In this document: one piece after another, positions 1-64,000 of the stretch | How positions within the stretch are numbered: position 1 is the stretch's first letter | Layout: every line of letters begins with the position of its first letter | Source of the DNA: Flaviaestuariibacter flavus | GTDB taxonomy: Bacteria; Bacteroidota; Bacteroidia; Chitinophagales; Chitinophagaceae | Length of the DNA: 64,000 bases | NCBI RefSeq assembly: GCF_004337505.1 | Contig: NZ_SJZI01000050.1 | Location: 294,853 to 358,852 of the forward strand | Direction of reading: 5' to 3' | The notes under the pieces: generated by a model | The model's database searches: none | What the model was told of the DNA's origin: nothing | What the model saw: only the letters and a program-made list of their open reading frames with translations | Position numbers and translations under genes: made by a program

Positions 1-35
1 CCGCGCGGCTCCTTTTTATTTTATCGTTTGCAGCA

Positions 36-1922
36 TCAGATCATCTGAACGCTGCGCTCCACGAAGGCGGTAAGGTCGGCGCCCTTGAGCATGCCCTGCG
101 ACAGGAGCGCAAGGTCGAAGGCCTGGCGTGCCAGCTTCGTTTGCTCGTCGCCGCCGGCCTGCAGGATGCGCTCAATGAGCTTGTGGTTGGCATTTACGGC
201 CACCTTGTAGTTGTCGGGCAGCGAGCCGTAAAACTGCATGCCGCCACCACCGAGCTTCGCCATGTCTTTCATGCGGCGCATCCATTCGTCCATAGTGATG
301 GTAACGGGCAGCTCGCTGTCGCCCAGCGCTTCTACTTCTACCTGCATCGACGGGTTGCCGATGGCTTTTTCAAACACTTCCTTCACGCTTGCGCTTTGCT
401 CCTCGGTGAGGCTGTGCGTTTTGCTGTCGTCTTTTACGATCAGCTTGTCGAGCACATCGGAATCAACGCGCTTGAACGAGGTCTTTTCAAGCTTCATCTC
501 CAGGTGCTGCATGAAGTGGTTGTCGAGCGGGGCATTCATCAGCAGCACATCGTAGTCGCGCTTGCGGGCCGCCTGGATAAAGGCATCCTGGCGGTCGGCG
601 TCATTCGTATAGAGGTAAATCAGCTTGCCATCTTTATCGGTCTGGAAGTCCTTCACTTTCGCGTTGTATTCTTCCAGGGTGTAACGCTCTTTCTGCGTAT
701 TCTCGAGCAACACAAAATCTTTCGCCTTCTCATAGAACTTCTCATCGGAAAGGGCGCCGTACTTGACGAAAATGCTGATGTCATCCCACTTCTCTTCGAA
801 CGACTTGCGGTCTTTGCGGAACAGCTCCTGCAGCTTGTCGGCCACCTTCTTGGTGATGTGCGCGTTGATCTTCTTCACGTTCGAGTCGGCCTGGAGGAAG
901 GAGCGGCTCACGTTGAGCGGGATGTCGGGCGAATCGATGACACCATGAAGCAGCATCAGGAACTCGGGCACGATGTCCTTCACCTCGTCGGTGATGAATA
1001 CCTGGCGCGAGAAGAGCTTGATCTTGTTGCGCTGCAGCTCGAAGTCGTTTTTGATCTTGGGGAAGTAGAGCACGCCCGTCAGGTTGAAGGGATAGTCTAC
1101 GTTGAGGTGGATCCAGAAAAGCGGGTCTTCGGAAAGCGGGTAGAGCTCGCGGTAGAAGTTGAGGTAGTCCTCGTCTTTCAGCTCCGAGGGCGCCTTCGTC
1201 CAGATCGGGTTCGTGTTGTTGATGATATTCGGGATCTCGACCGTCTTGTAGCGCGGCTCGCCCGACTCGTCGGTGCCGTCTTCTTCCGAAGTGTTGCGGG
1301 TGCCGAACTGGATGGGCACGGGCATGAACTTGGCGTATTTGTCGAGGATGGCCTGGATGCGCGACTCCTCGAGGAATTCTTCCGACTCGGTGTTGATATA
1401 CAGGATGATGTCGGTGCCGCGCTCGGTGCGGTTGCCTTCCGTCAGCTCAAACTCCGTGGAGCCGTCGCAGATCCAGCGTGCCGGCTCGGCGCCTTCCTGG
1501 TAGCTGAGGGTCTGGATTTCCACCTTGTCGGCCACCATAAAAGCCGAGTAGAAGCCCAGGCCGAAGCGGCCGATGATCTCGTTGGCGTCGCGGGCTTCCT
1601 TGAATTTCTCCATGAATTCCGTAGCGCCCGAGAAAGCGATCTGGTTGATGTATTTCTTCACCTCTTCGGCGGTCATGCCGATGCCGCGGTCGGAGATGGT
1701 GAGGGTCCTGGCCTCCTTGTTTACCGACACCTGGATGGTGGTGTCGCCGAGCTCGCTGCCGTACTTGCCCAGGGCGGCGAGGCGGCGGATCTTCTGCGTG
1801 GCGTCGACGGCATTGCTCACCAGCTCGCGCAGGAAGATCTCGTTATCGGAGTAAAGGAATTTTTTAATGATGGGGAAGATGTTCTCGGTGTGGATCGAGA
1901 TGGTTCCTTTTTCTTGTACCAT
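36..1922 (-). CDS. htpG: Molecular chaperone HtpG (Hsp90 family)
   Basis: This 628-residue protein is the cytosolic bacterial Hsp90, an ATP-driven homodimeric chaperone; the length is typical of HtpG. The N-terminal GHKL ATPase motifs are all visible: FLRELVSNAVDA (Glu and Asn of the N box), DRGIGM, and the lid motif GRFGLGFYSAFMVA. The middle domain carries NVSRSFLQ. I start at MVQEKGTISIHTENIF because family homology begins there; an in-frame ATG 96 nt upstream (2018) would add a tail with no Hsp90 character. The gene is monocistronic and divergent from the methyltransferase at 2503, with a 580-bp repeat-filled gap between them. No Shine-Dalgarno and no clear TAnnTTTG promoter was found upstream. 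Identification is firm. Confidence 0.97.
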   Translation of the reverse strand: MVQEKGTISIHTENIFPIIKKFLYSDNEIFLRELVSNAVDATQKIRRLAALGKYGSELGDTTIQVSVNKEARTLTISDRGIGMTAEEVKKYINQIAFSGATEFMEKFKEARDANEIIGRFGLGFYSAFMVADKVEIQTLSYQEGAEPARWICDGSTEFELTEGNRTERGTDIILYINTESEEFLEESRIQAILDKYAKFMPVPIQFGTRNTSEEDGTDESGEPRYKTVEIPNIINNTNPIWTKAPSELKDEDYLNFYRELYPLSEDPLFWIHLNVDYPFNLTGVLYFPKIKNDFELQRNKIKLFSRQVFITDEVKDIVPEFLMLLHGVIDSPDIPLNVSRSFLQADSNVKKINAHITKKVADKLQELFRKDRKSFEEKWDDISIFVKYGALSDEKFYEKAKDFVLLENTQKERYTLEEYNAKVKDFQTDKDGKLIYLYTNDADRQDAFIQAARKRDYDVLLMNAPLDNHFMQHLEMKLEKTSFKRVDSDVLDKLIVKDDSKTHSLTEEQSASVKEVFEKAIGNPSMQVEVEALGDSELPVTITMDEWMRRMKDMAKLGGGGMQFYGSLPDNYKVAVNANHKLIERILQAGGDEQTKLARQAFDLALLSQGMLKGADLTAFVERSVQMI

Positions 1923-2172
1923 GGTATTCGATTCGTTTTGGATCGACCCACCTGAGCAAGGGCCATTCCAAACGCGGGCGGCTTGCCAGATTGTCAGCGG
2001 GGAAGCGGCCTGCGCCACCGGCGGCTGCGTATCCCGGAAGAAAAAGCCGCTCCCGCACGACGAAACGACCGGGGAAGGAGCGGGCCCGACAGCTTTTCTG
2101 CCCCCGATGGGTGGCGTCCGCCGGACCCTTGCGCTTTACGTTCATCCGGATGCGCGGGTAACGCGCGGAGCT

Positions 2173-2424
2173 GTCCAATCGGTATGGACAAGGCCCCGCG
2201 CCGTTCGCGGTACCGTCCAAACGGTATGGACAGCTCCGCGCGCCATTCGGGGAATAGGTGAAAGGGATCAGACGCTTTTGCGCGTTGTTCGCCCCATCGT
2301 CCAAACCCATTGGACGACGCCGCGCAAAACGCGCGGTGCGGGTTAAACCGATTGGACGCTTCCGCGCACCGTTCGCGGGGCTGTCGGAAGCGCCTGTTGA
2401 GCGCCCCGAATCGTTCGGCCGCTG
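2173..2424. repeat. 42-bp tandem repeat array of alternating palindromes
   Basis: Six consecutive units start at 2173, 2215, 2257, 2299, 2341 and 2383, exactly 42 bp apart. A good unit holds two inverted repeats: GTCCA-N7-TGGAC (2173-2189 and 2215-2231) and CCGCG-N5-CGCGG (2196-2210), with centres about 21 bp apart. Units 3 and 6 are degenerate. Because the unit is palindromic and 42 is divisible by three, both strands stay open and read as similar 14-residue repeats (pattern VQTVWTAPRAVRG), which I take as a by-product. The rest of the htpG-methyltransferase gap (1923-2172 and 2425-2502) shows nothing recognisable. Confidence 0.8.
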
Positions 2425-2502
2425 AGCCGGAGCGACGGCAGGAATTGCAACGGAATGGCGGGTGGGCTTTCGAAGAGGCAGTTAAGGGCTTTTCTTTGCG
2501 GC

Positions 2503-3129
2503 ATGGACGACATTGCGCTGCAACGGGTGGCGGTGCCCTTGGGCAACCGCAGTTTCGAGCTGCTCGTGCCCGAACCGGGCGGCGTCGAGGCGCGTTTCCG
2601 GCGGCGGCAGGAGGCGGGCGAACAGCCTGAGCTTCCCTATTGGAGCCGCATCTGGCATTCGGCCACCGCGCTCGCGGCTTTTTTGCTGCAGCGCCCCGAA
2701 CTCATCGCGGGGAAGCGGGTGCTGGAGCTTGCGGCGGGCCTCGGCCTGCCGGGGCTTGTGGCGGCGGAGGCCGCGGCTGCCGTAGTCGTGAGCGATTACC
2801 TGCCCGAGGCGGTGGACCTGCTGGAGCGCAATATCGCGTTCTCGGGAATGAAGAACGTCAGCGCGCGCCGCCTCGACTGGAACGCGCTGCCCGAAGACCT
2901 GCGGGCCGATGTGCTGCTGCTGAGCGATGTCAACTACGAGCCGGCGGCTTTCGCGCAACTGCTGGTGGTCATCAAAAAATTCCTGGGGCAAAATACAGCG
3001 GTGATCCTGGCCACTCCCCAGCGCCTTATGGCCGGGCCCTTTATCGGGCAGCTGGCACCGCTGGTGCGGGAGCGGAACGATATGCCGGTAGCCGATTCAA
3101 TTATCAGCATCTTGCTTTTGGGAAAATAG
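2503..3129 (+). CDS. Class I SAM-dependent methyltransferase (Methyltransf_16-like)
   Basis: A 208-residue protein with a Rossmann methyltransferase core. Motif I is VLELAAGLGLPGLVAA, followed by VVVSDYLPEAVDLLERN (acidic end of strand 2) and ADVLLLSDVNYE (motif IV). The preceding LPYWSRIWHSATALAAFL matches the YW/WPSA region of the Methyltransf_16 (METTL-type) family, whose known members methylate lysines of proteins; the substrate here cannot be told. I chose the ATG at 2503 because the in-frame extension to 2455 shows no family resemblance. No operon partner: the GNAT gene downstream is convergent. An alternative is a small-molecule methyltransferase. Confidence 0.8.
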   Translation: MDDIALQRVAVPLGNRSFELLVPEPGGVEARFRRRQEAGEQPELPYWSRIWHSATALAAFLLQRPELIAGKRVLELAAGLGLPGLVAAEAAAAVVVSDYLPEAVDLLERNIAFSGMKNVSARRLDWNALPEDLRADVLLLSDVNYEPAAFAQLLVVIKKFLGQNTAVILATPQRLMAGPFIGQLAPLVRERNDMPVADSIISILLLGK

Positions 3130-3274
3130 CGGCCGCAAGCGGCCCTGCTCGCGACGGCACGACGACGCGGCGGCACGACGAAAAAACGTTCTTGTGTGTC
3201 GCTGCCAGGAGACTTTATCCAAAACCTGTTGTCGGAATAAGAAAGAATAAACGTTGTGTCGTGGTGCCGTCGTG

Positions 3275-3295
3275 AAAAAGAGGGCCGGCAGGCCC
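3275..3295 (-). terminator. Rho-independent terminator of the GNAT gene
   Basis: Read on the minus strand, GGGCC-TGCC-GGCCC is followed by TCTTTTT, directly after the stop codon of the acetyltransferase at 3299. Confidence 0.7.
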
Positions 3296-3298
3296 ACT

Positions 3299-3841
3299 CT
3301 AGGTAAGCTCCCTCCGGGCGCGCCATTCGTCTTCGAGGATGCTCATTTCCAGCAGGCTCCAGTAGTGGTCTTCGTAGCGCAGTATGTCGCGCTGCACACC
3401 TTCGCGCACAAAGCCGCATTTTTCGTAGCAGCGGATGGCGCCATGGTTGAAGTCGTAAACGCCGAGGCTGATGCGGTGCAGCCCGATCTCTTCGAAGCCG
3501 ATGCGCAGCAGCGCATTGATCATGGCCGTGCAGAGCCCGCGGCCTTTTTGTGCCGCGTCGCCCACCAGCACCCGGCTGATACGGCCCGAGCGGTTCTTGC
3601 GGCTGATGCTTCCGAGCGACACATGCCCGACGGTTTTGTCGGTGACGGTATCTACCACCTTATACACCAGCGCGTCGGACTCCCCGAGGTCGTTGGTGTC
3701 GCGGATATACCACTCGAGGCTGTCTTTGGTAAGCGGGAAGCGAAACAGGGAGCCGGCCCAGTTGGTGAGCAGGTGCTCGTTGTGGATCCAGTCTATCAGT
3801 TGTTGAAAATCGTCGCGGGTGAAATATTCCAGTCTGATCAT
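3299..3841 (-). CDS. GNAT acetyltransferase (RimJ/RimL-like)
   Basis: A 180-residue single-domain acetyltransferase. The fold is read from the N-terminal MIRLEYFTRDDFQQL, central strand VGHVSLGSISRKNRSGRISR, the acetyl-CoA loop region VGDAAQKGRGLCTAMINALL, then IGLHRISLGVYDFNHGAIRCYEKCGFVREG, the hallmark C-terminal segment of RimJ/RimL-type enzymes. These transfer acetyl from acetyl-CoA to N-terminal amines of proteins or to small amines; the acceptor is not predictable. The start at 3841 is preferred since the upstream in-frame stretch to 3898 is not conserved-looking and would run into the divergent lipase gene promoter. Confidence 0.85.
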   Translation of the reverse strand: MIRLEYFTRDDFQQLIDWIHNEHLLTNWAGSLFRFPLTKDSLEWYIRDTNDLGESDALVYKVVDTVTDKTVGHVSLGSISRKNRSGRISRVLVGDAAQKGRGLCTAMINALLRIGFEEIGLHRISLGVYDFNHGAIRCYEKCGFVREGVQRDILRYEDHYWSLLEMSILEDEWRARRELT

Positions 3842-3899
3842 AGTAGTGGGTGGGGCGAATGTACTGCCAATGCACGTTACCGCCGGGGCGGACAACATT

Positions 3900-3907
3900 T
3901 ATCTTTG
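3900..3907 (+). promoter_or_regulatory. Bacteroidota -7 element TATCTTTG
   Basis: TATCTTTG matches TAnnTTTG exactly and ends only 6 nt before the lipase ATG at 3914, so the transcript would be leaderless or nearly so. No good -33 TTTG is seen 19-21 bp upstream. Confidence 0.5.
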
Positions 3908-3913
3908 GCCCCG

Positions 3914-5017
3914 ATGAAAAACACCTTCCTTTTCCTTTTCTTCTTTTTCCCGTTGTGGGTTTGCGCGCAAACCGGCCTGAAGGCCGGCTTCGATGCCGCT
4001 GAATTCGGCGATGTGCTGGCGCTCAACTTCGGGCGCTACGATAGCATCGTGAAGGCGGAGGGCCGTCCTGGCGGCTATCGCCGCATCTATACCTCGCCCG
4101 TCACGGGGCTCGACAACCGCTGGACCGCCTGGCAGCACGCCGATACCCGCACTGTTGTGATCGGGGTGCGTGGCACGGTGGGCAGCACCAAAAGCTGGCT
4201 CGCCAATATCTACTCGGTAATGCAGCCCGCTGCCGGCGTGCTTCAGCTGAACGACAGCACCCGGGTGCCTTACCGCCTGGCCGCCCGCGAAGGCGCAGCC
4301 GTGCATACCGGCTGGCTCATCGCTCTTTGCTCGATGACAGCCGATGTGGAGCGCAAGATCCGGGAGCTGTACGACAAGGGCGCCCGGCAATTCATCATCA
4401 GCGGGCACAGCCAGGGAGGCGCCATCGCCTACCTGCTGCGGGCTTATCTGTACTACCGCACACAGGAAGGCGCGCTGCCCGCCGACATTACGTATAAAAC
4501 CTACTGCAGCGCGGCGCCCAAGCCGGGCAACCTGGACTTTGCCTACGATTACGACTACATCACGCGCGGCGGCTGGTCGCATACCGTGGTCAACGCGGCG
4601 GACTGGGTGCCGGAGACCCCCCTCAGCCTGCAGCAGATCAGCGACCTTAACCCGGTGAACCCGCTGGTAAACCTGAAGGGCGCGCTGCGCCGGCAAAAGC
4701 TGCCGGTGCGGGTTTACGGCAGTATGGTGTACAACAAGCTCACGCACTCGGGGCGGAAGGCGGTGGCGAAATACCAGAAATACCTCGGCGAGCGGGTGGG
4801 AAAGGAAGTGCGTAAGGTCTTCCCGCAGTTGCAGTTGCCCGGCACCCAACCGGGGCTCGATTATATGCGCGCCGGCAGCCCGGTGGTGCTGATGCCGGAT
4901 TCGGCGTACACCGCGCGCTTCCCCTTTGATGCGGCGCACCCGCACGGCGTGTGGATCCATCATTCCTTTGAGGCCTACTATTATTTGCTGCGTAAAGACT
5001 GGGGCCACCCGGGGTGA
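3914..5017 (+). CDS. Secreted class 3 lipase-like protein
   Basis: A 367-residue alpha/beta hydrolase with an N-terminal signal peptide (MKNTFLFLFFFFPLWVCAQ). The nucleophile elbow FIISGHSQGGAIAYLLRAY is the class 3 lipase GxSxG, preceded by TVVIGVRGT (strand and oxyanion region, here VRGT in place of the usual FRGT). Candidate catalytic Asp and His are in NAADWVPETPLS and the C-terminal WIHHSFEAYYYLL. The protein probably acts in the periplasm or outside on lipid esters. The ATG at 3914 is fixed by the signal peptide. A small hydrophilic protein follows after 39 bp and may be co-transcribed. Confidence 0.85.
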   Translation: MKNTFLFLFFFFPLWVCAQTGLKAGFDAAEFGDVLALNFGRYDSIVKAEGRPGGYRRIYTSPVTGLDNRWTAWQHADTRTVVIGVRGTVGSTKSWLANIYSVMQPAAGVLQLNDSTRVPYRLAAREGAAVHTGWLIALCSMTADVERKIRELYDKGARQFIISGHSQGGAIAYLLRAYLYYRTQEGALPADITYKTYCSAAPKPGNLDFAYDYDYITRGGWSHTVVNAADWVPETPLSLQQISDLNPVNPLVNLKGALRRQKLPVRVYGSMVYNKLTHSGRKAVAKYQKYLGERVGKEVRKVFPQLQLPGTQPGLDYMRAGSPVVLMPDSAYTARFPFDAAHPHGVWIHHSFEAYYYLLRKDWGHPG

Positions 5018-5056
5018 TGGCATCATTCTTTCTCCGTTTCGGGGAAAAGCAACAAG

Positions 5057-5263
5057 ATGGAACAGAACAAAAAGGACGAGCGCCAGCAGAACCAGAAGCT
5101 CCCCGAAGACGTGCTCAATGCGTCGCAGGAACCGAACAGCATGCGCGACCCCCTGCAACAGCAGCTGGAAAAATCCGAGGGCCAGAACGGGCCGGAAGAG
5201 CGTCGTACGCTCGATAAGCTGCGCCAGGCTTATGGCGATGACGGTACTCCGCAAAAGCCCTGA
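5057..5263 (+). CDS. Small hydrophilic protein, unknown function
   Basis: A 68-residue, highly charged, Gln/Glu/Lys-rich protein without hydrophobic segments (MEQNKKDERQQNQKLPEDV...). It begins 39 bp after the lipase stop in the same direction and is followed 43 bp later by a secreted protein, so the three may form one transcript. The composition suggests a disordered cytosolic protein. No family recognised. Coding status is supported by position and a GC-rich third-position pattern judged by eye. Confidence 0.6.
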   Translation: MEQNKKDERQQNQKLPEDVLNASQEPNSMRDPLQQQLEKSEGQNGPEERRTLDKLRQAYGDDGTPQKP

Positions 5264-5306
5264 TTTTCTGGCAATGCCTTTGCCGGCTTAAGGGAAAGAA
5301 CCCGTT

Positions 5307-5837
5307 ATGAAGAAGCTGATACTGAGTGCAGGAATAATGGCGTTGCTGTGCGCGGGGGCGGCCGCCCAGGAAAAGAAAAAGGCGAAGCCGTTAAAGAGCC
5401 CGGAAAGCCCTGCCATCCGGATGGAGCATACGTCTGCCAACGCGGCGAAGGCTCCTGCCGCGGGTAGCAGCACCTATGAGATATCCGACCCCGTGGTCAA
5501 TTTTTATAACGGGCGGGTGAGCGGTGCCATCCCGGACGAGGATGTCTGGCGCCCGATCATCGGGATGCCGAAACTGCGCTACGGCGTGGCCCATGGGCGC
5601 CTGCTTTTCATGAATACGATAGGGAACAGTAATGGCGGTAATACGGGCGGTGGCGCGGTCGGCACCGGTACCAGCCCGGGTGCGGTGGGCATCAGTGGTG
5701 TTGCGCCGGGTGTTAATGGTAAGAATTTCTATGCGGGCCCGGGCATCTATGGCAACCGGGTGCGGCTCAGCGGCAGCCCCGTAACGCTGCCGCCCTCGCG
5801 CTTACGCGACCGCGACGCAGATAATCATAAGCCCTGA
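5307..5837 (+). CDS. Secreted Gly-rich protein, unknown function
   Basis: A 176-residue protein with a clear signal peptide (MKKLILSAGIMALLCAGAAAQ), a Lys-rich stretch, a middle part (YEISDPVVNFYNGRVSGAIPDEDVW) and a Gly/Asn/Thr-rich low-complexity region (about residues 105-145) before a charged tail. I do not recognise the family. Its 3' end overlaps by 13 nt the stop of a small gene on the opposite strand. It follows the 68-residue protein by 43 bp. Confidence 0.7.
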   Translation: MKKLILSAGIMALLCAGAAAQEKKKAKPLKSPESPAIRMEHTSANAAKAPAAGSSTYEISDPVVNFYNGRVSGAIPDEDVWRPIIGMPKLRYGVAHGRLLFMNTIGNSNGGNTGGGAVGTGTSPGAVGISGVAPGVNGKNFYAGPGIYGNRVRLSGSPVTLPPSRLRDRDADNHKP

Positions 5838-6025
5838 TAGTTGCCACCGGGGCCATCCTTTGAGTAGGAGGAGGGGTAATAGATGGGTTGCGCGGGCACC
5901 GTAGGCGTGCCTGCGATATTGCGGGTAATCGCTTTTTCCGTGTGCACCACCGAATGCACTACTTTAAGAGAGCTGCTCGTCACCTGGATCGCTTCATTGA
6001 TGGAGTTTACGGAAGGCTTTGTCAT
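5825..6025 (-). CDS. Small hypothetical protein, convergent
   Basis: A 66-residue protein beginning MTKPSVNSINEAIQ and ending YYPSSYSKDGPGGNYQGL. It is soluble-looking, Ser/Val/Thr-rich, with a Pro/Tyr-rich tail. It lies tail to tail with the secreted protein at 5307 and overlaps it by 13 nt. Composition resembles real protein more than a shadow frame, and no better frame exists here. An ATG two codons upstream (6031) is possible. No homology recognised. Confidence 0.45.
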   Translation of the reverse strand: MTKPSVNSINEAIQVTSSSLKVVHSVVHTEKAITRNIAGTPTVPAQPIYYPSSYSKDGPGGNYQGL

Positions 6026-6378
6026 ACACATAGAAGAGCAAAAAGCGTTCCTGCCTCATCCATACGCGCCGGAATATTTTTCAAAGGCCTGTTTCCGCAG
6101 TCCCGGCGCGAAATCCGCCCCCGGCGCCGTTTTCCATCTATCGCCGCCGCCGGGAAGTTGTGGATTATTCTCCCTAACTTTTTCCGGACGGAAACAATTG
6201 GCCCGGCGGCAGCAATTTTCCGGCGCCCCGGAAATGACGGCAACGGCACCTTAAAAAAGCGTCCGGTACTTTATTGTAGAATTACGGGCAGGCTGGTTTT
6301 TATTTACCGATGAGTCCTTGTAGGCATCATCCTTGTTTTACACTGGCAGTCATTGAATTCTTAACAAAAAACTGATCT
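6026..6378. other. Intergenic stretch without recognised features
   Basis: About 350 bp between the small minus-strand gene and the secreted protein at 6379. I see only short GC-rich inverted segments and an AT-rich part near 6340-6378 that probably holds the promoter of the downstream gene; no TAnnTTTG with a proper -33 partner was found. Confidence 0.4.
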
Positions 6379-7179
6379 ATGAAAAAGTCGATTCTTGCAC
6401 TGGTTGCCCTCTTTGGAACCGGCGCAATGTGTTGGGCGCAGGATACAACGCTGAGAACCAATACAACCAGCACCACGCTGCAAAGCTCCGGCAACTATGC
6501 CGCCTTCGGCACCGCAGCCAATGTGCCCTCCAACCTGCAAACCAATCTGCAGACCACTTACCCGAGTGCTTTCAGCCCTACCTGGGAGCAGCGCGGCGAC
6601 TGGTACCGGGCCTCGTTCAACAACATGAACCGCAACATGCAGGTGTACTACGCGCCCAATGGTGACAACTACACCGTGGCGCTGCCTGTGGTGCAGAGCT
6701 TTGTTCCCGAAGAGGTCGTGACCAAAGCGCTCAGCATGTATGGCAGCAACGTTTACTCCATTAACCGGGTTCGCGGCGCCAACGGCCTCGACAACTACCA
6801 GGTGACCATTATCGAAAATGGCATGTCGCGCTCCGAATTTATCGGTGAGGACGGTTCCTCGGTGGCCGCGGTAAATGTTTTCCGCAGCGACGTGAACGAC
6901 ATGGGTAATATGAACAACTCTTCGAGCAATGCGGCCAATGCCGAGATGAACAGCAACTCGAACATGAACAGCACCGACACGAGCGGTACGATGAACAACA
7001 GCTCGGCCACGTCGGGAACGAACAGCAATATGAGCACGCCGGTAACGGATCCCAATGTGAAGACCAAGCATAAGGTAAAGACGGATGATGGCAAGCTGAT
7101 GAAGACGAAGACCAAGAATGGCAAGACCAAGGTAAAGGGTGATGCCGTTGAAGTCAAGGCCACCGGCGGTGGTATGTAA
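6379..7179 (+). CDS. Secreted protein with Asn/Ser/Met-rich tail
   Basis: A 266-residue protein with signal peptide MKKSILALVALFGTGAMCWAQ. The ordered part (about residues 45-170) contains paired stretches such as TWEQRGDWYRASFNNMNRNMQVYY and VYSINRVRGANGLDNYQVTI, resembling the small periplasmic PepSY-like beta-lactamase-inhibitor fold common in Bacteroidota, but I cannot confirm it. Residues 172-230 are an Asn/Ser/Met/Thr low-complexity linker, followed by a basic Lys/Thr tail. A good terminator follows. Function unknown. Confidence 0.75.
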   Translation: MKKSILALVALFGTGAMCWAQDTTLRTNTTSTTLQSSGNYAAFGTAANVPSNLQTNLQTTYPSAFSPTWEQRGDWYRASFNNMNRNMQVYYAPNGDNYTVALPVVQSFVPEEVVTKALSMYGSNVYSINRVRGANGLDNYQVTIIENGMSRSEFIGEDGSSVAAVNVFRSDVNDMGNMNNSSSNAANAEMNSNSNMNSTDTSGTMNNSSATSGTNSNMSTPVTDPNVKTKHKVKTDDGKLMKTKTKNGKTKVKGDAVEVKATGGGM

Positions 7180-7206
7180 AGAAGGCAGGAGTTAGGCATA
7201 CATAGA

Positions 7207-7243
7207 CAAAAGCGCCTTGGGGTTTTCCCGGGCGCTTTTGCTT
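7207..7243 (+). terminator. Rho-independent terminator
   Basis: CAAAAGCGCC and GGCGCTTTTG form a 10-bp stem around a 14-nt loop, ending in a T-rich run. It lies 27 bp after the stop of the 6379 gene. Confidence 0.8.
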
Positions 7244-7286
7244 TTAATGTGGTACGCGCCTTGCATCAGCTAGGAAAAATAGCTAA

Positions 7287-7424
7287 ATGAAAAACATGCT
7301 GATCGCCGCAGGGCTCGTGGGAGCCGCCATTGCAGGACTCCTCCTGATGACACAGGGCAACCGCCTGGCCGCCTCCCGGAACAATAAGCTGGTAACCGCC
7401 CGCGGCAGCCACGCCATGGGCTAA
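7287..7424 (+). CDS. 45-residue membrane peptide
   Basis: A short reading frame starting ATGAAAAACATGCTGATC and ending GCCATGGGCTAA. The product has one hydrophobic helix (MLIAAGLVGAAIAGLLLM, residues 4-21) followed by a short basic tail (NRLAASRNNK). It sits between a terminator and the hypothetical gene at 7443, 18 bp upstream of the latter, so it may be its operon partner. The clean TM-plus-basic-tail design argues for a real small membrane protein; no homology known to me. Confidence 0.55.
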   Translation: MKNMLIAAGLVGAAIAGLLLMTQGNRLAASRNNKLVTARGSHAMG

Positions 7425-7442
7425 TATAAAAAATCACCACAC

Positions 7443-8018
7443 ATGCATTACCTCTACGAGCGCCGGCTGAATATGCTGGAGATTGCGATACACGAGCTCA
7501 AAGACGAGCAGCTGGCCGACTTCGGTCTTCCTGACCAGCTTTTGAAGGAATATTCCATCACGGTGCCCGACATCGACCGCGAAAAGCTGAAAGAAGACTA
7601 CCACGAAAAAGACCTCGCGCCCGGCGAAGGGCCCGAGGACTTTCGCCTGCGTAAGAAAACGAAGGCGTACTACTATACGGCCAGGGCCGGATTTCTTTTC
7701 GATGAGTTCGTGGAAGACCTGCTGCCGATGCGTACCTGCATGGAAGGTCTTTCGATCGCGAAGAACGGGCTGACGTATACTGAATGGAGCCATGAGCCGC
7801 TGGGTAAGGATGTACCCGATAAGCAACGCCTTCGCGCCAATGCGGAAAAAGCATTTTCCGATGTGCAGCTCACCCTCGATGAGTTTGCCGCCAACTCGGC
7901 TGAATTCAACCAGCTGATTTTGCCGGTGGCCATCCAGGAAAAAATCCAGGCCGAGCGCCTCTTTCGCTTTGAGGTACAGGCGCTCAAAGCAGAAGGCCGG
8001 CCCGTTTATTCGGCCTGA
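7443..8018 (+). CDS. Conserved-looking hypothetical protein
   Basis: A 191-residue soluble protein, rich in Glu/Lys/Leu and probably helical, with no signal peptide (MHYLYERRLNMLEIAIHELKDEQL...). No catalytic motif is apparent. Its end overlaps the stop of the convergent histidine kinase gene by 13 nt. It probably forms a unit with the 45-residue peptide upstream. Function unknown. Confidence 0.7.
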   Translation: MHYLYERRLNMLEIAIHELKDEQLADFGLPDQLLKEYSITVPDIDREKLKEDYHEKDLAPGEGPEDFRLRKKTKAYYYTARAGFLFDEFVEDLLPMRTCMEGLSIAKNGLTYTEWSHEPLGKDVPDKQRLRANAEKAFSDVQLTLDEFAANSAEFNQLILPVAIQEKIQAERLFRFEVQALKAEGRPVYSA

Positions 8019-9751
8019 GCTTCCGTTACGCGCGGGTCGAGCTCCAGCACTTTGTCGAGGTCGAAGTGAACTTCGAGCAGGCAACCCTCGCCGGGCAGTG
8101 CGCGCAGGTGCAGCTCACCATGGTAGATGTCGGCGCGGTTGGTGATATTGGTGAGCCCCATGCCCCGCCGCACCTGCTGCGGGTCGAAGCCAACCCCGTT
8201 GTCGGATACGCCCAGGTAAAGGTGACTCCCTTCCTGGCGCAGCTCGATCCTGGTTTCCGTGGCCTTTGCATACTTGAGGATGTTGGTGGTCTGCTCTTGT
8301 ATGATGCGCAACACCGTCAGCTTCAGCCCGGCCGGCAACACGTCTTCTTCAAAGCCTTCGAGTTTGAAAAGTACCTGCATCCCGCCCAGGGTGTTGATGC
8401 CTTCCGCCAGGTCGGCGATCGACGGAATGAGTCCCACGTCATCGAGGGTTGGCGGCACCAGCGAGCGCGACAGGCGACGGATCTCCTGGATCACCGATGA
8501 TACCATATTCAGGCTGATGCCCCGGTGTTTTTCGGTGTCGGCGCCCGGCTGCCCCATGAATTCGAGGTGGAGCTTCACCGAAGTGAGAATCTGGTTGACG
8601 TTGTCGTGGAGTTCGCGCCCGATCTCGTTGCGTTCCTTTTCCTGCACCGTAATGCTCGCACGGGCAATATCGCGCTGGTGGGCGATCTTCTCGCCGAGGA
8701 GGGCCCGCTGCAACTCGATATTGCGGGTTATATCCTTCGCCAGCGCCAGCACCGCCGGCCTGCCGTTGTAATCAATGCCGTGTGAAGAAATCTCTACGAA
8801 AATTTGCTGCCCGTCTTTTTTGATGTGCGTCCATTCCCCGGTGACCTGCACAGCCATCTCGCCCGGTACGCCCCCGTCCAGGCGCTTGCGTTCGGTCTCC
8901 GGCCGGATATCAAGGATCGTCATTCCCCCGAATTCGGCGGCCGAGTAGCCATAGTGGGCGACGGCTGTCTGGTTCACTTCGAGAAAGCGGAGCGTCTCCG
9001 CGTCGAAGATCCACATTGGCTGCGGGCTCCGCTCAAACAGGTGCCGGTATTTGCGTTCCGAATGGTGGAGCAGGTCCTTCGTTTCGCGCACCTCTTCGAG
9101 GCTGCGCTGCAGCTCGTTGTAGTTACGGGCGCTCTGGCGGAAGACCGGGGCGATCACGAGGATGGCCAGGTAAAGAAGACACACAACATGCGAAATAATC
9201 AGCCCCTGGTTGATGTAGCCGATGCGGGACTCGGTGCGTATTTCCAGTTCATGAAAATGATCCTGTAGCCGCTTCATCTGCGCGAGGTAGGAGCCTGATG
9301 CGGCATACAGGTGCCCGGGCTCGGGCTCCTCCGTGCGGTTCACGCGCGATGCGCTCAGCAGCACCTGCGACTCACTGTAGATGAACCGGAAGGCCGCGTC
9401 GGTGCTATCATAAACGTCGCTGAAGCCTTTTTTTCCCAAAGCCTTCAGGTCGCCGGTCAGCTGCCGCAGCTCTTCGTGCCCGCGGCGAAAGCCGCCGGCG
9501 GCCGTCTTGAGGTATTCAAGCTGGTTGGTAAACTGCTCCTGCGAAAAGTGGTGGTGAATGGCCAGAGCGGCGATCTTTCCCACGATCTGCTGCACGTAGA
9601 TCTGCTGGCTGGCGGCGTTGTTTTCTCCTTCCTCGGTGATGCGGTTCTGCACGCTGAGGCCGTTGATCAGGAAAAAGCCCGCCACATTGAACAGGAGTAC
9701 GGCGAACAGTAAAAAGAAGGTAAAACGAATCAGTCGTTTGAGCGGGGGCAT
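8006..9751 (-). CDS. Membrane PAS sensor histidine kinase (HisKA_3 type)
   Basis: A 581-residue kinase. TM1 lies near residues 10-27 (FTFFLLFAVLLFNVAGFFL), a periplasmic helical region follows, and TM2 is near residue 195-215 (GLIISHVVCLLYLAILVIAP). A coiled coil and PAS domain come next (YRHLFERSPQPMWIFDAET...HIKKDGQQIFVEIS). The phosphoacceptor is the NarL-type H box EIGRELHDNVNQILTSVKLHL, and the ATPase domain has NILKYAKA, DNGVGFDP and GMGLTNI. The start ATG at 9751 precedes MPPLKRLIRF; upstream in-frame sequence is not hydrophobic or conserved. It is divergent from the MATE gene. No cognate regulator is adjacent, so it is an orphan here. Confidence 0.88.
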   Translation of the reverse strand: MPPLKRLIRFTFFLLFAVLLFNVAGFFLINGLSVQNRITEEGENNAASQQIYVQQIVGKIAALAIHHHFSQEQFTNQLEYLKTAAGGFRRGHEELRQLTGDLKALGKKGFSDVYDSTDAAFRFIYSESQVLLSASRVNRTEEPEPGHLYAASGSYLAQMKRLQDHFHELEIRTESRIGYINQGLIISHVVCLLYLAILVIAPVFRQSARNYNELQRSLEEVRETKDLLHHSERKYRHLFERSPQPMWIFDAETLRFLEVNQTAVAHYGYSAAEFGGMTILDIRPETERKRLDGGVPGEMAVQVTGEWTHIKKDGQQIFVEISSHGIDYNGRPAVLALAKDITRNIELQRALLGEKIAHQRDIARASITVQEKERNEIGRELHDNVNQILTSVKLHLEFMGQPGADTEKHRGISLNMVSSVIQEIRRLSRSLVPPTLDDVGLIPSIADLAEGINTLGGMQVLFKLEGFEEDVLPAGLKLTVLRIIQEQTTNILKYAKATETRIELRQEGSHLYLGVSDNGVGFDPQQVRRGMGLTNITNRADIYHGELHLRALPGEGCLLEVHFDLDKVLELDPRVTEAQAE

Positions 9752-9871
9752 AGCGTTTTGGTTTGACGGCCCGGGTACCGTTTCCGGTACTGGCGCTCCG
9801 TATCCAAAATAAATTAAAATTTGCTGGTGCGTCATCGATTCTTTTCAGGGTGCTGCGTCCGCCTGCCCGCT

Positions 9872-9879
9872 TACCTTTG
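9872..9879 (+). promoter_or_regulatory. Bacteroidota -7 element TACCTTTG
   Basis: An exact TAnnTTTG ends 8 nt before the MATE ATG at 9888, predicting a leader of only a few nucleotides. No TTTG at the -33 position. Confidence 0.45.
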
Positions 9880-9887
9880 CCGGCCTC

Positions 9888-11210
9888 ATGCGAAAAGAAG
9901 CGATCCAGACCCTGCGGCTCGCCGGCCCCATCATCGTGGGCGAGCTGGCGCAAATGGGCTTACACATCATCGACACGGCCATGATCGGCGCCCTCGACTA
10001 CCGGCAGCTGGCCGCGGCGGCGCTGGTCATCAACGCTATGAATATTCCCTTTGTGCTGGGTATCGGCATGACGATCTCCGTGTCGCAGCTTGTGGCCATG
10101 GCGCATGGCCGGGGCGATGAGCGCGCGGTGACGCACTACGCGTTCAACGGCTTCGTGCTGTGCGGGCTCACGGCGGTACTTATCGCAGCACTGCTGCTGG
10201 CGGGCAGCCCGCTGCTGCTGCACCTCGGCCAGGATCCCGATGTGGCCGTGGCTGCCGTGCCTTTCATGCGGCTTATGGGCTTCTCCATCCTGCCCATGTT
10301 GCTCTTTATGACCTTGAAGCAGTTCGCCGATGGCCTTGAGTATACCCGTACCGCCATGATCTTTTCGCTGCTGGCGCTGCCTGTGAATGCGGGTCTCAAC
10401 TGGATCCTGATCTACGGTCATTGGGGCGCGCCCCGGCTTGGGCTGAACGGCGCCGGCTGGGCGACGCTGGTGACCCGGAGCATCATGTGCGTCCTGCTGG
10501 CGATCGTGGTACTGCGGCACCGGGCATTCCGTCCCTACGTGGCCCTGCGCGAAGAGTGGGTGCTCCGCGCCAAAACGCTCAAGGCCCTGCTGGGCATCGG
10601 CATTCCGAGCGCGCTCCAGGTGGGCATGGAGGCGGGCGCCTTTGCCGTTACCGGCATCCTGATCGGCACGCTGGGCGCGGTGGCACAGGCGGCGCACCAG
10701 ATTGCGCTGAGCTGCGCGGCCTTCACCTTCATGGTGTCGATGGGGCTGGCACAGGCCGGCTCGATCCGCGTTTCCAACGCTTTCGGGCGTGGCAGCAGCA
10801 GGCAGATCATACAGATCGGAAACGGCACGCTCCTCATTGCGCTTGCTTACGGGATTACCTGTGCGCTGGGCTTCGTCGCCTTCCGGCAACAGCTGCCGCT
10901 CTTTTTCAACAACAACCCCGAGGTAGCGGCCCTTGCGGCACTGCTGCTCCTTTTCGCGGCCATCTTCCAGGTGTCCGACGCAACGCAGGCGGTAGGGGCC
11001 GGGCTTCTGCGGGGTATTAAAGACGTCAAGGTTCCTACCTGGCTCATCTTCGTTGCTTACTGGATCATCGGCTTGCCGGTGGGCTGCCTGCTCGGGTTCC
11101 GCCTCGCGATGGGCGCGGCCGGCTTCTGGCTCGGACTCATCCTCGGGCTCTCCTTCGCATCGTTTTTCCTGTATGCACGCTTTCGCCGCCGCAGCCTGGT
11201 GGCCCCGTAG
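9888..11210 (+). CDS. MATE-family efflux transporter
   Basis: A 440-residue inner-membrane protein with about twelve hydrophobic helices, the usual size and layout for MATE exporters, which expel cationic drugs and toxic compounds using Na+ or H+ gradients. It begins MRKEAIQTLRLAGPIIVGELAQMG and continues with IDTAMIGALDYRQLAAAALV, the typical first-repeat signature; the second repeat begins around residue 232 (LLGIGIPSALQVGMEAGAFAVTGILIG). Substrate cannot be predicted. It stands alone, divergent from the sensor kinase at 9751, which might or might not control it. Confidence 0.93.
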   Translation: MRKEAIQTLRLAGPIIVGELAQMGLHIIDTAMIGALDYRQLAAAALVINAMNIPFVLGIGMTISVSQLVAMAHGRGDERAVTHYAFNGFVLCGLTAVLIAALLLAGSPLLLHLGQDPDVAVAAVPFMRLMGFSILPMLLFMTLKQFADGLEYTRTAMIFSLLALPVNAGLNWILIYGHWGAPRLGLNGAGWATLVTRSIMCVLLAIVVLRHRAFRPYVALREEWVLRAKTLKALLGIGIPSALQVGMEAGAFAVTGILIGTLGAVAQAAHQIALSCAAFTFMVSMGLAQAGSIRVSNAFGRGSSRQIIQIGNGTLLIALAYGITCALGFVAFRQQLPLFFNNNPEVAALAALLLLFAAIFQVSDATQAVGAGLLRGIKDVKVPTWLIFVAYWIIGLPVGCLLGFRLAMGAAGFWLGLILGLSFASFFLYARFRRRSLVAP

Positions 11211-11218
11211 GAATACGG

Positions 11219-11246
11219 AAAAGGCCGCACCCACAGGTGCGGCCTT
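11219..11246 (-). terminator. Terminator of the tail-collar operon
   Basis: AAGGCCGCACC and GGTGCGGCCTT form a strong stem; on the minus strand it is followed by TTTTCC, placing it 23 bp after the 11269 stop. It also lies just past the MATE stop and may serve both genes. Confidence 0.75.
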
Positions 11247-11268
11247 GCAGGAGATGGTGGTTCGTAGC

Positions 11269-11811
11269 TTAGGGCCGCGGCGGGTAGAGACCCTCTACGG
11301 CAATGATATAGTTCATTCCCAGGTAGGGCATCATATTGTCGTGCGGCTGGCTGCCACCGGCAGGCTGCACTGAAGCTGGGTTCAGCGGTGTGTTGGGCGT
11401 GCCGCTGGCCAGGTAGGCCGGGTGTTGCTCCGGTTCGCGTCCGCCGGTATTTACAACGGCAAGCACGGCGCCGGCAGCGGGCACCGTCGTGTCGCCATTG
11501 GTGTTTGATACGGCAAAGCCGTGCGTATGCGCAGGCATCTGGTTACTCAGCAGCGTTACGCTTTCCGTGCCGCCCATCTGGCCAAGTTCTTTGCGGCTGA
11601 GGCCGGGTCCCTGGCCGGTGCCAACGGGAACACGGCCGGCCAGGTTGGGTAGGCCGAAGGTCGATACCCCGTCGCCGCCGTAATTGGTGCCGAGAATAGA
11701 AAACAGCGCGGAGTTTTGCGCAATTGAAAGCAGTTGTCCCGTGCAGAACATCCAGCCGCGGGGTGCGAAGGTGCCGGCAAACATCCGGATTTCGCCAATG
11801 TAAGGATCCAT
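11269..11811 (-). CDS. Phage tail-collar domain protein (microcystin-dependent type), copy 2
   Basis: A 180-residue protein with the tail-collar pattern: MDPYIGEIRMFAGTFAPRGW, CTGQLLSI, NSALFSILGTNYGGDG, then FGLPNLAGRVPVGTGQGPGLS and the His motif QMPAHTHGF. This fold is found at the tips of phage fibres and in stand-alone MdpB-like proteins of unknown role. It has no signal peptide. It is 44 bp downstream of a paralogue of equal length with long identical stretches (NTGGREPEQHPAYLASG), so the two arose by tandem duplication. No other phage genes are near. Confidence 0.85.
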   Translation of the reverse strand: MDPYIGEIRMFAGTFAPRGWMFCTGQLLSIAQNSALFSILGTNYGGDGVSTFGLPNLAGRVPVGTGQGPGLSRKELGQMGGTESVTLLSNQMPAHTHGFAVSNTNGDTTVPAAGAVLAVVNTGGREPEQHPAYLASGTPNTPLNPASVQPAGGSQPHDNMMPYLGMNYIIAVEGLYPPRP

Positions 11812-11855
11812 AAGCTTTGGTAGTTATTGGTGATTGAAATGATGAAAGCTATTTA

Positions 11856-12398
11856 TCAGGGGCGCGGCGGGAAAACGCCGTTCGTGGCGATGATGAACAT
11901 CGTGCCGATGAAGGGTTGGCGGTTTTCGTGTGGCTGGCTGCCCCCGGAAGGCTGCACCGTTGTCGGGTTCAGCGGGATCGACGGATTACCGCTGGCCAGG
12001 TAGGCCGGGTGCTGCTCCGGCTCGCGCCCGCCGGTATTTACAACGGCAAGCGATGCGCCCGCAACGGGCACTGTCGTGTCGCCGTTAACATTGGCCACGG
12101 CAAAGGTGTGATTGTGGGCCGGCATCTGGCTGTTGGTCAGGGTAACCGATTCAACGCCGCCGAGCTGTCCCTGCTCAATGCCGCTGAGGCCGGGGCCGGC
12201 GCCGATGCCTACGGGGACGCGGCCACGCAGGTCGGGTAATCCGAAGTTTGTACGGCCGTCGCCGCCGTACTTGTTACCGAGCAGCGAAAACAAAGCCTGG
12301 AATTGCGTGATCGGTACGAGGCGCCCGTCGCAGGGCAGCCAGCCATCCGGCGCGTAGCTAAATCCGATCATCTTGATCTCTCCAACATAAGGTTCCAT
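11856..12398 (-). CDS. Phage tail-collar domain protein (microcystin-dependent type), copy 1
   Basis: A 180-residue paralogue of the next gene: MEPYVGEIKMIGFSYAPDGW, CDGRLVPI, QALFSLLGNKYGGDG, FGLPDLRGRVPVGIGAGPGLS, QMPAHNHTF and the C-terminal half shared with its partner. It lies 12 bp downstream of the formyltransferase gene and is clearly in the same transcript. The conserved His of the collar motif is present (HNH, versus HTH in the partner). Role unknown; these proteins occur in tandem sets in many Bacteroidota, which I state as family knowledge without a number. Confidence 0.85.
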   Translation of the reverse strand: MEPYVGEIKMIGFSYAPDGWLPCDGRLVPITQFQALFSLLGNKYGGDGRTNFGLPDLRGRVPVGIGAGPGLSGIEQGQLGGVESVTLTNSQMPAHNHTFAVANVNGDTTVPVAGASLAVVNTGGREPEQHPAYLASGNPSIPLNPTTVQPSGGSQPHENRQPFIGTMFIIATNGVFPPRP

Positions 12399-12410
12399 TG
12401 TTAGTGGGTT

Positions 12411-13379
12411 TTAAAGTGAGGAATGAATAGCAGTAGTTATGCGTGGTTGCGCAGCAGGCTGTGCCTCGCCGAAGCGTTCGCCGCGGCCGAAGCCGAGCGC
12501 CACAAGCTTGGTCCCGGAAAAGGTGCCTTCGGGCATCCGGGCGATATTGATGCGCAGCAGCCCCCCGTCGCCGCAGCATACGAACAGGCCCTGCGCCGCA
12601 TCGGCATGTACGATCGTGCCCGCGGGTGATTTCATGCGACCATCGGCGGGACTCACTTCGAGCACCTGGAGCGGAAGACCGCGGAAGTAGGTCCGGGCAC
12701 CGCCGGCTATCGGGTTGCAGGCGTTGACCAGTGCTTCCACGGCATCGGCCTTTTGCTTCCAGTCGATGACCAGGTCGTTCTGCGCGGGACGCCGCTGGTA
12801 GCTCCGGTGATGGAGATCCTGTGCAGTCTCGGCCGGCCATTGCCCGCTGCTGCCGGCTTCGATGAGCGACAATACTAGGGCGGCCGCGGCCAAGCTGAGA
12901 CGGGCCGAGTAGAGCCCATAATTTTCTCCGGGCATCAGGGCGATCTCCTGTCTCGCCGCTACAGGGCCGGCGTCAAAGCGCCCGGTCATGCGGTGGATGG
13001 TGATACCGCCACGACGGTCGCCGTTGCGGATCTGCCAGAAAAGCGGCACCGGGCCAGCATAGCGGGGCAGCAAGCTGAAATGAATATTGTAAACCCGGTT
13101 GGCGTCCGGGAGCAAGGAAGCCGGCAGCTTCCAGGAAAAGCCGATGCAAAGCACCAGGTGATCGGGGTGCAGCAGGGTGAAAGTGAGTAATTCCTCCTCC
13201 AGGCGCGCCTTCGAAACCGCCAGGAAGGGGATGCCGTGTGCAGCGGCAAACTGTTGCAGGTCGGGTGCGTCCTGCGGAAGCGGGTCGGTCGTGTAAAGAG
13301 CATGCAGGTCGCCGTGCTCGCGGATCTTCACCAGCGAGGGCAGGGCAATGGAACTCGTCGTCAGCAGAACGATTTTCAT
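12411..13379 (-). CDS. Formyltransferase family protein (Fmt-like)
   Basis: A 322-residue protein with the 10-formyl-tetrahydrofolate transferase fold. The catalytic triad is visible: Asn98 and His100 in VYNIHFSLLP and Asp136 in GRFDAGPV. A C-terminal domain resembling that of methionyl-tRNA formyltransferase begins about residue 203 (LVIDWKQKADAVEALVNACNP). The SLLP loop continues RYAGPVP where Fmt has RxRGxAP, so the substrate may be a sugar or another amine and not Met-tRNA. Leading an operon with two tail-collar proteins also argues against a housekeeping fmt. The ATG at 13379 is the natural start. Confidence 0.8.
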   Translation of the reverse strand: MKIVLLTTSSIALPSLVKIREHGDLHALYTTDPLPQDAPDLQQFAAAHGIPFLAVSKARLEEELLTFTLLHPDHLVLCIGFSWKLPASLLPDANRVYNIHFSLLPRYAGPVPLFWQIRNGDRRGGITIHRMTGRFDAGPVAARQEIALMPGENYGLYSARLSLAAAALVLSLIEAGSSGQWPAETAQDLHHRSYQRRPAQNDLVIDWKQKADAVEALVNACNPIAGGARTYFRGLPLQVLEVSPADGRMKSPAGTIVHADAAQGLFVCCGDGGLLRINIARMPEGTFSGTKLVALGFGRGERFGEAQPAAQPRITTAIHSSL

Positions 13380-13423
13380 ATCAGAATCTCCTTCGTCCTG
13401 CGCAGTAATGGTTTGGCTGTGCG

Positions 13424-13454
13424 GTAAGATAGAGAAAAGTTCTGATCGGCCAAA
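13424..13454 (-). promoter_or_regulatory. Promoter of the formyltransferase-collar operon
   Basis: On the minus strand TTTG (13454-13451) is followed after 19 bp by TATCTTAC (13431-13424), a partial TAnnTTTG. The predicted transcript would start near 13420, about 40 nt before the ATG at 13379. Confidence 0.45.
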
Positions 13455-13587
13455 CGGTAAGCACTATCCGAAAAATATTTACCGGGGGTAACGCATTTCG
13501 TTAAAATGGCGGCAAGAACCGTGGATGGGCTGACTGCCTGTATCGGGGAAAACGGAAATAGGTACATTTACACGTCAACCCTTTACC

Positions 13588-14544
13588 ATGAGCGATAAGC
13601 CTTCTTTCTGGCAGCGACTTGGCCTCCACGACTGGTTTGTAAACAAGCCGGAGGCCGCTGTGCCCGAGCGGAATACGGGGCTCAGTCCCGAGCGGATCTA
13701 CCAGTTCATCCAGGCACAGTTCGGGGAGTCGGTGCGCACGCTTTCCTTCGCCAACCGTGTTGTTTTTTACCAGGAATATATTGTGGTCTTTCACCCGGAC
13801 GACTATGCCCGGTTTCAGCAGGAGCGCAAAGGACTTCTCGGGATGATCGCGCAGGAATGCGTCACCGAGTTTACCCGGGTGCTGCAGGAGGCAGCGCAGG
13901 CCGGCCGCACGGTAATGCCTGCCGGCGCGCGTTGGGTTTTTCGCTTTGTGTCGCACCCCGGCTATGCACCCGGCGACCTGGGCTTTATCGGTAAGCTGCT
14001 GCCCGAGGGCGGCGGGCAGGAAGCGCAGCCGAACCTGCGCGTCACCTATATCCCAAGGCAAACGGGGCGTGCCGAAACCTCGGAGCTCAGTGCCGATTCC
14101 CTGTCGGCTTTTACCTATTATAGTGAAGGATATTACGAGCTGCCTTTCCGGCTGGAGCTGCCGTCGGGCAAGGCTTCCGGGCCTTCGGGCAGCGCCGGCG
14201 CCAACGCCCGCTTCGAGGCCATCGTGCCCGACCGGGAATATGCCGGCAAGCGCATCGAGTTCCTGATGACCGGTGACGAGGTGATGCTTACCGGTCCGGC
14301 GGATCCGCGCAACGGCGGCGATGTGTTTCGCGTGCCTTCCGAATGGGTGGATACTCCCCACCTGCACATCCGCTTTTCACGTGCCGAGAACAAGTTTTAC
14401 CTCGCCGCCTTCGGCGAAAAAACGGTCGTCAACGAAAAAGAAGCGCCCCGGAGCGCGCCGCAGCAGCCCGACTGGATCGAGCTTCCGCTCAACTCGCGGA
14501 TTGTGCTCAACGGCATCGTTGGTGTGAATTTTTATAAAGCCTGA
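13588..14544 (+). CDS. FhaA-like protein with degenerate FHA domain
   Basis: A 318-residue cytosolic protein, first gene of the kinase/phosphatase/SEDS operon. The N-terminal 130 residues (ERIYQFIQAQF, ANRVVFYQEYIVVFHPDDYARF, IAQECVTEFTRVL) resemble the FhaA N-terminal domain (DUF3662) of actinobacteria in size and pattern (...NEYIITL...F..L...). The last ~110 residues read as an FHA-like sandwich: TPHLHIRFS keeps the His after a Thr at the usual Ser site, GEKTVVNEKEAP matches the Asn turn, and the final strand is SRIVLNGIVGVNF. It probably docks phosphothreonine targets of the kinase at 20842. The start at 13588 is the only good ATG. Only four bases separate it from the next gene. Assignment is by motif, moderately sure. 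Confidence 0.7.
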   Translation: MSDKPSFWQRLGLHDWFVNKPEAAVPERNTGLSPERIYQFIQAQFGESVRTLSFANRVVFYQEYIVVFHPDDYARFQQERKGLLGMIAQECVTEFTRVLQEAAQAGRTVMPAGARWVFRFVSHPGYAPGDLGFIGKLLPEGGGQEAQPNLRVTYIPRQTGRAETSELSADSLSAFTYYSEGYYELPFRLELPSGKASGPSGSAGANARFEAIVPDREYAGKRIEFLMTGDEVMLTGPADPRNGGDVFRVPSEWVDTPHLHIRFSRAENKFYLAAFGEKTVVNEKEAPRSAPQQPDWIELPLNSRIVLNGIVGVNFYKA

Positions 14545-14547
14545 AAC

Positions 14548-14646
14548 ATGTCCGGCATTCTTTCCGTTCTCCTGCTGTTGCTGTGCGTCATCCTCGCGGT
14601 GTTGCACTTCCGCGATGTGCGCAGCTCAAACCGTACGCATGAGTGA
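14548..14646 (+). CDS. 32-residue membrane micropeptide in the operon
   Basis: ATG at 14548, three bases after the previous stop, stop TGA at 14644-14646. The product is one hydrophobic helix (ILSVLLLLLCVILAVLHF, residues 4-21) with a short charged tail (RDVRSSNRTHE). It overlaps the PP2C start by 8 nt (ATGAGTGA), so it is translationally coupled. Position corresponds to fhaB in actinobacteria, whose product begins with one TM helix, but there is no FHA domain here. It could anchor or regulate the phosphatase or synthase. Reality is supported by the coupled geometry and composition. Confidence 0.6.
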   Translation: MSGILSVLLLLLCVILAVLHFRDVRSSNRTHE

Positions 14647-15991
14647 ATCGTATTTCGGCCTTACCGATACCGGCCTTGTCCGCACCAACAACGAGGATGC
14701 GTTCCTGTTGCAACCGCTTGAAGGCGGACGCCTGCTGGCCTGTGTCATCGACGGCGTGGGCGGCTATGAAGGAGGCGAGGTGGCCGCGCGGATTGCGCGG
14801 GATGCCTTCGCGGCCGCGGCAGGCTCCATCAAAGGCGGCGCAGGCGCGCTTGCCGCGGTTTTTCCGGTGATCGAAACCGCTATGGGCAATGCTAAAACCC
14901 GGCAGCCCGAACTCGCCCAGATGGCTTGTGTGCTGACGGCGCTGCTGGTGGACGAAGCCGCTGCCACCTTTTATTACGCGCATGTCGGTGACACACGGCT
15001 TTACCTCTATCGCGACGCTTCGCTGGTGAAGATCTCCCAGGATCATTCTTTTGTAGGGATGCTTGAAGACAGCGGGCGCATCACCGAGGCAGAGGCCCTT
15101 GCCCACCCGAAGCGCAACGAGGTAGACCGGGCGCTCGGTTTTGGAGCAATAGGCAATGACGCCGGGGCCTACGTGGAAACAGGGGACTCGCCTTTTCTTC
15201 CCGGCGATCTGCTGCTGCTGTGCAGCGACGGGCTTACCGACCTGCTGACACGTGCCGAGATCGCCGCACACCTGCAGGCGCCGGTTAGCCTGGAGCAAAA
15301 AGCCGGTGCGCTTGTGCGGGCCGCGAATGAAAAAGGCGGAAAAGATAATATCACGGTGGTGCTCGTAGCCCATCGCAGCGGACGTTCGGGGCCGGCTCCC
15401 GTGGGCCAGCCAAGAAAAGTGGAACGAAAGCCGGAGCCCGCGGAAATTCCGGAGAAGCCGGTTTATACTCCGGCCCCGGCGCGGCAGGCTCGGGTTTCAC
15501 CCTGGCCCTGGATCGCCGCCGCGCTTCTGCTGGTGGTTGCAGCCTGGTGGCTGCTGCGAAAAAAAGATCCGGAGGTGCCGGTCGCCCCCGCGCCGTCGCA
15601 GCCGCCCACCCTGGTGCAGGCACTGGCTGCCGGAGGGGACACCTTATTACTTGACCAGGTAAATAATACATCGGGAATCGCGCTTCCGGATACGGTCCGC
15701 CTGGAGCGCGATACGCTGCACCTCGTAGGCCGCGATACCACTTTGCTTCGCCCGGAAGCCGGCCATACGGTACTCCAGGTGGCGCCCACGGTAAAGCTGC
15801 TTTCGTTCGGGCGGCTCGAATTACGCGATGCCGACATCCGTGTAAGCAGCAGCAACGTTTCGGCCCTGCGCTTTGATTCGGTGCGTCTTCGCAACGTGTC
15901 GATCGGGGTGGCGCATCCACTGTTTTTCCGCGACACCATTATCACCGGCGCTTTGTACAGCACATACAAAAAAGGAGGTGCCCGTGACTAA
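14639..15991 (+). CDS. Membrane PP2C-type Ser/Thr phosphatase (PstP-like)
   Basis: A 450-residue protein. Residues 1-245 are a complete PPM/PP2C domain: RTNNEDAFLL (Glu19, Asp20), VIDGVGGYEGGE (Asp38, Gly39), AHVGDTRLYLY, LLCSDGLTDLL (about 195-203) and KGGKDNITVVLV with the last metal-binding Asp236. A Pro-rich linker, a TM helix (WPWIAAALLLVVAAWWLL, 289-306) and a ~135-residue outer domain of strand repeats follow (VRLERDTLHLVGRDTTLLRPEA..., possibly a beta-helix). It should reverse the kinase at 20842 as PstP does PknB. The chosen ATG overlaps the upstream micropeptide by 8 nt; its own end overlaps the SEDS gene by 8 nt. Confidence 0.92.
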   Translation: MSESYFGLTDTGLVRTNNEDAFLLQPLEGGRLLACVIDGVGGYEGGEVAARIARDAFAAAAGSIKGGAGALAAVFPVIETAMGNAKTRQPELAQMACVLTALLVDEAAATFYYAHVGDTRLYLYRDASLVKISQDHSFVGMLEDSGRITEAEALAHPKRNEVDRALGFGAIGNDAGAYVETGDSPFLPGDLLLLCSDGLTDLLTRAEIAAHLQAPVSLEQKAGALVRAANEKGGKDNITVVLVAHRSGRSGPAPVGQPRKVERKPEPAEIPEKPVYTPAPARQARVSPWPWIAAALLLVVAAWWLLRKKDPEVPVAPAPSQPPTLVQALAAGGDTLLLDQVNNTSGIALPDTVRLERDTLHLVGRDTTLLRPEAGHTVLQVAPTVKLLSFGRLELRDADIRVSSSNVSALRFDSVRLRNVSIGVAHPLFFRDTIITGALYSTYKKGGARD

Positions 15992-18900
15992 GCGCCGCAC
16001 CGAACGGGTGTTACTGCTCGCCATCGCGCTGGTGCTCGGCGGGCTGTTCGCCTTGCTTTACCGGAAGCAGGAAGCCGACTTCGCCGCCGTACCGCAGCGG
16101 CTTTCGGAGGGCACCATGGTGAACCTCAACGCCGATCCCAACGGCGAGGCACTCGCCCGCCTGCTGCTGGATCAATATTATTTTGAAGACCCGCGCGATG
16201 TGCGCCTCATAAAAGAAGCGGTTGCATCGGGCCGCCAGTCGGTGACGGAGCTGGACAATACCGGCGCGCTCAACAAGCGGCCCTTCCTGGTGCCTGCCGG
16301 GGATGCCCTGGCGCGCGGCGGCACCGCGCTCCAGAAACGCGCGCGCCTGGCCAATCGCCTCATCGGCTTTGATGGACCGGATTCGATGCGTTACCTCCAG
16401 GAAAAGAAAGCGCCACCTCCGCTACCCGCGGTGCAGCAATTGGCGATGGGCCGTGGTGCTCTTGCCGGTACTATCCGCGATGCCGCGGGTCTGCCCGCGG
16501 CGGGCGTGCTGGTGCGGCTTGAGCGGGTGTTGCCGCAAGACAGCAGTGCCGGCACCGACGCCGAGGCGGCGGTTGATCTGCTGAAAGACGGACTGCGCTA
16601 CCGCCGCGCACCGGGAGCGCAGCCGGTTTGGGTGGCGGCCTATGCCCGCACCGATGCTTCGGGCAACTGGCGCTTCGAAGGCCTTGCCGAAGGCGCCGCT
16701 TACGAGGTGCTGCCGCTGCAACCGGGGTATACTTTCGGGCCGGTAAAGGGTGTCGCTGAATTAAAGGGTACCGCCCGCCGAGCATTTACAAGAAGTCCCC
16801 TGACACTGCGGCTGTTCTCCGGCCGCGATTTCAACCTGCTGAAACGCGAAGGAGCGCTCATCGTGCGCACACCGGACGAAGCCCGGACCTGGTTCTGGGT
16901 TATTGGTGTCGGTATCCTGGTCATCTTCCTGTTGCTGCACCTGTTCCTGAGCGCGCGCCTGCCGGGCACCGACCCGTTTTTGTTACCGCTCCTGATGCTG
17001 CTCACCGGGCTTTCTTTCCTGACCCTGCTCAGCCTGCAGGATCCTTTACGCGACCGCTTCCTGGCACGCAGCACATTTTGGTATTTCCTGGCCGGGATGG
17101 TGGGCGTTTTCGTTGTGCTGCTATTCAATATGGCCCGCTTTACACCGGATGCCGGGGCTTACCGGATGTTTGCCGTAAAAGGCCGAAAGGGTGAGCGTGG
17201 CCTGCAATGGGGCCTTGCCGCGCTTGCCCTGCTGGTGGCCACTATCATTTTCGGTAGCGGCCCCGAGGGCAGCGGCGTCAAGGTAAACCTCTTCGGCTTC
17301 CAGCCCAGTGAGAGCATCCGCTTCCTGATCGTATTATTTCTTGCCGGTTTCTTTGCAGCCAACGAGCGGCTGATCTCCGAGTATGCAACCGCGCGCCGCA
17401 GATGGTCGTTCTTCTACCCGGCCCTCGCTGCGGTGGCCGGAACGATCCTGCTCTTTCTCATGCTTGGCGACCTGGGACCTGCGCTCGTTGTGTGCTTTAC
17501 GTTTATCGTGCTGTTTTCCTTCAGCCGCGGCGATTTCTGGATCATGGCCGCCACCGTAGCACTCTTTGTGCTGGCCAACCTGGTTATCGGCAATCCGCTC
17601 ATCGCCACGGGCGTTACCGTAGTTCTACTGTCTGTCTACCTGCGTTTCTTTTACAAGCGCCTTTCCGAATCCTCGGTGATTGCACTCACGGTGCTGGCCG
17701 GCTTCTTATTGCTCGACCAGGTGCCGATGCTTGACCGGCTGTTTCCCGGCCCCGTGCAGCGGCTTGTAGACCGTCGGGCGATCTGGCAAAACCCCTGGGA
17801 CAACGAAGTGTTCGGCGGCGACCAGATCGCCAACGGCATCTGGGGCATGGCTTCCGGTGGTGCCAGCGGACAGGGGATCGGTGAAGGTTTTGCCAAGACA
17901 ATCCCCGAAGCGCATACCGACATGATCCTTCCCGCGATCGGGGAGGAGCTCGGCTGGGCGGGTGTTGTTTGTCTCTTCCTGCTTTTCTTGGTTTACCTGC
18001 ACCGCGCGCTGCTGATCGGCCGAGCCACGGGGCGGCCCTTCCTGTTCTATCTCTGTGCCGGTATCGGTATCAGCACTTTTATCCAGTTCCTGCTGATCGC
18101 GGGCGGCTCTACCGGCGCCCTGCCGCTCTCCGGTATCACCTTACCTTTTATCAGTTACGGAGGCTCATCGCTGATCATCAACCTGGTGGCCGCGGGCTTC
18201 CTGCTGTCCGCATCTTTCGTACGCGGCAGCGAGGCGCAACTCGATTACGTACGCCGGCGGCAGGACCACAACCTCGTGCCCGCGATGGCGGTGGCCCTGC
18301 TTGGAATCGTAGCGCTTTCCGTAAACCTGGGGCGCTACCTCTTTCAGCCCGCGCGCTGGGTGGTGCAGCCGGCACTGGTTGCTGATCGTTCGGGCGCCCG
18401 CATGTTCAGCTACAACCCGCGCATCGCCATCCTGATGAACCGCCTCGAAGCAGGTGCGTTGTACGACCGCGAGCATCGCCTGGTGGCAACGAGCCGGAGT
18501 GAGCACCTGCTGCGGCAGCGCGATACGCTGCTTAGCGGCGGCGTTACTCCCGGTGCGCTCACCCGCCTATCGCGGCGCCGTCTCGACCGCTATTATCCCT
18601 ATGGCGACGAACTCTTTTTCTGGACCGGCGATGCCAACACCGGCGTGTTTACCGGCTCGCTCAACGGCTGGTTTGGCGAGTACCGGATGGCGGCCGAACT
18701 CCGCGGATTTTCCACACCTGAAACGACATACGAGGTGCGGGCGCATCATTACCGCGAAAGCCGCTTCCTGCCGCCTTCCGAGCGCGATATGACCGTGGTG
18801 GGGCGCGATTACAGTGCACTCGCCCCCTTGCTCCTCGCGGGTATCGACAGTAAGGAAGTAGAATCCTTTAAACAACGCAACCGCGATGTGCAGCTCAGTA

Positions 18901-20051
18901 TCGATGCAGCCCTGCAAACCGCCTTGCAACGCGGCCTCGCGGCTTCAGATTCGCTGCGCGACAACCGCGTTTCGATCGTGGTGCTTTCCGATCGCAGCGG
19001 CGATGTGCTTGCTTCTGCCTGCTGGCCGCTGCCGCCCACCGAAGACTGGGAGGCGCTTACGATGACGCCGCGCGAGGCTGCGCGCCAGCCCTGGCTGCTC
19101 ACCCTGCGCGACCTGGGTTTTTCGCATGCCACCCAGCCCGGATCTACAGCCAAGCTTGCAACGGCCCTCGCTGGATTGAACAAATACGGCCCCGAGCTGG
19201 CGGAAAAGAAATTGCTGATCCGTCCGCAGGACCTGATCCGCGTGCGCAGCGCCGAGCCCGACGAGCCGGGTATGATCGGGATGGAGCGCGCCATCGTTAA
19301 ATCGAACAACAGCTATTTTATTAAGCTGGCCAACGAAATGAAGCTGCAGGAGGAGATGGCGACGATTTACCTGCAGACCGGGATGTTCTGGCGTGGTGTC
19401 GGTGGCTACTTTTATGAGCGCCCGATCAACAACGGTGCACGCGAAGAAAGCTGGCGCGACCTGTGGCGCCGCACGGAATTTACCAGCCTGCGCCGCTATA
19501 ATCCGAATGATATCCGCCGCACGCGCGGGCAAGGCGTTTCCGGCGCCGCCTGGGGCCAGGGTGAGCTTACCGCAACGCCTGCCGCCGTGGCGCGGCTCGC
19601 CGCAGGTATTGCCAATGGCGGCGCACTGGTGCCCCATCGGATTGTTTTGAAGATCGCCGACTCAACGCTGCCGGTAAAAAACGCCGAGCCCATCGCGCAC
19701 ACGCCGCAGCTGGCACAACTCCTCACCGGCTTCATGAAAGCGCAAAGTGCAGGCAAGCGCGGCATACTCGGTCTCACCGTTGCCGGTAAAACCGGAACTC
19801 CGGAGCGGATTTTGCGGGGACAGCGCATCAACGACGGCTGGTACGTGTTTTTTGCCCCGGCATCCAGAGGCGACGGAAATATCGTGTGCTGCATTCGTAT
19901 TGAAGCCACAAAGGGCTCGAGCGATGCGGTTCAGCTGGCGGGCAGGCTGGTGATCCCAGAACTGCTCCGCCGGGGATATGTACGTAGCTTTCCCGGCGCC
20001 GGCGCTACCGATTCAATGATCCGCATCCGTCCCCTGCCACCAAACGAATAA
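15984..20051 (+). CDS. SEDS (FtsW/RodA) glycosyltransferase - class B PBP fusion
   Basis: A 1,355-residue peptidoglycan synthase joining two enzymes usually made separately. Order: TM1 (residues ~9-27); periplasmic segment with a carboxypeptidase-regulatory-like domain (~159-255, LAGTIRDAAGLPAAGVLVRL...TDASGNWRFEGL); SEDS domain (~300-745) with GQGIGEGFAKTIPEAHTDMI, GEELGWAG and LPFISYGGSSLI; a further TM (~762-787); then a transpeptidase with STAK (Ser1054), SNN (1107-1109) and KTG (1269-1271). The start is GTG at 15984 behind AAAGGAGG, overlapping the PP2C stop by 8 nt (GTGACTAA); GTG at 15978 is also in frame. All catalytic motifs are intact, so it should polymerise and cross-link glycan by itself. 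Equivalent to rodA plus pbpA in the actinobacterial kinase locus. Confidence 0.93.
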   Translation: MTKRRTERVLLLAIALVLGGLFALLYRKQEADFAAVPQRLSEGTMVNLNADPNGEALARLLLDQYYFEDPRDVRLIKEAVASGRQSVTELDNTGALNKRPFLVPAGDALARGGTALQKRARLANRLIGFDGPDSMRYLQEKKAPPPLPAVQQLAMGRGALAGTIRDAAGLPAAGVLVRLERVLPQDSSAGTDAEAAVDLLKDGLRYRRAPGAQPVWVAAYARTDASGNWRFEGLAEGAAYEVLPLQPGYTFGPVKGVAELKGTARRAFTRSPLTLRLFSGRDFNLLKREGALIVRTPDEARTWFWVIGVGILVIFLLLHLFLSARLPGTDPFLLPLLMLLTGLSFLTLLSLQDPLRDRFLARSTFWYFLAGMVGVFVVLLFNMARFTPDAGAYRMFAVKGRKGERGLQWGLAALALLVATIIFGSGPEGSGVKVNLFGFQPSESIRFLIVLFLAGFFAANERLISEYATARRRWSFFYPALAAVAGTILLFLMLGDLGPALVVCFTFIVLFSFSRGDFWIMAATVALFVLANLVIGNPLIATGVTVVLLSVYLRFFYKRLSESSVIALTVLAGFLLLDQVPMLDRLFPGPVQRLVDRRAIWQNPWDNEVFGGDQIANGIWGMASGGASGQGIGEGFAKTIPEAHTDMILPAIGEELGWAGVVCLFLLFLVYLHRALLIGRATGRPFLFYLCAGIGISTFIQFLLIAGGSTGALPLSGITLPFISYGGSSLIINLVAAGFLLSASFVRGSEAQLDYVRRRQDHNLVPAMAVALLGIVALSVNLGRYLFQPARWVVQPALVADRSGARMFSYNPRIAILMNRLEAGALYDREHRLVATSRSEHLLRQRDTLLSGGVTPGALTRLSRRRLDRYYPYGDELFFWTGDANTGVFTGSLNGWFGEYRMAAELRGFSTPETTYEVRAHHYRESRFLPPSERDMTVVGRDYSALAPLLLAGIDSKEVESFKQRNRDVQLSIDAALQTALQRGLAASDSLRDNRVSIVVLSDRSGDVLASACWPLPPTEDWEALTMTPREAARQPWLLTLRDLGFSHATQPGSTAKLATALAGLNKYGPELAEKKLLIRPQDLIRVRSAEPDEPGMIGMERAIVKSNNSYFIKLANEMKLQEEMATIYLQTGMFWRGVGGYFYERPINNGAREESWRDLWRRTEFTSLRRYNPNDIRRTRGQGVSGAAWGQGELTATPAAVARLAAGIANGGALVPHRIVLKIADSTLPVKNAEPIAHTPQLAQLLTGFMKAQSAGKRGILGLTVAGKTGTPERILRGQRINDGWYVFFAPASRGDGNIVCCIRIEATKGSSDAVQLAGRLVIPELLRRGYVRSFPGAGATDSMIRIRPLPPNE

Positions 20052-20057
20052 GCAACC

Positions 20058-20849
20058 ATGGGTTTTTTTGACCGATTTAAAACAAACGAAGCCACCGACG
20101 CGAAGTCCATCCGCGAAGGGCTTTTATATGCGATCCGTAGCCGGCTTTCAGCGTTCCAGGGCAACGAAGGACAGGGGCTGCGCAGCCTGCACCTTTTCCT
20201 CACCCCGACGCCTGCCGGGCGTGCCGAATACGAGGCGGCCGTGTTTTTCCATGAGCCCGGGCGCCTGCATCAGGAGGTGGCGCGCATTGCCGACGACTAC
20301 AACCTGGCGCTGCCCGCCGCCTGGGAGCTGAAGACACAGTTTTGCGAAACGCTACCGGAGGAGGCTGAGCCGGTGCCGGCGCTGGCAGCGGGTATCTGGA
20401 TCGCCACGGGCTCGAAGGCCGCGCCGGCTGTGGGCGCCGCGCAGCTGCGGGTGCTCGCCGGCGTAGCGGAGCAGCAGCTCTACCCGCTGCCAACCGACGG
20501 TAGCCGGGTCAATATCGGGCGGGGCGCCCAGGCGCAGCTGCCCGACGGCTTTGCCCGTATTAATACGGTGGCGTTCACGGATGATGCAACGCTTGAAGCC
20601 AACCGCTTCGTGTCGCGCCAGCACGCACATATCCGCTACGACGCGGGGCTGGGGCAGTTCCTGCTTTTCGCCGACGCGGGCGGCCTGCCGCCGCACAACA
20701 AAACCAAGGTGAAGGGCGCCGGCGATGCGGCCGCGATCAAGCTGCAGAGCGCTGAAGTGCCACACCTGCTGCGGCATGGCGACCAGATCATCCTGGGCCA
20801 CTCGGCCCTGCTCGAATTCATCACCGGTAAAGCAGAAGCGCATGGGTAA
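20058..20849 (+). CDS. FHA domain protein
   Basis: A 263-residue cytosolic protein starting 6 bp after the SEDS-PBP stop. An N-terminal ~100-residue domain of unknown type (IREGLLYAIRSRLSAF, LHLFLTP, LHQEVARIADDYNLALP) precedes a canonical FHA domain (~150-255) with Gly154-Arg155, Ser186 and His189 (RFVSRQHAHI), Asn214, and the closing HGDQIILGHSALLEF. Such domains bind phosphothreonine peptides, most simply those made by the kinase whose gene overlaps this one by 8 nt (ATGGGTAA). Unlike the FHA of the 13588 gene, all ligand-contact residues are kept. Confidence 0.9.
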   Translation: MGFFDRFKTNEATDAKSIREGLLYAIRSRLSAFQGNEGQGLRSLHLFLTPTPAGRAEYEAAVFFHEPGRLHQEVARIADDYNLALPAAWELKTQFCETLPEEAEPVPALAAGIWIATGSKAAPAVGAAQLRVLAGVAEQQLYPLPTDGSRVNIGRGAQAQLPDGFARINTVAFTDDATLEANRFVSRQHAHIRYDAGLGQFLLFADAGGLPPHNKTKVKGAGDAAAIKLQSAEVPHLLRHGDQIILGHSALLEFITGKAEAHG

Positions 20850-22764
20850 AGTGTTTACCATTACGGCAGGACTCGAGAACATGGGCGCGCTGAAGACCGG
20901 CGGACAAGGTTCTGTTTACAAAGGCCGGCGCGTAGGTGAGATCATCACCGCGGTAAAGCTGCTGCCAACGCCGATCCATTCCGAGTCGCCCGAAGACAAG
21001 CATTATATGGCCTTCCAAAACGAAGTGGCGAAGCTGCGTAAAGTGAATGAAGTGCCCAACCCGCACGTGGTGCGGATCCTGAGTTCTGGCCTTACGGAGA
21101 GCGGTTCCTTTCCATTCATCGAGATGGATTTCGTGGAAGGCCCCGACCTTGAGGAGTTGCTGAAAGCGCCGCATGATCCCGTATTCACCATCAAGGAAGC
21201 AGTCCGCCTCGCCGACCAGTTGTCGAATGCGCTGGCGCACTGCCACCGCGTAGGTGTGAAGCATGGCGATGTAAAAAGCAATAACGTAAAGTACAACGTT
21301 CATACCGGCAACTATGTACTGCTCGACTTCGGGATGGCCATTATGTCGGACGAGCAGCGCCGCACCAGCCTGCGGCATGCGGGTGCCATCGAGTTTATGG
21401 CGCCGGAGCAGAATAACGGCGAGATCCTTTTCCAGACCGACGTGTACAGTTTTGGTGTCATCCTCTTCGAGCTGGTTGCAGGTTCGGTGCCTTTCCCGCT
21501 CAGCGAGCGGGGTGAGACGGCGCGTACGCAGGTGATGCTGGCTCATATGGAAGCGCCGCCGCCCGACCTGATGGAATTACGCCGCAGGAACCTCCCCGCG
21601 GGTTGGAGCGAAGAGAAGCAGGCGCGCGAGCTGCAGGTGCCGCAGTGGCTCATCGACACGGTTTATATCTGCCTGCAGAAGGCACCGCAGAGCCGCTTTA
21701 GCGATGGCATGGTGTTGCACGATCATATCGTGCTCCGCAGCACCCAAAAGCCGGAGGCTGCCGAAGTGTTTCTTTCTGCTGCCCCCGCGGCGGCTTTTGA
21801 AAGCGAATTGCAGCAGTTGCGGCAGGAGAACGAAGAGCTGCGCCGGCGGGTGCAGCAACTACAGGCGCGCCAGGAAGAGCCACAAAGCTATACGCCTGCC
21901 TACGTGCCGCCACGCCGGCGCAGCAACGCAGGCCTTATTTCGGTGTTGCTGGTACTCGCCGTGCTGGGCGTTGCAGCCTGGCTGGTGATCAAAAAGCCAG
22001 GGATGGTGAATAAGGAAGCTGCCGCTCCCATAACCCAAACAGACAAAGGAACAGAAACGCTTGTAGCCGGCCAGTACATGGTGAAGGCGGCACGCGCTTA
22101 CTTCTATGATCGCCCCGACGCAGCGTCACGGCGTAATGCGTATATGGTGCCTTCATCGGAAGTGGTGAATACGACGAAAGAAGACAACGGTTTCGTCTAT
22201 ACCGATTTCGTCAACAGCCGCGGGCAGCGTTCCAGGGGTTGGCTGCGGGTCCGCGACCTGATGACGCTGGACCAATGGAACGACCAAACGCGGAAGCAGG
22301 AAGAAGCCGCACTGACGCAGGAGGAGATCAACCGCCAGCTGACGGAGGCCCGCAGCCGACTTGAGTCGGGGCAACTGCAGGAAGCACTTTTCCTTTACCA
22401 GTTCCTGGCGGCAAAGGAGGTGCCGGAGGCGATGTATGAATACGGTAACCTGGGCCTCCAGGGACGCCACAGCGCTCTCAGCTGCAAAGACGCGTTTGTG
22501 CTGGTGCAGAAGGCCAGCGACAAACGATATGTGCCTGCAAAACGCACGCTCGGCTTTCTCTATGTGTTTGCCGACAACCCCGAGGTGCTGCGGGTGAATA
22601 ATTACGACGGCTGCACCTACGACCGCGATGTATTCAAAGGCTCCAAGCTGCTGCTCGAGGCAGCGGCGAAAGGCGACGAGGCCGCGCGGAAGCTCGTGGA
22701 GGAATTTCACCTCGACGATCCGGCTACCAATGCTCCCAATAACAACCAGCAATACCTTCCCTGA
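20842..22764 (+). CDS. Transmembrane Ser/Thr protein kinase with SH3b and Sel1-like outer region
   Basis: A 640-residue PknB-like kinase. Kinase domain ~10-290: KTGGQGSVYKG (P loop), Lys39 (TAVKLL), Glu61, catalytic loop VKHGDVKSNNV (Asp143, Asn148), LDFG (Asp162) and MAPEQ (187-189). The HRD arginine is Gly142, so it is a non-RD kinase. A Glu/Gln coiled coil (~325-345) and TM (~365-384) follow. The outer part has an SH3b-like domain (~409-473, YFYDRPDA...GWLRVRDL) and Sel1/TPR-like helices (~505-630) in place of PASTA repeats. It overlaps the FHA gene by 8 nt and the next gene by 1 nt. The likely targets are the FHA partners and the synthase. Confidence 0.92.
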   Translation: MGKVFTITAGLENMGALKTGGQGSVYKGRRVGEIITAVKLLPTPIHSESPEDKHYMAFQNEVAKLRKVNEVPNPHVVRILSSGLTESGSFPFIEMDFVEGPDLEELLKAPHDPVFTIKEAVRLADQLSNALAHCHRVGVKHGDVKSNNVKYNVHTGNYVLLDFGMAIMSDEQRRTSLRHAGAIEFMAPEQNNGEILFQTDVYSFGVILFELVAGSVPFPLSERGETARTQVMLAHMEAPPPDLMELRRRNLPAGWSEEKQARELQVPQWLIDTVYICLQKAPQSRFSDGMVLHDHIVLRSTQKPEAAEVFLSAAPAAAFESELQQLRQENEELRRRVQQLQARQEEPQSYTPAYVPPRRRSNAGLISVLLVLAVLGVAAWLVIKKPGMVNKEAAAPITQTDKGTETLVAGQYMVKAARAYFYDRPDAASRRNAYMVPSSEVVNTTKEDNGFVYTDFVNSRGQRSRGWLRVRDLMTLDQWNDQTRKQEEAALTQEEINRQLTEARSRLESGQLQEALFLYQFLAAKEVPEAMYEYGNLGLQGRHSALSCKDAFVLVQKASDKRYVPAKRTLGFLYVFADNPEVLRVNNYDGCTYDRDVFKGSKLLLEAAAKGDEAARKLVEEFHLDDPATNAPNNNQQYLP

Positions 22765-23219
22765 TGCGCATCAAACCCGTACGGATACTGGCGTTCGTGG
22801 CTGTTTTAATTACGGTGTTCGCGGCCTCTTGTTCCACCCCCGAATACCACCAGGGAAACAGCATTCTCTATTACCCGCAACGCGACGCCTACCGCGATGA
22901 GGAGAACGGCGTTTACCTCGTATTCGACAGCGTGGAGCAGCAATGGACGCGCAGGGATACGTTGGAAGGAAGCCCCGGGCCCGCGGTGCGTATTGCCGAT
23001 CCAGGCGTGCCGGTGTACCGCGACAATGCCCAGCACCGGCTCATTTATGGTACAGCGCGCTTTGCCGACCGCGACGAGCTGGCACGAAAACGGGTCGAGG
23101 ATTCACTTGCGGCCGTGCCGAAACTAGCGCCACCGCCCCCGCCTGAAGAGGCTCCAAAGCGGAAGACCCGCGTGGGCCGGTGGCTGGAGAAGATTTTCGG
23201 AAAGAAGGAAAAGCAATAA
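22764..23219 (+). CDS. Lipoprotein, last gene of the kinase/SEDS operon
   Basis: A 151-residue lipoprotein with lipobox FAASC (Cys at about residue 23). The mature part has DEENGVYLVFDSVEQQWTRRD and a Pro-rich then basic tail (APPPPPEEAPKRKTRVGRWLEKIFGKK). It begins within the kinase stop codon (TGATG), so coupling is tight. The basic tail could contact membrane or glycan. Family not recognised; by position it may help the synthase or the outer domains of the kinase and phosphatase. Confidence 0.75.
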   Translation: MRIKPVRILAFVAVLITVFAASCSTPEYHQGNSILYYPQRDAYRDEENGVYLVFDSVEQQWTRRDTLEGSPGPAVRIADPGVPVYRDNAQHRLIYGTARFADRDELARKRVEDSLAAVPKLAPPPPPEEAPKRKTRVGRWLEKIFGKKEKQ

Positions 23220-23297
23220 GGTCACATCCTTCGGCGGGAGCGCAAGCGGTAATTTTTTCCTAGATTAGAACTTTATTCGCTGCGTATTCCGTTCGCT

Positions 23298-25220
23298 ATG
23301 CTTCCTTTTGCAACCATCAAACTGCGCTCAACAGGGCTTTTGCTGCTATGCCTGCTTTTCCTGCCGGCGGGGGCACAGGTGCCTGCACCGCCAATCGATT
23401 CGATGATCCGCGTCATACCCGGGCTCATGCGCAGCGACGAGCCGGCAGCGCGTATCCTGATCAGCGCCCTCGACCAAAGAGCTGTCCGTGAAAATCACCG
23501 CCATGGCATCATACAGGCGGCCTTTTTTAATTCCTGGCTTAGCTACCGGCACGAAGCGCCCGAGCGTTCAATTCAAAAGATCGACAGCGCACTCGGCAAG
23601 ATCGCGGGCATCAACGACGATACCGCCCTGGTAAAATATTATATCCTGAAAGGTCAATGCTATGTGAAGCTGGCCGACTTCGGCAAGGCGCTGGCGGAAT
23701 TCAACAATGCCCTTCGTGTGGCCCGGAAGCGCGGCGATGATGTGAGTGCAACGAGTACGATGATCAGCATCGGCTGGGCTTATATGGAGAGCGGAAAGCC
23801 GCTGGAGGCGATTCGCTTTTTCGACGAGGTGCTGCGGATCAACCCCGGCGCGCAATACGATCACCGGTCGGTGCTGTTGTGCAACATTGCTTCGTGCTAC
23901 AATATGGTCGGCGATTTTAAGAAAGGGGAGCAGTACGCGCGGCAAGGCATCTCCATTGCGCGCAGCCGCGGCAACCATATCGACCTGGGCAACGGGCTCA
24001 ATATCCTGGGGCGCAGCTATTATATGCAGGGACGGATGAAGGAAGCCCTGGCGATGCTCCAGGAAGCCGCCCTTACCCGTGAAAAGATTTCCGATCCATC
24101 TATGCTGGCATCCGACTACCTCGAGCTCGCCGACCTTTTTCGCAAAAACGGGCAGCCCGGGAAAGCTGTTTTGTGGGCAAGTAAATCGGAAGCCCTGAGC
24201 GCGCGCCTTGGCAACAACCTGAAGCTCACCGACGCCTATAAAGCGCTCGCCGAAAGCTACGAGTCGCTCGGCAACGACGCCATGGCGGCCCGCTACCTGA
24301 AGAAGCTTCTGGCGCAAAAAGACAGCGTGGAAGCCGATCGCTATAACCGTGCTTTTGCAGAAATGCAGGTGCAATTTGAAACGCAAAAGAAAACAACAGA
24401 GAACCTGCGCCTGAAAAAGGAGAACCTCGAGGCGAAGCTGCGCAACAGCCTGCAGCAACGCTGGCTCCTGCTGCTTGGCGCCGTGGCCTTGTTGCTGGCG
24501 GCCTCGGGTATTTATGTGTCGAAGCTGCTGAAAAGCCGCTACCAGACCCGGCTGGCGCTGGAGCAGATCGGTGAGCAGCGCCAGCGTACCATCGCGGTAA
24601 TGCAGGCCGAAGAAGCCGAGCGTCGCCGCATCGCCGGTGAGCTGCACGACGGCGTAGCGCAAACGCTGGCCGCCGCAGCCTTGCAGCTGGCAAAAGCGCG
24701 CTCGGGCCAGGCCAGCCTCGACCGGGTGGAAAACCTGCTGGAGCAAGCCGGCACCGAGGTGCGCTCCCTGTCGCACCAGATGACACCCGAACTGCTGCTC
24801 CATTTTGGGTTGGCCAAAACAATGGCCCAGGCGGTGAATGAACTCAACGACGCGGGCCCGAAAACCCGCTTCACCCTCTTTACACATGTAGACGGGCCGC
24901 TCCACGACAACCTGCTATCGCTGGCCCTGTACCGTTCTTTCCAGGAATTGTGCACCAATATCCTGAAACACTCGGAAGCCACCGAAGCCACCGTGCAGCT
25001 GACGATCGACGGGGAGGAAGTGCAGTTGATCGTTGAAGACAACGGCAAGGGCTTTGACCCGGCTACCGCAGCTGCGGGTCTCGGGCTGAAGAACCTCCAA
25101 AGCCGTATGGCTTTTTACGAGGGAAGCGTAGCCGTGGATAGTACCCCGGCAAAAGGCAGCACCATCATCCTCCAGGTAAAACGTCCTCAAACCAATAAAG
25201 AAAATGGGCAACTTGGCTAA
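23298..25220 (+). CDS. TPR sensor histidine kinase (HisKA_3)
   Basis: A 640-residue protein with a signal peptide (LLLLCLLFLPAGAQ), six or so tetratricopeptide repeats in the periplasm (residues ~60-350), a coiled coil, TM (~390-410), and a cytosolic NarL-type kinase: ERRRIAGELHDGVAQTLAAA with His450, NILKHSEA, DNGKGFDP and GLGLKNL. This layout is a common Bacteroidota sensor design. The downstream response regulator gene overlaps by 17 nt and is the obvious partner. A likely ligand is unknown. Confidence 0.93.
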   Translation: MLPFATIKLRSTGLLLLCLLFLPAGAQVPAPPIDSMIRVIPGLMRSDEPAARILISALDQRAVRENHRHGIIQAAFFNSWLSYRHEAPERSIQKIDSALGKIAGINDDTALVKYYILKGQCYVKLADFGKALAEFNNALRVARKRGDDVSATSTMISIGWAYMESGKPLEAIRFFDEVLRINPGAQYDHRSVLLCNIASCYNMVGDFKKGEQYARQGISIARSRGNHIDLGNGLNILGRSYYMQGRMKEALAMLQEAALTREKISDPSMLASDYLELADLFRKNGQPGKAVLWASKSEALSARLGNNLKLTDAYKALAESYESLGNDAMAARYLKKLLAQKDSVEADRYNRAFAEMQVQFETQKKTTENLRLKKENLEAKLRNSLQQRWLLLLGAVALLLAASGIYVSKLLKSRYQTRLALEQIGEQRQRTIAVMQAEEAERRRIAGELHDGVAQTLAAAALQLAKARSGQASLDRVENLLEQAGTEVRSLSHQMTPELLLHFGLAKTMAQAVNELNDAGPKTRFTLFTHVDGPLHDNLLSLALYRSFQELCTNILKHSEATEATVQLTIDGEEVQLIVEDNGKGFDPATAAAGLGLKNLQSRMAFYEGSVAVDSTPAKGSTIILQVKRPQTNKENGQLG

Positions 25221-25857
25221 TGCGAATCCAGTCACGATCGTTCTTGCGGACGATCACGAAATCCTGCTCGATGGCATCGGCTCGATCCTGGCGGAGCAGC
25301 CGTGGCTTCGTATTGTGGGCAAGGCCGCTTCGGCGGAGGCCGCCCTGGCACTCGTGGAAAAGCTGCAACCCGCACTGCTGATTACCGATGTGAGTATGGG
25401 GGAGCGATCGGGGCAATGGCTTACCGAGCAGGTTTCGAAACGTTTTCCATTGATGAAGATCATGGTGCTGTCGATGCATGAAGGCGTGCAGCATATTCAT
25501 GCACTCCTGGAAGCCGGCGCCGATGCCTACCTCCTGAAAAGCGTCAAGCAGGACGAGCTGTTGCATGCCATCGGTCAGGTGATGAAAGGAGAGCGTTACC
25601 TGCAGCAATCCATCGCCGGAACTTACACGCGCGGGCTGCGCCAGCACCAGGAGGCAGAGCGCCAAAGCCGCCTCTCGCCCCGTGAGATCGAGGTGCTGCG
25701 CCTCGTGGTGGAAGGCCTGTCTTCCGCGGACATCAGCGCGCGCCTGTTCCTGTCGGAGCTCACGGTAGAAACCCATCGCAAGAACATCGGGCGCAAGACC
25801 GGCGCGAAGAATGCTATCAGTCTTGTTCGTTATGCGCAGGAGCACGGACTGCTGTAA
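25204..25857 (+). CDS. LuxR/NarL-family response regulator
   Basis: A 217-residue two-domain regulator. The receiver has the acidic pair DDHE, the phospho-accepting Asp62 in LLITDVSMG, and Lys in YLLKSV. The C-terminal GerE/LuxR helix-turn-helix reads LSPREIEVLRLVVEGLSSADISARLFLSELTVETHRKNI (shown here only as its signature; residues ~155-193). It overlaps the TPR kinase gene by 17 nt and precedes a promoter with a 14-bp palindrome at 25869, which may be its target. Confidence 0.93.
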   Translation: MGNLANANPVTIVLADDHEILLDGIGSILAEQPWLRIVGKAASAEAALALVEKLQPALLITDVSMGERSGQWLTEQVSKRFPLMKIMVLSMHEGVQHIHALLEAGADAYLLKSVKQDELLHAIGQVMKGERYLQQSIAGTYTRGLRQHQEAERQSRLSPREIEVLRLVVEGLSSADISARLFLSELTVETHRKNIGRKTGAKNAISLVRYAQEHGLL

Positions 25858-25868
25858 AAACTGATTTT

Positions 25869-25882
25869 ACCTACCCGTAGGT
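25869..25882. promoter_or_regulatory. 14-bp palindrome, possible operator
   Basis: ACCTAC-CC-GTAGGT is a perfect inverted repeat located 12 bp after the response regulator stop and at the upstream edge of the next promoter, a place expected for an activator or repressor site. Confidence 0.4.
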
Positions 25883-25883
25883 A

Positions 25884-25914
25884 TTGACGGGGCTTGCCCT
25901 TCGCGGTTCTTTTG
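25884..25914 (+). promoter_or_regulatory. Promoter of the DUF4214/C39 pair
   Basis: TTG (25884-25886) is separated by 20 bp from TTCTTTTG (25907-25914), one base off TAnnTTTG. The palindrome ACCTACCCGTAGGT overlaps or abuts the -33 side. The start would lie about 20 nt before the ATG at 25939. Confidence 0.45.
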
Positions 25915-25938
25915 TAGTTCACCCACAAAAGCTATTTT

Positions 25939-26661
25939 ATGAAGAAGGCGCTCCTTACGAAACTTACCTTTTGCCTGCTGGCGATCGGCTCCCTTTTTCT
26001 CATGCCCGCAACCGCGCAGGCTCAGTCGCGCGACGAAATCATACACGCCAGCTACTTTGTAGCTTTCGGGCGTTATGCGAATGCTGGTGAACTGGCCTAT
26101 TGGCGCCAGAACCTCGGCAACCGCAATATCCAGCAGATGGTAGACAATCACAAGACCTACCTGCGCTCAACCCAATCGGAACGGGAGGAAACGGTGAAGC
26201 GCTCCTTCATGGATGCTTTCGGATGGAACCCGAGCAGCCAGGAGTTGCGCCAGTGGTCGGGCCAGAACAAGACCTACGCCGAGATGATGAGCTACCACAT
26301 CAACAACTGGCTCAATGTATACCCCGACCGGAAGGCGCACGTGATCAAGCAATCCTATTACAAGGTTTTCGGACGCACTGCCAATGCCGACGAGCTCCGC
26401 TACTGGATGGCACAACCGACCTGTTCCTTTGCGCAGCTGGTGGCTATGCATACGACCTGGAAGCTGCAGAACCAGGGCTCGTCGAAGATGGGACAGATCA
26501 AGCCGAACATGCGCGAGAACGGTATTTCTACTGCCGCCCTCAGTTCCGGCGCGATGGCCGGCGTAGTGGCCGCGGGTGGCATGAACATCATTGCGCCCAA
26601 TGGTGGCCAGGTGGTGGCGGCCGGAGGAATGAACGTGGTGGCACCGGGTGGCGGCAACTGA
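25939..26661 (+). CDS. Secreted DUF4214-like repeat protein
   Basis: A 240-residue protein with signal peptide (FCLLAIGSLFLMPATAQAQ). Three tandem helical modules follow: IIHASYFVAFGRYANAGELAYW (~33-54), VKRSFMDAFGWNPSSQELRQW (~88-108) and IKQSYYKVFGRTANADELRYW (~135-155), the FGR.an..EL.YW pattern of DUF4214. The tail has Gly/Ala-rich repeats AAGGMN(I/V)(I/V)AP. A similar single module opens the C39-like protease 36 bp downstream, suggesting co-function. Surface or secreted role likely; no enzymatic motif. Confidence 0.75.
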   Translation: MKKALLTKLTFCLLAIGSLFLMPATAQAQSRDEIIHASYFVAFGRYANAGELAYWRQNLGNRNIQQMVDNHKTYLRSTQSEREETVKRSFMDAFGWNPSSQELRQWSGQNKTYAEMMSYHINNWLNVYPDRKAHVIKQSYYKVFGRTANADELRYWMAQPTCSFAQLVAMHTTWKLQNQGSSKMGQIKPNMRENGISTAALSSGAMAGVVAAGGMNIIAPNGGQVVAAGGMNVVAPGGGN

Positions 26662-26697
26662 TTGTCTTCCCTTTTATCAAACCCATAAACCAAGCGT

Positions 26698-27537
26698 ATG
26701 AAACTGAAACTTTTTCTTCCGGTGCTGGCATCGATCTGCTTCACCGCCGCGCATGCCCAGAACTGCGATCCCTGGATCAAGCAGGCATACAAGGAGCTTT
26801 TCGGCCGCGAGCCCAACGGTACGGAGTGCAACATCCGGAACTACAACAATGGTTCCTGGAACAGCTACGACCAGTTAAAAGGGTATATCAAAACCTATAA
26901 TAAAACCAGCGGCGGCACGCCCCAGTTTGCTTCCAATGGCAAGCAGCAGGCCATGGGCCACTGCGGCACGAGCGGCTACAACGGTATCTGCGCCATTACC
27001 GAATTTACCAACGACGACTTCCCGGTGCGCAACACCACCTGTGGGCAGGCAGCCGCGGTGACGGCCATGTGGCATGCCGGCCTCGGTGCCAGCTATGGCG
27101 ATCCTAAGGCGCTTGCGAAAAGCTTCTACGGCTATGCGCCGCCGAAGATCACCGTCGGTGGACTCGTGGAAGCGAAAGGCTCGCTGGGTACCGACTGGCG
27201 CCAGATCAACTATGGCCTCGACGGGTACAAAAGCCAGGGCATCCGCTACAACTGGCAAAAAGGGATCGATGCGCTCAAAAACGAGCTGCGCAAGAACGTT
27301 CCCTGCCTGTTTATGCTCGACACGGGCACCCTGCCGCAGTATGGCTACAAATGGTTCACGGGCCACTGGGTAGTGGCGTACGGGTACGATTCAAAGTATG
27401 TGTATGTTACCAATTTTCCGGACAACAAAATGACCTGGGACGAGCTGAAAAAGGCCTGGGGCGGGGTTTGGAATGAAGGCAACCTGGCAAAGGCGCACGG
27501 TACCGCGGAAATGTTTGCGGCCGTTTGGAAACAGTAA
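26698..27537 (+). CDS. Secreted papain-like (C39-type) cysteine peptidase
   Basis: A 279-residue protein with signal peptide MKLKLFLPVLASICFTAAHA. Residues 24-68 are a DUF4214-like module (WIKQAYKELFGREPNGTEC). The peptidase core has Cys115 in NTTCGQAAAVTAMW, His223 in GHWVVAYGYD and an Asn239/Asp242 region (VTNFPDNKM), the order and context of C39-like peptidases. It likely cleaves or cross-links extracellular proteins or peptides; the substrate is unknown. It ends at a strong terminator and belongs with the DUF4214 gene upstream. Confidence 0.8.
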   Translation: MKLKLFLPVLASICFTAAHAQNCDPWIKQAYKELFGREPNGTECNIRNYNNGSWNSYDQLKGYIKTYNKTSGGTPQFASNGKQQAMGHCGTSGYNGICAITEFTNDDFPVRNTTCGQAAAVTAMWHAGLGASYGDPKALAKSFYGYAPPKITVGGLVEAKGSLGTDWRQINYGLDGYKSQGIRYNWQKGIDALKNELRKNVPCLFMLDTGTLPQYGYKWFTGHWVVAYGYDSKYVYVTNFPDNKMTWDELKKAWGGVWNEGNLAKAHGTAEMFAAVWKQ

Positions 27538-27545
27538 CGTTCTTG

Positions 27546-27577
27546 TGGAGACGGGTTTGTGCCGTCTCCATTTTTTA
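27546..27577 (+). terminator. Rho-independent terminator
   Basis: TGGAGACGG and CCGTCTCCA pair around a 7-nt loop, followed by TTTTTT. It lies nine bases after the C39-like gene stop. Confidence 0.85.
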
Positions 27578-27593
27578 TTAAAAAGTAATTTTC

Positions 27594-28037
27594 ATGACCC
27601 GATTTTACTGCTGTTTGCTTGCCGGAATATTTGCCGGCTGCGGCAACGCACCAGGCGCTCCACATACGGCTGCTGCCGGTTCCGATGGGACCACACGCCG
27701 CTATCGCGGAGCCATCTCCAATGGTATGAAGGGCGACTCGCTTTTCTTCGATCTTTCTCCGGACGGCAAACAATTACGCAACCTGACCTTTAAAGGCTAC
27801 TGGCGTTGCAGCGGCAAGCTGGAACAAATGACCGCCGGGCCAAAGGGCAGCTTTCCCGTTGCAAACGGAAAGGTAAAAGGATATCTTTCCGAACCTCCAG
27901 GAGGCGGCGCTACCGCCTGGCGCTTCGACATTGACGCGGCGATACAGAAGTCCACGGCCTCGGGAACCTTCCGGATGAATATCAACAACCTGGGTTGTGA
28001 TACATACCTGCTTAAATGGACGGCCGCGGCCTATTGA
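27594..28037 (+). CDS. Lipoprotein, unknown function
   Basis: A 147-residue protein with a lipobox (GIFAGCGN, Cys16). The mature domain alternates short strands (RRYRGAISNGMKGDSLFFDLSPDGKQLRNLTFKG...) and includes two further Cys residues that could form a disulfide (WRCSG and LGCDTY). Looks like a small beta protein. It follows a terminator and precedes another lipoprotein by 49 bp. Family not recognised. Confidence 0.7.
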   Translation: MTRFYCCLLAGIFAGCGNAPGAPHTAAAGSDGTTRRYRGAISNGMKGDSLFFDLSPDGKQLRNLTFKGYWRCSGKLEQMTAGPKGSFPVANGKVKGYLSEPPGGGATAWRFDIDAAIQKSTASGTFRMNINNLGCDTYLLKWTAAAY

Positions 28038-28086
28038 GCTGCGCAAGCCGGCACTATTATCTCACACGTTTCAACCGAATCCAGTT

Positions 28087-29094
28087 ATGCGCACAACACG
28101 GGCACTGCTGCTCTTATGCGGACTGCTTCCTTTGCTGACAGCATGCGGCCAATCCGCATCGTGGAAGGGGAAGTTCATTTACGAACACAGCACGGATATC
28201 AACGAATACGACCTGGCGGCAAAGAAGGACAAGATGCTGTTCCAGCAAGGCACCCATCCCTTTGTCACTTCCTCCGGCGAGATCATCTATATCAATTATG
28301 CGTTTCCCAAGCGCAACATCCTCGTGCGCAAGCGTACGGCCTCCGGCCAGTTTCGCGATGTGCTCGACCTGGGCAGCGATAACCCCGATTACAAAGAGGC
28401 ACTTGAGGCCTACAGCGTGATTCGTGGCACCGGGATTTCCGCCGTTCTTTCCGGGATGAGCGACCCGCGCGTATCGCCGGACGGGCGTTTCCTGTCGCTT
28501 ACGATTTACGGATACAAGGGCCAGGGCTTTGAAAAAAATTGCGTTGCTGTATTCGATATTGCCAGCCGGAAGCTGCTGTACAAATTTGAAGGCAAATACT
28601 ATGGTCAGTGGATGCCCGACGGGCGCCTGCTGATGTCGGGCTGGCACAAAGCAGAGAGCTCCGACGGGACCCTGTACAAGGAGCCTGCGCCCGGCATCTT
28701 CCTCACCGACGCAGCGCTCGCCAACCCGCAGCGTATCGACAAAGACCTCGACGACCCGGCCCCGTACCACGCCACGCCAAGCCCCGACGGGAAACGCGTT
28801 GCATTTATTTTGAACGGGCATGTGTGGGTGATGAACATCGATGGTACGGGCGCGCATCAGGTAACCGACGTTGACCGCGACAATGTTGAAACCTACCCTG
28901 CATGGTCGCCCGACGGGAAGTCTGTGGCTTGCTGGACTTACAAAACATTCGAGCGCTCTTATTATACCGCGATCGCCATCGTGCCGGCATCGTCGAAGAC
29001 GCCGGTTGTGCTGAGTGATAAAGCCGCGGTATGGCCGCGCGATCAGAAAGGATACCGGATCAGCGGCGGCGCACACCAATTCAGCTGGAGATAG
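28087..29094 (+). CDS. TolB/PD40-like beta-propeller lipoprotein
   Basis: A 335-residue lipoprotein (lipobox LLTACG, Cys19). Blades of a WD40-like propeller are seen: PFVTSSGEIIYI, DPRVSPDGRFLSL, HATPSPDGKRVAFIL with HVWVMNIDGTGAHQVTD, and YPAWSPDGKSVACW. Such proteins are periplasmic or outer-membrane scaffolds or sensors; no catalytic domain is attached. I start at MRTTRALLLLCG since the in-frame extension to 27997 overlaps the previous gene and hides the signal peptide. A hairpin follows at 29138. Confidence 0.8.
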   Translation: MRTTRALLLLCGLLPLLTACGQSASWKGKFIYEHSTDINEYDLAAKKDKMLFQQGTHPFVTSSGEIIYINYAFPKRNILVRKRTASGQFRDVLDLGSDNPDYKEALEAYSVIRGTGISAVLSGMSDPRVSPDGRFLSLTIYGYKGQGFEKNCVAVFDIASRKLLYKFEGKYYGQWMPDGRLLMSGWHKAESSDGTLYKEPAPGIFLTDAALANPQRIDKDLDDPAPYHATPSPDGKRVAFILNGHVWVMNIDGTGAHQVTDVDRDNVETYPAWSPDGKSVACWTYKTFERSYYTAIAIVPASSKTPVVLSDKAAVWPRDQKGYRISGGAHQFSWR

Positions 29095-29137
29095 GAGTCA
29101 TATCTGGCACCAGCCGTTGCAGCAGAACCTTTACCAG

Positions 29138-29171
29138 CACCAAGGCGCGCCGGAATGGGCGCGCCTTGGTG
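29138..29171 (+). terminator. Strong hairpin after the propeller lipoprotein
   Basis: CACCAAGGCGCGCC pairs with GGCGCGCCTTGGTG across a 6-nt loop. There is no T tract, so it may act as an mRNA end stabiliser or a weak terminator. Confidence 0.5.
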
Positions 29172-29231
29172 TGTTATGTATATCCGGTTAATGTGCAATG
29201 ACGATCAACCAGGGGTGGGCGAGCCGTAAAA

Positions 29232-29267
29232 TAAAAAAGCCTCCCGACAAATGTCGGGAGGCTTTTT
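29232..29267. terminator. Bidirectional terminator next to tRNA-Leu
   Basis: AAAAAAGCCTCCCGAC and GTCGGGAGGCTTTTT flank a short loop; T tracts occur on both strands. On the minus strand it ends the tRNA-Leu transcript. Confidence 0.85.
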
Positions 29268-29268
29268 G

Positions 29269-29352
29269 TGCCCAAGACTGGATTCGAACCAGCACGCCCT
29301 TGCGAGCGCTACCACCTCAAGGTAGTGCGTCTACCAATTTCGCCACCTGGGC
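29269..29352 (-). tRNA. tRNA-Leu (anticodon GAG)
   Basis: On the minus strand the acceptor GCCCAGG pairs with CTTGGGC, the anticodon arm is CTACC-TTGAGGT-GGTAG (anticodon GAG), a long variable arm typical of class II tRNAs is present (CGCTCGCAAGGGCG), and the T arm contains GTTCGAATC. The 3' CCA is not encoded. A terminator follows directly. Confidence 0.95.
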
Positions 29353-29396
29353 AACCTTAGAAAGATCTTATCCCCGATTGGGGAGTGCAAATGTAA

Positions 29397-30542
29397 TTAC
29401 TTTTTTAATACAATGCGAAAAGTTGTTCCTTTTCCCGGCTCAGAATTTTTTACAAAGAGCTGGCCGCGATGATATTGCTCCACGATCCGCTTGGAAAGAC
29501 TAAGCCCGAGGCCCCAGCCACGCTTCTTTGTAGTAAAGCCGGGCTTGAAAACTTTGGCCACGTTTCCTTTGCTGATGCCCTTGCCGGTATCGGTGACGTC
29601 GAGCACGACATCGTTTGCGCGTTCCTGGATGTCGATACGCAGAAGGCCCCGGCCCTCGAGTGCATCCAGACCATTCTTGAGTAGGTTCTCAATCACCCAG
29701 TCGAAGAGCGGCCCCGACAACGGTACCAGGATCGTCTCGCGCCCGCCGGTTTCCAGGTCGAAACGCACACGCCCCGGGGCGCGCTTGCGCACATACTCCA
29801 TCATCTGGTGCACCTGCTCCACCACATTGCGCGGCTCGAGTTTGGGTGTCGAGCCGATCTTGCCAAAACGGTCGCTCACGAGGCGGAGACGGCTCACGTC
29901 TTTTTCAATCTCCGCCACGAAGTCTTCTTCAGGGTGCGTTTCCTTCAGTAGTTCCACCCAGCCTTCGAGCGATGATACCGGTGTGCCGAGCTGGTGGGCC
30001 GTTTCCTTGGCCATGCCGGCCCACACCTGGTTTTGGGTGGAGCGATAAGAGCTGCGCAAAGAGAGAATGGCAAGCCCGATAAATAGCGCCACGATCACCA
30101 GTTGTACATAGGGATAATACCGCACCTCGTCGAGCAGGCGGCTGTTACCATAGTAATAATGGTTCTGCCGGCTCGGGTCGATCGGGTCCTGGTAGAGGAG
30201 GGGCTGGTGCGCGGCGCGGAACGACTTCAGCCGCTCTTTCAGGTAAGCCGAATCGTTCAGGCGCGTTGAATCGAGGTTCTTCACTTCCATGATCCGGCCC
30301 CGCTCGTCGGTGATGATGATCGGGATGTCGGTGTTGTCGCGCTGGATCTTCAGCGCCAGCGTTGTTTCCTTATTGTTGATATTAAGGATGCTGTTGCTGG
30401 CTTCAATCCATTCTTCCACCTTGAGGCGTTCCTCCCGTTCGATCTTGGCCGCGAGGTAAGACGAATACCAGACCGTGCCGCTTACAATGAGGATAGCGAT
30501 CAGGGCCAGCAGGGAGCGGATATTCAACAGCGAGCGCAACAT
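29397..30542 (-). CDS. Membrane sensor histidine kinase
   Basis: A 381-residue kinase with TM1 (~9-27, LLALIAILIVSGTVWYSSYL), a ~110-residue periplasmic sensor region, and TM2 (~142-160, YVQLVIVALFIGLAILSL). The dimerisation H box is ETAHQLGTPVSSLEGWVELL, and the ATPase domain has VIENLLKNGLDAL (N box), DTGKGIS (G1) and GWGLGLSLSKRIVE (G2). The start at MLRSLLNIR (30542) is preferred; the frame upstream is the AT-rich repeat region. No regulator is adjacent. An IS element lies about 140 bp upstream, and short repeats fill the gap. Confidence 0.9.
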   Translation of the reverse strand: MLRSLLNIRSLLALIAILIVSGTVWYSSYLAAKIEREERLKVEEWIEASNSILNINNKETTLALKIQRDNTDIPIIITDERGRIMEVKNLDSTRLNDSAYLKERLKSFRAAHQPLLYQDPIDPSRQNHYYYGNSRLLDEVRYYPYVQLVIVALFIGLAILSLRSSYRSTQNQVWAGMAKETAHQLGTPVSSLEGWVELLKETHPEEDFVAEIEKDVSRLRLVSDRFGKIGSTPKLEPRNVVEQVHQMMEYVRKRAPGRVRFDLETGGRETILVPLSGPLFDWVIENLLKNGLDALEGRGLLRIDIQERANDVVLDVTDTGKGISKGNVAKVFKPGFTTKKRGWGLGLSLSKRIVEQYHRGQLFVKNSEPGKGTTFRIVLKK

Positions 30543-30640
30543 GCACCGAAGATAATGTGGTAATGTGCTAATGGAATAATGTGCTGATGCAGTAATAGGA
30601 TAATGCGGTAATCCGGTAATGCGGGAATAGGAGAGACCGA
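30543..30640. repeat. Short GCACATTA-type interspersed repeats
   Basis: The region upstream of the kinase is built of 9-12 bp near-repeats; read on the minus strand they run CACATTATT, CCATTAG, CACATTAC, CACATTATC. A related run in opposite orientation is at 60052-60078. No function known to me. Confidence 0.55.
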
Positions 30641-30683
30641 AAGAAAAAGAGCCCGAGAAAAAGAATGAAAACAAGGAAGAGTA

Positions 30684-31961
30684 TGCTCAATAAAGTGTGT
30701 CAATTTAAAACTGATTAAATTGATATACGATGGAAAAGAAATCATTTGATTTTGATGCTTTTGTAAAGGAGGCTGGTGAGCAGCTTCGCTCCGGCAAGCC
30801 TTTAGTTGGAGCGGAAGGTGTTTTTACGCCGCTTTTAAAGCGCGTTATTGAAGCTTCTTTAGAAGGTGAGATGGACGAGCACCTTAAGGAGAAGAAAAGG
30901 CCGGGCGGCAACCGGCGCAACGGCCACACACAAAAAAATATACAAAGCTCGTTGGGCGGCTTTGATATTTTTTCTCCCCGCGACCGCGACGCCTCCTTCG
31001 AGCCACAGACAGTGGCCAAGCGTCAGCGGGTCATCTCCGAGGATATGGACCAGAAGATCCTGAGCCTGTATGGCATGGGCCTGTCTTATTCAGACATTCA
31101 GAAGCACCTGAAGGAGATTTATGACTTCGACATCTCGGATGGCACGCTGACGGCCATTACCGACCGGATCATCCCGGCGATCAAGGAGTGGCAGAACCGG
31201 GTACTGGAGAGCGTTTACCCGGTGGTGTGGCTCGATGCCATCCACTTCAAAGTCCGCCAGGACGGCGTGGTGAAGACCCGGGCCATCTATTCCATACTGG
31301 CCGTTTCCACGGAAGGGCAAAAGGAAGTGATCGGCATTTACTTTGGAGAAAACGAGGGAGCGGCTTTCTGGCGCTCGGTGCTCGCTGATCTCAGGCACCG
31401 GGGCGTGGAAGACATCTGCATTGCCTGCATCGATAACCTGAAGGGGTTTGCAGAAGCCATAGAAGACTTATTCCCTCAGACCGAAGTGCAGCTGTGCCTG
31501 GTGCACCAGATGCGCAACTCGATGAAGTATATGAACTGGAAGGACCTGAAGCCTTTTGTGCGTGATCTGAAGCAGGTCTATAAAGCTGTCAATGCCGCCA
31601 TGGGCCTGCACTACCTGGAGGAAGCAGAAAAGAAGTGGGGTGCCAGGTACAGCATCATATTCAAAAGCTGGCGGGCCAATTGGGAGCGGCTCAGCACGTT
31701 CTTCAACTATTCACCTGCCATCCGTAAGATCATATACACGACCAACCCCATCGAAAGTTATCATCGCATGGTGCGCAAGGTCACCAAGACGAAAGGCGCC
31801 TTCTCTTCCGAAGATGCTATCGTCAAACAAATCTACCTGGCTACCATAAATGCAAACACCAGGTGGCAAGGCACCATGTTCGCATGGACCACCGTCCGCA
31901 CAGAGTTAACTTTGAAGTACGGAGACAGGCTGAATAAATAAATGACACACTTAACTGAGCA
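30684..31961 (+). mobile_element. IS256-type insertion sequence
   Basis: A 1,278-bp element bounded by imperfect inverted repeats: TGCTCAATAAAGTGTGTCAA (30684-30703) and, on the other strand, TGCTCAGTTAAGTGTGTCAT (31961-31942), matching at 17 of 20 positions. It encodes one intact transposase. I see no 8-9 bp target duplication (left flank GAAGAGTA, right flank CTACCCGA), so the flanks may have recombined or decayed. The right end abuts a 21-bp tandem array. Confidence 0.85.
30730..31941 (+). CDS. IS256-family transposase
   Basis: A 403-residue Mutator/IS256 transposase with the full DDE triad: Asp169 in VVWLDAIHFK, Asp235 in CIACIDNLKGF and Glu342 in TTNPIESYHRMVRK. The usual C(2)H-like motif is seen in CLVHQMRNS. 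It begins 27 bp inside the left inverted repeat and ends within the right one. It appears intact and could be active. Codon use is similar to neighbours. Confidence 0.95.
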   Translation: MEKKSFDFDAFVKEAGEQLRSGKPLVGAEGVFTPLLKRVIEASLEGEMDEHLKEKKRPGGNRRNGHTQKNIQSSLGGFDIFSPRDRDASFEPQTVAKRQRVISEDMDQKILSLYGMGLSYSDIQKHLKEIYDFDISDGTLTAITDRIIPAIKEWQNRVLESVYPVVWLDAIHFKVRQDGVVKTRAIYSILAVSTEGQKEVIGIYFGENEGAAFWRSVLADLRHRGVEDICIACIDNLKGFAEAIEDLFPQTEVQLCLVHQMRNSMKYMNWKDLKPFVRDLKQVYKAVNAAMGLHYLEEAEKKWGARYSIIFKSWRANWERLSTFFNYSPAIRKIIYTTNPIESYHRMVRKVTKTKGAFSSEDAIVKQIYLATINANTRWQGTMFAWTTVRTELTLKYGDRLNK

Positions 31962-31964
31962 CTA

Positions 31965-32258
31965 CCCGAAATCGGTCTCCTTGTTGCAAAATCCCATCTC
32001 CCCACACTATAATTCCATCTCCGCCCGCCAAAATTGCATCTCTGCCTGCCATAATTACAACTCCGCGGGCTATAATCCGGTCTCCGCAGGCTGTAATTCC
32101 ATCTCTTCACCCTATAATCCGATCTCCGCACGCTATTATTCTTCCTCCACGCTTCATTATTCCATCTCCGCCCTCTATAATTCCATTTTCCACCTTTATT
32201 ATTCCTCCTCCGCCCTCCATTAACCCTTCTCCGCACCCCATAAACCCAATCCAATTGA
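31965..32258. repeat. 21-bp tandem repeat array
   Basis: Fourteen consecutive 21-bp units run from 31965 to 32258 (unit starts at 31965, 31986, 32007, 32028 and so on), with consensus close to CTATAATTCCATCTCCGCCC plus one base. Units vary at several places but keep phase without indels. The plus strand reads as heptads such as YNSISAR up to a stop at 32221-32223, and the minus strand is also largely open; I regard these as side effects. The array begins four bases after the IS right end. Nothing similar lies left of the IS. Confidence 0.85.
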
Positions 32259-32356
32259 AAAACAATCACTTGCAAAAACATCCAAATTTTCCTTCCCAAA
32301 TCTTTCTCAAAGCCCGGCAATAAGAGTAGATTAGTAACACATCAAAACCTTTCCCC

Positions 32357-33046
32357 ATGAATCAAGAGCAAGACAACTTTTTGGAGATGCTGGGAAATAC
32401 CCAACTGCATTGCGACGCGCACCGGCCCTACTGGACGCACCTTCTCCCGGTCTCCGAATCCGTACAGGCCCTCACCGAAACGAAGCGCGAGATCGACCTC
32501 TGCGCCCTCGTGCAGACCGACGGCACCTCGGGATCGAAGGCGGCCAAAGACATGGCCCTCGAACTGTCGGCCGGCAAATCGTACACCATGGGCCGCCGCG
32601 TGCTGGCCTGGGCCAAGAAAACCGGCAGGGCCGACGTAGTGGCCGCCGTCGACTTCAGCAAAAGCGACCTGCTGCAGGGCGCCGAAGCCGACCTGCTGCA
32701 ACGCCACCGCCTCATTCACCGCTACGCCAGCGATAACAAAGCCGAACTGGCCGCCTACCAGGTGACCGACGAGGCCCTCACCGCGCTCGAAACCGCCATC
32801 AACACATTCGACGCCCTCCGCGGCGGCTACAAGGAAAAGGGCAACCACCGCATCTACTGCACGGGCCGCATTGACGAATTGATCGGCAAAGCCCGCGAAA
32901 TACTCGACATCCTCGACGACGAAGTCGAAGGCCTTATCGAGAACAAAGAATTCATCGAAACCTATTTCATCGCCCGCCGCAAAACCGACCGCCGCGCCAC
33001 GCGCAGCACCGCCGCTGCCGGCAGCACCGCCGCAACGGGCGCATGA
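32357..33046 (+). CDS. Helical hypothetical protein
   Basis: A 229-residue soluble protein predicted by eye to be mostly helix (ESVQALTETKREIDLCALV, DELIGKAREILDILDDEVEGLI). It contains a Thr/Ser/Gly turn (DGTSGSKAAKDMALE) and a basic plus Ala/Thr-rich C-terminus (RRKTDRRATRSTAAAG). I recall similar lineage-expanded helical proteins in Bacteroidota but can give no function. It is followed by a strong terminator and preceded by the 21-bp array. Confidence 0.75.
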   Translation: MNQEQDNFLEMLGNTQLHCDAHRPYWTHLLPVSESVQALTETKREIDLCALVQTDGTSGSKAAKDMALELSAGKSYTMGRRVLAWAKKTGRADVVAAVDFSKSDLLQGAEADLLQRHRLIHRYASDNKAELAAYQVTDEALTALETAINTFDALRGGYKEKGNHRIYCTGRIDELIGKAREILDILDDEVEGLIENKEFIETYFIARRKTDRRATRSTAAAGSTAATGA

Positions 33047-33076
33047 GCGCAGTTTTATGGTTATTGAATGATAACG

Positions 33077-33105
33077 GCCGGGAGTTTTTACTCCCGGCTT
33101 TTTTT
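33077..33105 (+). terminator. Rho-independent terminator
   Basis: GCCGGGAG-TTTTTA-CTCCCGGC followed by TTTTTTT, 31 bp after the helical protein's stop. Confidence 0.9.
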
Positions 33106-33140
33106 GCTCGTTCCCGCGCCGGTGTTGCGGCTACTTCAGA

Positions 33141-33310
33141 GCCGTCATTGCGAGGGACGGAACGAAGTGGAGGACAGAAGCAATCTCCCCATCTATGGCA
33201 GTGCGCTAACCGAAACAAGGGAGTTGCCCCATAGATGGGGAGGTTGCTTCGTCGCTACGCTCCTCGCAATGACAGTACTATGGGGGCAGTCGCCTCCTCG
33301 CAATGACGGC
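33141..33310. repeat. GTCATTGCGAGG palindromic repeat, copy 1
   Basis: The left arm (33141-33200) has GTCATTGCGAGGGACGGAAC, GAAGCAATCTCCCCATCTAT; the right arm (33229-33273) is its complement (ATAGATGGGGAGGTTGCTTC ... CCTCGCAATGAC), with an extra right-arm end at 33290-33310. This element is widespread between genes in Bacteroidota. A separate imperfect hairpin at 33350-33447 (GAATACATGA and TCATGTATTC arms) fills part of the remaining 495-bp gap. Confidence 0.8.
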
Positions 33311-33541
33311 TTGGTAAACGCAGCCATTGCTCCCACAAAAGGAGGGCAGAATACATGATCACAGAACAAATGAGCAAATGAATACATGAGGGTGCTCCCC
33401 CTCTATAATCATGTATTCAGGTACTCTGTGATTATTTGCTCTGCAATCCCTCCCGGCTACAGGGTGGGTTGAGGGTCTGGGCCCAACTTTTGAAATAACT
33501 CCCCCGGAAGGTCGCTCTCAAACCCGCTTCTCACCTCCGCC

Positions 33542-34294
33542 ATGAAAAAAGAGCAGAAAAAGCAAATGCAATCCCTCTACGTCGAGCTCGTAAAGCTGCA
33601 GAAGGAGGTCATCGCCTCGGGGCTCAAGCTCCTGTTGATCCTCGAGGGGCGCGACGCCGCCGGCAAGGACGGCACGGTAAAGCGGATCATCAGGCACCTG
33701 AGCCCGCGGGAGACACGCGTGGTGGCCCTCAACAAGCCCTCCGACCGCCAGCAGAGCCAGTGGTACTTCCAGCGCTTCAGCAAATTCCTGCCCGCCAGCG
33801 GCGAGTTCGTCATCTTCAACCGCAGCTGGTACAACCGCGCCGGGGTGGAAAAGGTGATGGGCTTTTGCACCGAGGCAGAATACCAGGCTTTCTTCAAAGA
33901 GGTGGAGCTCTTCGAGCGCATGCTCACCGACTCCGGCATCATCCTCCTCAAGTATTACCTCGACATCAGCAAGGAAGAGCAGGCCGCCCGCCTCGCCGAC
34001 CGCCGCGAAGACCCGCTGAAGCAGTGGAAGATCAGCCCGATCGACGAAAAGGCCCAGCGGCTGTGGGACGAATACTCCGCCGCCCGCAACAAGATGCTGC
34101 GCAAGACCAGCTTCGACCGCGCACCCTGGTACGTGGCCAACGCCGAAGACAAGAACGAAATGCACATTGCCCTCATTTCCCACCTGCTCCGCCACGTGGA
34201 GTACGGCGGCAAGGACCCGGAAGTGCTCGGGCACAAAAGCAAGCTGGTGTACCCGGCTACGCAGGAGCACCTGGAGCAGGAGCTGTACCGGTAA
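33542..34294 (+). CDS. ppk2: Polyphosphate kinase 2 (PPK2)
   Basis: A 250-residue single-domain PPK2, which moves phosphate between polyphosphate and nucleoside mono- or diphosphates in the cytosol. The Walker A is EGRDAAGKDGTVKRI (residues 35-49); the lid and Walker B regions are FNRSWYNRAGVEKV, preceded by SQWYFQRFSKFLP; WKISPIDEKAQRLWDEY and RAPWYVANAEDKNEMH complete the family signature. Length matches short one-domain PPK2 enzymes; class I (using NDP) versus class III cannot be set by eye. Monocistronic; a palindromic repeat precedes it and a VOC gene follows at 34371. Confidence 0.93.
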   Translation: MKKEQKKQMQSLYVELVKLQKEVIASGLKLLLILEGRDAAGKDGTVKRIIRHLSPRETRVVALNKPSDRQQSQWYFQRFSKFLPASGEFVIFNRSWYNRAGVEKVMGFCTEAEYQAFFKEVELFERMLTDSGIILLKYYLDISKEEQAARLADRREDPLKQWKISPIDEKAQRLWDEYSAARNKMLRKTSFDRAPWYVANAEDKNEMHIALISHLLRHVEYGGKDPEVLGHKSKLVYPATQEHLEQELYR

Positions 34295-34370
34295 GGGAGA
34301 GTAAGAGCCAGGAGCATCTTTTCTTACCTGGTTGCGCTGCGCCCGAGCGCAGTGCCGGCACCTTAACTTT

Positions 34371-34742
34371 ATGAGCATGACCACCGAGCTGCGCTCCATC
34401 ATCCCCGTATTGCCTTCCGCCGACATCGCCCGCGACATTAACTGGTATGCCGCCCACACCGGCTTCACACACCGCTACTCCGACGGCATGTACGCCGTGC
34501 TCCAGCGCGACGGGCTCGTGCTGCACCTGCAGTGGCATGCCGACACGCCCGGCGATCCGCTGCTCGGCGGATCGGTGATCCGGGTCTGGGTTAAGAACAT
34601 CAGGCCCCTCTTCGATGAGTTCGTACAGCGCGGCACCGTTGCCGCCGATGACTTCCGCGCCAGCACACCCTGGGGCACCAACGAGTTCGGATTTTTCGAT
34701 CCCAATAAGAATGCGGTGTTCCTGTTTGAAGACTGCGGGTGA
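34371..34742 (+). CDS. VOC-family protein (glyoxalase/bleomycin-resistance fold)
   Basis: A 123-residue protein with the VOC beta-alpha-beta-beta-beta halves: IPVLPSADIARDINWYAAHTGF, YAVLQRDGLVLHLQWH, and the second half IRVWVKNIRPLFDEF ... WGTNEFGFFDPNKNAVFLFE. The ending FGFFDPNKNAVFLFE is the classic bleomycin-resistance-like signature. It may bind a ligand or metal; true drug resistance is not implied. ATG at 34371 chosen over ATG 34377; TAACTTT sits directly upstream. Confidence 0.85.
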   Translation: MSMTTELRSIIPVLPSADIARDINWYAAHTGFTHRYSDGMYAVLQRDGLVLHLQWHADTPGDPLLGGSVIRVWVKNIRPLFDEFVQRGTVAADDFRASTPWGTNEFGFFDPNKNAVFLFEDCG

Positions 34743-34761
34743 AAGGCAGCCGCGCAATACA

Positions 34762-34836
34762 AGCCGTCATCGCGGGCACACGAAGCAATCGCAGGTGCCG
34801 TTGGACGCGATCCCGATGCTGCGCATCGGGATGACA
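34762..34836. repeat. Variant palindromic repeat with CATCGGGATGAC arm
   Basis: GCCGTCATCGCGGGCACACG, GAAGCAATCGCAGG and the inner palindrome CCCGATGCTGCGCATCGGG, ending GATGAC. It resembles the GTCATTGCGAGG family with a different inner part. Confidence 0.5.
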
Positions 34837-34977
34837 AGAAGCAAAAGAGGATTTAGCGGGCGGCCCGACAGGCATTTCCCGGCCCGCAGCGCCACCACGG
34901 GCCGCCTCATTGTTTTCCCTTGCCCCTGTCATCCCGGTCGCAGGGAACGGGGATCTTAAACCCTTACTCCTTCAGGG

Positions 34978-35121
34978 CCGTCATTGCGAGGGACGGAACG
35001 AAGTGGAGTCCCGAAGCAATCTCCCCATCTATGGCACTGCCCTATCCCGAAGCAAAGGGTGTCCCCATAGAAAGGGAGATTGCTTCGTCGTCTCCTTACA
35101 GTCGCCTCCTCGCAATGACGG
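34978..35121. repeat. GTCATTGCGAGG palindromic repeat, copy 2
   Basis: Left arm GCCGTCATTGCGAGGGACGG through CAATCTCCCCATCTATGGCA, right arm CCCCATAGAAAGGGAGATTG through CTCCTCGCAATGACGGC. A further right-arm end (CTCCTCGCAATGACG) recurs at 35193-35207 after a CTCCGCTCCGGAGAGG motif (35156-35171). It shares most bases with copy 1, 1.8 kb away. Confidence 0.8.
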
Positions 35122-35238
35122 CATTATTAGGGCGGCCGGGTTCTCTGCTCCCTTCTCCGCTCCGGAGAGGGGCTGGGGGTGAGGTCACTCGCCTCCTCGC
35201 AATGACGACTACTAAAGAGGGCTTGCCTGCCCGCATCT

Positions 35239-35376
35239 TTTGTCAAACAAACCATCAGCCCCGTAGACGCCCAGCGGATGGACGCCTACGCCATTCCCTA
35301 CCTCACCAAGCCCGGGTCTTTCCAGGAGCTTTGCACGACGCTGGAGAAGCTGATCGAGGAGATCGGGGGGAATTAA
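35239..35376 (+). pseudogene. Receiver-domain C-terminal relic
   Basis: The plus-strand frame reads FVKQTISPVDAQRMDAYAIP then YLTKPGSFQELCTTLEKLIEE before a stop at 35374. This matches the last third of a CheY-like receiver (the conserved Lys-Pro and final helix), but the Asp-containing part is missing and repeat sequence lies immediately upstream. The following 35377-35611 is unassigned and may also be relic DNA. Confidence 0.55.
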
Positions 35377-35611
35377 GCAGTCGGTACAAACGAAAGAACG
35401 CCGGACCGGTTCTCCTGGCAACCACCCACCGCGGATACCACTACGACGAATTCGACCGCACCATCATACCCGTTACCGGGCTCGAGATGGGCCTCGTGCG
35501 AATGAAGCCAGGGAGCGGGCAGGCCCGGCCGGCGCGGCGCACCCCGAAATACAGCCGCTCCGGACCACCCGGCACAAACCGGGACGATGGCCGGTACTTA
35601 CTGCAGCATTA

Positions 35612-36655
35612 TTAAAGCGTCGGTTGAACCAGGGGCAGCAAAACGGTCAGTTGCCATCCGCGGTCGCCCTCACGGGCCAGCGAAACCCTGCCGTTCATGT
35701 AGGCGACCCGTTGGCGCACATCCGCCAGGGCGGGTATATACGCATCAGGTAGCGCACCTTCATGACTTGCCCGGCCGGTTATTTGCAGGCGGGCACTGTC
35801 CTGCTCCTTTTCCACACGGATGCTCACTTCATCAACCGGAGAGCCCCTTTCAATGGCGCCCAGCACCTCCTGGCAGATCCTGAAAAAGTCCAGGGAGGCC
35901 TCCTGCGTCAGCAGGCCCGGCTCGAGGCGGCAGTGGAGCGAGCAGCGAATGCCTTTCAGCGTACTGAACTCGCGGCACAGCACGGCCAGGGTTTCTTTCA
36001 GTCCAAGGTCTTCGAGCATCGCCGGGCTGAAGGAGAACGCTATTTCCCGGATCGTATGGATCATGCGCTCCGTAAGACTGGAAATGTGGGCCATCCGGGC
36101 ACGGGCGCTTTCCGGGAGCTCGTCCTGCCAGCTGCTCAGCCAATCGGTATTCATTTTGATCAAGGAAGCCAGCTGGGCCAGTTCTTCGTGCAGTTCAACG
36201 GCCACGTATTTCCGGTCGCGCTCCATGGTTTGTTTGAAATACCGCGCGAGGCTTTCGAACTCCTTGTAGCGTTCTTCCATTTCCTGCTCCAGTATCTTCT
36301 TTTCGGTGATGTCTTTGGCAATGGCAAATACTACTTCCTGTTCCGGGAAGTAAACAGAGGTCCATTGCAGCCACACGACCTTGCCGCTTTTGGCCAGATA
36401 GCGGTTCTGAAAGTTGGTCAGTGTCTCCCCGGCCAGCAGCTTTTCGCGTTTGGCGCCCGTGCGCTCGCGGTCGTCCGGGTGTATAAAAGTGGCAATTGGC
36501 TGGCTGAAGAGCTCTTCCTCCGAATATTCCAGCTTAGCCGCCACCGCGTTGTTTACTTTCTTGAAATAACCGTCCCTGCCGGCGATGCAAACGAGGTCCG
36601 GTGTTCGCTCAAAAAAGCTGCTAATGTCGAAGTCGCTGGTTTTCAGTGGGAGCAT
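35612..36655 (-). CDS. PAS histidine kinase with degenerate ATPase domain
   Basis: A 347-residue soluble protein: PAS domain (~10-120; FFERTPDLVCIAGRDGYFKKVN...HPDDRER...LAKSGKVVWLQW) and PAC end (AKDITEKK), then an H box-like segment (KYVAVELHEELAQLASLIKMN) and an ATPase-like domain. The N box reads ICQEVLGAIERGS without the usual Asn, the G1 site reads ITGRAS where DNGxG is expected, and the G2 glycines are absent (LADVRQRVAYMNGR). It may be a pseudokinase that still dimerises. The start overlaps no other gene; a TAnnTTTG lies 4 nt upstream. Confidence 0.8.
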   Translation of the reverse strand: MLPLKTSDFDISSFFERTPDLVCIAGRDGYFKKVNNAVAAKLEYSEEELFSQPIATFIHPDDRERTGAKREKLLAGETLTNFQNRYLAKSGKVVWLQWTSVYFPEQEVVFAIAKDITEKKILEQEMEERYKEFESLARYFKQTMERDRKYVAVELHEELAQLASLIKMNTDWLSSWQDELPESARARMAHISSLTERMIHTIREIAFSFSPAMLEDLGLKETLAVLCREFSTLKGIRCSLHCRLEPGLLTQEASLDFFRICQEVLGAIERGSPVDEVSIRVEKEQDSARLQITGRASHEGALPDAYIPALADVRQRVAYMNGRVSLAREGDRGWQLTVLLPLVQPTL

Positions 36656-36659
36656 CCCA

Positions 36660-36667
36660 CAAATTTA
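36660..36667 (-). promoter_or_regulatory. Bacteroidota -7 element TAAATTTG
   Basis: On the minus strand TAAATTTG lies 4 nt before the ATG at 36655, predicting a leaderless mRNA for the PAS protein. Confidence 0.45.
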
Positions 36668-36762
36668 CCCCGGAAAGGGGTTGCAGGGAGCCGCCTTTCC
36701 GCGAACCATGCAAACTGTTCCGGTACAAATGAAACAGGTACTTGCAGGTCGTCGGAAAAGCA

Positions 36763-36790
36763 CAAAGCCGAACGATTTCGTTCGGCTTTG
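36763..36790. terminator. Bidirectional terminator hairpin
   Basis: CAAAGCCGAACGA pairs with TCGTTCGGCTTTG around TT. It lies after the minus-strand protease stop (36811). Confidence 0.75.
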
Positions 36791-36810
36791 TGTGTAAGGG
36801 ATGGCATTGC

Positions 36811-39800
36811 TTATGGCCGCATCGTCTTCACGGGCGCCTTCGGCTGCGGTGCCTGCGGCAGCGGGTGGGCCTTCAGTTCATCCAGCGCAATCTGGATCGC
36901 TTTCTCCAGCTGCGGGTCGTGGCCGGCGATAACGGCGGAGGGCCACTGCTCCACCTCCACGTCGGGCGGTGTACCCACGTTTTCGATGCCGAAGCCCTTC
37001 TCGTCGAAGAAGGCTACGTTGGGAGCGGTCACCACGCCGCCGTCGATGAACTCGGGGTAGCCGAGCACACCCACGAGGCCGCCCCAGGTGGTCTTGCCCA
37101 CGAGGGTGCCCAGCCTGGCCTGGCGGAACAGGTAGGGGAGGTAGTCGCCACCCGAGCCGGCGGTCTCGTCAATCAGCATCACCTTGGGTCCCTGGATGGA
37201 GGCGTTGGGCGCCTTCTGGTCTTTGCCGTAGCGGTAGCGCCAGTACGAGTTGAGCGGCCGCTTCAGCAGGTCGATATAGTAGTCGGCCAGCTGCCCGCCG
37301 CCATTGAAGCGCTCGTCCACGATGATGCCGGCCTTGTTGGCCTGCGGGTAGAAGTACCGCTTGAAATATTCGTGGCCGAGGGCCGCGGTGTTGGGCACGT
37401 ACACGTAGGCGATCTGCCCGTTGGTGGCCTCATTCACCTTGCGCATATTGCCTTCCACCCAGTCGCGGTTGCGGAGCGCCGCCTCGCTGGCCACGGGCAC
37501 CACCTTCACGGTACGCGTATTGGCGCCGTCGGCGGAGGAAGCCACGGTGAGGGTCACGATCTTGTCGGCCGTGTTTTCGAAGTAGCTGTAGAAATTCTTG
37601 TCGGCCGTTACGTCGGCGCCGTTCACCTTCAGGATGAAGTCGCCCACCTGCACGTTGGCGCCCGGCTCGGTCAGCGGCGAGCGCAGCTCGGGTGTCCAGT
37701 TGAGACCGCCGTAGATCTTCTTGATGCGGTAGCGGTTGCCCACGGTCTCATAGTCGGCACCCAGCAGGCCGCCCGGCACCGTCTCCGGATTGGCGCGGCG
37801 GTCGCCGGCGGCATCAAAGCGGTGATGGCCCACGGAGAGCTCGCTGAACATCCACTGCATCACGCGGTAGAGGTCGTTGTTGCTCGCAACATCCGGCAGC
37901 AGCGCTTCGTACTTTTTCTTCATCGCCGCCCAGTTCACCCCGTGCATATTGGGATCGTAAAAGAAGTCGCGGTTCACGCGCCAGGCTTCGTTGAAGATGT
38001 TCTTCCATTCTTCCTTCGGATTGATCTTCACCTGCAGCGCCGCGGTGTTGATCATCGACTCGGGCACGGGCTTCTGGCCGGTGGCGGCGATGCCCCATTT
38101 GCCTTTCGTAACAAAGAGGGTCTTCTCGCCCTTGGCCGCGATGTTGTAGCCGTCGGCGGGCATGATGCTTTCCTCCTTGCGCTTTTTGAGCGAATACATA
38201 TTGAGCATCGTGGGCGTGGCGTTGTGCGGCGCGGCGGCGAGGTAAAAGAGCTCGCCTTCCTTTACGGCCGATAGCGAACTAAAGCGCCCCTTCGCCAGCG
38301 GCAGCGGCACGATGCGGTTCTGGATGCCATCCCAGTCGATGCGGAGGCGGGTGCGGCTCGAGTCGGCTTTGTAGGGTGCCTTGGTGGTGCTGTCGGGGAT
38401 CAGCTCCAGCTCGTTCTCCTTGGCAAAGGGCGAGGGCACGCTCTTTTGCAGGGTGATGAGGTAGATGCCGTTGGTGGATTCCATGTCGTTGTTCGACTGG
38501 TCGAACCAGTTCACCACCGGGCCCGCGTCGGTGCTGCTCAGCACGTAGAGGTATTTGCCCGAAGGATCGAAGGTGGGTTCGGTAACGTTGGAGAGCGCAT
38601 CGGTAACGGGGCTTGACTTGCCCTCGGCCAGCGAGTAGATCCAGGCGCGCTCGAAGTTGGTTTCGGTGATGGTGGTGTAGGCGATGTGATTGGCATCGGC
38701 CGACCAGCTGCCGAACAGGTCGCGGAAGGTGCCGGGCACAAAGTGCGTGTCTTCGGCGATCCTGGTCACCTTGCCCGTGGTTACATCGGCCATATAGAGG
38801 CGGCGGCCGTTGTCCACAAAGGCGATCTTCTTACTGTCGGGCGACCAGTGCGGGGCATTGTAAAAGCCCGAGCCATTCGGTTTGATCACGCGCGTTTCGC
38901 CGCTGCCGTCCTGGTTCTTCACGTGCAGCTCGTATTCACCGGATGCGTCGCTGAAATAGCAAATGAGCTTTCCGTCGGGCGACCAGGAAGGCGACTTTTC
39001 ATGCACGCCCGGGGTGTTGGTGAGGTTGAACACGTCGCCCTTCTGCGCGGGCAGGGTGAGGATCTCGCCGCGGTAATCCATCACCACGCGGGCGCCCGAG
39101 GGAGAGATGTCGCCGCCGCGGATGTACTGCTCGCCCTTCACGTAGCGCTCGCGCTGGTCGAGCAGGTCGGCGGCGATGCCGATTTTCAATTTAGATGCAT
39201 TGCCGGTGGCCGGGTTGAGCAGGTGCAGGTATCCGGCCTGGGAGAACACGATGGCGTCATTGCTGCCCTCGAGGCTGGAGACGGGGAAGTCGGTGAATTT
39301 GGTATGCTGGGTAACAGCCTTCGTGGCCACATCGTAGCTGTAGATGTTGAATTCCCCGTTGCGGTCGCTGCGGAAGTACACCTTGTTGCCTTTCCACACC
39401 GGCTTGGAGTCGTTGGCGCCCCCCTTGGGTTTGGGGATCTCGGTTACGTTGTGCGATTTGGTGTCGTACACCCAGATGCGCGACGCGGTGCCGCCACGGT
39501 AGTTCTTCCACTGCTCAAAGCGGTCGGGGATGGTGGTGTAGGCGATGCTGTTGCCGTCGGGACTGTAGGAGGCCCAGAAGGCGTTGGGGATGGGCAGCTG
39601 CTGCTCGGCGCCGGTTTGTATATCTACGGTATAGAGCTGGTAGTAGCGGTTGGTGAAGGAGCTGCGCTGCGAGGCGAAGAGGATCTTCCTGCCGTCGGGG
39701 GTGAAGTCGCGCACGAGGTCGGCGCCCGGGTGCCAGGTAAGACGGCGGGGCACGCCGCCGGCCGCGGGCACCACAAATACGTCGGTGTTGCCGTCGTACT

Positions 39801-40056
39801 GCGCCGTGAAGGCGATGGTGCTGCCGTCGGGCGAGAACACGGGGTTCGACTCGGCGCCTTCGCTGACGGTGATGCGGCGCGGGTAGGAGCCGTCGCGGGC
39901 CGCTACCCAGAGGTCTTCGGCGTAGATGAAGGCGATGGCATTCTTGCTGACGGCGGGTTGCCAGAGGAGGCGGGTGTCCGTCGTGTTCTGCGCGGATGCC
40001 GGCGCGGCGGCCGCCAGCAGGAGGGCGGCCAGCAGGGAGCGTTGTGGGTTAAGCAT
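36811..40056 (-). CDS. Tricorn-like S41 protease with PDZ and propellers
   Basis: A 1,081-residue secreted protease (signal peptide LLAALLLAAAAPASAQ). The N-terminal ~650 residues are PD40/TolB-like propeller blades (NPVFSPDGSTIAFTAQYDG, PSWSPDGKLICYFSDASG). Next are the tricorn core region (NMHGVNWAAMKKKYEALLP, MFSELSVGHHRF), a PDZ domain (~770-850, GANVQVGDFILKVNG) and the S41 catalytic domain with nucleophile motif DETAGSGGDYLPYL and a late GIENVGTPPDVEVEQ that holds the expected Glu. It resembles Thermoplasma tricorn protease, which trims peptides, though the Ser before the first catalytic His appears as Gly. The ATG at 40056 is set by the signal peptide. Confidence 0.92.
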   Translation of the reverse strand: MLNPQRSLLAALLLAAAAPASAQNTTDTRLLWQPAVSKNAIAFIYAEDLWVAARDGSYPRRITVSEGAESNPVFSPDGSTIAFTAQYDGNTDVFVVPAAGGVPRRLTWHPGADLVRDFTPDGRKILFASQRSSFTNRYYQLYTVDIQTGAEQQLPIPNAFWASYSPDGNSIAYTTIPDRFEQWKNYRGGTASRIWVYDTKSHNVTEIPKPKGGANDSKPVWKGNKVYFRSDRNGEFNIYSYDVATKAVTQHTKFTDFPVSSLEGSNDAIVFSQAGYLHLLNPATGNASKLKIGIAADLLDQRERYVKGEQYIRGGDISPSGARVVMDYRGEILTLPAQKGDVFNLTNTPGVHEKSPSWSPDGKLICYFSDASGEYELHVKNQDGSGETRVIKPNGSGFYNAPHWSPDSKKIAFVDNGRRLYMADVTTGKVTRIAEDTHFVPGTFRDLFGSWSADANHIAYTTITETNFERAWIYSLAEGKSSPVTDALSNVTEPTFDPSGKYLYVLSSTDAGPVVNWFDQSNNDMESTNGIYLITLQKSVPSPFAKENELELIPDSTTKAPYKADSSRTRLRIDWDGIQNRIVPLPLAKGRFSSLSAVKEGELFYLAAAPHNATPTMLNMYSLKKRKEESIMPADGYNIAAKGEKTLFVTKGKWGIAATGQKPVPESMINTAALQVKINPKEEWKNIFNEAWRVNRDFFYDPNMHGVNWAAMKKKYEALLPDVASNNDLYRVMQWMFSELSVGHHRFDAAGDRRANPETVPGGLLGADYETVGNRYRIKKIYGGLNWTPELRSPLTEPGANVQVGDFILKVNGADVTADKNFYSYFENTADKIVTLTVASSADGANTRTVKVVPVASEAALRNRDWVEGNMRKVNEATNGQIAYVYVPNTAALGHEYFKRYFYPQANKAGIIVDERFNGGGQLADYYIDLLKRPLNSYWRYRYGKDQKAPNASIQGPKVMLIDETAGSGGDYLPYLFRQARLGTLVGKTTWGGLVGVLGYPEFIDGGVVTAPNVAFFDEKGFGIENVGTPPDVEVEQWPSAVIAGHDPQLEKAIQIALDELKAHPLPQAPQPKAPVKTMRP

Positions 40057-40487
40057 GTGGTATGTGTTGGCGTGAATGGTAGGAGCGGGCGCGAAAGATG
40101 GTTGATGCGACTTCCGGCCGCGTACAACAAAATACGGCGAATAAAACAAGCAGCGTAGCCGGGAAAAAGAAAAGCCCGGTATTGCTACCAGGCCGTTCTA
40201 AAGTTTTAATAGGGAGATGCCAAAGCTAGGTGTTCCGGTTTATCGTAGCGAAACGATTTGGGCTTAATGCGGGTTATCACTTAGTTGTTTCCGGTAGTCG
40301 GGTGCAACCGGAACGCTTCTTTTACCAGCGTGCGGAAGGTGGCCGGGAGCTGTGCTGGCGCTTCGGGGATACGGTCCGGCTAGCAGGGAAATGCCGGCTT
40401 GCAAAAAAAATCCCGCAAAAAAACGCGAAACCGGTTAGTTGCGCTTATATTTGCAACTGAATGGTTTCACAATTAAAAACCGGCAAC
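40057..40487. other. Intergenic region between protease and ArsR gene
   Basis: About 430 bp. It contains a hairpin with TTCCGGT and ACCGGAA arms (40289-40313), a small ATCGT/ACGAT hairpin near 40242, and the TATATTTG promoter element at 40446. Nothing else is recognised. Confidence 0.4.
40446..40453 (+). promoter_or_regulatory. Bacteroidota -7 element TATATTTG
   Basis: Exact TAnnTTTG 34 nt before the ATG at 40488 and 7 nt before the ATG at 40461; the distance supports 40488 as start with a short normal leader. Confidence 0.5.
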
Positions 40488-40808
40488 ATGCGACGCGACA
40501 TATTCCAGGCCATTGCAGACCCCACGCGGCGGGCGATCCTGACGCTGATTGCCCTGCAGGCGATGACGCCCAATGCCATCGCCGAAAATTTCAACAGCAC
40601 CCGGCAGGCCATTTCCAAGCACCTCCGCATCCTTACGGAATGCGACCTGGTGAAGCCCGAGCAGCAGGGCCGCGAGATCTATTATTCACTTGAACTGAAG
40701 AAAATGAAGGAGATCGACAAGTGGCTGGAGCAGTTCCGGAAACTCTGGGAAACCCGTTACAATCAACTCGACGACGTATTATCAAACCTTAAAAAATCAA
40801 AGAAATGA
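40488..40808 (+). CDS. ArsR-family transcriptional regulator
   Basis: A 106-residue winged-helix repressor: [45 protein letters not shown] (recognition helix) and [19 protein letters not shown]. No metal-binding Cys pairs are seen, so it is of the non-metal type commonly paired with SRPBCC proteins. An alternative start at 40461 would add nine residues; I prefer MRRD by family pattern and by promoter distance. The stop overlaps the next gene by 4 nt (ATGA), so the pair is an operon. Confidence 0.88.
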
Positions 40809-41308
40809 CAACCGATCTGCTGTTCGATTTCATCGTAGACAAGGAAGCCAGGACGGCTACTATCACGCGGGAGTTTGCCGCCGAGCCTTCCCTTGTATGG
40901 GACGCGTACACCAAGCCGGAGCTGCTCGACCAATGGTGGGCGCCGAAACCCTGGTCTTCGCGAACGAAGGTGATGGACTTCAAGCCCGGCGGCCGCCGGT
41001 TCTATGCCATGGTAAGCCCCGAGGGCGTAGAGCGCTGGTCGCTGCAGCAGTATCTGTCCATTTCCCCGAAGACGCACTTCAAGCTGCTCAACACGTTTGC
41101 CGACGAGCACGAAAACCCCGAATTGCCCGGCTCGGAGTGGGACCTGCATTTCAGCGAGCTGGAGAACGGCAATACGCTGGTGCGTGTCTCCATCTACAAC
41201 GAATCGCGTGAGCGGATGGAAAAAATGCTGGAGATGGGCTTCAGGGAAGGCTTCACCATGACGCAGAAAAACCTGGAAGAGCTGCTGGCGCGCTTGTCGG
41301 GGAAATAG
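40805..41308 (+). CDS. SRPBCC/AHSA1-domain protein
   Basis: A 167-residue protein with the START-like AHSA1 signature: [31 protein letters not shown] near the start, [19 protein letters not shown], and the long last helix ([27 protein letters not shown]). Such proteins have a hydrophobic ligand cavity; ligand unknown. It is translationally coupled to the ArsR gene, which probably controls both. A terminator follows. Confidence 0.88.
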
Positions 41309-41346
41309 CTTTCTGCCTTGTTTTAAAGAAAACAAATGCGAAACAG

Positions 41347-41376
41347 AAAGGTCGAACCATTGGTTCGACCTTTTTT
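41347..41376 (+). terminator. Rho-independent terminator
   Basis: AAAGGTCGAACC-ATT-GGTTCGACCTTT followed by TTT; placed 40 bp after the SRPBCC stop and also usable by the convergent FMN reductase. Confidence 0.85.
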
Positions 41377-41385
41377 ATATTAAGC

Positions 41386-41949
41386 TTAGTTCGTCTCCAT
41401 TCGTCGCCTGGCTTCCACGCACCAGAAAAACTCGTCCAAAAATGTTTTGACCCTTTTGTCTGTTATTTCCTTTTCTGCGGGAACTCCATTTTCATCGTAG
41501 GCGTTCTGCACTGTAGGCACACGATAAACGGCAGGGGCGACCCAAGCGCCAATCTTCAGAAATGTAAATGACAAAGAAGTCCCTACCTGTGAACCACCGA
41601 ACGAACCTGCCGAAACAGTAGAAATTCCAACCGGCTTTCTTTTCCATTCGGCATATAAAAGGTCAACGGCATTTTTCACGGCTGCCGGGTAACCACCATT
41701 GTATTCCGGTGTTACCACGATGACACCATCAGCCTCCTTTATTTTCTCTGCAAATTGTAGAACATTATCGGGTTGGTTTTGCAGGTATTGCAATCGTTCG
41801 CTAAATAGTGGGAACTGGTACTCGTACAGGTCCAGGATTTCCACATTGCCAAGCTTATTGTCCGCGATGTACTTTTTCAGATATAACGCAACCCGGTGAC
41901 TTTTCCTTCCTGTTCTGACGCTTCCGGAAATAATGACGATGTTATACAT
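41386..41949 (-). CDS. NADPH-dependent FMN reductase-like flavoprotein
   Basis: A 187-residue flavodoxin-like protein: IISGSVRTGRKSHRVALYL (phosphate loop), DGVIVVTPEYNGGYPAAVKNAVDLL (flavin contact), and VSAGSFGGSQVG. The family reduces FMN, quinones or azo compounds with NAD(P)H. It is the last gene of the AT-richer redox block. Bases are visibly richer in A/T than in upstream genes. An SDR relic lies immediately upstream. Confidence 0.9.
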   Translation of the reverse strand: MYNIVIISGSVRTGRKSHRVALYLKKYIADNKLGNVEILDLYEYQFPLFSERLQYLQNQPDNVLQFAEKIKEADGVIVVTPEYNGGYPAAVKNAVDLLYAEWKRKPVGISTVSAGSFGGSQVGTSLSFTFLKIGAWVAPAVYRVPTVQNAYDENGVPAEKEITDKRVKTFLDEFFWCVEARRRMETN

Positions 41950-41969
41950 GGCACTTTCAAATGTTTAAT

Positions 41970-42204
41970 TTACGAAGCTGATTGCATATCGTTATCAATC
42001 GGCAACAATTGTCCGGAGGTCGATTTGCCGCATCGGATGCGAGAAATACCGCTAGCACTGCAATGTCTTTGGGGTCAGCAAATTGTTTAATCGACCGCAC
42101 TTGCATGGTATTTCTGCTTCCAAGTCACCCAGGGCATAAAAAGCTTTTGCAATTTCTTTCCCGATACCTGCTGCGCCTGCTGTGATGGAAATCCTTTTGT
42201 TCAC
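41970..42204 (-). pseudogene. Short-chain dehydrogenase, internally deleted and frameshifted
   Basis: The minus strand begins VNKRISITAGAAGIGKEIAKAFYALG, the N-terminal TGxxxGIG fold of an SDR. After a few residues it reads, in another frame, MQVRSIKQFADPKDIAVLAVFLASDAA, the C-terminal SDR segment; one more frame change gives STSGQLLPIDNDMQ before the stop at 41970. Most of the central enzyme, including the YxxxK active site, is gone. It is a remnant of a gene once in this redox operon. Confidence 0.75.
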
Positions 42205-42236
42205 GAAACCTATTTTGATTGTTATTACTGCGCGCT

Positions 42237-42980
42237 TCAATCAATTAGCCAACTATTCAGATCCCGAACCACTTCGCTGCTGATTTGGTGCCCCAGGGTG
42301 TATTCATGGTAGCTTACTTTAATGCCCAAACTTTCAATGTAGTGCTTCGCTTCCCTTGCGTAATGGATGGGCAAGGTGTTGTCCTGCATTCCATGTGCAA
42401 CGAAAACTTTCAGTTCCTGAAGGTAGCCACCTTTTTTAACCAGCGGTTTTAACTCTTCAAGCAATCTGCCGCTAAAGGCGATAACGCCCTTTACTTCATT
42501 TGGGTATAATAAGCCAATGCTGTAGCTCATGATGGCACCCTGGCTGAAACCGCCCAGGTATATTTCGTCAAGATCGTATTTCTCTTTCACCTGCCTGATA
42601 AATGATCCGATGGCTTTTCTGCTGGAAAGTTCCTGGTCTGTATTGTAAACAGGTTTTCCAGTTGAAAAATCTACATTGTACCAGGCGTACCTGCCTGCAC
42701 CTAACGTGTATTGACCGCGAGGCGCGATGATATAAAAATCATTTGGCAGTTGACTTGCCAGACTGAATAGATCCTGCTCGTTACTTCCCACACCGTGCAG
42801 CAGGATAATTGCCTTATTTTTTGGCGATTTTACCTGTGGTTCTCGAACCAGGTATTGCAATGCCGCACTATCTGAGATTTCGGTCGCCTGCTTTATCGTT
42901 GCGTCTGTCATTTTAATATTGTTTGTTGAATGAACGTTGAAGGCAAGGAATATCAATAAAAAGGCAGTGCTGCCACTCAT
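42237..42980 (-). CDS. Alpha/beta hydrolase (phospholipase/carboxylesterase type)
   Basis: A 247-residue hydrolase: ILLHGVGSNEQDLFSLASQLP, IIAPRG, the nucleophile elbow LGGFSQGAIMSYSIGLLYP, then VAHGMQDNTLPI (Asp) and LGHQIS (His). The N-terminal 18 residues are hydrophobic, suggesting a signal or anchor. Its ATG lies in the stop of the dioxygenase gene (TAATG), so they are coupled. Homologues are often found beside dioxygenases and quinone reductases. Substrate unknown. Confidence 0.88.
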   Translation of the reverse strand: MSGSTAFLLIFLAFNVHSTNNIKMTDATIKQATEISDSAALQYLVREPQVKSPKNKAIILLHGVGSNEQDLFSLASQLPNDFYIIAPRGQYTLGAGRYAWYNVDFSTGKPVYNTDQELSSRKAIGSFIRQVKEKYDLDEIYLGGFSQGAIMSYSIGLLYPNEVKGVIAFSGRLLEELKPLVKKGGYLQELKVFVAHGMQDNTLPIHYAREAKHYIESLGIKVSYHEYTLGHQISSEVVRDLNSWLID

Positions 42981-43861
42981 TATCCAATCTTTACTGATGT
43001 CATTGTCAATGAACCGCCCACTGCTTTGTCATTGAAAAATGAGATATTGTCTTTAGTGCCTTTTACTCCCAATGTATACATCAACGGCAGGTAGTGTTCC
43101 GGTGTCGGGATAGCCAACATGGCATCTCTGCCTAACGTGCTGTAGTTGATCAGTGGTTTGTGGTCGCCATCCTGTATCAAAGCCTTGAACTTTCCGTTGA
43201 TGTTCTTTGCCCAATCGTAGCCATACTCATTGTCGTTCAGCCTGTCCCAGGCTACCATCCGAAGGTTGTGAACCATGTTGCCGCTGCCAATAATCAGCAC
43301 CCCCTTTTTCCGTAATGCACTCAGTTCCTTTGCCAGGTCATAGTGGTATTGCGGTCCTTTTGTATAGTCGATACTCAATTGCAATACCGGTATGTCGGCT
43401 TCGGGATACATGTGTCTGATGATAGTCCATGCACCGTGGTCCAAACCCCAATCGTGGTCTAACTCAACGTGAGCTGAATGCAGTAATCCTGCCGTTTCTT
43501 TCGCCAACGCCGGGTTCCCGGGTGCAGGATACTGCACGTCGAAAAGTTCCTGCGGAAAGCCGCCAAAATCATGAATGGTTTTCGGAAAGTCCATTGCTGT
43601 GATTTTTGTTCCCTTCGTGAACCAGTGGGCGGATACCACCAACACGGCTTTAGGCTTTGTAATTTCTTTGGCCATCTGCGTCCACCTGCGACTGAACTCT
43701 GTATCTTCTATGCCATTCATGGGCGAGCCGTGACCGATGAACAGAACCGGCATTACCTGATCCTGTTCTGGCAAGCCATTGGTGAAACCTCTGAATGCGG
43801 ATAATGTTGTCATACCTGCTACTCCTGTTACTATTGTTTTTATGAATTGTTTTCTTCTCAT
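42980..43861 (-). CDS. DODA-type extradiol ring-cleavage dioxygenase (YgiD-like)
   Basis: A 293-residue class III extradiol dioxygenase. Metal-binding residues appear in VLFIGHGSPMNGI, VVSAHWFTKGT and LIIGSGNMVHNLR, and the conserved LDHGAWTIIRHMYP and final PTPEHYLPLMYTLG fit the YgiD/DODA group, which opens catechol-type rings such as DOPA. The N-terminus MRRKQFIKTIVTGVAGMTTLS looks like an export signal, unusual for YgiD. Gene 20 bp downstream of DoxX and overlapping the esterase by 1 nt. Confidence 0.88.
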   Translation of the reverse strand: MRRKQFIKTIVTGVAGMTTLSAFRGFTNGLPEQDQVMPVLFIGHGSPMNGIEDTEFSRRWTQMAKEITKPKAVLVVSAHWFTKGTKITAMDFPKTIHDFGGFPQELFDVQYPAPGNPALAKETAGLLHSAHVELDHDWGLDHGAWTIIRHMYPEADIPVLQLSIDYTKGPQYHYDLAKELSALRKKGVLIIGSGNMVHNLRMVAWDRLNDNEYGYDWAKNINGKFKALIQDGDHKPLINYSTLGRDAMLAIPTPEHYLPLMYTLGVKGTKDNISFFNDKAVGGSLTMTSVKIG

Positions 43862-43881
43862 GTCAGCACCATTAACTGATT

Positions 43882-44376
43882 TTACAATTCGTTATGCGCT
43901 AACGCCGGACTGGTCGCTTTTCTATTGCTTGTCACCTTGGTAATGGCTGCATCGATACTTGCTTTACCGCCGCCGGCAATAAGCGATACGATTGCCAGGC
44001 CGAATAGAAGAACGAAGTACTCAAGGCCTTCTCCTTTGTTTGCCTGACTGTACCAGTTCATAAAAAAACAGTTGTTTACGTGTGATGTCAGTACCACTCC
44101 CAAGAAGTTACCTATGATACCAATGGCAGCGAAACGTGTGGCAAAGCCTGCAATGAGAAACAGGGCGCCAAAAAACTCAATCAGAATTACCGATAGTGCA
44201 ATAACCGATGGCAGACCGGCTGTTCCTGTGAGAAAGCCCATTGTTCCCTCGAAGCCATACCCGCCGAACCAGCCCAATAATTTTTGAGCACCGTGCGGAA
44301 ATACAGTGATACCCAATGCAAGCCGTGCAATTAAGGCTGTGTTGTTTTCTGGATTTGTTGCGAATAGCGTTTTCAT
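43882..44376 (-). CDS. DoxX-family membrane protein
   Basis: A 164-residue protein with four hydrophobic helices and the DoxX signature: LIARLALGITVFPHGAQKLLGWFGGYGFEGT at the start, IEFFGALFLIAGFATRFAAIGIIG in the middle and the last helix VLLFGLAIVSLIAGGG. DoxX proteins often accompany thiol, quinone and aromatic stress genes. It lies between the oxidoreductase and dioxygenase genes in the same operon. Confidence 0.9.
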   Translation of the reverse strand: MKTLFATNPENNTALIARLALGITVFPHGAQKLLGWFGGYGFEGTMGFLTGTAGLPSVIALSVILIEFFGALFLIAGFATRFAAIGIIGNFLGVVLTSHVNNCFFMNWYSQANKGEGLEYFVLLFGLAIVSLIAGGGKASIDAAITKVTSNRKATSPALAHNEL

Positions 44377-44410
44377 TTTATAATGTTTTATTGGTTGTTG
44401 TGAATGTTTT

Positions 44411-45073
44411 TTAATTGTGTAAGATTTTCCAGCCTGCCAACCAGTTGTAGTGGTACTTCATCCCTAACTGAATCAGCAAAAGCTGCATGTTTTCCAGTGT
44501 TCTGCTTACGGATAAATCGCCCGCGACAATTGGGTTAAAGCCTGCGGTTTTCACCAGTTCTGAAACGGTGTTTACAGCTTCTTCATCGTTGCCGGCGACA
44601 AAGGCATCGGCCTGTTTGCCGTCAATAACGGGTGTTGAAAAGTCGGCCGCGAAAGTTGTATTGAACGCCTTGACCACTTTGGAGTTGGGCAGGAGCTTTT
44701 GCAATTCTTCGGCTGCGCTGGTATCAGTTGCTGTTACCATTCCGTTGAATGTTGCGTTCAATGGATTGGCGATGCTGATAACAATTTTCTGATTGGCCAC
44801 TTCCCGGATTTTTTCAGCGAGTTCTTTTTCTGCCTGGAAGGGAACGGCCAGGATAATGACGTCTGCTTCCCAGCTTGCATCGGTAGGACATTCCAGTGCT
44901 TCCACATCCGCTGCGGCATTGCCGCTTTTAATGTCCTTTACGACTGCTTCTGCCTTTTCTTTTTCGTTGGCGAAAAGTAACAATCGGTTGTTTCCTTTTG
45001 AAAGACTTTTAGAAATCGCGGAGCCCATATTTCCTGAAGCCCCGATTATCGCTATGGTTTGTTTTGTGTTCAT
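44411..45073 (-). CDS. NAD(P)-binding oxidoreductase (F420-dependent reductase-like)
   Basis: A 220-residue Rossmann protein: IAIIGASGNMGSAISKSLSKG (dinucleotide loop), DVIILAVPFQAEKELAEKI, IVISIANPLNA, VVKAFNTTFAADFS and AGNDEEAVNTVSELVKTAGF. This pattern is the NADPH:F420 reductase-like family; in Bacteroidota the cofactor is probably NADPH without F420. First gene of the operon behind TAGTTTTG. Start at MNTKQ (45073), seven codons inside a longer possible frame, because of promoter distance. Confidence 0.87.
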   Translation of the reverse strand: MNTKQTIAIIGASGNMGSAISKSLSKGNNRLLLFANEKEKAEAVVKDIKSGNAAADVEALECPTDASWEADVIILAVPFQAEKELAEKIREVANQKIVISIANPLNATFNGMVTATDTSAAEELQKLLPNSKVVKAFNTTFAADFSTPVIDGKQADAFVAGNDEEAVNTVSELVKTAGFNPIVAGDLSVSRTLENMQLLLIQLGMKYHYNWLAGWKILHN

Positions 45074-45093
45074 TTTTATTGTTTTCGATAACA

Positions 45094-45101
45094 CAAAACT
45101 A
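45094..45101 (-). promoter_or_regulatory. -7 element TAGTTTTG of the redox operon
   Basis: Exact TAnnTTTG on the minus strand, about 20 nt before the ATG at 45073. The -33 position lacks TTTG, which would fit an activator-dependent promoter; a Crp/Fnr-like site lies about 50 bp further upstream. Confidence 0.55.
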
Positions 45102-45145
45102 CCGCCATACCCTGCCCTGTTCCATTACGTTCAGGCAAGAAAAAC

Positions 45146-45163
45146 CATTGACTTTTGTCAATG
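45146..45163. promoter_or_regulatory. Crp/Fnr-type binding site
   Basis: CATTGAC-TTTT-GTCAATG is a perfect 7-4-7 inverted repeat with the TTGAC-N4-GTCAA layout of Crp/Fnr boxes. Its centre lies about 67 bp upstream of the predicted start of the redox operon, a usual class I activator position, and just beyond the end of the Crp/Fnr gene. Confidence 0.6.
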
Positions 45164-45182
45164 AGACGGGCAGTGAAAGCCG

Positions 45183-45767
45183 TTATTTACGGGAAGACAT
45201 TCGACTTCTCACACGGCTTAATGTCTCGGGTGTGAGTCCCATGTAGGAAGCAATCATGTGCTGGGGTACACGTTGGGCTATATCGGGATAAAGGGCAAGG
45301 AAGTTCCTGTATCTTTCTTCTAAGGGCAGGCTTATTATAGAAGTAAGCCGTTTCTGCAAAGCGATGTACGCCCCTGTGATTTGTATTCGTATGTATGTTT
45401 CGTATTTAGGAAGGATTTGCAGGAGCTTTTCATGTGCTGCTTTGCTGATCAAAACCAGTTCTGTATCCTCTAAGGCATCGATATTATAGGTAGCAGGTTC
45501 TCCGGTAAGAAAGCTATACAGGTCAGAGATGATCCAGCCTTCCAGTGCGAACTGTACAATGCTTTCCGTTCCTGCTTCAGCAACAACGTATGCCTTCAAT
45601 GCACCCTTTTCCACAAACGCAACATATTTGCATACGTCACCTTCTTGCAGGAGATATTGCTTCTTCCGTAACTTCTTGGGTGTAAGATGTTGCTTTATCA
45701 GCGCTTCTTCTTCCTTTGATAGGCCGACTTTTTCGTTGAATTTCTGGAAGAAGAGTTCGTACATCAA
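45183..45767 (-). CDS. Crp/Fnr-family transcriptional regulator
   Basis: A 194-residue protein: cNMP-binding beta roll (YLLQEGDVCKYVAFVEKGALKAYVV, GWIISDLYSFLTGEPATYNIDALEDTEL), dimer helix, and a compact helix-turn-helix (VPQHMIASYMGLTPETLSRVRSRM). There is no FNR Cys cluster at the N-terminus. It precedes the redox operon in the same orientation and probably acts at the inverted repeat at 45146. The exact ligand is unknown. Confidence 0.9.
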   Translation of the reverse strand: MMYELFFQKFNEKVGLSKEEEALIKQHLTPKKLRKKQYLLQEGDVCKYVAFVEKGALKAYVVAEAGTESIVQFALEGWIISDLYSFLTGEPATYNIDALEDTELVLISKAAHEKLLQILPKYETYIRIQITGAYIALQKRLTSIISLPLEERYRNFLALYPDIAQRVPQHMIASYMGLTPETLSRVRSRMSSRK

Positions 45768-45784
45768 CTGTTTCAGTTATTGTA

Positions 45785-45792
45785 CAAAAATA
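45785..45792 (-). promoter_or_regulatory. -7 element TATTTTTG of the Crp/Fnr gene
   Basis: Exact TAnnTTTG on the minus strand, with TTTTT about 20 bp further upstream in the -33 region. The leader would be roughly 13 nt. Confidence 0.5.
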
Positions 45793-45894
45793 AAGTTCTG
45801 AAGCACAGGCCTGAAAAAGCGCATCAGTAAAAGTGAGGGGTGCGTATAAAGGCTTTGCCCCAGCCTTCCCGTTTTTGTCAAAACGGCCATTTTG

Positions 45895-45966
45895 TAGCCC
45901 GGACAGGAATCGAACCTGTATCTAGAGTTTAGGAAACTCCTATTCTATCCATTGAACTACCGGGCC
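45895..45966 (-). tRNA. tRNA-Arg (anticodon CCT)
   Basis: On the minus strand the acceptor GGCCCGG pairs with CCGGGCT (one G-U at the end), the D arm has GTTCAATGGATAGAAT, the anticodon arm is GGAGT-TTCCTAA-ACTCT with anticodon CCT, and the T arm has ACAGGTTCGATTCCTGT. CCA is not encoded. Confidence 0.93.
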
Positions 45967-46054
45967 GGTACTCCCGGCCAAAGCATTCGCGAAGGCCGGG
46001 TCGGCAAAAATAGGAGTTCCCGGCGTTTCGGCGGCAGGAGAGCTGTGGCAACCG

Positions 46055-46255
46055 ATGCAGGGACGATTCAGCTTCGTCGGGGCCCGCTATTACTATGCCT
46101 GCCTGCTGTGGCGGAAAGAGGGGGTAGAAGAAGCCGCCGGCATCTTTGAAGCGCTCGTAGCTGAAGGGCGGCAGCTTTCCGGCGCCGGGCGGGGCGCTGC
46201 CCGCGAATGGGTACGCCGCGCCCGGGAGCAGCTCAAGGCCGGCGCGGCCTCCTGA
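46055..46255 (+). CDS. Small hypothetical protein coupled to rluE
   Basis: A 66-residue helical protein (RYYYACLLWRKEGVEEAAGIFEALVAEGRQL...REWVRRAREQLKAG) that resembles a TPR-type helix pair. The frame is open upstream without an ATG to about 46010 (ending SAAGELWQPM), so it may be a truncated end of a longer protein or begin at an alternative codon. Its stop overlaps the rluE start by 1 nt (TGATG), which supports translation. Function unknown. Confidence 0.5.
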   Translation: MQGRFSFVGARYYYACLLWRKEGVEEAAGIFEALVAEGRQLSGAGRGAAREWVRRAREQLKAGAAS

Positions 46256-46863
46256 TGCTTTTCCCCGATATTGCAGCCGTGGCATTCCGGTATTTTATCC
46301 TCTATAAGCCCTTCGACGTGCTGTCGCAGTTTACACCCGACGCTCCCGGCGACCGCACCCTTGCCGACCTGGGCTTCTCCTTTCCGCCCGACGTGTACCC
46401 GGTGGGCCGCCTCGACCGCGACAGCGAGGGGCTGCTGCTGCTTACCAACGACAACGCGCTCAAGACCCGCTACCTGGAGCCGAAATTCAAGCTGCCGAAA
46501 ACCTACTGGGCGCAGGTGGAAGGGTTGCCCACCGCGGAAGCCATCGCGAGGCTCGCTGCCGGCGTCACCATCCGGATCAACGGCAAGGAGCACCGTACAG
46601 CGCCGGCCCGGGTGCGGCTGCTGGAGGCGGAGCCACGGCTTCCCGAGCGCAACCCGCCGATCCGCTACCGCAAAAGCATCCCAACCGCATGGATCGAGCT
46701 CACGATAACCGAAGGAAAGAACCGCCAGGTGCGCCGCATGACGGCCGCCGCGGGCCTGCCCACGCTGCGCCTTGTGCGCGTGGCCATCGGCTCCGTTCGC
46801 CTTGGTGACCTGGCGCCCGGCGAGGTCCGCGCCATCGACCGGCCCGGCGGCTTAATAATCTAA
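46255..46863 (+). CDS. rluE: 23S rRNA pseudouridine synthase RluE-like
   Basis: A 202-residue RsuA-family pseudouridine synthase without an S4 domain. Catalytic motif VGRLDRDSEGLLLLTND holds the Asp; further blocks are FILYKPFDVLSQF, KTYWAQVEGLP, RKSIPTAWIELTITEGKNRQVRRMTAAAGLPTLRL near the end. RKSIPT and the missing S4 domain match E. coli RluE, which modifies U2457 of 23S rRNA. ATG at 46255 overlaps the preceding stop; a start at 46297 or nearer to FRYF is possible. Confidence 0.88.
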   Translation: MLFPDIAAVAFRYFILYKPFDVLSQFTPDAPGDRTLADLGFSFPPDVYPVGRLDRDSEGLLLLTNDNALKTRYLEPKFKLPKTYWAQVEGLPTAEAIARLAAGVTIRINGKEHRTAPARVRLLEAEPRLPERNPPIRYRKSIPTAWIELTITEGKNRQVRRMTAAAGLPTLRLVRVAIGSVRLGDLAPGEVRAIDRPGGLII

Positions 46864-46996
46864 TCCCGTACTAATACAGAAGAAAGGTGTTGTAAATCAT
46901 CGCATTTAAACGATCGGCGGTCCCGGGAACCAGCGTAGAAATACGGAGTTATTTAGGGGTATAGTATTAGTGAAAAATAAAAAAGCTCGTCAGGCT

Positions 46997-47027
46997 TTTG
47001 CCGTATCGATTATTTTGATTGTCTTTG
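46997..47027 (+). promoter_or_regulatory. Promoter of the giant adhesin
   Basis: TTTG (46997-47000), 19-bp spacer, TGTCTTTG (47020-47027), one base off TAnnTTTG. The transcript would begin near 47032 and have a ~315-nt leader. Confidence 0.5.
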
Positions 47028-47102
47028 CAGTCTGATATTCTGTAAGGTGCCACTATGCTGCCTCTGACAACCAACTAAACTGCCAACCTAAGCTTGCACC
47101 TG

Positions 47103-47276
47103 TCAGACCAAGGTCTGATTATCCTTGATTTACGATCACAGCTAAGACGCGATTGGTAATCGCCAGCGCCCTGTCTGCTGACAGCCAGGCTGGTAGTTCC
47201 ATGCCGGGACGATGACCCGTTGCTATCGGCTGCGCGAAAATATTGTTGCGCACGGCGGACCCGTACCCGCCTGCGC
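47103..47276 (+). other. Structured 5' leader with competing hairpins
   Basis: Within the adhesin leader are hairpins TCAGACC/GGTCTGA (47103-47118), GCGATT/AATCGC (47149-47163), CTGTC/GACAG (47171-47184), and TGCGC/GCGCA (47231-47252). The last GCGCA (47248-47252) can instead pair with TGCGC at 47272-47276, extended by GGCGG/CCGCC, giving mutually exclusive structures. No T tract follows. No known riboswitch class recognised. Confidence 0.4.
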
Positions 47277-47347
47277 ACGAAAGCTGTTTCAATACGTGGA
47301 ACCTGACCAATGAAAACACTGCATTTAACACTAAAACCCTTCTAATT

Positions 47348-50300
47348 ATGAGAAGTTCTCTACCCGCCTTCGATTTGCTGCGGCGAACATGGCAGCGAAG
47401 CAAAATGGTGCTCAGTACCTTGCTACTGATCCTCCTCTTCAACCTGACTGCTTCGGCGCACGCCGTACAGGTTGGGTATTATGTGCTCCCCAACGGGTTT
47501 ATTCGTGTTTACATCGAGCATTGGCACGGTGATCAAACCACTGCTACCCTGGTAAACAACGGGATGAGCATCACCACCACCTATGGCTCCACTACGGTTA
47601 CGCAAAACGTCAACCCCACCGGTGCGGTCAACAACACTGCCTGGAATGCGTTGCCTTTTTCGGGTCCGAACCTGCACATCCTTTCCGCGGGCCCTAGTGC
47701 CAACCAGTATAATGATTGGGCTTATTACGATTTCGCCCCCGCTGCATGTAATGTACCGGTGCAGATCGTACTTAACGGCGGCCTGACGGTCGTTCTCGAA
47801 GAAGAAAGCGCGAATATCTGGCCCCAGACCATTTCGGGCACCTTCAACGACAACGCCGGACCGACCATCATGCCCCAGAACACCACTGCTACCGTAGGCT
47901 GCGGCAGCACGGGTACGAACGTAAACTTCTCCGCCACTTCGGTAGATAACTGTACGGCCAACCCTTCGGTCAGCTTTAACATTGCACCGGGCTCTTTCTT
48001 CCCGGTGGGTACAACCAACGTAACCGCAACTTCTTCCGACGCCAACGGCAATACCTCCACGCTCACTTTCCCGGTGACAGTAACGGTTATTGACAACGTA
48101 GCGCCGGTACCGAACGTAGCCAGCCTTCCGACGCTTACGGGCGAGTGCGGTGTCACTGCTACCGCGCCCACCGCAACCGACAACTGCTCGGGTACCATCA
48201 CTGCAACAACGAGCAGCCCGCTGGTTTACAACCAGCAAGGCACCTATACCATCCAATGGGTGTATAAGGATGCAACCGGCAATACCTCCACGCAGAGCCA
48301 GACGGTGATCGTGAAGGACGTAACACCGCCGGTGATTGCCTGTCCGTTCAACATCACGGTGAATGCCGCTGCCAACAGCTGCGGTGCCGTGGTAACCTAC
48401 AATACGCCTTCCGCTACCGACAACTGCGGTAACGGCACGCTGCCCACCAGCCTTCCGGGTTACACCTACAAAGGCACCTTTGGTGGTCATACCTATTTCA
48501 TCTCGAACACGGCTACCACTCCTGAAGATGCGCACGCCAAGGCAATCGCCCTCGGCGGTCACCTCGTGACCATCAGCAGCCTGGCGGAAAACCAGTTCGT
48601 ATCGGCCATGAGCCCGGCCTACATCTGGATCGGTTATACGGACCGCGCCGTTGAAGGCAGCTTCAAGTGGGTGACCAGCGAGCCGGTTTCCTATACCAAC
48701 TGGAACTCCGGTGAGCCGAACAATGCCGGTGACGAAGACTGGGCTGTTATCAACTGGGGCCCCAACGGCACCTGGAACGACTGGACCTATAATTCTTCGG
48801 CGCTTTTCGTTGTCGAGTTCGAAGGTGGTAACATCCCCACCACGCTCGTGAGCGGCCCTGCCAGCGGCTCTACTTTCCCCATCGGCAACACGGTGGTGAC
48901 ATATGAAGCTGTTGATGCCGGCGGTAACCGCGCCACCTGCTCTTTCACGGTTACCGTGTTAGACAACCAGAACCCGACGATCACGGCACCTGCTGCCGTT
49001 ACGGTAAATACGAATGCCAACGCCTGCGTTGCCACCAATGTTGCCCTCGGCAGCCCGGTTGCCAACGACAACTGCACCGGCTTCATCGTATCGAACAACG
49101 CCCCCGCTACTTTCGCTAAAGGCACTACTGTAGTGACCTGGACCGTTAAAGACGCTTCCGGCAGAACGGCAACTGCTACGCAGCTGGTGACTGTAGCAGA
49201 CAACCAGGCGCCCGCCATCACTGCTCCTGCAGCAGTTACGGTAAGCACCAACCCCGGTCAGTGTTCCGCAACCAACGTAGCGCTCGGCAATGCCGTCGCT
49301 TCTGACAACTGCGGTTCCGTGACCATCAGCAACAACGCTCCGGCCGTATTCCCCAAGGGTACCACTCTGGTTACCTGGACGGCGAAAGACGGTGCTGGTC
49401 TTACAACTACCGCTACCCAGAACGTTACGGTGGTAGACAATGAAAGCCCCGTTATCACAGCTCCTGCAGCTGTTGCGGTCAACACCGACGCGGGCGCTTG
49501 CTCTGCTTCGAATGTCGCCCTCGGCAACGCCGTGGCCACCGACAACTGCGGAAGCGTAATTGTCAGCAACGATGCTCCGGCAATCTTCCCCAAGGGCACG
49601 ACGATCGTAACCTGGACGGCAAAAGACGCCGCCGGTAAGATCGCTACGGCTACCCAGACGGTTGTTGTAACCGACAAGGAAGCGCCGTCGCTTTCCGCTG
49701 TCGCCCCGATGAACGTAAACACCGATGCCGGCCAGTGCGGCGCCGTGGTTATGTTCCCCGCTCCCGTTGCTTCCGACAACTGCGGTGCCGTTACGGTAGC
49801 GCAGATCGGCGGCCCCGCTTCGGGCTCGGTGTTCCCGGTAGGCACGACCACCGTTACTTTCGAGGCTACCGACGCAGCCGGCAACAAGTCGACCGGCAGC
49901 TTTACGGTAACCGTTACCGACAACGAAGCTCCTGTTCCCACCGTGGGCACCGGCACCAGCCAGTCGAACGGTTCGGTTACCATCGGTCTTCCCAGCGGTT
50001 ATTCGTATAACTGGGTAATGTACCAGCACAACTTCCAGGATCCCCTGCCCGCAGGTGCGACTGTAACAGATGCTTCCATGAGCTGGTCGGGTCACGACCA
50101 GGGCTGGGGTGGTACCGGTGCCTGGGCCCGCATGATCGTTTCGGGCACGCACATTGGCTCCGGTCAGTACTTCGGCTGGAACCAGGGCTTCTCCATCAAT
50201 TACAGCGGCGCTATCGCCGGCTATAACTATGGCGGCACCAACTATGTGCGCCAGGACTTCGACACCTACCCGGGCTGGGTTGGCTACTTCAACGGTGGCA

Positions 50301-53300
50301 GCCTCACGCTCAACTACACGGCTCAGTCGGCAGGCACACTGCCGGATGTAAACGCGGAGTGCTCGGTAACCGTACCGGCGCCCACCGCCACCGACAACTG
50401 TGGCGCTATCATCACGGGTACTACCAGCGACGCTACGACCTATTCGCAGCAGGGCACCTATATCATCCACTGGACCTACACCGATGCTGCCGGCAACCGC
50501 ACATCGCAGGATCAGAAAGTGGTGATCAAGGACGTTACCGCTCCTGTACTCGTGGGCGTTCCGGCCAACGAGACCGTGGAATGCGACGCTGTTCCCGCGG
50601 CTGCCGTGGTAACCGCTACCGACAACTGCGAAGCCGGCCCCGTATCGTACAATGAAGTACGCACCAACGGCAACTGCATCTCCAACTACACACTGACCCG
50701 CACCTGGAGTGTAACCGACATCGGCGGCAACACAACAGTAGCTACCCAGGTAGTTACTGTACAGGACACGAAGGCTCCGGCCCTGAACGTTCAGGATGTT
50801 ACCGTTACCAATGATGCCGGCCAGTGCGGCGCTGCTGTTGCTTTCGCAGCTACTGCGTCCGACAACTGCGGTGATGTTACTGTAGCCTACAGCCAGAATC
50901 CCGGCACCTACTTCCCTGTGGGTACTACCACGGTGACTGCTACTGCCACCGATGCCTGCGGTAACCAGACGGTGAAGACCTTCATCGTGACGGTTAATGA
51001 TACCGAAGTGCCTGTTGTTCGCACACAGAACCTGACCATCCAGCTGGATGCCTCGGGTGCTGCTTCGATCACGGCGGCACAGGTAGACAACGCTTCTACC
51101 GACAACTGCGGTGTGGCTGCTATCTCTGTAGACAAGACCTCCTTCAACTGCTCCAACGTGGGCGCCAACACCGTTACCCTGTCGGTTACCGACATCCACG
51201 GCAACGTGAACAGCGCTACGGCAGTTGTTACGGTTGAAGACAACGTAGCTCCTGTGATCACCAATGTGACCGGTGACCTGGACCGCACCGTTGAGTGCTC
51301 CGATGCAAAAGCCATCGCTGCAACCCTGGCCCTTGCCCCGGCTGCTACCGATAACTGCGCGCCGGTAAGCATCCACCTGGTAAGCGATGTGACAACTGCC
51401 AATTGCGGCACGACTTATACCCGCGTTCGCCAGTGGAACTTCACTGATCCCTCGGGCAACACCTCCGCCCTGTTTACGCAGACCGTGAATGTGGTTGACC
51501 GCACGGCTCCCGTGGTAACGGTTAATGCCGGTGCCATCGAGCGTTGCTTCGACACAACGGCTGCCGCCACCTATGCCGTGGCGCCGCTCCAGGCCACGGA
51601 CAATTGCAATGCCGTGAACTATAGCTTCTCGGTTAAGAATGCATCCGGTAACCTGCTGCGCAGCGGTACGGGTAACAACGCCTCCGGAACCTTCCCGCTC
51701 GGCGCCAACACGATCCTTTGGACCGTAACGGATGCCTGCGGCAATGTAACGACGGCCACGACCCTCGTTACCATCAACCCGCTGCCGGCAGCATCACTGA
51801 CGGCCTCGGGCGCTGATGCCTTCTGTAACGGCGTTACGTTAAGTGGCGCCTCCACGCTGAGCGGTCCCTTCGGCTACCAATGGTACTTCAGTGGTGCACA
51901 GGTCGGCAGCAGCCAGGCCCTTACCCTGGGCAACGCATCGGCATCCGGCGTATATACGCTGTTTGTGACAGATGGAAAGGGCTGCCGCAGCCCGCAGGCG
52001 GCTTCCTATACCTATATCAAGGAAACCGCACCGGGTAACTATACCGTTATCGGAATCGACAAGGTGTCGCTTGGTGAATACAACAGCGTGCGCAGCGGAA
52101 GCGTGGGCGTAATGAGCCCCGGTGGCTATGCCTACTTCCGCAACCGCGACTCGGTTGTCGCACCCGGAGCTTTTGTGATGGCCCCGAATATCTATGCCCA
52201 GTACGGATACTATATCCCCCAGAAGGTATATGGTCCCGCACCGGTGATCTTACCCGCCATGCAGTCCTTTACGGGTAGCTACTACGGTCTGCCCAGCACC
52301 ACCATCGGGGCTACGGCAACCGGTACGGTAGCGGGCGACTACAATAGCCTTTACATCCGCCGCGGCGCCAACGTGACCCTGAACGGCACCACCTTCCGCA
52401 CCCTGACCCTGGAAGAAGGCGCCCGCGTCCGGTTCTCCTCGACGGTGCTCAACATGGAGTCGCTTTTCATCGGCAACAACACGAGTGCCACCGCTGTGGC
52501 AGAAGTTCGCTTCGCCCCCGGCACCGCCCTTCGTGTGAGCCGCCAGGTGAAGGTGGAGGAGATGGCCCAGGTAAACCCCGAGGGCGTGGCGCTGAACATC
52601 TATGTCAACGACGCACCCTGCACGGAAGAGAAGTTTATCGTAAAGGGCAACGGCACCCGCGTGACGGCCAACCTGCTGATGCCGGGTGGCAAGCTCTCGG
52701 TGCAGTATAACTGCCGCAGCAACTCAAGTGGCTGGCACGATTGCCACGATGACGACGACGACGACCGTCGCCGCACCGGCGGCACTGCGACCGCCCATTA
52801 CAGCCCGGGCGATATCCTGAGCACCCTGCTCGGCCAGTTCAAAAGCACCTGCGCGCCCACTTATATGACCGGCCGCTTTATCGCCGGAGAAGTGGAAAGC
52901 GGTGTCAGCGTGATTTGGAGCAGCAACCAGTGCAGTGCTGAAACCCCCACTGTCGACTCGGTCAGCCCGCAGTTCGATTGTCCTGCACCGCAGGAGTTCT
53001 GTCAGTCGGCTTCCGGTATATATACCCTGACCCCGGCAGTGGCCACCGATAACTCCGGCGTGGTTACGATCAGCTACAAGCTGACCGGTGCCACCGTACG
53101 CAGCGGCGCAGGCGCCAACGCGAGCGGCAGCTTCAACCCGGGGATCACCACGATCACCTGGACAGCCACCGATGCATCGGGTAATAAGCGTACCTGCAGC
53201 CAGGTGGTGCGGGTAAATGCGACGCCCGTGGTGACGATCCGTACCGACAACAGCTTCTGTACTTCGATCACCCTGACGGCGCAATCCGGCGCCCAGGGCC

Positions 53301-54571
53301 CGCTTGCCTTTGCCTGGACGCTCAACAACAACGTCTATTCGTCGGCCGCAACCCTCAACCTTTCTTCGGCCAGCACCGACGGTACGTACCGGGTGAGCGT
53401 AACCGATGTCAATGGTTGTACGTCGGTAGCGGCGGCCGCTTATGCATTCTCCGCTCAGAATCTGGTGGGTAACTATACCATCGTCGGCCTCAAGGAAGTG
53501 AACCTGGGTGAGAACAACACCGTGGTGAAGGGCGGCGTAGGCGTAGTAGCTTCCAATGGCGAAGCGCGCATCAAGAAGAACTCCAGCGTGGCCGGTTTTG
53601 TAAAAGCCAAATACATTACCACCATCTCCTCGCCGGTAACCATCGGCAGCCGCATCTACGCCCCCGCCTCGGTGTCGCTGCCTGCCATGCAGGTGTACAG
53701 CGGCTCCTTCAGCGGCCTTGCTAACTACACCGTGCCGGACAACGCCACCGTGACGCTCACGGGCAACTACGCTACGCTTACCGTACGCAAAGGCGCCCAG
53801 GCGACGCTCAACGGAACCGTGTTCCGCTCCATCAAGCTCGAAGAAGGCGCCCGTGTAACCTTCACGCAGCCCGTGGTGAACCTCGAGTCGCTGGTAATGT
53901 CGAAGGGTAAATCCAATAAGATCACGACCATTTCGTTCGCCGGTGCCACCAGCGTCCGCGTATCGCAGCAGGTGCTCATCGAGGAATATAGCCGCGTCAA
54001 CGGCGAAGGCCGCGACGTGACCTTCTATGTCGGCGACCAGCAGTGTGATGACGAGAAGTTCCGTGTCGACGGAAACGGTACGACCGTTACGGCTAATGTT
54101 TTGCTCCCCAACGGCACCATCCGGGTAGACGGCGGCAGCATTGCCTGCCAGATGACCGGGGTGTTCATCGCCGAAGAGGTGCGGAGCGAAAACAAGAACA
54201 TCACCTGGAATGGCGGCTTCTCCTGCGCTCCGGCCCCCATCGCCCGCACTACTTCTGTGCCGGCAACAACCGAGGCGCGCACCATCAACGGCCAGCAGCC
54301 TGAGGTGGAAGCTACGGTAGACGCTTCGGTAGTGGCTTATCCCAACCCGAGCCGCGGTATCGTTAACCTGCGCATCGCCGGCATCACCGGACAAGTGCAG
54401 CTCGCAGTGGTAGACAGCCGTGGCAACACCGTTGCCCGCCGCGCTGCCAACGTCAGCAGCAAGCAGGAAAACCTACAGCTCGACCTGCAGTCGGCCGCCG
54501 CCGGTATCTACACGATCCGCATCTCCGATGGCACGCAGGTACTCCAGGCCCGCGTTGTTATCGCACGATAG
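47348..54571 (+). CDS. Giant T9SS-secreted HYR-repeat adhesin with C-type lectin domain
   Basis: A 2,407-residue surface protein. After a signal peptide (VLSTLLLILLFNLTASAHA) come many HYR/Ig-like modules (pattern ATDNCG.....P.G..FPVGTT.VT..ATD..GN), a C-type lectin-like domain (~370-493) with EPN (456-458) and WND (476-478) calcium-site motifs, more HYR modules including three near-identical ones (~540-775), and two related ~235-residue strand-rich domains (~1558-1790 and ~2039-2271). An Asp run (DDDDDD, ~1800) follows the first. The last ~80 residues (VVAYPNPSRGIVNLRI...YTIRISDG) are a type A T9SS sorting signal. It likely binds glycans or other surfaces. ATG 47348 chosen by signal peptide; a terminator follows. 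Confidence 0.93.
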   Translation: MRSSLPAFDLLRRTWQRSKMVLSTLLLILLFNLTASAHAVQVGYYVLPNGFIRVYIEHWHGDQTTATLVNNGMSITTTYGSTTVTQNVNPTGAVNNTAWNALPFSGPNLHILSAGPSANQYNDWAYYDFAPAACNVPVQIVLNGGLTVVLEEESANIWPQTISGTFNDNAGPTIMPQNTTATVGCGSTGTNVNFSATSVDNCTANPSVSFNIAPGSFFPVGTTNVTATSSDANGNTSTLTFPVTVTVIDNVAPVPNVASLPTLTGECGVTATAPTATDNCSGTITATTSSPLVYNQQGTYTIQWVYKDATGNTSTQSQTVIVKDVTPPVIACPFNITVNAAANSCGAVVTYNTPSATDNCGNGTLPTSLPGYTYKGTFGGHTYFISNTATTPEDAHAKAIALGGHLVTISSLAENQFVSAMSPAYIWIGYTDRAVEGSFKWVTSEPVSYTNWNSGEPNNAGDEDWAVINWGPNGTWNDWTYNSSALFVVEFEGGNIPTTLVSGPASGSTFPIGNTVVTYEAVDAGGNRATCSFTVTVLDNQNPTITAPAAVTVNTNANACVATNVALGSPVANDNCTGFIVSNNAPATFAKGTTVVTWTVKDASGRTATATQLVTVADNQAPAITAPAAVTVSTNPGQCSATNVALGNAVASDNCGSVTISNNAPAVFPKGTTLVTWTAKDGAGLTTTATQNVTVVDNESPVITAPAAVAVNTDAGACSASNVALGNAVATDNCGSVIVSNDAPAIFPKGTTIVTWTAKDAAGKIATATQTVVVTDKEAPSLSAVAPMNVNTDAGQCGAVVMFPAPVASDNCGAVTVAQIGGPASGSVFPVGTTTVTFEATDAAGNKSTGSFTVTVTDNEAPVPTVGTGTSQSNGSVTIGLPSGYSYNWVMYQHNFQDPLPAGATVTDASMSWSGHDQGWGGTGAWARMIVSGTHIGSGQYFGWNQGFSINYSGAIAGYNYGGTNYVRQDFDTYPGWVGYFNGGSLTLNYTAQSAGTLPDVNAECSVTVPAPTATDNCGAIITGTTSDATTYSQQGTYIIHWTYTDAAGNRTSQDQKVVIKDVTAPVLVGVPANETVECDAVPAAAVVTATDNCEAGPVSYNEVRTNGNCISNYTLTRTWSVTDIGGNTTVATQVVTVQDTKAPALNVQDVTVTNDAGQCGAAVAFAATASDNCGDVTVAYSQNPGTYFPVGTTTVTATATDACGNQTVKTFIVTVNDTEVPVVRTQNLTIQLDASGAASITAAQVDNASTDNCGVAAISVDKTSFNCSNVGANTVTLSVTDIHGNVNSATAVVTVEDNVAPVITNVTGDLDRTVECSDAKAIAATLALAPAATDNCAPVSIHLVSDVTTANCGTTYTRVRQWNFTDPSGNTSALFTQTVNVVDRTAPVVTVNAGAIERCFDTTAAATYAVAPLQATDNCNAVNYSFSVKNASGNLLRSGTGNNASGTFPLGANTILWTVTDACGNVTTATTLVTINPLPAASLTASGADAFCNGVTLSGASTLSGPFGYQWYFSGAQVGSSQALTLGNASASGVYTLFVTDGKGCRSPQAASYTYIKETAPGNYTVIGIDKVSLGEYNSVRSGSVGVMSPGGYAYFRNRDSVVAPGAFVMAPNIYAQYGYYIPQKVYGPAPVILPAMQSFTGSYYGLPSTTIGATATGTVAGDYNSLYIRRGANVTLNGTTFRTLTLEEGARVRFSSTVLNMESLFIGNNTSATAVAEVRFAPGTALRVSRQVKVEEMAQVNPEGVALNIYVNDAPCTEEKFIVKGNGTRVTANLLMPGGKLSVQYNCRSNSSGWHDCHDDDDDDRRRTGGTATAHYSPGDILSTLLGQFKSTCAPTYMTGRFIAGEVESGVSVIWSSNQCSAETPTVDSVSPQFDCPAPQEFCQSASGIYTLTPAVATDNSGVVTISYKLTGATVRSGAGANASGSFNPGITTITWTATDASGNKRTCSQVVRVNATPVVTIRTDNSFCTSITLTAQSGAQGPLAFAWTLNNNVYSSAATLNLSSASTDGTYRVSVTDVNGCTSVAAAAYAFSAQNLVGNYTIVGLKEVNLGENNTVVKGGVGVVASNGEARIKKNSSVAGFVKAKYITTISSPVTIGSRIYAPASVSLPAMQVYSGSFSGLANYTVPDNATVTLTGNYATLTVRKGAQATLNGTVFRSIKLEEGARVTFTQPVVNLESLVMSKGKSNKITTISFAGATSVRVSQQVLIEEYSRVNGEGRDVTFYVGDQQCDDEKFRVDGNGTTVTANVLLPNGTIRVDGGSIACQMTGVFIAEEVRSENKNITWNGGFSCAPAPIARTTSVPATTEARTINGQQPEVEATVDASVVAYPNPSRGIVNLRIAGITGQVQLAVVDSRGNTVARRAANVSSKQENLQLDLQSAAAGIYTIRISDGTQVLQARVVIAR

Positions 54572-54598
54572 TTTTGTTTGGTTAGTTTCAGAAATCAA

Positions 54599-54626
54599 AG
54601 GCCCCTCCTCGGAGGGGCTTTTTTTA
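54599..54626 (+). terminator. Rho-independent terminator of the adhesin
   Basis: GCCCCTCC-TC-GGAGGGGC followed by TTTTTTT, 28 bp after the stop. Confidence 0.9.
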
Positions 54627-54773
54627 TTGCTGCCGGTGTCGGTTATTGAAGCACAGCGTCTTGATAGGCCTGCTTCCCGACACTTACTGTTGCCCGGTAC
54701 AGTCGGCCAGCCGGTTTTCCTGTAAATTCACCGCGGCATTGTCCTTGCGCATCCGCCCTTAACTGACCTTTTT

Positions 54774-56008
54774 ATGATCCTTATCGTTGACGATAAGCCG
54801 GAAAATATTTTTTCACTGGAGCGTATCCTGGCGTTGAACGGTTTTGCAACCGACTCAGCCCCCTCGGGTGAAGATGCGCTCAAGAAAGTGCTGCGCCAGG
54901 AATATGCGCTCATCATCCTCGACGTGCAGATGCCCGGAATGGATGGTTTCGAGGTGGCCGAAGCCATCACCAGCCTCAACAAGACCCGCGATACGCCGAT
55001 CATCTTCCTCTCGGCCGTCAATACGCATAAGCGGTTTGTAACCAAAGGATTCGAGACCGGTGCGGTGGATTATATCACCAAGCCGGTCGACCCCGACATC
55101 CTCATCCTCAAGGTGCGCAACTTTTACCGCCTCTATGAGAAAACCCAGGCCCTGAAGGCAGCCGAGCGCGAGCTCAAGTTGCTTAATGAAGGGCTGGAGC
55201 GGCGCGTGGCCGAGCGGACGCGCGAGCTGCTGGAAACCAACCGCGAACTCGAGATCAGCAACCACGACCTGCAGCAGTTTGCTTCCGTAGCCTCGCACGA
55301 CCTGAAGGAGCCCCTGCGCAAGATCCAGCTTTTCGGAAATATGATCAAGGACGCCGATGTGCTGCACGGGCGGCCCGCAAGCCATCTTGAGAAGATCATC
55401 GGGTCGGCGGAGCGGATGAGCAACCTGATCCAGGACCTGCTGAGCGTTACCCGGCTTTCGGAGAGCGTGCACTTCGCACGGGCCGACCTGGCGACGCTCG
55501 TGGACGAGGTGTTGTCTGACCTGGAGCTCGTTATCCGCGAAAAGGGCGCGACAATCGATATCGGGCCGCTTCCGCAATTGTATGTAATCCCCGGGCTTAT
55601 CCGCCAGCTTTTCCTCAACATCATCGGCAACGCGCTCAAGTTTTCGCGGCCCGGGGTGCCACCGCTCATCCAGGTGCGCGCCGGCTTTACTGAAACTCCC
55701 GACCCGGAAGCACCCCTTGCCGGTTCGGGCGCCTATTGCCGCATCGAGATCTCCGACAACGGGATCGGCTTCGATGAGAAGTATGCCGGCAAGATCTTCA
55801 CCCTCTTTCAGCGCCTGCATGCCCGCGAGGAATACGAAGGCACCGGCATCGGGCTCGCCATCGTGAAAAAGATCGTTGAAAAACACAAGGGCCTCATCTT
55901 CCCGCGGAGCACGCCGGGAGAAGGCGCCCGCTTTATCATCTTCCTTCCCGCCACCGGCGGCCAGCAGCCTGTCCCGCCTGCCGCCGCCACCTTTAACGAC
56001 CAGACGAC

Positions 56009-56012
<4 letters not shown>
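54774..56012 (+). CDS. Receiver-histidine kinase hybrid (REC-HisKA-HATPase)
   Basis: A 412-residue soluble protein: receiver domain (MILIVDDKPENIF, phospho-acceptor Asp50 in LIILDVQMPGMDG, Lys-Pro in YITKPVD), a coiled coil (~122-165), H box FASVASHDLKEPLRKIQLF (His175), and ATPase domain with NIIGNALKFS, DNGIGFDEKY and GTGIGLAIVKKIVE. It is an output-capable kinase with an input receiver. It overlaps the next gene by 4 nt (ATGA), so it is co-translated with the large hybrid kinase and probably exchanges phosphate with it. Confidence 0.93.
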
Positions 56013-60049
<4,037 letters not shown>

Positions 60050-60051
60050 TG

Positions 60052-60164
60052 TGCTGGTGTGCTGATATGCTAATGTGCTAAAGTAGGATTAAAGAGTTCA
60101 AGAGGTTCAGGTGGTTGGTAAGTCGTTGTTGCCAATTAGCCAATAGACTAATTAACGAATCAAC
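60052..60164. repeat. Short GTGCTAATG-type repeats before the receiver gene
   Basis: GTGTGCTGGTGTGCTGATAT, GCTAATGTGCTAAAG and then AGCCAATAGACTAATTAACG form runs of 9-11 bp near-repeats. The first run is the reverse complement type of that at 30543. A related CAATTAACCAATTGAC run precedes cheR at 60558. Confidence 0.5.
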
Positions 60165-60524
60165 ATGGAAATTCTGATCATAGACGACGAGCCGCGGAAC
60201 ATTTTTGCCCTCAAGGCTGTTTTGCAGTCGCGGGGCTACCGGGTGCAGTCGGCGGCTTCGGCGCCTGAGGGCATCGAGCGGCTGCGGCAGGGAGGCGGCA
60301 TCGGCGTGGTGTTGCTCGACATGATGATGCCCGATATGGATGGTACGGAGGCGCTGGCAACCATCCGCGCCGACGAGCGGCTCCGGGGGCTGCCCGTTAT
60401 TGCTGTGACAGCGAAGGCCATGACCGGCGATCGCGAAAAAGCCCTGGAGGCCGGCGCTGACGACTACATTTCAAAACCGGTGGACGTAGATAAACTGGTG
60501 GAGCTGCTGAAGCGTTACGAATAA
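60165..60524 (+). CDS. Single-domain response regulator
   Basis: A 119-residue stand-alone receiver: ILIIDDEPRNIFALK (acidic pair), Asp53 in VVLLDMMMPDMDGTEAL, Thr in VIAVTAKAM and Lys-Pro in YISKPVDVDKL. It closely resembles the third receiver of the upstream hybrid kinase and is likely a shuttle or output in the same pathway. Confidence 0.93.
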   Translation: MEILIIDDEPRNIFALKAVLQSRGYRVQSAASAPEGIERLRQGGGIGVVLLDMMMPDMDGTEALATIRADERLRGLPVIAVTAKAMTGDREKALEAGADDYISKPVDVDKLVELLKRYE

Positions 60525-60577
60525 GAAGGTTCTGAAGGGTTTGAACAATTATCTATCTCATCAATTAACCAATTGAC

Positions 60578-61387
60578 ATGATCGGGGATGCCGAGCTGGA
60601 GCTGTTGCTGAACGACTTGCTGGAAATACATGGCTACGATTTCTCTGATTATGCGCGGGCCTCGCTGAAGCGCCGTGTGAACCGCTTGCTCAGCCTTGAC
60701 CGCTTTCCTTCTTTTGCGGAGTTCCGGTATCGCCTCCGCACCGACCCCGTTTACTTTCAACGATTCGTGGAGGAGATCACGGTGAACGTAACGGAAATGT
60801 TCCGCGACCCGGCCTTCTTCCGCGTGCTGCGCAACGAGGTGCTCAAAGTGCTTGCTACCTGGCCGCTCATCCGCATCTGGCACGCCGGCTGCGCCACCGG
60901 CGAGGAAGTGTATTCGATGGCCATCCTGCTGCACGAGGCCAACCTGCTGCATAAGTCGCTGCTTTACGCCACCGACCTCAACCCCGAGGCACTCGAGCGG
61001 GCGCGCAAGGGCATCTTTCCGCTGTCACATATGAAGGCCCATTCGGAGAACTACATGCAATCGGGCGGGCTGCGCGATTTTTCGGAATACTATACGGCGC
61101 GCTACGATCATGCCGTATTTAACCGCGAGCTCAGTTCCAAAATGATCTTCGCCACGCACAATCTCGTTTCCGACCGTTCCTTCAACGAGTTCCAGCTCAT
61201 ACTCTGCCGCAATGTGATGATCTATTTCGACAAGCCGCTCCAGGACCGGGTGCTGCGCCTCTTCGACGCCAGCCTCGAACCGCTTGGGTTTCTCTGTCTC
61301 GGCAGCAAGGAGAACCTCCGCTTTTCGCCGGTGGCACAGCATTTTACAGCATGGGGGAAAGAAAAGATATGGCGCAAGACGGGATGA
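60578..61387 (+). CDS. cheR: CheR-type protein methyltransferase
   Basis: A 269-residue enzyme: N-terminal helical domain (FSDYARASLKRRVNRLL), then the SAM-binding fold (RIWHAGCATGEEVYSMAILLHEA, LYATDLNPEALERAR, FNEFQLILCRNVMIYFDKPLQDRVL). Standard CheR methylates glutamates of chemoreceptors, but no receptor, CheA or CheW is present here, so it likely serves the adjacent hybrid kinase. It overlaps cheB by about 19 nt. Confidence 0.93.
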   Translation: MIGDAELELLLNDLLEIHGYDFSDYARASLKRRVNRLLSLDRFPSFAEFRYRLRTDPVYFQRFVEEITVNVTEMFRDPAFFRVLRNEVLKVLATWPLIRIWHAGCATGEEVYSMAILLHEANLLHKSLLYATDLNPEALERARKGIFPLSHMKAHSENYMQSGGLRDFSEYYTARYDHAVFNRELSSKMIFATHNLVSDRSFNEFQLILCRNVMIYFDKPLQDRVLRLFDASLEPLGFLCLGSKENLRFSPVAQHFTAWGKEKIWRKTG

Positions 61388-61932
61388 TACTGGCGATTGG
61401 CGGCTCGGCGGGAAGCCTGGAAGTGCTGTTGCAGGTGTTTCCCCTGCTCCGGCGAGGCCTGCCTTTCCCGATCGTGGTGATCACCCACCGCGCCAGCCAG
61501 GAGTCGGTGCTGGCAGAACTGCTCAGCAGCCGGACGGAATTGCCCGTGCGCGAAGCTGAAGACAAGGATGTCCTCCAGCCCGGTGCTATCATGGTAGCAC
61601 CGCCCGGTTATCACCTGCTTGTGGAAGCGGACGGTTCCCTTTCGCTCGACTGCTCCGAGAAGATCCATTACAGCCGCCCCAGCATCGACGTCACCTTTGA
61701 AACCATTGCCGATAGCTACGGCAGCCGTGCCGTGGGGCTGCTGTTGTCGGGCGCCAACCACGATGGTGTAGCGGGCCTGGGACTTATCCGGGCCGCCGGT
61801 GGTGGTGCCTGGGCGCAGGATCCTGCCACGGCGCAGGTGGCTTTCATGCCGCAGGGTGCCGTCGATCGCGGCTTTGCCGACCGCATCCTGAAGCCGGGTG
61901 AGATGGCCGACGCCATCAATGCGCTTGGCTGA
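61369..61932 (+). CDS. cheB: CheB-type methylesterase without receiver
   Basis: A 187-residue catalytic CheB domain: IGGSAGSLEVLLQVF (Ser), IVVITHRASQESVLAELL (His), and LLLSGANHDGVAGLGLIRAAGG (Asp) form the usual triad. The usual N-terminal receiver is absent, so activity is not directly phospho-controlled. Start at MAQDGMILAIGG (61369) is preferred over 61351. Paired with CheR for reversible methylation or deamidation of an unknown target. Confidence 0.9.
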   Translation: MAQDGMILAIGGSAGSLEVLLQVFPLLRRGLPFPIVVITHRASQESVLAELLSSRTELPVREAEDKDVLQPGAIMVAPPGYHLLVEADGSLSLDCSEKIHYSRPSIDVTFETIADSYGSRAVGLLLSGANHDGVAGLGLIRAAGGGAWAQDPATAQVAFMPQGAVDRGFADRILKPGEMADAINALG

Positions 61933-61992
61933 GTTCGCACGCTCAATGCGCGGTTTCATCCGATTTATTTCCACAGCCCTGGGCAGGCGGTA

Positions 61993-62000
61993 TAGCTTTG
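61993..62000 (+). promoter_or_regulatory. Bacteroidota -7 element TAGCTTTG
   Basis: Exact TAnnTTTG located 16 nt before the peptidase ATG at 62017; no clear TTTG at -33. Confidence 0.5.
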
Positions 62001-62016
62001 AGTTATAAGCCCGTTT

Positions 62017-63672
62017 ATGAGAGTATTGCTAACCCTGCTGGCAACCGTTTTTTCGCTTTACATATTGGCACAGGCACCCCGGACGCTTTCCTACACGTTT
62101 TCGTATGATACGGCCGCGGCAAAGCCCGCGCTTACGGTAGACCTGCGTTTCCGTGGCGATGTTTCGGGCACCACCGTACTGCGCCTGCCCGATGCGTGGG
62201 CGAGCCAGAAAGAACTCTGGAAAGCGGTTTCCGTGCTCGAATCAAAAACGCCGGGTGTACGCATCGATAGCGGTGCCGGGCCGGCGCAGCGCTTGCTGCG
62301 TCATGCACCGGGTGCCGGCATTCACCTGCGTTATGTGTTGCAACAGGATTGGGACGGCCCGCTCCTGTACCCGTATAACTACAGGGCGGTGCTCCGCAAA
62401 GAGTGGATGCAGGCAACCGGCTATGCTTTCGTAGTCCGGCCCGACTGGGCCAAAAGCCAGGCACTGCTGCTGCAGCTCGACTGGCGCGGGATGCCCGCGG
62501 GCTGGTGCCTTGCCAACAGCTTTCATGCAACGGGAAGAAACTGGCAGGGACGCTGCACCGCCGACAACCTCGATAATGTCCTCCTCGTGGCCGGTGATTT
62601 CCGGCTTTACCCGAAAAACATAGAGGGCAAGCCGGTGTATACCGCCATCCGGGGAAAGGAATGGTCTTTCGCGGATACGGAAATGGTAGCAAAGACGACC
62701 CGGATCATCGGTGGTGAACGCAATTTCTGGAAGCAGCATGATGAGCCCTACTTCCTTGTCAGCCTGGTGCCCTTTGAAGGCGGACCCGGCTTCAACATAA
62801 ACGGGTCGGCCCTGCACCATGCGTTTTTCATGGGCATGTCGACCGATTCGCTGGCGGCTGCCCATATGCACGCGCTCCTGGCCCATGAATACATGCATCG
62901 CTGGATCGGCATCGGCCTCGTGCTGCGCGGCCGGGAAGAAGAGCAGTACTGGTTCAGCGAAGGATTCACGGAATACTATACGTACAAGACCTTGTTTCAA
63001 AACCGAATCATCGATACCGGTGAATATGTGGCGGCTGTAAACCGCACCGTATCGGAATATTATCTCTCGCCTAAACGGAATGCCCCAAATACAGCTGCCG
63101 CGGATTCGTTCTGGCTCGACCGCTCCTTCCAGCGCCTGCCCTATGTAAAAGGCTTCACGTTTGCCATGTACCTCGATGTGCAGCTGCAGCAGAAAAGCGG
63201 CGGAAAGCGTTCGCTCGACGGCGTAATGAAAAAGCTGCTTTCAAGCACCCCTCCGGGCGACTCGCTTTCTATAGACCGGTTTTTATCGGCCTTCGCCTCC
63301 GAAGGTGTCGCTGCGGGAAAGGCTTACCAGGACTGGATCCTGGCGGGTGGAACAGTGCCGGTGCCTCCGCTGCCGGAGTTGCGCGGCCTGCGCTTTACCG
63401 ATGTAAACATGGGTTTTTTTGAGCTGGGTTTTGACGATAAGGAACTTAAAAAAGGGAAGCCGCTTTCGGGCGTGGTAGCGGGAAGCGAAGCGTGGAAGGC
63501 CGGTCTGCGCGACGGCCAGCTGTTGCAGGGGATGAACATTCATTTTGGCGACGCCACCAAGCCGGTAAAGATCAGTGTGCTCGATAACGGGCAATTGAAG
63601 CAGGTAAGCTACCTGCCCGTGCACCGCAACCGGGTACCGGTGCCGCAATATGAATTTACTGCAGCCCGCTGA
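62017..63672 (+). CDS. M61-like secreted metallopeptidase with PDZ domain
   Basis: A 551-residue protein with signal peptide (LLTLLATVFSLYILAQA). A beta-rich N-terminal domain (~20-220) precedes a gluzincin core: HEYMHRW (His290, Glu291, His294) and the downstream zinc ligand Glu315 in WFSEGFTEYYTY. A C-terminal PDZ-like domain (~470-535; LSGVVAGSEAWKAGLRDGQLLQGM) fits family M61 glycyl aminopeptidases. Probably a periplasmic or surface peptidase. The terminator that follows is shared with the convergent kinase gene. Confidence 0.87.
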   Translation: MRVLLTLLATVFSLYILAQAPRTLSYTFSYDTAAAKPALTVDLRFRGDVSGTTVLRLPDAWASQKELWKAVSVLESKTPGVRIDSGAGPAQRLLRHAPGAGIHLRYVLQQDWDGPLLYPYNYRAVLRKEWMQATGYAFVVRPDWAKSQALLLQLDWRGMPAGWCLANSFHATGRNWQGRCTADNLDNVLLVAGDFRLYPKNIEGKPVYTAIRGKEWSFADTEMVAKTTRIIGGERNFWKQHDEPYFLVSLVPFEGGPGFNINGSALHHAFFMGMSTDSLAAAHMHALLAHEYMHRWIGIGLVLRGREEEQYWFSEGFTEYYTYKTLFQNRIIDTGEYVAAVNRTVSEYYLSPKRNAPNTAAADSFWLDRSFQRLPYVKGFTFAMYLDVQLQQKSGGKRSLDGVMKKLLSSTPPGDSLSIDRFLSAFASEGVAAGKAYQDWILAGGTVPVPPLPELRGLRFTDVNMGFFELGFDDKELKKGKPLSGVVAGSEAWKAGLRDGQLLQGMNIHFGDATKPVKISVLDNGQLKQVSYLPVHRNRVPVPQYEFTAAR

Positions 63673-63692
63673 CCGTATTTATACGGTTTGAT

Positions 63693-63721
63693 AAAAGGCA
63701 TCGCGATGGCGGTGCCTTTTA
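63693..63721. terminator. Terminator between convergent genes
   Basis: AAAAGGCATCGC and GGTGCCTTTT flank a short loop, with T-rich ends on both strands. Confidence 0.7.
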
Positions 63722-63744
63722 TTTATTACTGTGCCGGCTGTCGC

Positions 63745-64000
63745 TTAGCGGGCCGTTTCCAGCGGGAAGTAAATGCAGATGGAACAGCCTTTGTTGGGCG
63801 CCGAATCAATATCAACCGAGCCCTGGAAGACGTCGATGCGGTTCTTCATATTGTTGATGCCGAGCCCGCTGCGGGCGGCCTTCGTGTCGAAGCCCACGCC
63901 GTTGTCGCTGATGCAGATGGTCAGTTTGTCGCCGGCGTTGCCGATGTCGATACTGACCTTCGTGGCGCGGGCGTGCTTCACGATATTATTGAGCTGCTCC
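63745..64000 (-). CDS. Histidine kinase, C-terminal part (cut by window end)
   Basis: The final ~85 residues of a HisKA_3-type ATPase domain: EQLNNIVKHARATKV (N box), SDNGVGFDTKAARSGLGINNMKNRI (G1 and G2 region) and NKGCSICIYFPLE. The start lies outside the window. It is convergent to the M61 peptidase gene. Confidence 0.9.
   Translation of the reverse strand, partial: EQLNNIVKHARATKVSIDIGNAGDKLTICISDNGVGFDTKAARSGLGINNMKNRIDVFQGSVDIDSAPNKGCSICIYFPLETAR

What the first reader, a model, noticed from the sequence alone, without database searches (positions are those of the whole stretch)
13588..23219. A Bacteroidota counterpart of the actinobacterial fhaA-pstP-rodA-pbpA-pknB locus
Seven tightly packed genes encode an FhaA-like protein, a one-helix micropeptide, a PP2C phosphatase, a SEDS-transpeptidase, an FHA protein, a membrane Ser/Thr kinase and a lipoprotein. 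The known mycobacterial order is fhaA-fhaB-pstP-rodA-pbpA-pknA-pknB. Here the kinase and phosphatase have other outer domains (SH3b/Sel1 and a beta-rich domain; no PASTA repeats). It implies phospho-controlled cell-wall synthesis outside the housekeeping dcw and mre systems in a phylum where I know of no such described locus. Motifs and order are seen; function is inferred.
Basis: partly seen in the sequence, partly recalled or inferred. Interest (0 to 1): 0.87.

Follow-up and report, generated by a model that had tools for sequence, protein, structure and literature searches.

The report
Kinase-linked cell-wall synthase operon
A compact operon in a Bacteroidota bacterium pairs a one-piece cell-wall-building enzyme with a kinase, a phosphatase and two FHA-type proteins; it resembles, and is probably related to, the operon that controls wall growth in mycobacteria and their kin, but with several new parts.

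Summary
Seven tightly packed genes lie at 13588-23219: FhaA-like protein, 32-residue membrane microprotein, PP2C phosphatase, SEDS glycosyltransferase fused to a transpeptidase, FHA protein, Ser/Thr kinase, small lipoprotein. The four-gene core keeps one order and strand in 76 of 80 fetched relatives; the other four are cut by contig ends. Pfam misses FhaA, but the best match of its N-domain among 350,542 PDB chains is FhaA's own (2LC0). Active-site motifs are intact, except that the kinase has HGD for HRD. The SEDS half is a third SEDS protein beside FtsW and RodA (8 of 8 genomes). It groups with actinobacterial RodA of the fhaA-pstP-pknB locus (99/99); grouping with the host's own RodA or FtsW is rejected (p 0.0003, 0.02). 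The genome's only Stp1-type PP2C, Pfam kinase and Pfam FHA matches lie here. Best reading: a homologous but remodelled, phosphorylation-controlled accessory peptidoglycan synthase. Function is inferred.

The parts
13588..14544 (+). FhaA-like protein, 318 aa: FhaA_N-fold N-domain (about 13672-14010) and degenerate FHA domain (about 14206-14541)
   Evidence: AlphaFold model of N-domain pLDDT 90.8; Foldseek best hit 2LC0 E 2.2e-4; full-length model (pLDDT 70.4): best hits are FHA domains, E 1.7e-5; the only PF12401 hit in the genome lies inside this gene but at E 0.48
14548..14646 (+). 32-aa single-helix membrane microprotein ending HFRDVRSSNRTHE
   Evidence: Same-position small ORF in 76 of 76 relatives holding both FhaA-like and PP2C genes (75; L002); in four of them (L007, L015, L022, L074) saw no ATG-started version; median dN/dS 0.244 in 312 pairs
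14639..15991 (+). Membrane PP2C phosphatase (Stp1/PstP type), one TM helix, outer domain without Pfam match
   Evidence: PF13672 1.4e-12; NF033484 8e-53, below its cut-off; motif aspartates invariant; TM residues 288-306
15984..20051 (+). One-chain SEDS glycosyltransferase plus class B transpeptidase, with an N-terminal TM-periplasmic domain-TM extension
   Evidence: PF01098 7.6e-44, PF00905 1.2e-20; HTD, SxxK, SxN and K[TS]G in 81 of 81 ungapped rows; GTG start
16062..16880 (+). Predicted periplasmic extension ahead of SEDS, with a carboxypeptidase-regulatory-like part
   Evidence: PF13620 2.4e-5, below its cut-off; conserved in 21 aligned rows; partial matches in other classes
20058..20849 (+). 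FHA protein (FHA2), N-domain of unknown fold plus FHA domain with GR/SRQH/N signature
   Evidence: PF00498 7.6e-5, matched by 18 of 18 aligned members at E <= 10, best 1.6e-6; G, R, S, R, H, N in 80 of 80 rows
20842..22764 (+). Membrane Ser/Thr kinase, non-RD (HGD), outer domain unassigned, no PASTA
   Evidence: PF00069 4.2e-30; Gly at the Arg position of HRD in 122 of 122 rows; TM residues 365-383
22764..23219 (+). Small predicted lipoprotein, optional neighbour
   Evidence: Relatives in 11 of 80 loci; Cys after a hydrophobic signal, read from the sequence

Best explanation
This is an accessory peptidoglycan synthase under Ser/Thr phosphorylation control, homologous to the actinobacterial fhaA-pstP-rodA-pbpA-pknB locus but remodelled. 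Shown: anatomy, conserved synteny, intact synthase and phosphatase motifs, fold of FhaA, phylogenetic placement of the SEDS half, a third SEDS system besides FtsW and RodA. Inferred: the single chain polymerises lipid II with its SEDS half and cross-links with its transpeptidase half, so the two activities are permanently in 1:1 register. The kinase reads an envelope signal through its outer domain and phosphorylates Thr residues on itself, the synthase or partners. FHA2, with an intact phosphothreonine-binding signature, docks on them. The FhaA-like protein acts as scaffold; in this clade its FHA domain has lost that signature, so it probably holds the complex together without needing phosphate. 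The PP2C resets the switch. The microprotein is probably a small membrane subunit of the complex.
For: Synteny: 76 of 80 loci in one order and strand, the other 4 cut by contig ends. Same module in other families and classes: FHA2 beside the fusion in 11 of 11 phylum-sample neighbourhoods examined (window included) and in 3 of 3 further family-level ones. The only Pfam kinase, Stp1-type PP2C and Pfam FHA matches in the genome at E <= 0.001 all lie here. Motifs. FhaA fold. SEDS tree 99/99 with actinobacterial locus RodA, AU tests. Microprotein conserved and under purifying selection. One distant genome has PP2C, SEDS and transpeptidase in one 1384-aa ORF. Actinobacterial precedent: PMC6554272 and PMC11898655 (passages seen).
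Against: No experiment. Neither substrate nor phosphorylation site is known. Two genomes of family f19 (G034, G013) have the fusion and FHA2, with an FhaA-type ORF (Pfam-scanned in G034 only), but no PP2C or kinase in the 19 kb fetched. The kinase slot is filled by different kinases in different lineages; the window clade is non-RD. FhaA in the window clade lacks the usual phosphothreonine signature, has no direct BLAST similarity to Tsukamurella FhaA (E 2.2), and the sequence profiles of deep and core FhaA align only over the FHA part, so its N-domain link rests on the fold. The fusion branch is long (1.04 changes per column) and only two locus-linked actinobacterial RodA sequences were available. 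The distribution is patchy (9 of 395 phylum genomes).
Confidence: 0.66

Rival explanations
1. A conditional back-up or stress synthase: the same enzyme, but kept for wall repair or beta-lactam/envelope stress rather than normal growth, and spread as an accessory module.
For: Patchy: 9 of 395 phylum genomes and 11 of 147 family genomes carry the FhaA-like gene. A 136,743-bp circular plasmid of Spirosoma oryzicola carries FHA, PP2C, two kinase, fusion and FHA genes in a row. FtsW and RodA are present beside it (8 of 8 genomes).
Against: No stress regulator was seen to be constantly linked: the histidine kinase and regulator downstream of the window operon have relatives in only 3 and 14 of 80 loci. 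Other neighbours were not surveyed. Not exclusive of the best explanation.
Confidence: 0.3
2. Convergent assembly: Bacteroidota brought kinase, phosphatase, FHA and a SEDS-PBP gene together independently of Actinobacteria.
For: FHA2 has only a weak FHA-region match to Tsukamurella FhaA (E 0.08) and none to FhaB; window FhaA-like against Tsukamurella FhaA gives E 2.2. Kinases are heterogeneous and no PASTA was found.
Against: FhaA fold shared with Rv0020c; stepwise profile links core-intermediate-deep FhaA and PF12401 at 7e-5 to 5e-3 in the deep members; SEDS grouping 99/99; collinear FhaA-PP2C-SEDS-PBP-kinase order.
Confidence: 0.15
3. The signalling genes serve another process (for example secretion or phage defence) and the synthase is only a passenger.
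For: The kinase matches PADLOC kinase models (PD-T4-6 8e-41). FHA-PP2C-kinase trios also occur in type VI secretion (recalled, not tested).
Against: Those PADLOC matches are confined to the kinase; the other five proteins scanned have none at E <= 0.01. The synthase and FHA2 stay adjacent even where PP2C and kinase are absent.
Confidence: 0.06

Closest known systems
Actinobacterial fhaA-fhaB-pstP-rodA-pbpA-pknA-pknB locus (PMC6554272, PMC11898655, passages; Tsukamurella copy in L113)
   Same: FhaA-type N-domain, membrane PP2C, RodA-clade SEDS, class B transpeptidase, membrane Ser/Thr kinase, FHA partner; FhaA-PP2C-SEDS-PBP-kinase collinear
   Different: SEDS and PBP fused in one chain with an added periplasmic domain; FHA2 lies after the synthase and does not match FhaB; no PASTA found; extra microprotein; FhaA phosphothreonine signature lost in this clade; kinase number and type vary
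RodA-PBP2 and FtsW-FtsI synthases (PDB 8tj3, 6pl5, 8bh1)
   Same: SEDS HTD and transpeptidase SxxK/SxN/KTG motifs; same two activities expected
   Different: Separate proteins there; separate clades in the trees
Clostridial FHA-SEDS-PBP cluster (Monoglobus, L156)
   Same: FHA gene followed by SEDS and PBP genes; SEDS in the same 99/99 group
   Different: SEDS and PBP unfused; no kinase or PP2C annotated in the 7.6 kb fetched

Membership tests
Actinobacterial fhaA-pstP-rodA-pbpA-pknB locus | FhaA with FhaA_N domain | tested here: met
   By fold: 2LC0 best of 350,542 chains, E 2.2e-4. By Pfam model not: PF12401 not reported for any of 18 members at E<=10, 12.5 bits vs cut-off 25 in the window's own gene, no hit in the FhaA-like gene of 8 other genomes; deep relatives 7e-5 to 5e-3, all below cut-off
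Actinobacterial fhaA-pstP-rodA-pbpA-pknB locus | FhaA FHA domain with phosphothreonine-binding residues (GR, SRxH; motif recalled) | tested here: not met
   Window clade VSG/LTG and VNTPH-like in the rows shown; deep relatives L115-L117 keep IGR and VSREH
Actinobacterial fhaA-pstP-rodA-pbpA-pknB locus | PstP-type membrane PP2C | tested here: met
   37.7% identity over 252 columns to Tsukamurella PstP, E 1.7e-34; one TM after the domain in 76 of 78 ORFs; NCBIfam Stp1 model below its cut-off
Actinobacterial fhaA-pstP-rodA-pbpA-pknB locus | RodA of the locus clade | tested here: met
   99/99 grouping, AU tests
Actinobacterial fhaA-pstP-rodA-pbpA-pknB locus | rodA and pbpA as separate genes | tested here: not met
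   Single 1355-aa ORF from GTG 15984
Actinobacterial fhaA-pstP-rodA-pbpA-pknB locus | Kinase with PASTA repeats (PknB) | tested here: not met
   No PASTA hit in the window kinase, in ten kinases of related loci or among the 25 best families listed for each of two deep ones
SEDS-class B PBP peptidoglycan synthase | Catalytic motifs of both enzymes | tested here: met
   HTD, SxxK, SxN and K-T/S-G in 81 of 81 ungapped rows
SEDS-class B PBP peptidoglycan synthase | Polymerisation and cross-linking activity | not testable with these tools
   Needs enzyme assay

The most novel reading that the evidence does not exclude
A one-chain, phosphorylation-gated third peptidoglycan synthase of Bacteroidota, with a conserved microprotein as membrane subunit and an FhaA that has turned from phosphothreonine reader into a constitutive scaffold, while sensor kinases are swapped in and out and the module can ride a plasmid.
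Probability: 0.4. Interest if true: 0.8.

Novelty: new variant of a known kind. Interest (0 to 1): 0.66.

Why it matters
Kinase-controlled wall growth is studied mainly in Actinobacteria and Firmicutes (recalled). A homologous locus in Gram-negative Bacteroidota, holding the genome's only Pfam kinase, Stp1-type phosphatase and Pfam FHA matches, offers a simple, non-pathogenic setting in which to ask how Ser/Thr phosphorylation steers a SEDS-PBP synthase. The natural fusion fixes the stoichiometry of a complex otherwise formed by two proteins. The graded loss of the FhaA phosphothreonine site hints at which part of that protein is indispensable.

Tried and rejected
Pfam and NCBIfam for the FhaA-like protein and lipoprotein: nothing useful (Pfam on 18 FhaA-like members: FHA in 2 of 18, best 0.011). 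PDB sequence search for FhaA-like: weak hits only. Profile comparison of the two FHA proteins: a 22-column FHA match, probability 4.7. PF12401 in eight other carriers: 0 hits in the FhaA-like gene; the one hit (G033) lies elsewhere. Phage defence: only kinase models match. SH3b/Sel1: not supported. A tandem-repeat scan found nothing; promoter and terminator scans gave weak signals only (6 promoter-like sites against 2.9 expected, 18 terminator-like against 11.6). The PP2C-SEDS-transpeptidase single ORF was seen intact in one genome, G179, of 114 in its order; in G538 the PP2C and fusion matches lie on two different contigs, the fusion at a contig end, so fusion there cannot be judged. I treat the triple ORF as a lineage event or possible assembly slip. 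Literature: searches listed no paper whose title or visible abstract opening describes this Bacteroidota locus (98 listed 15 of 24, 104 listed 8 of 14); most subscription journals are outside the library. PMC8262863 (passages) had nothing on such a fusion.
Full report
What is there. The window is contig C50, 294853-358852, of a 3.96-Mb assembly, 86% complete. Seven + strand genes run from 13588 to 23219. Their junctions are 8-base overlaps at micropeptide/PP2C, PP2C/SEDS and FHA2/kinase, one base at kinase/lipoprotein, and gaps of 3 and 6 bases elsewhere, so one transcript with coupled translation is likely (inference). The SEDS gene starts at GTG 15984.

Domains. Pfam finds PP2C, SEDS plus transpeptidase, FHA and kinase domains. 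The FhaA-like protein has no Pfam or NCBIfam match. An AlphaFold model of its N-domain from 18 sequences reached pLDDT 90.8. Foldseek against 350,542 PDB chains put 2LC0, the N-terminal domain of mycobacterial FhaA (Rv0020c), first with E 2.2e-4, TM 0.57/0.51, the only match with E <= 0.001; RNase E chains come next (2.8e-3, TM 0.43 of the query). The full-length model is weaker (pLDDT 70.4), but its best matches are FHA domains, E from 1.7e-5. The Pfam model FhaA_N alone is weak: its only hit in the whole genome lies inside this gene but at E 0.48, and in eight other carrier genomes it does not hit this gene.

Stepping stones. Distant relatives from other classes of the phylum (L115, L116, L117) have clear FHA domains (2.4e-12, 1.2e-9, 1.1e-8) and FhaA_N matches at 7e-5, 1.1e-3 and 5.2e-3, all below the curated cut-off. 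A profile of these three plus Tsukamurella FhaA finds all five intermediate proteins (1e-20 to 5e-5) and, weakly, the 18 core proteins (best 3.5e-6, the window's own 0.008, worst 1.1). The intermediate profile finds all 18 core proteins at 4e-33 or better (E-values for very small sets). Profile-profile alignment of deep with intermediate or core covers only the FHA part; intermediate with core covers nearly the whole length. Direct BLAST of the window protein with Tsukamurella FhaA gives E 2.2. Along this series the phosphothreonine signature decays from IGR/VSREH through IAR/VSNPH to VSG/VNTPH-like (rows shown; that these are the binding residues is recalled).

Activity motifs. Over 80 related loci plus the window, SEDS HTD, transpeptidase SxxK, SxN and K-T/S-G are invariant in 81 of 81 ungapped rows. 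PP2C motif aspartates are invariant in all ungapped rows (77 or 78) and FHA2 GR/SRxH/N in 80 of 80. In the kinase, the catalytic Lys, the Glu and DFG are kept in 121 of 122 rows, but Gly replaces Arg of HRD in 122 of 122: a non-RD kinase. In more distant loci 12 of 13 kinases have HRD; my pattern found no motif in one.

Conservation. One scan of genome contigs gave 206 relatives of the fusion; the best 80 were kept. Their titles name genera such as Mucilaginibacter, Pedobacter, Segetibacter, Ferruginibacter and Flavisolibacter or unnamed Bacteroidota; that these are Chitinophagaceae and Sphingobacteriaceae and their near kin is recalled. FhaA-like, PP2C, fusion and FHA2 stand in that order on one strand in 76 of 80; L027, L048, L068 and L079 lack genes because their contigs end there. 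Six of 80 loci show no kinase; all six are cut by a contig end on one or both sides of the operon. Kinases may lie upstream, downstream or both. The lipoprotein has relatives in 11 of 80.

Microprotein. A small ORF with one hydrophobic helix and an HFxDIK-like tail lies between FhaA-like and PP2C genes in 76 of 76 loci holding both (75 by pattern, L002); in L007, L015, L022 and L074 no ATG-started version was seen. Median dN/dS is 0.244 over 312 of 967 equal-length pairs (non-independent pairs, own script). Loci L105, L106, L111 and L118-L120 have a comparable peptide ending HF(Q/K/R)(D/N)LP.

Spread. The FhaA-like profile matches 9 of 395 phylum genomes and 11 of 147 family genomes. The extension of the fusion matches 18 of 395. 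These are the nine FhaA carriers, six more with open frames of 1222-1387 aa (G269, G013, G034, G131, G030, G179), and three weak matches (G021, G250, G389) not examined further. FHA2 adjoins the fusion in all 14. PP2C and kinase are present in 12 of 14, missing from the 19 kb fetched around the fusion in G034 and G013. Kinase type varies: WD40 kinases in L116 and L117, a kinase-FHA fusion in L114. G179 carries PP2C, SEDS and transpeptidase in one 1384-aa ORF. Of 114 genomes of its order, 7 show a fusion frame over 1200 aa in the listed matches, and G179 is the only one with PP2C in the same frame; G538 cannot be judged because its matches lie on two contigs. A Spirosoma oryzicola plasmid carries FHA-PP2C-kinase-kinase-fusion-FHA.

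Origin. Each of eight genomes tested has three SEDS proteins; I call them FtsW, RodA and the fusion from the tree and their neighbours. In a 38-row tree the fusions form one clade (100/100). They join the RodA of the Tsukamurella and Nocardia loci, a Streptomyces plasmid SEDS with no locus gene recognised in the 5.8 kb fetched, and Monoglobus at 99/99, away from the other SEDS of the same genomes. Holding fusions with Bacteroidota RodA or FtsW is rejected (p 0.0003 and 0.0198). The transpeptidase tree rejects PBP2 (0.021) and PBP3 (0.002) and does not reject PbpA of the locus (0.228), though its best tree does not group them. Branches are long and actinobacterial sampling is thin; groups were tested after the SEDS tree was seen.

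Self-contained. In the window's genome the only Pfam kinase match, only Stp1-type PP2C match and only Pfam FHA match at E <= 0.001 are here; the assembly is 86% complete, and other PP2C models were not searched.

Mechanism and novelty. In Actinobacteria, pstP is linked to rodA, pbpA and the PASTA kinase; the pknB-fhaA cluster extends to some Firmicutes and the pstP-pknB link to all of them (PMC6554272, passages). FhaA binds the phosphorylated flippase MviN and has been proposed to inhibit or to promote wall synthesis (PMC11898655, passages). By analogy I infer a phospho-gated synthase here. The held library gave no paper on a Bacteroidota locus of this kind (searches listed under Tried and rejected). 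I rate it a new variant of a known kind: probably homologous and similar in layout, but failing three defining features of the actinobacterial locus (separate rodA/pbpA, PASTA, FhaA phosphothreonine site).

Noticed in passing
11269-12398, - strand: Two tandem 180-aa phage tail collar domain proteins (PF07484, 1.7e-27 and 1.8e-27), upstream of the operon.
   Followed up: partly
12411-13379, - strand: Formyltransferase-like gene (PF00551 1.7e-14, PF02911 6.1e-12) divergent from the operon.
   Followed up: partly
23298-25857, + strand: TPR histidine kinase and LuxR-type response regulator directly downstream; relatives near the operon in only 3 and 14 of 80 loci, so probably not part of it.
   Followed up: partly
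42001-46000: GC drops to 45-46% against mostly 56-62% around it, beside tRNA-Arg(cct) at 45894-45966: a possible acquired stretch of small genes (ORFs); no family search made.
   Followed up: no
L117:13479-14753: The FHA2 of this distant locus carries an N-terminal Swt1-like HEPN domain (PF18731 7.4e-22).
   Followed up: no
L114:14654-16042: Kinase with its own C-terminal FHA domain (PF00498 3.4e-10) directly after FHA2.
   Followed up: no
L116:698-3127 and L117:1604-4117: Kinases with WD40 repeats a little upstream of the FhaA gene.
   Followed up: no
G131:C121:6101-9088: A second copy of the fusion with one in-frame TAG.
   Followed up: no
26698-27537, + strand: C39-like peptidase (PF13529 6.7e-6) after a DUF4214 protein at 25939-26661.
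   Followed up: no
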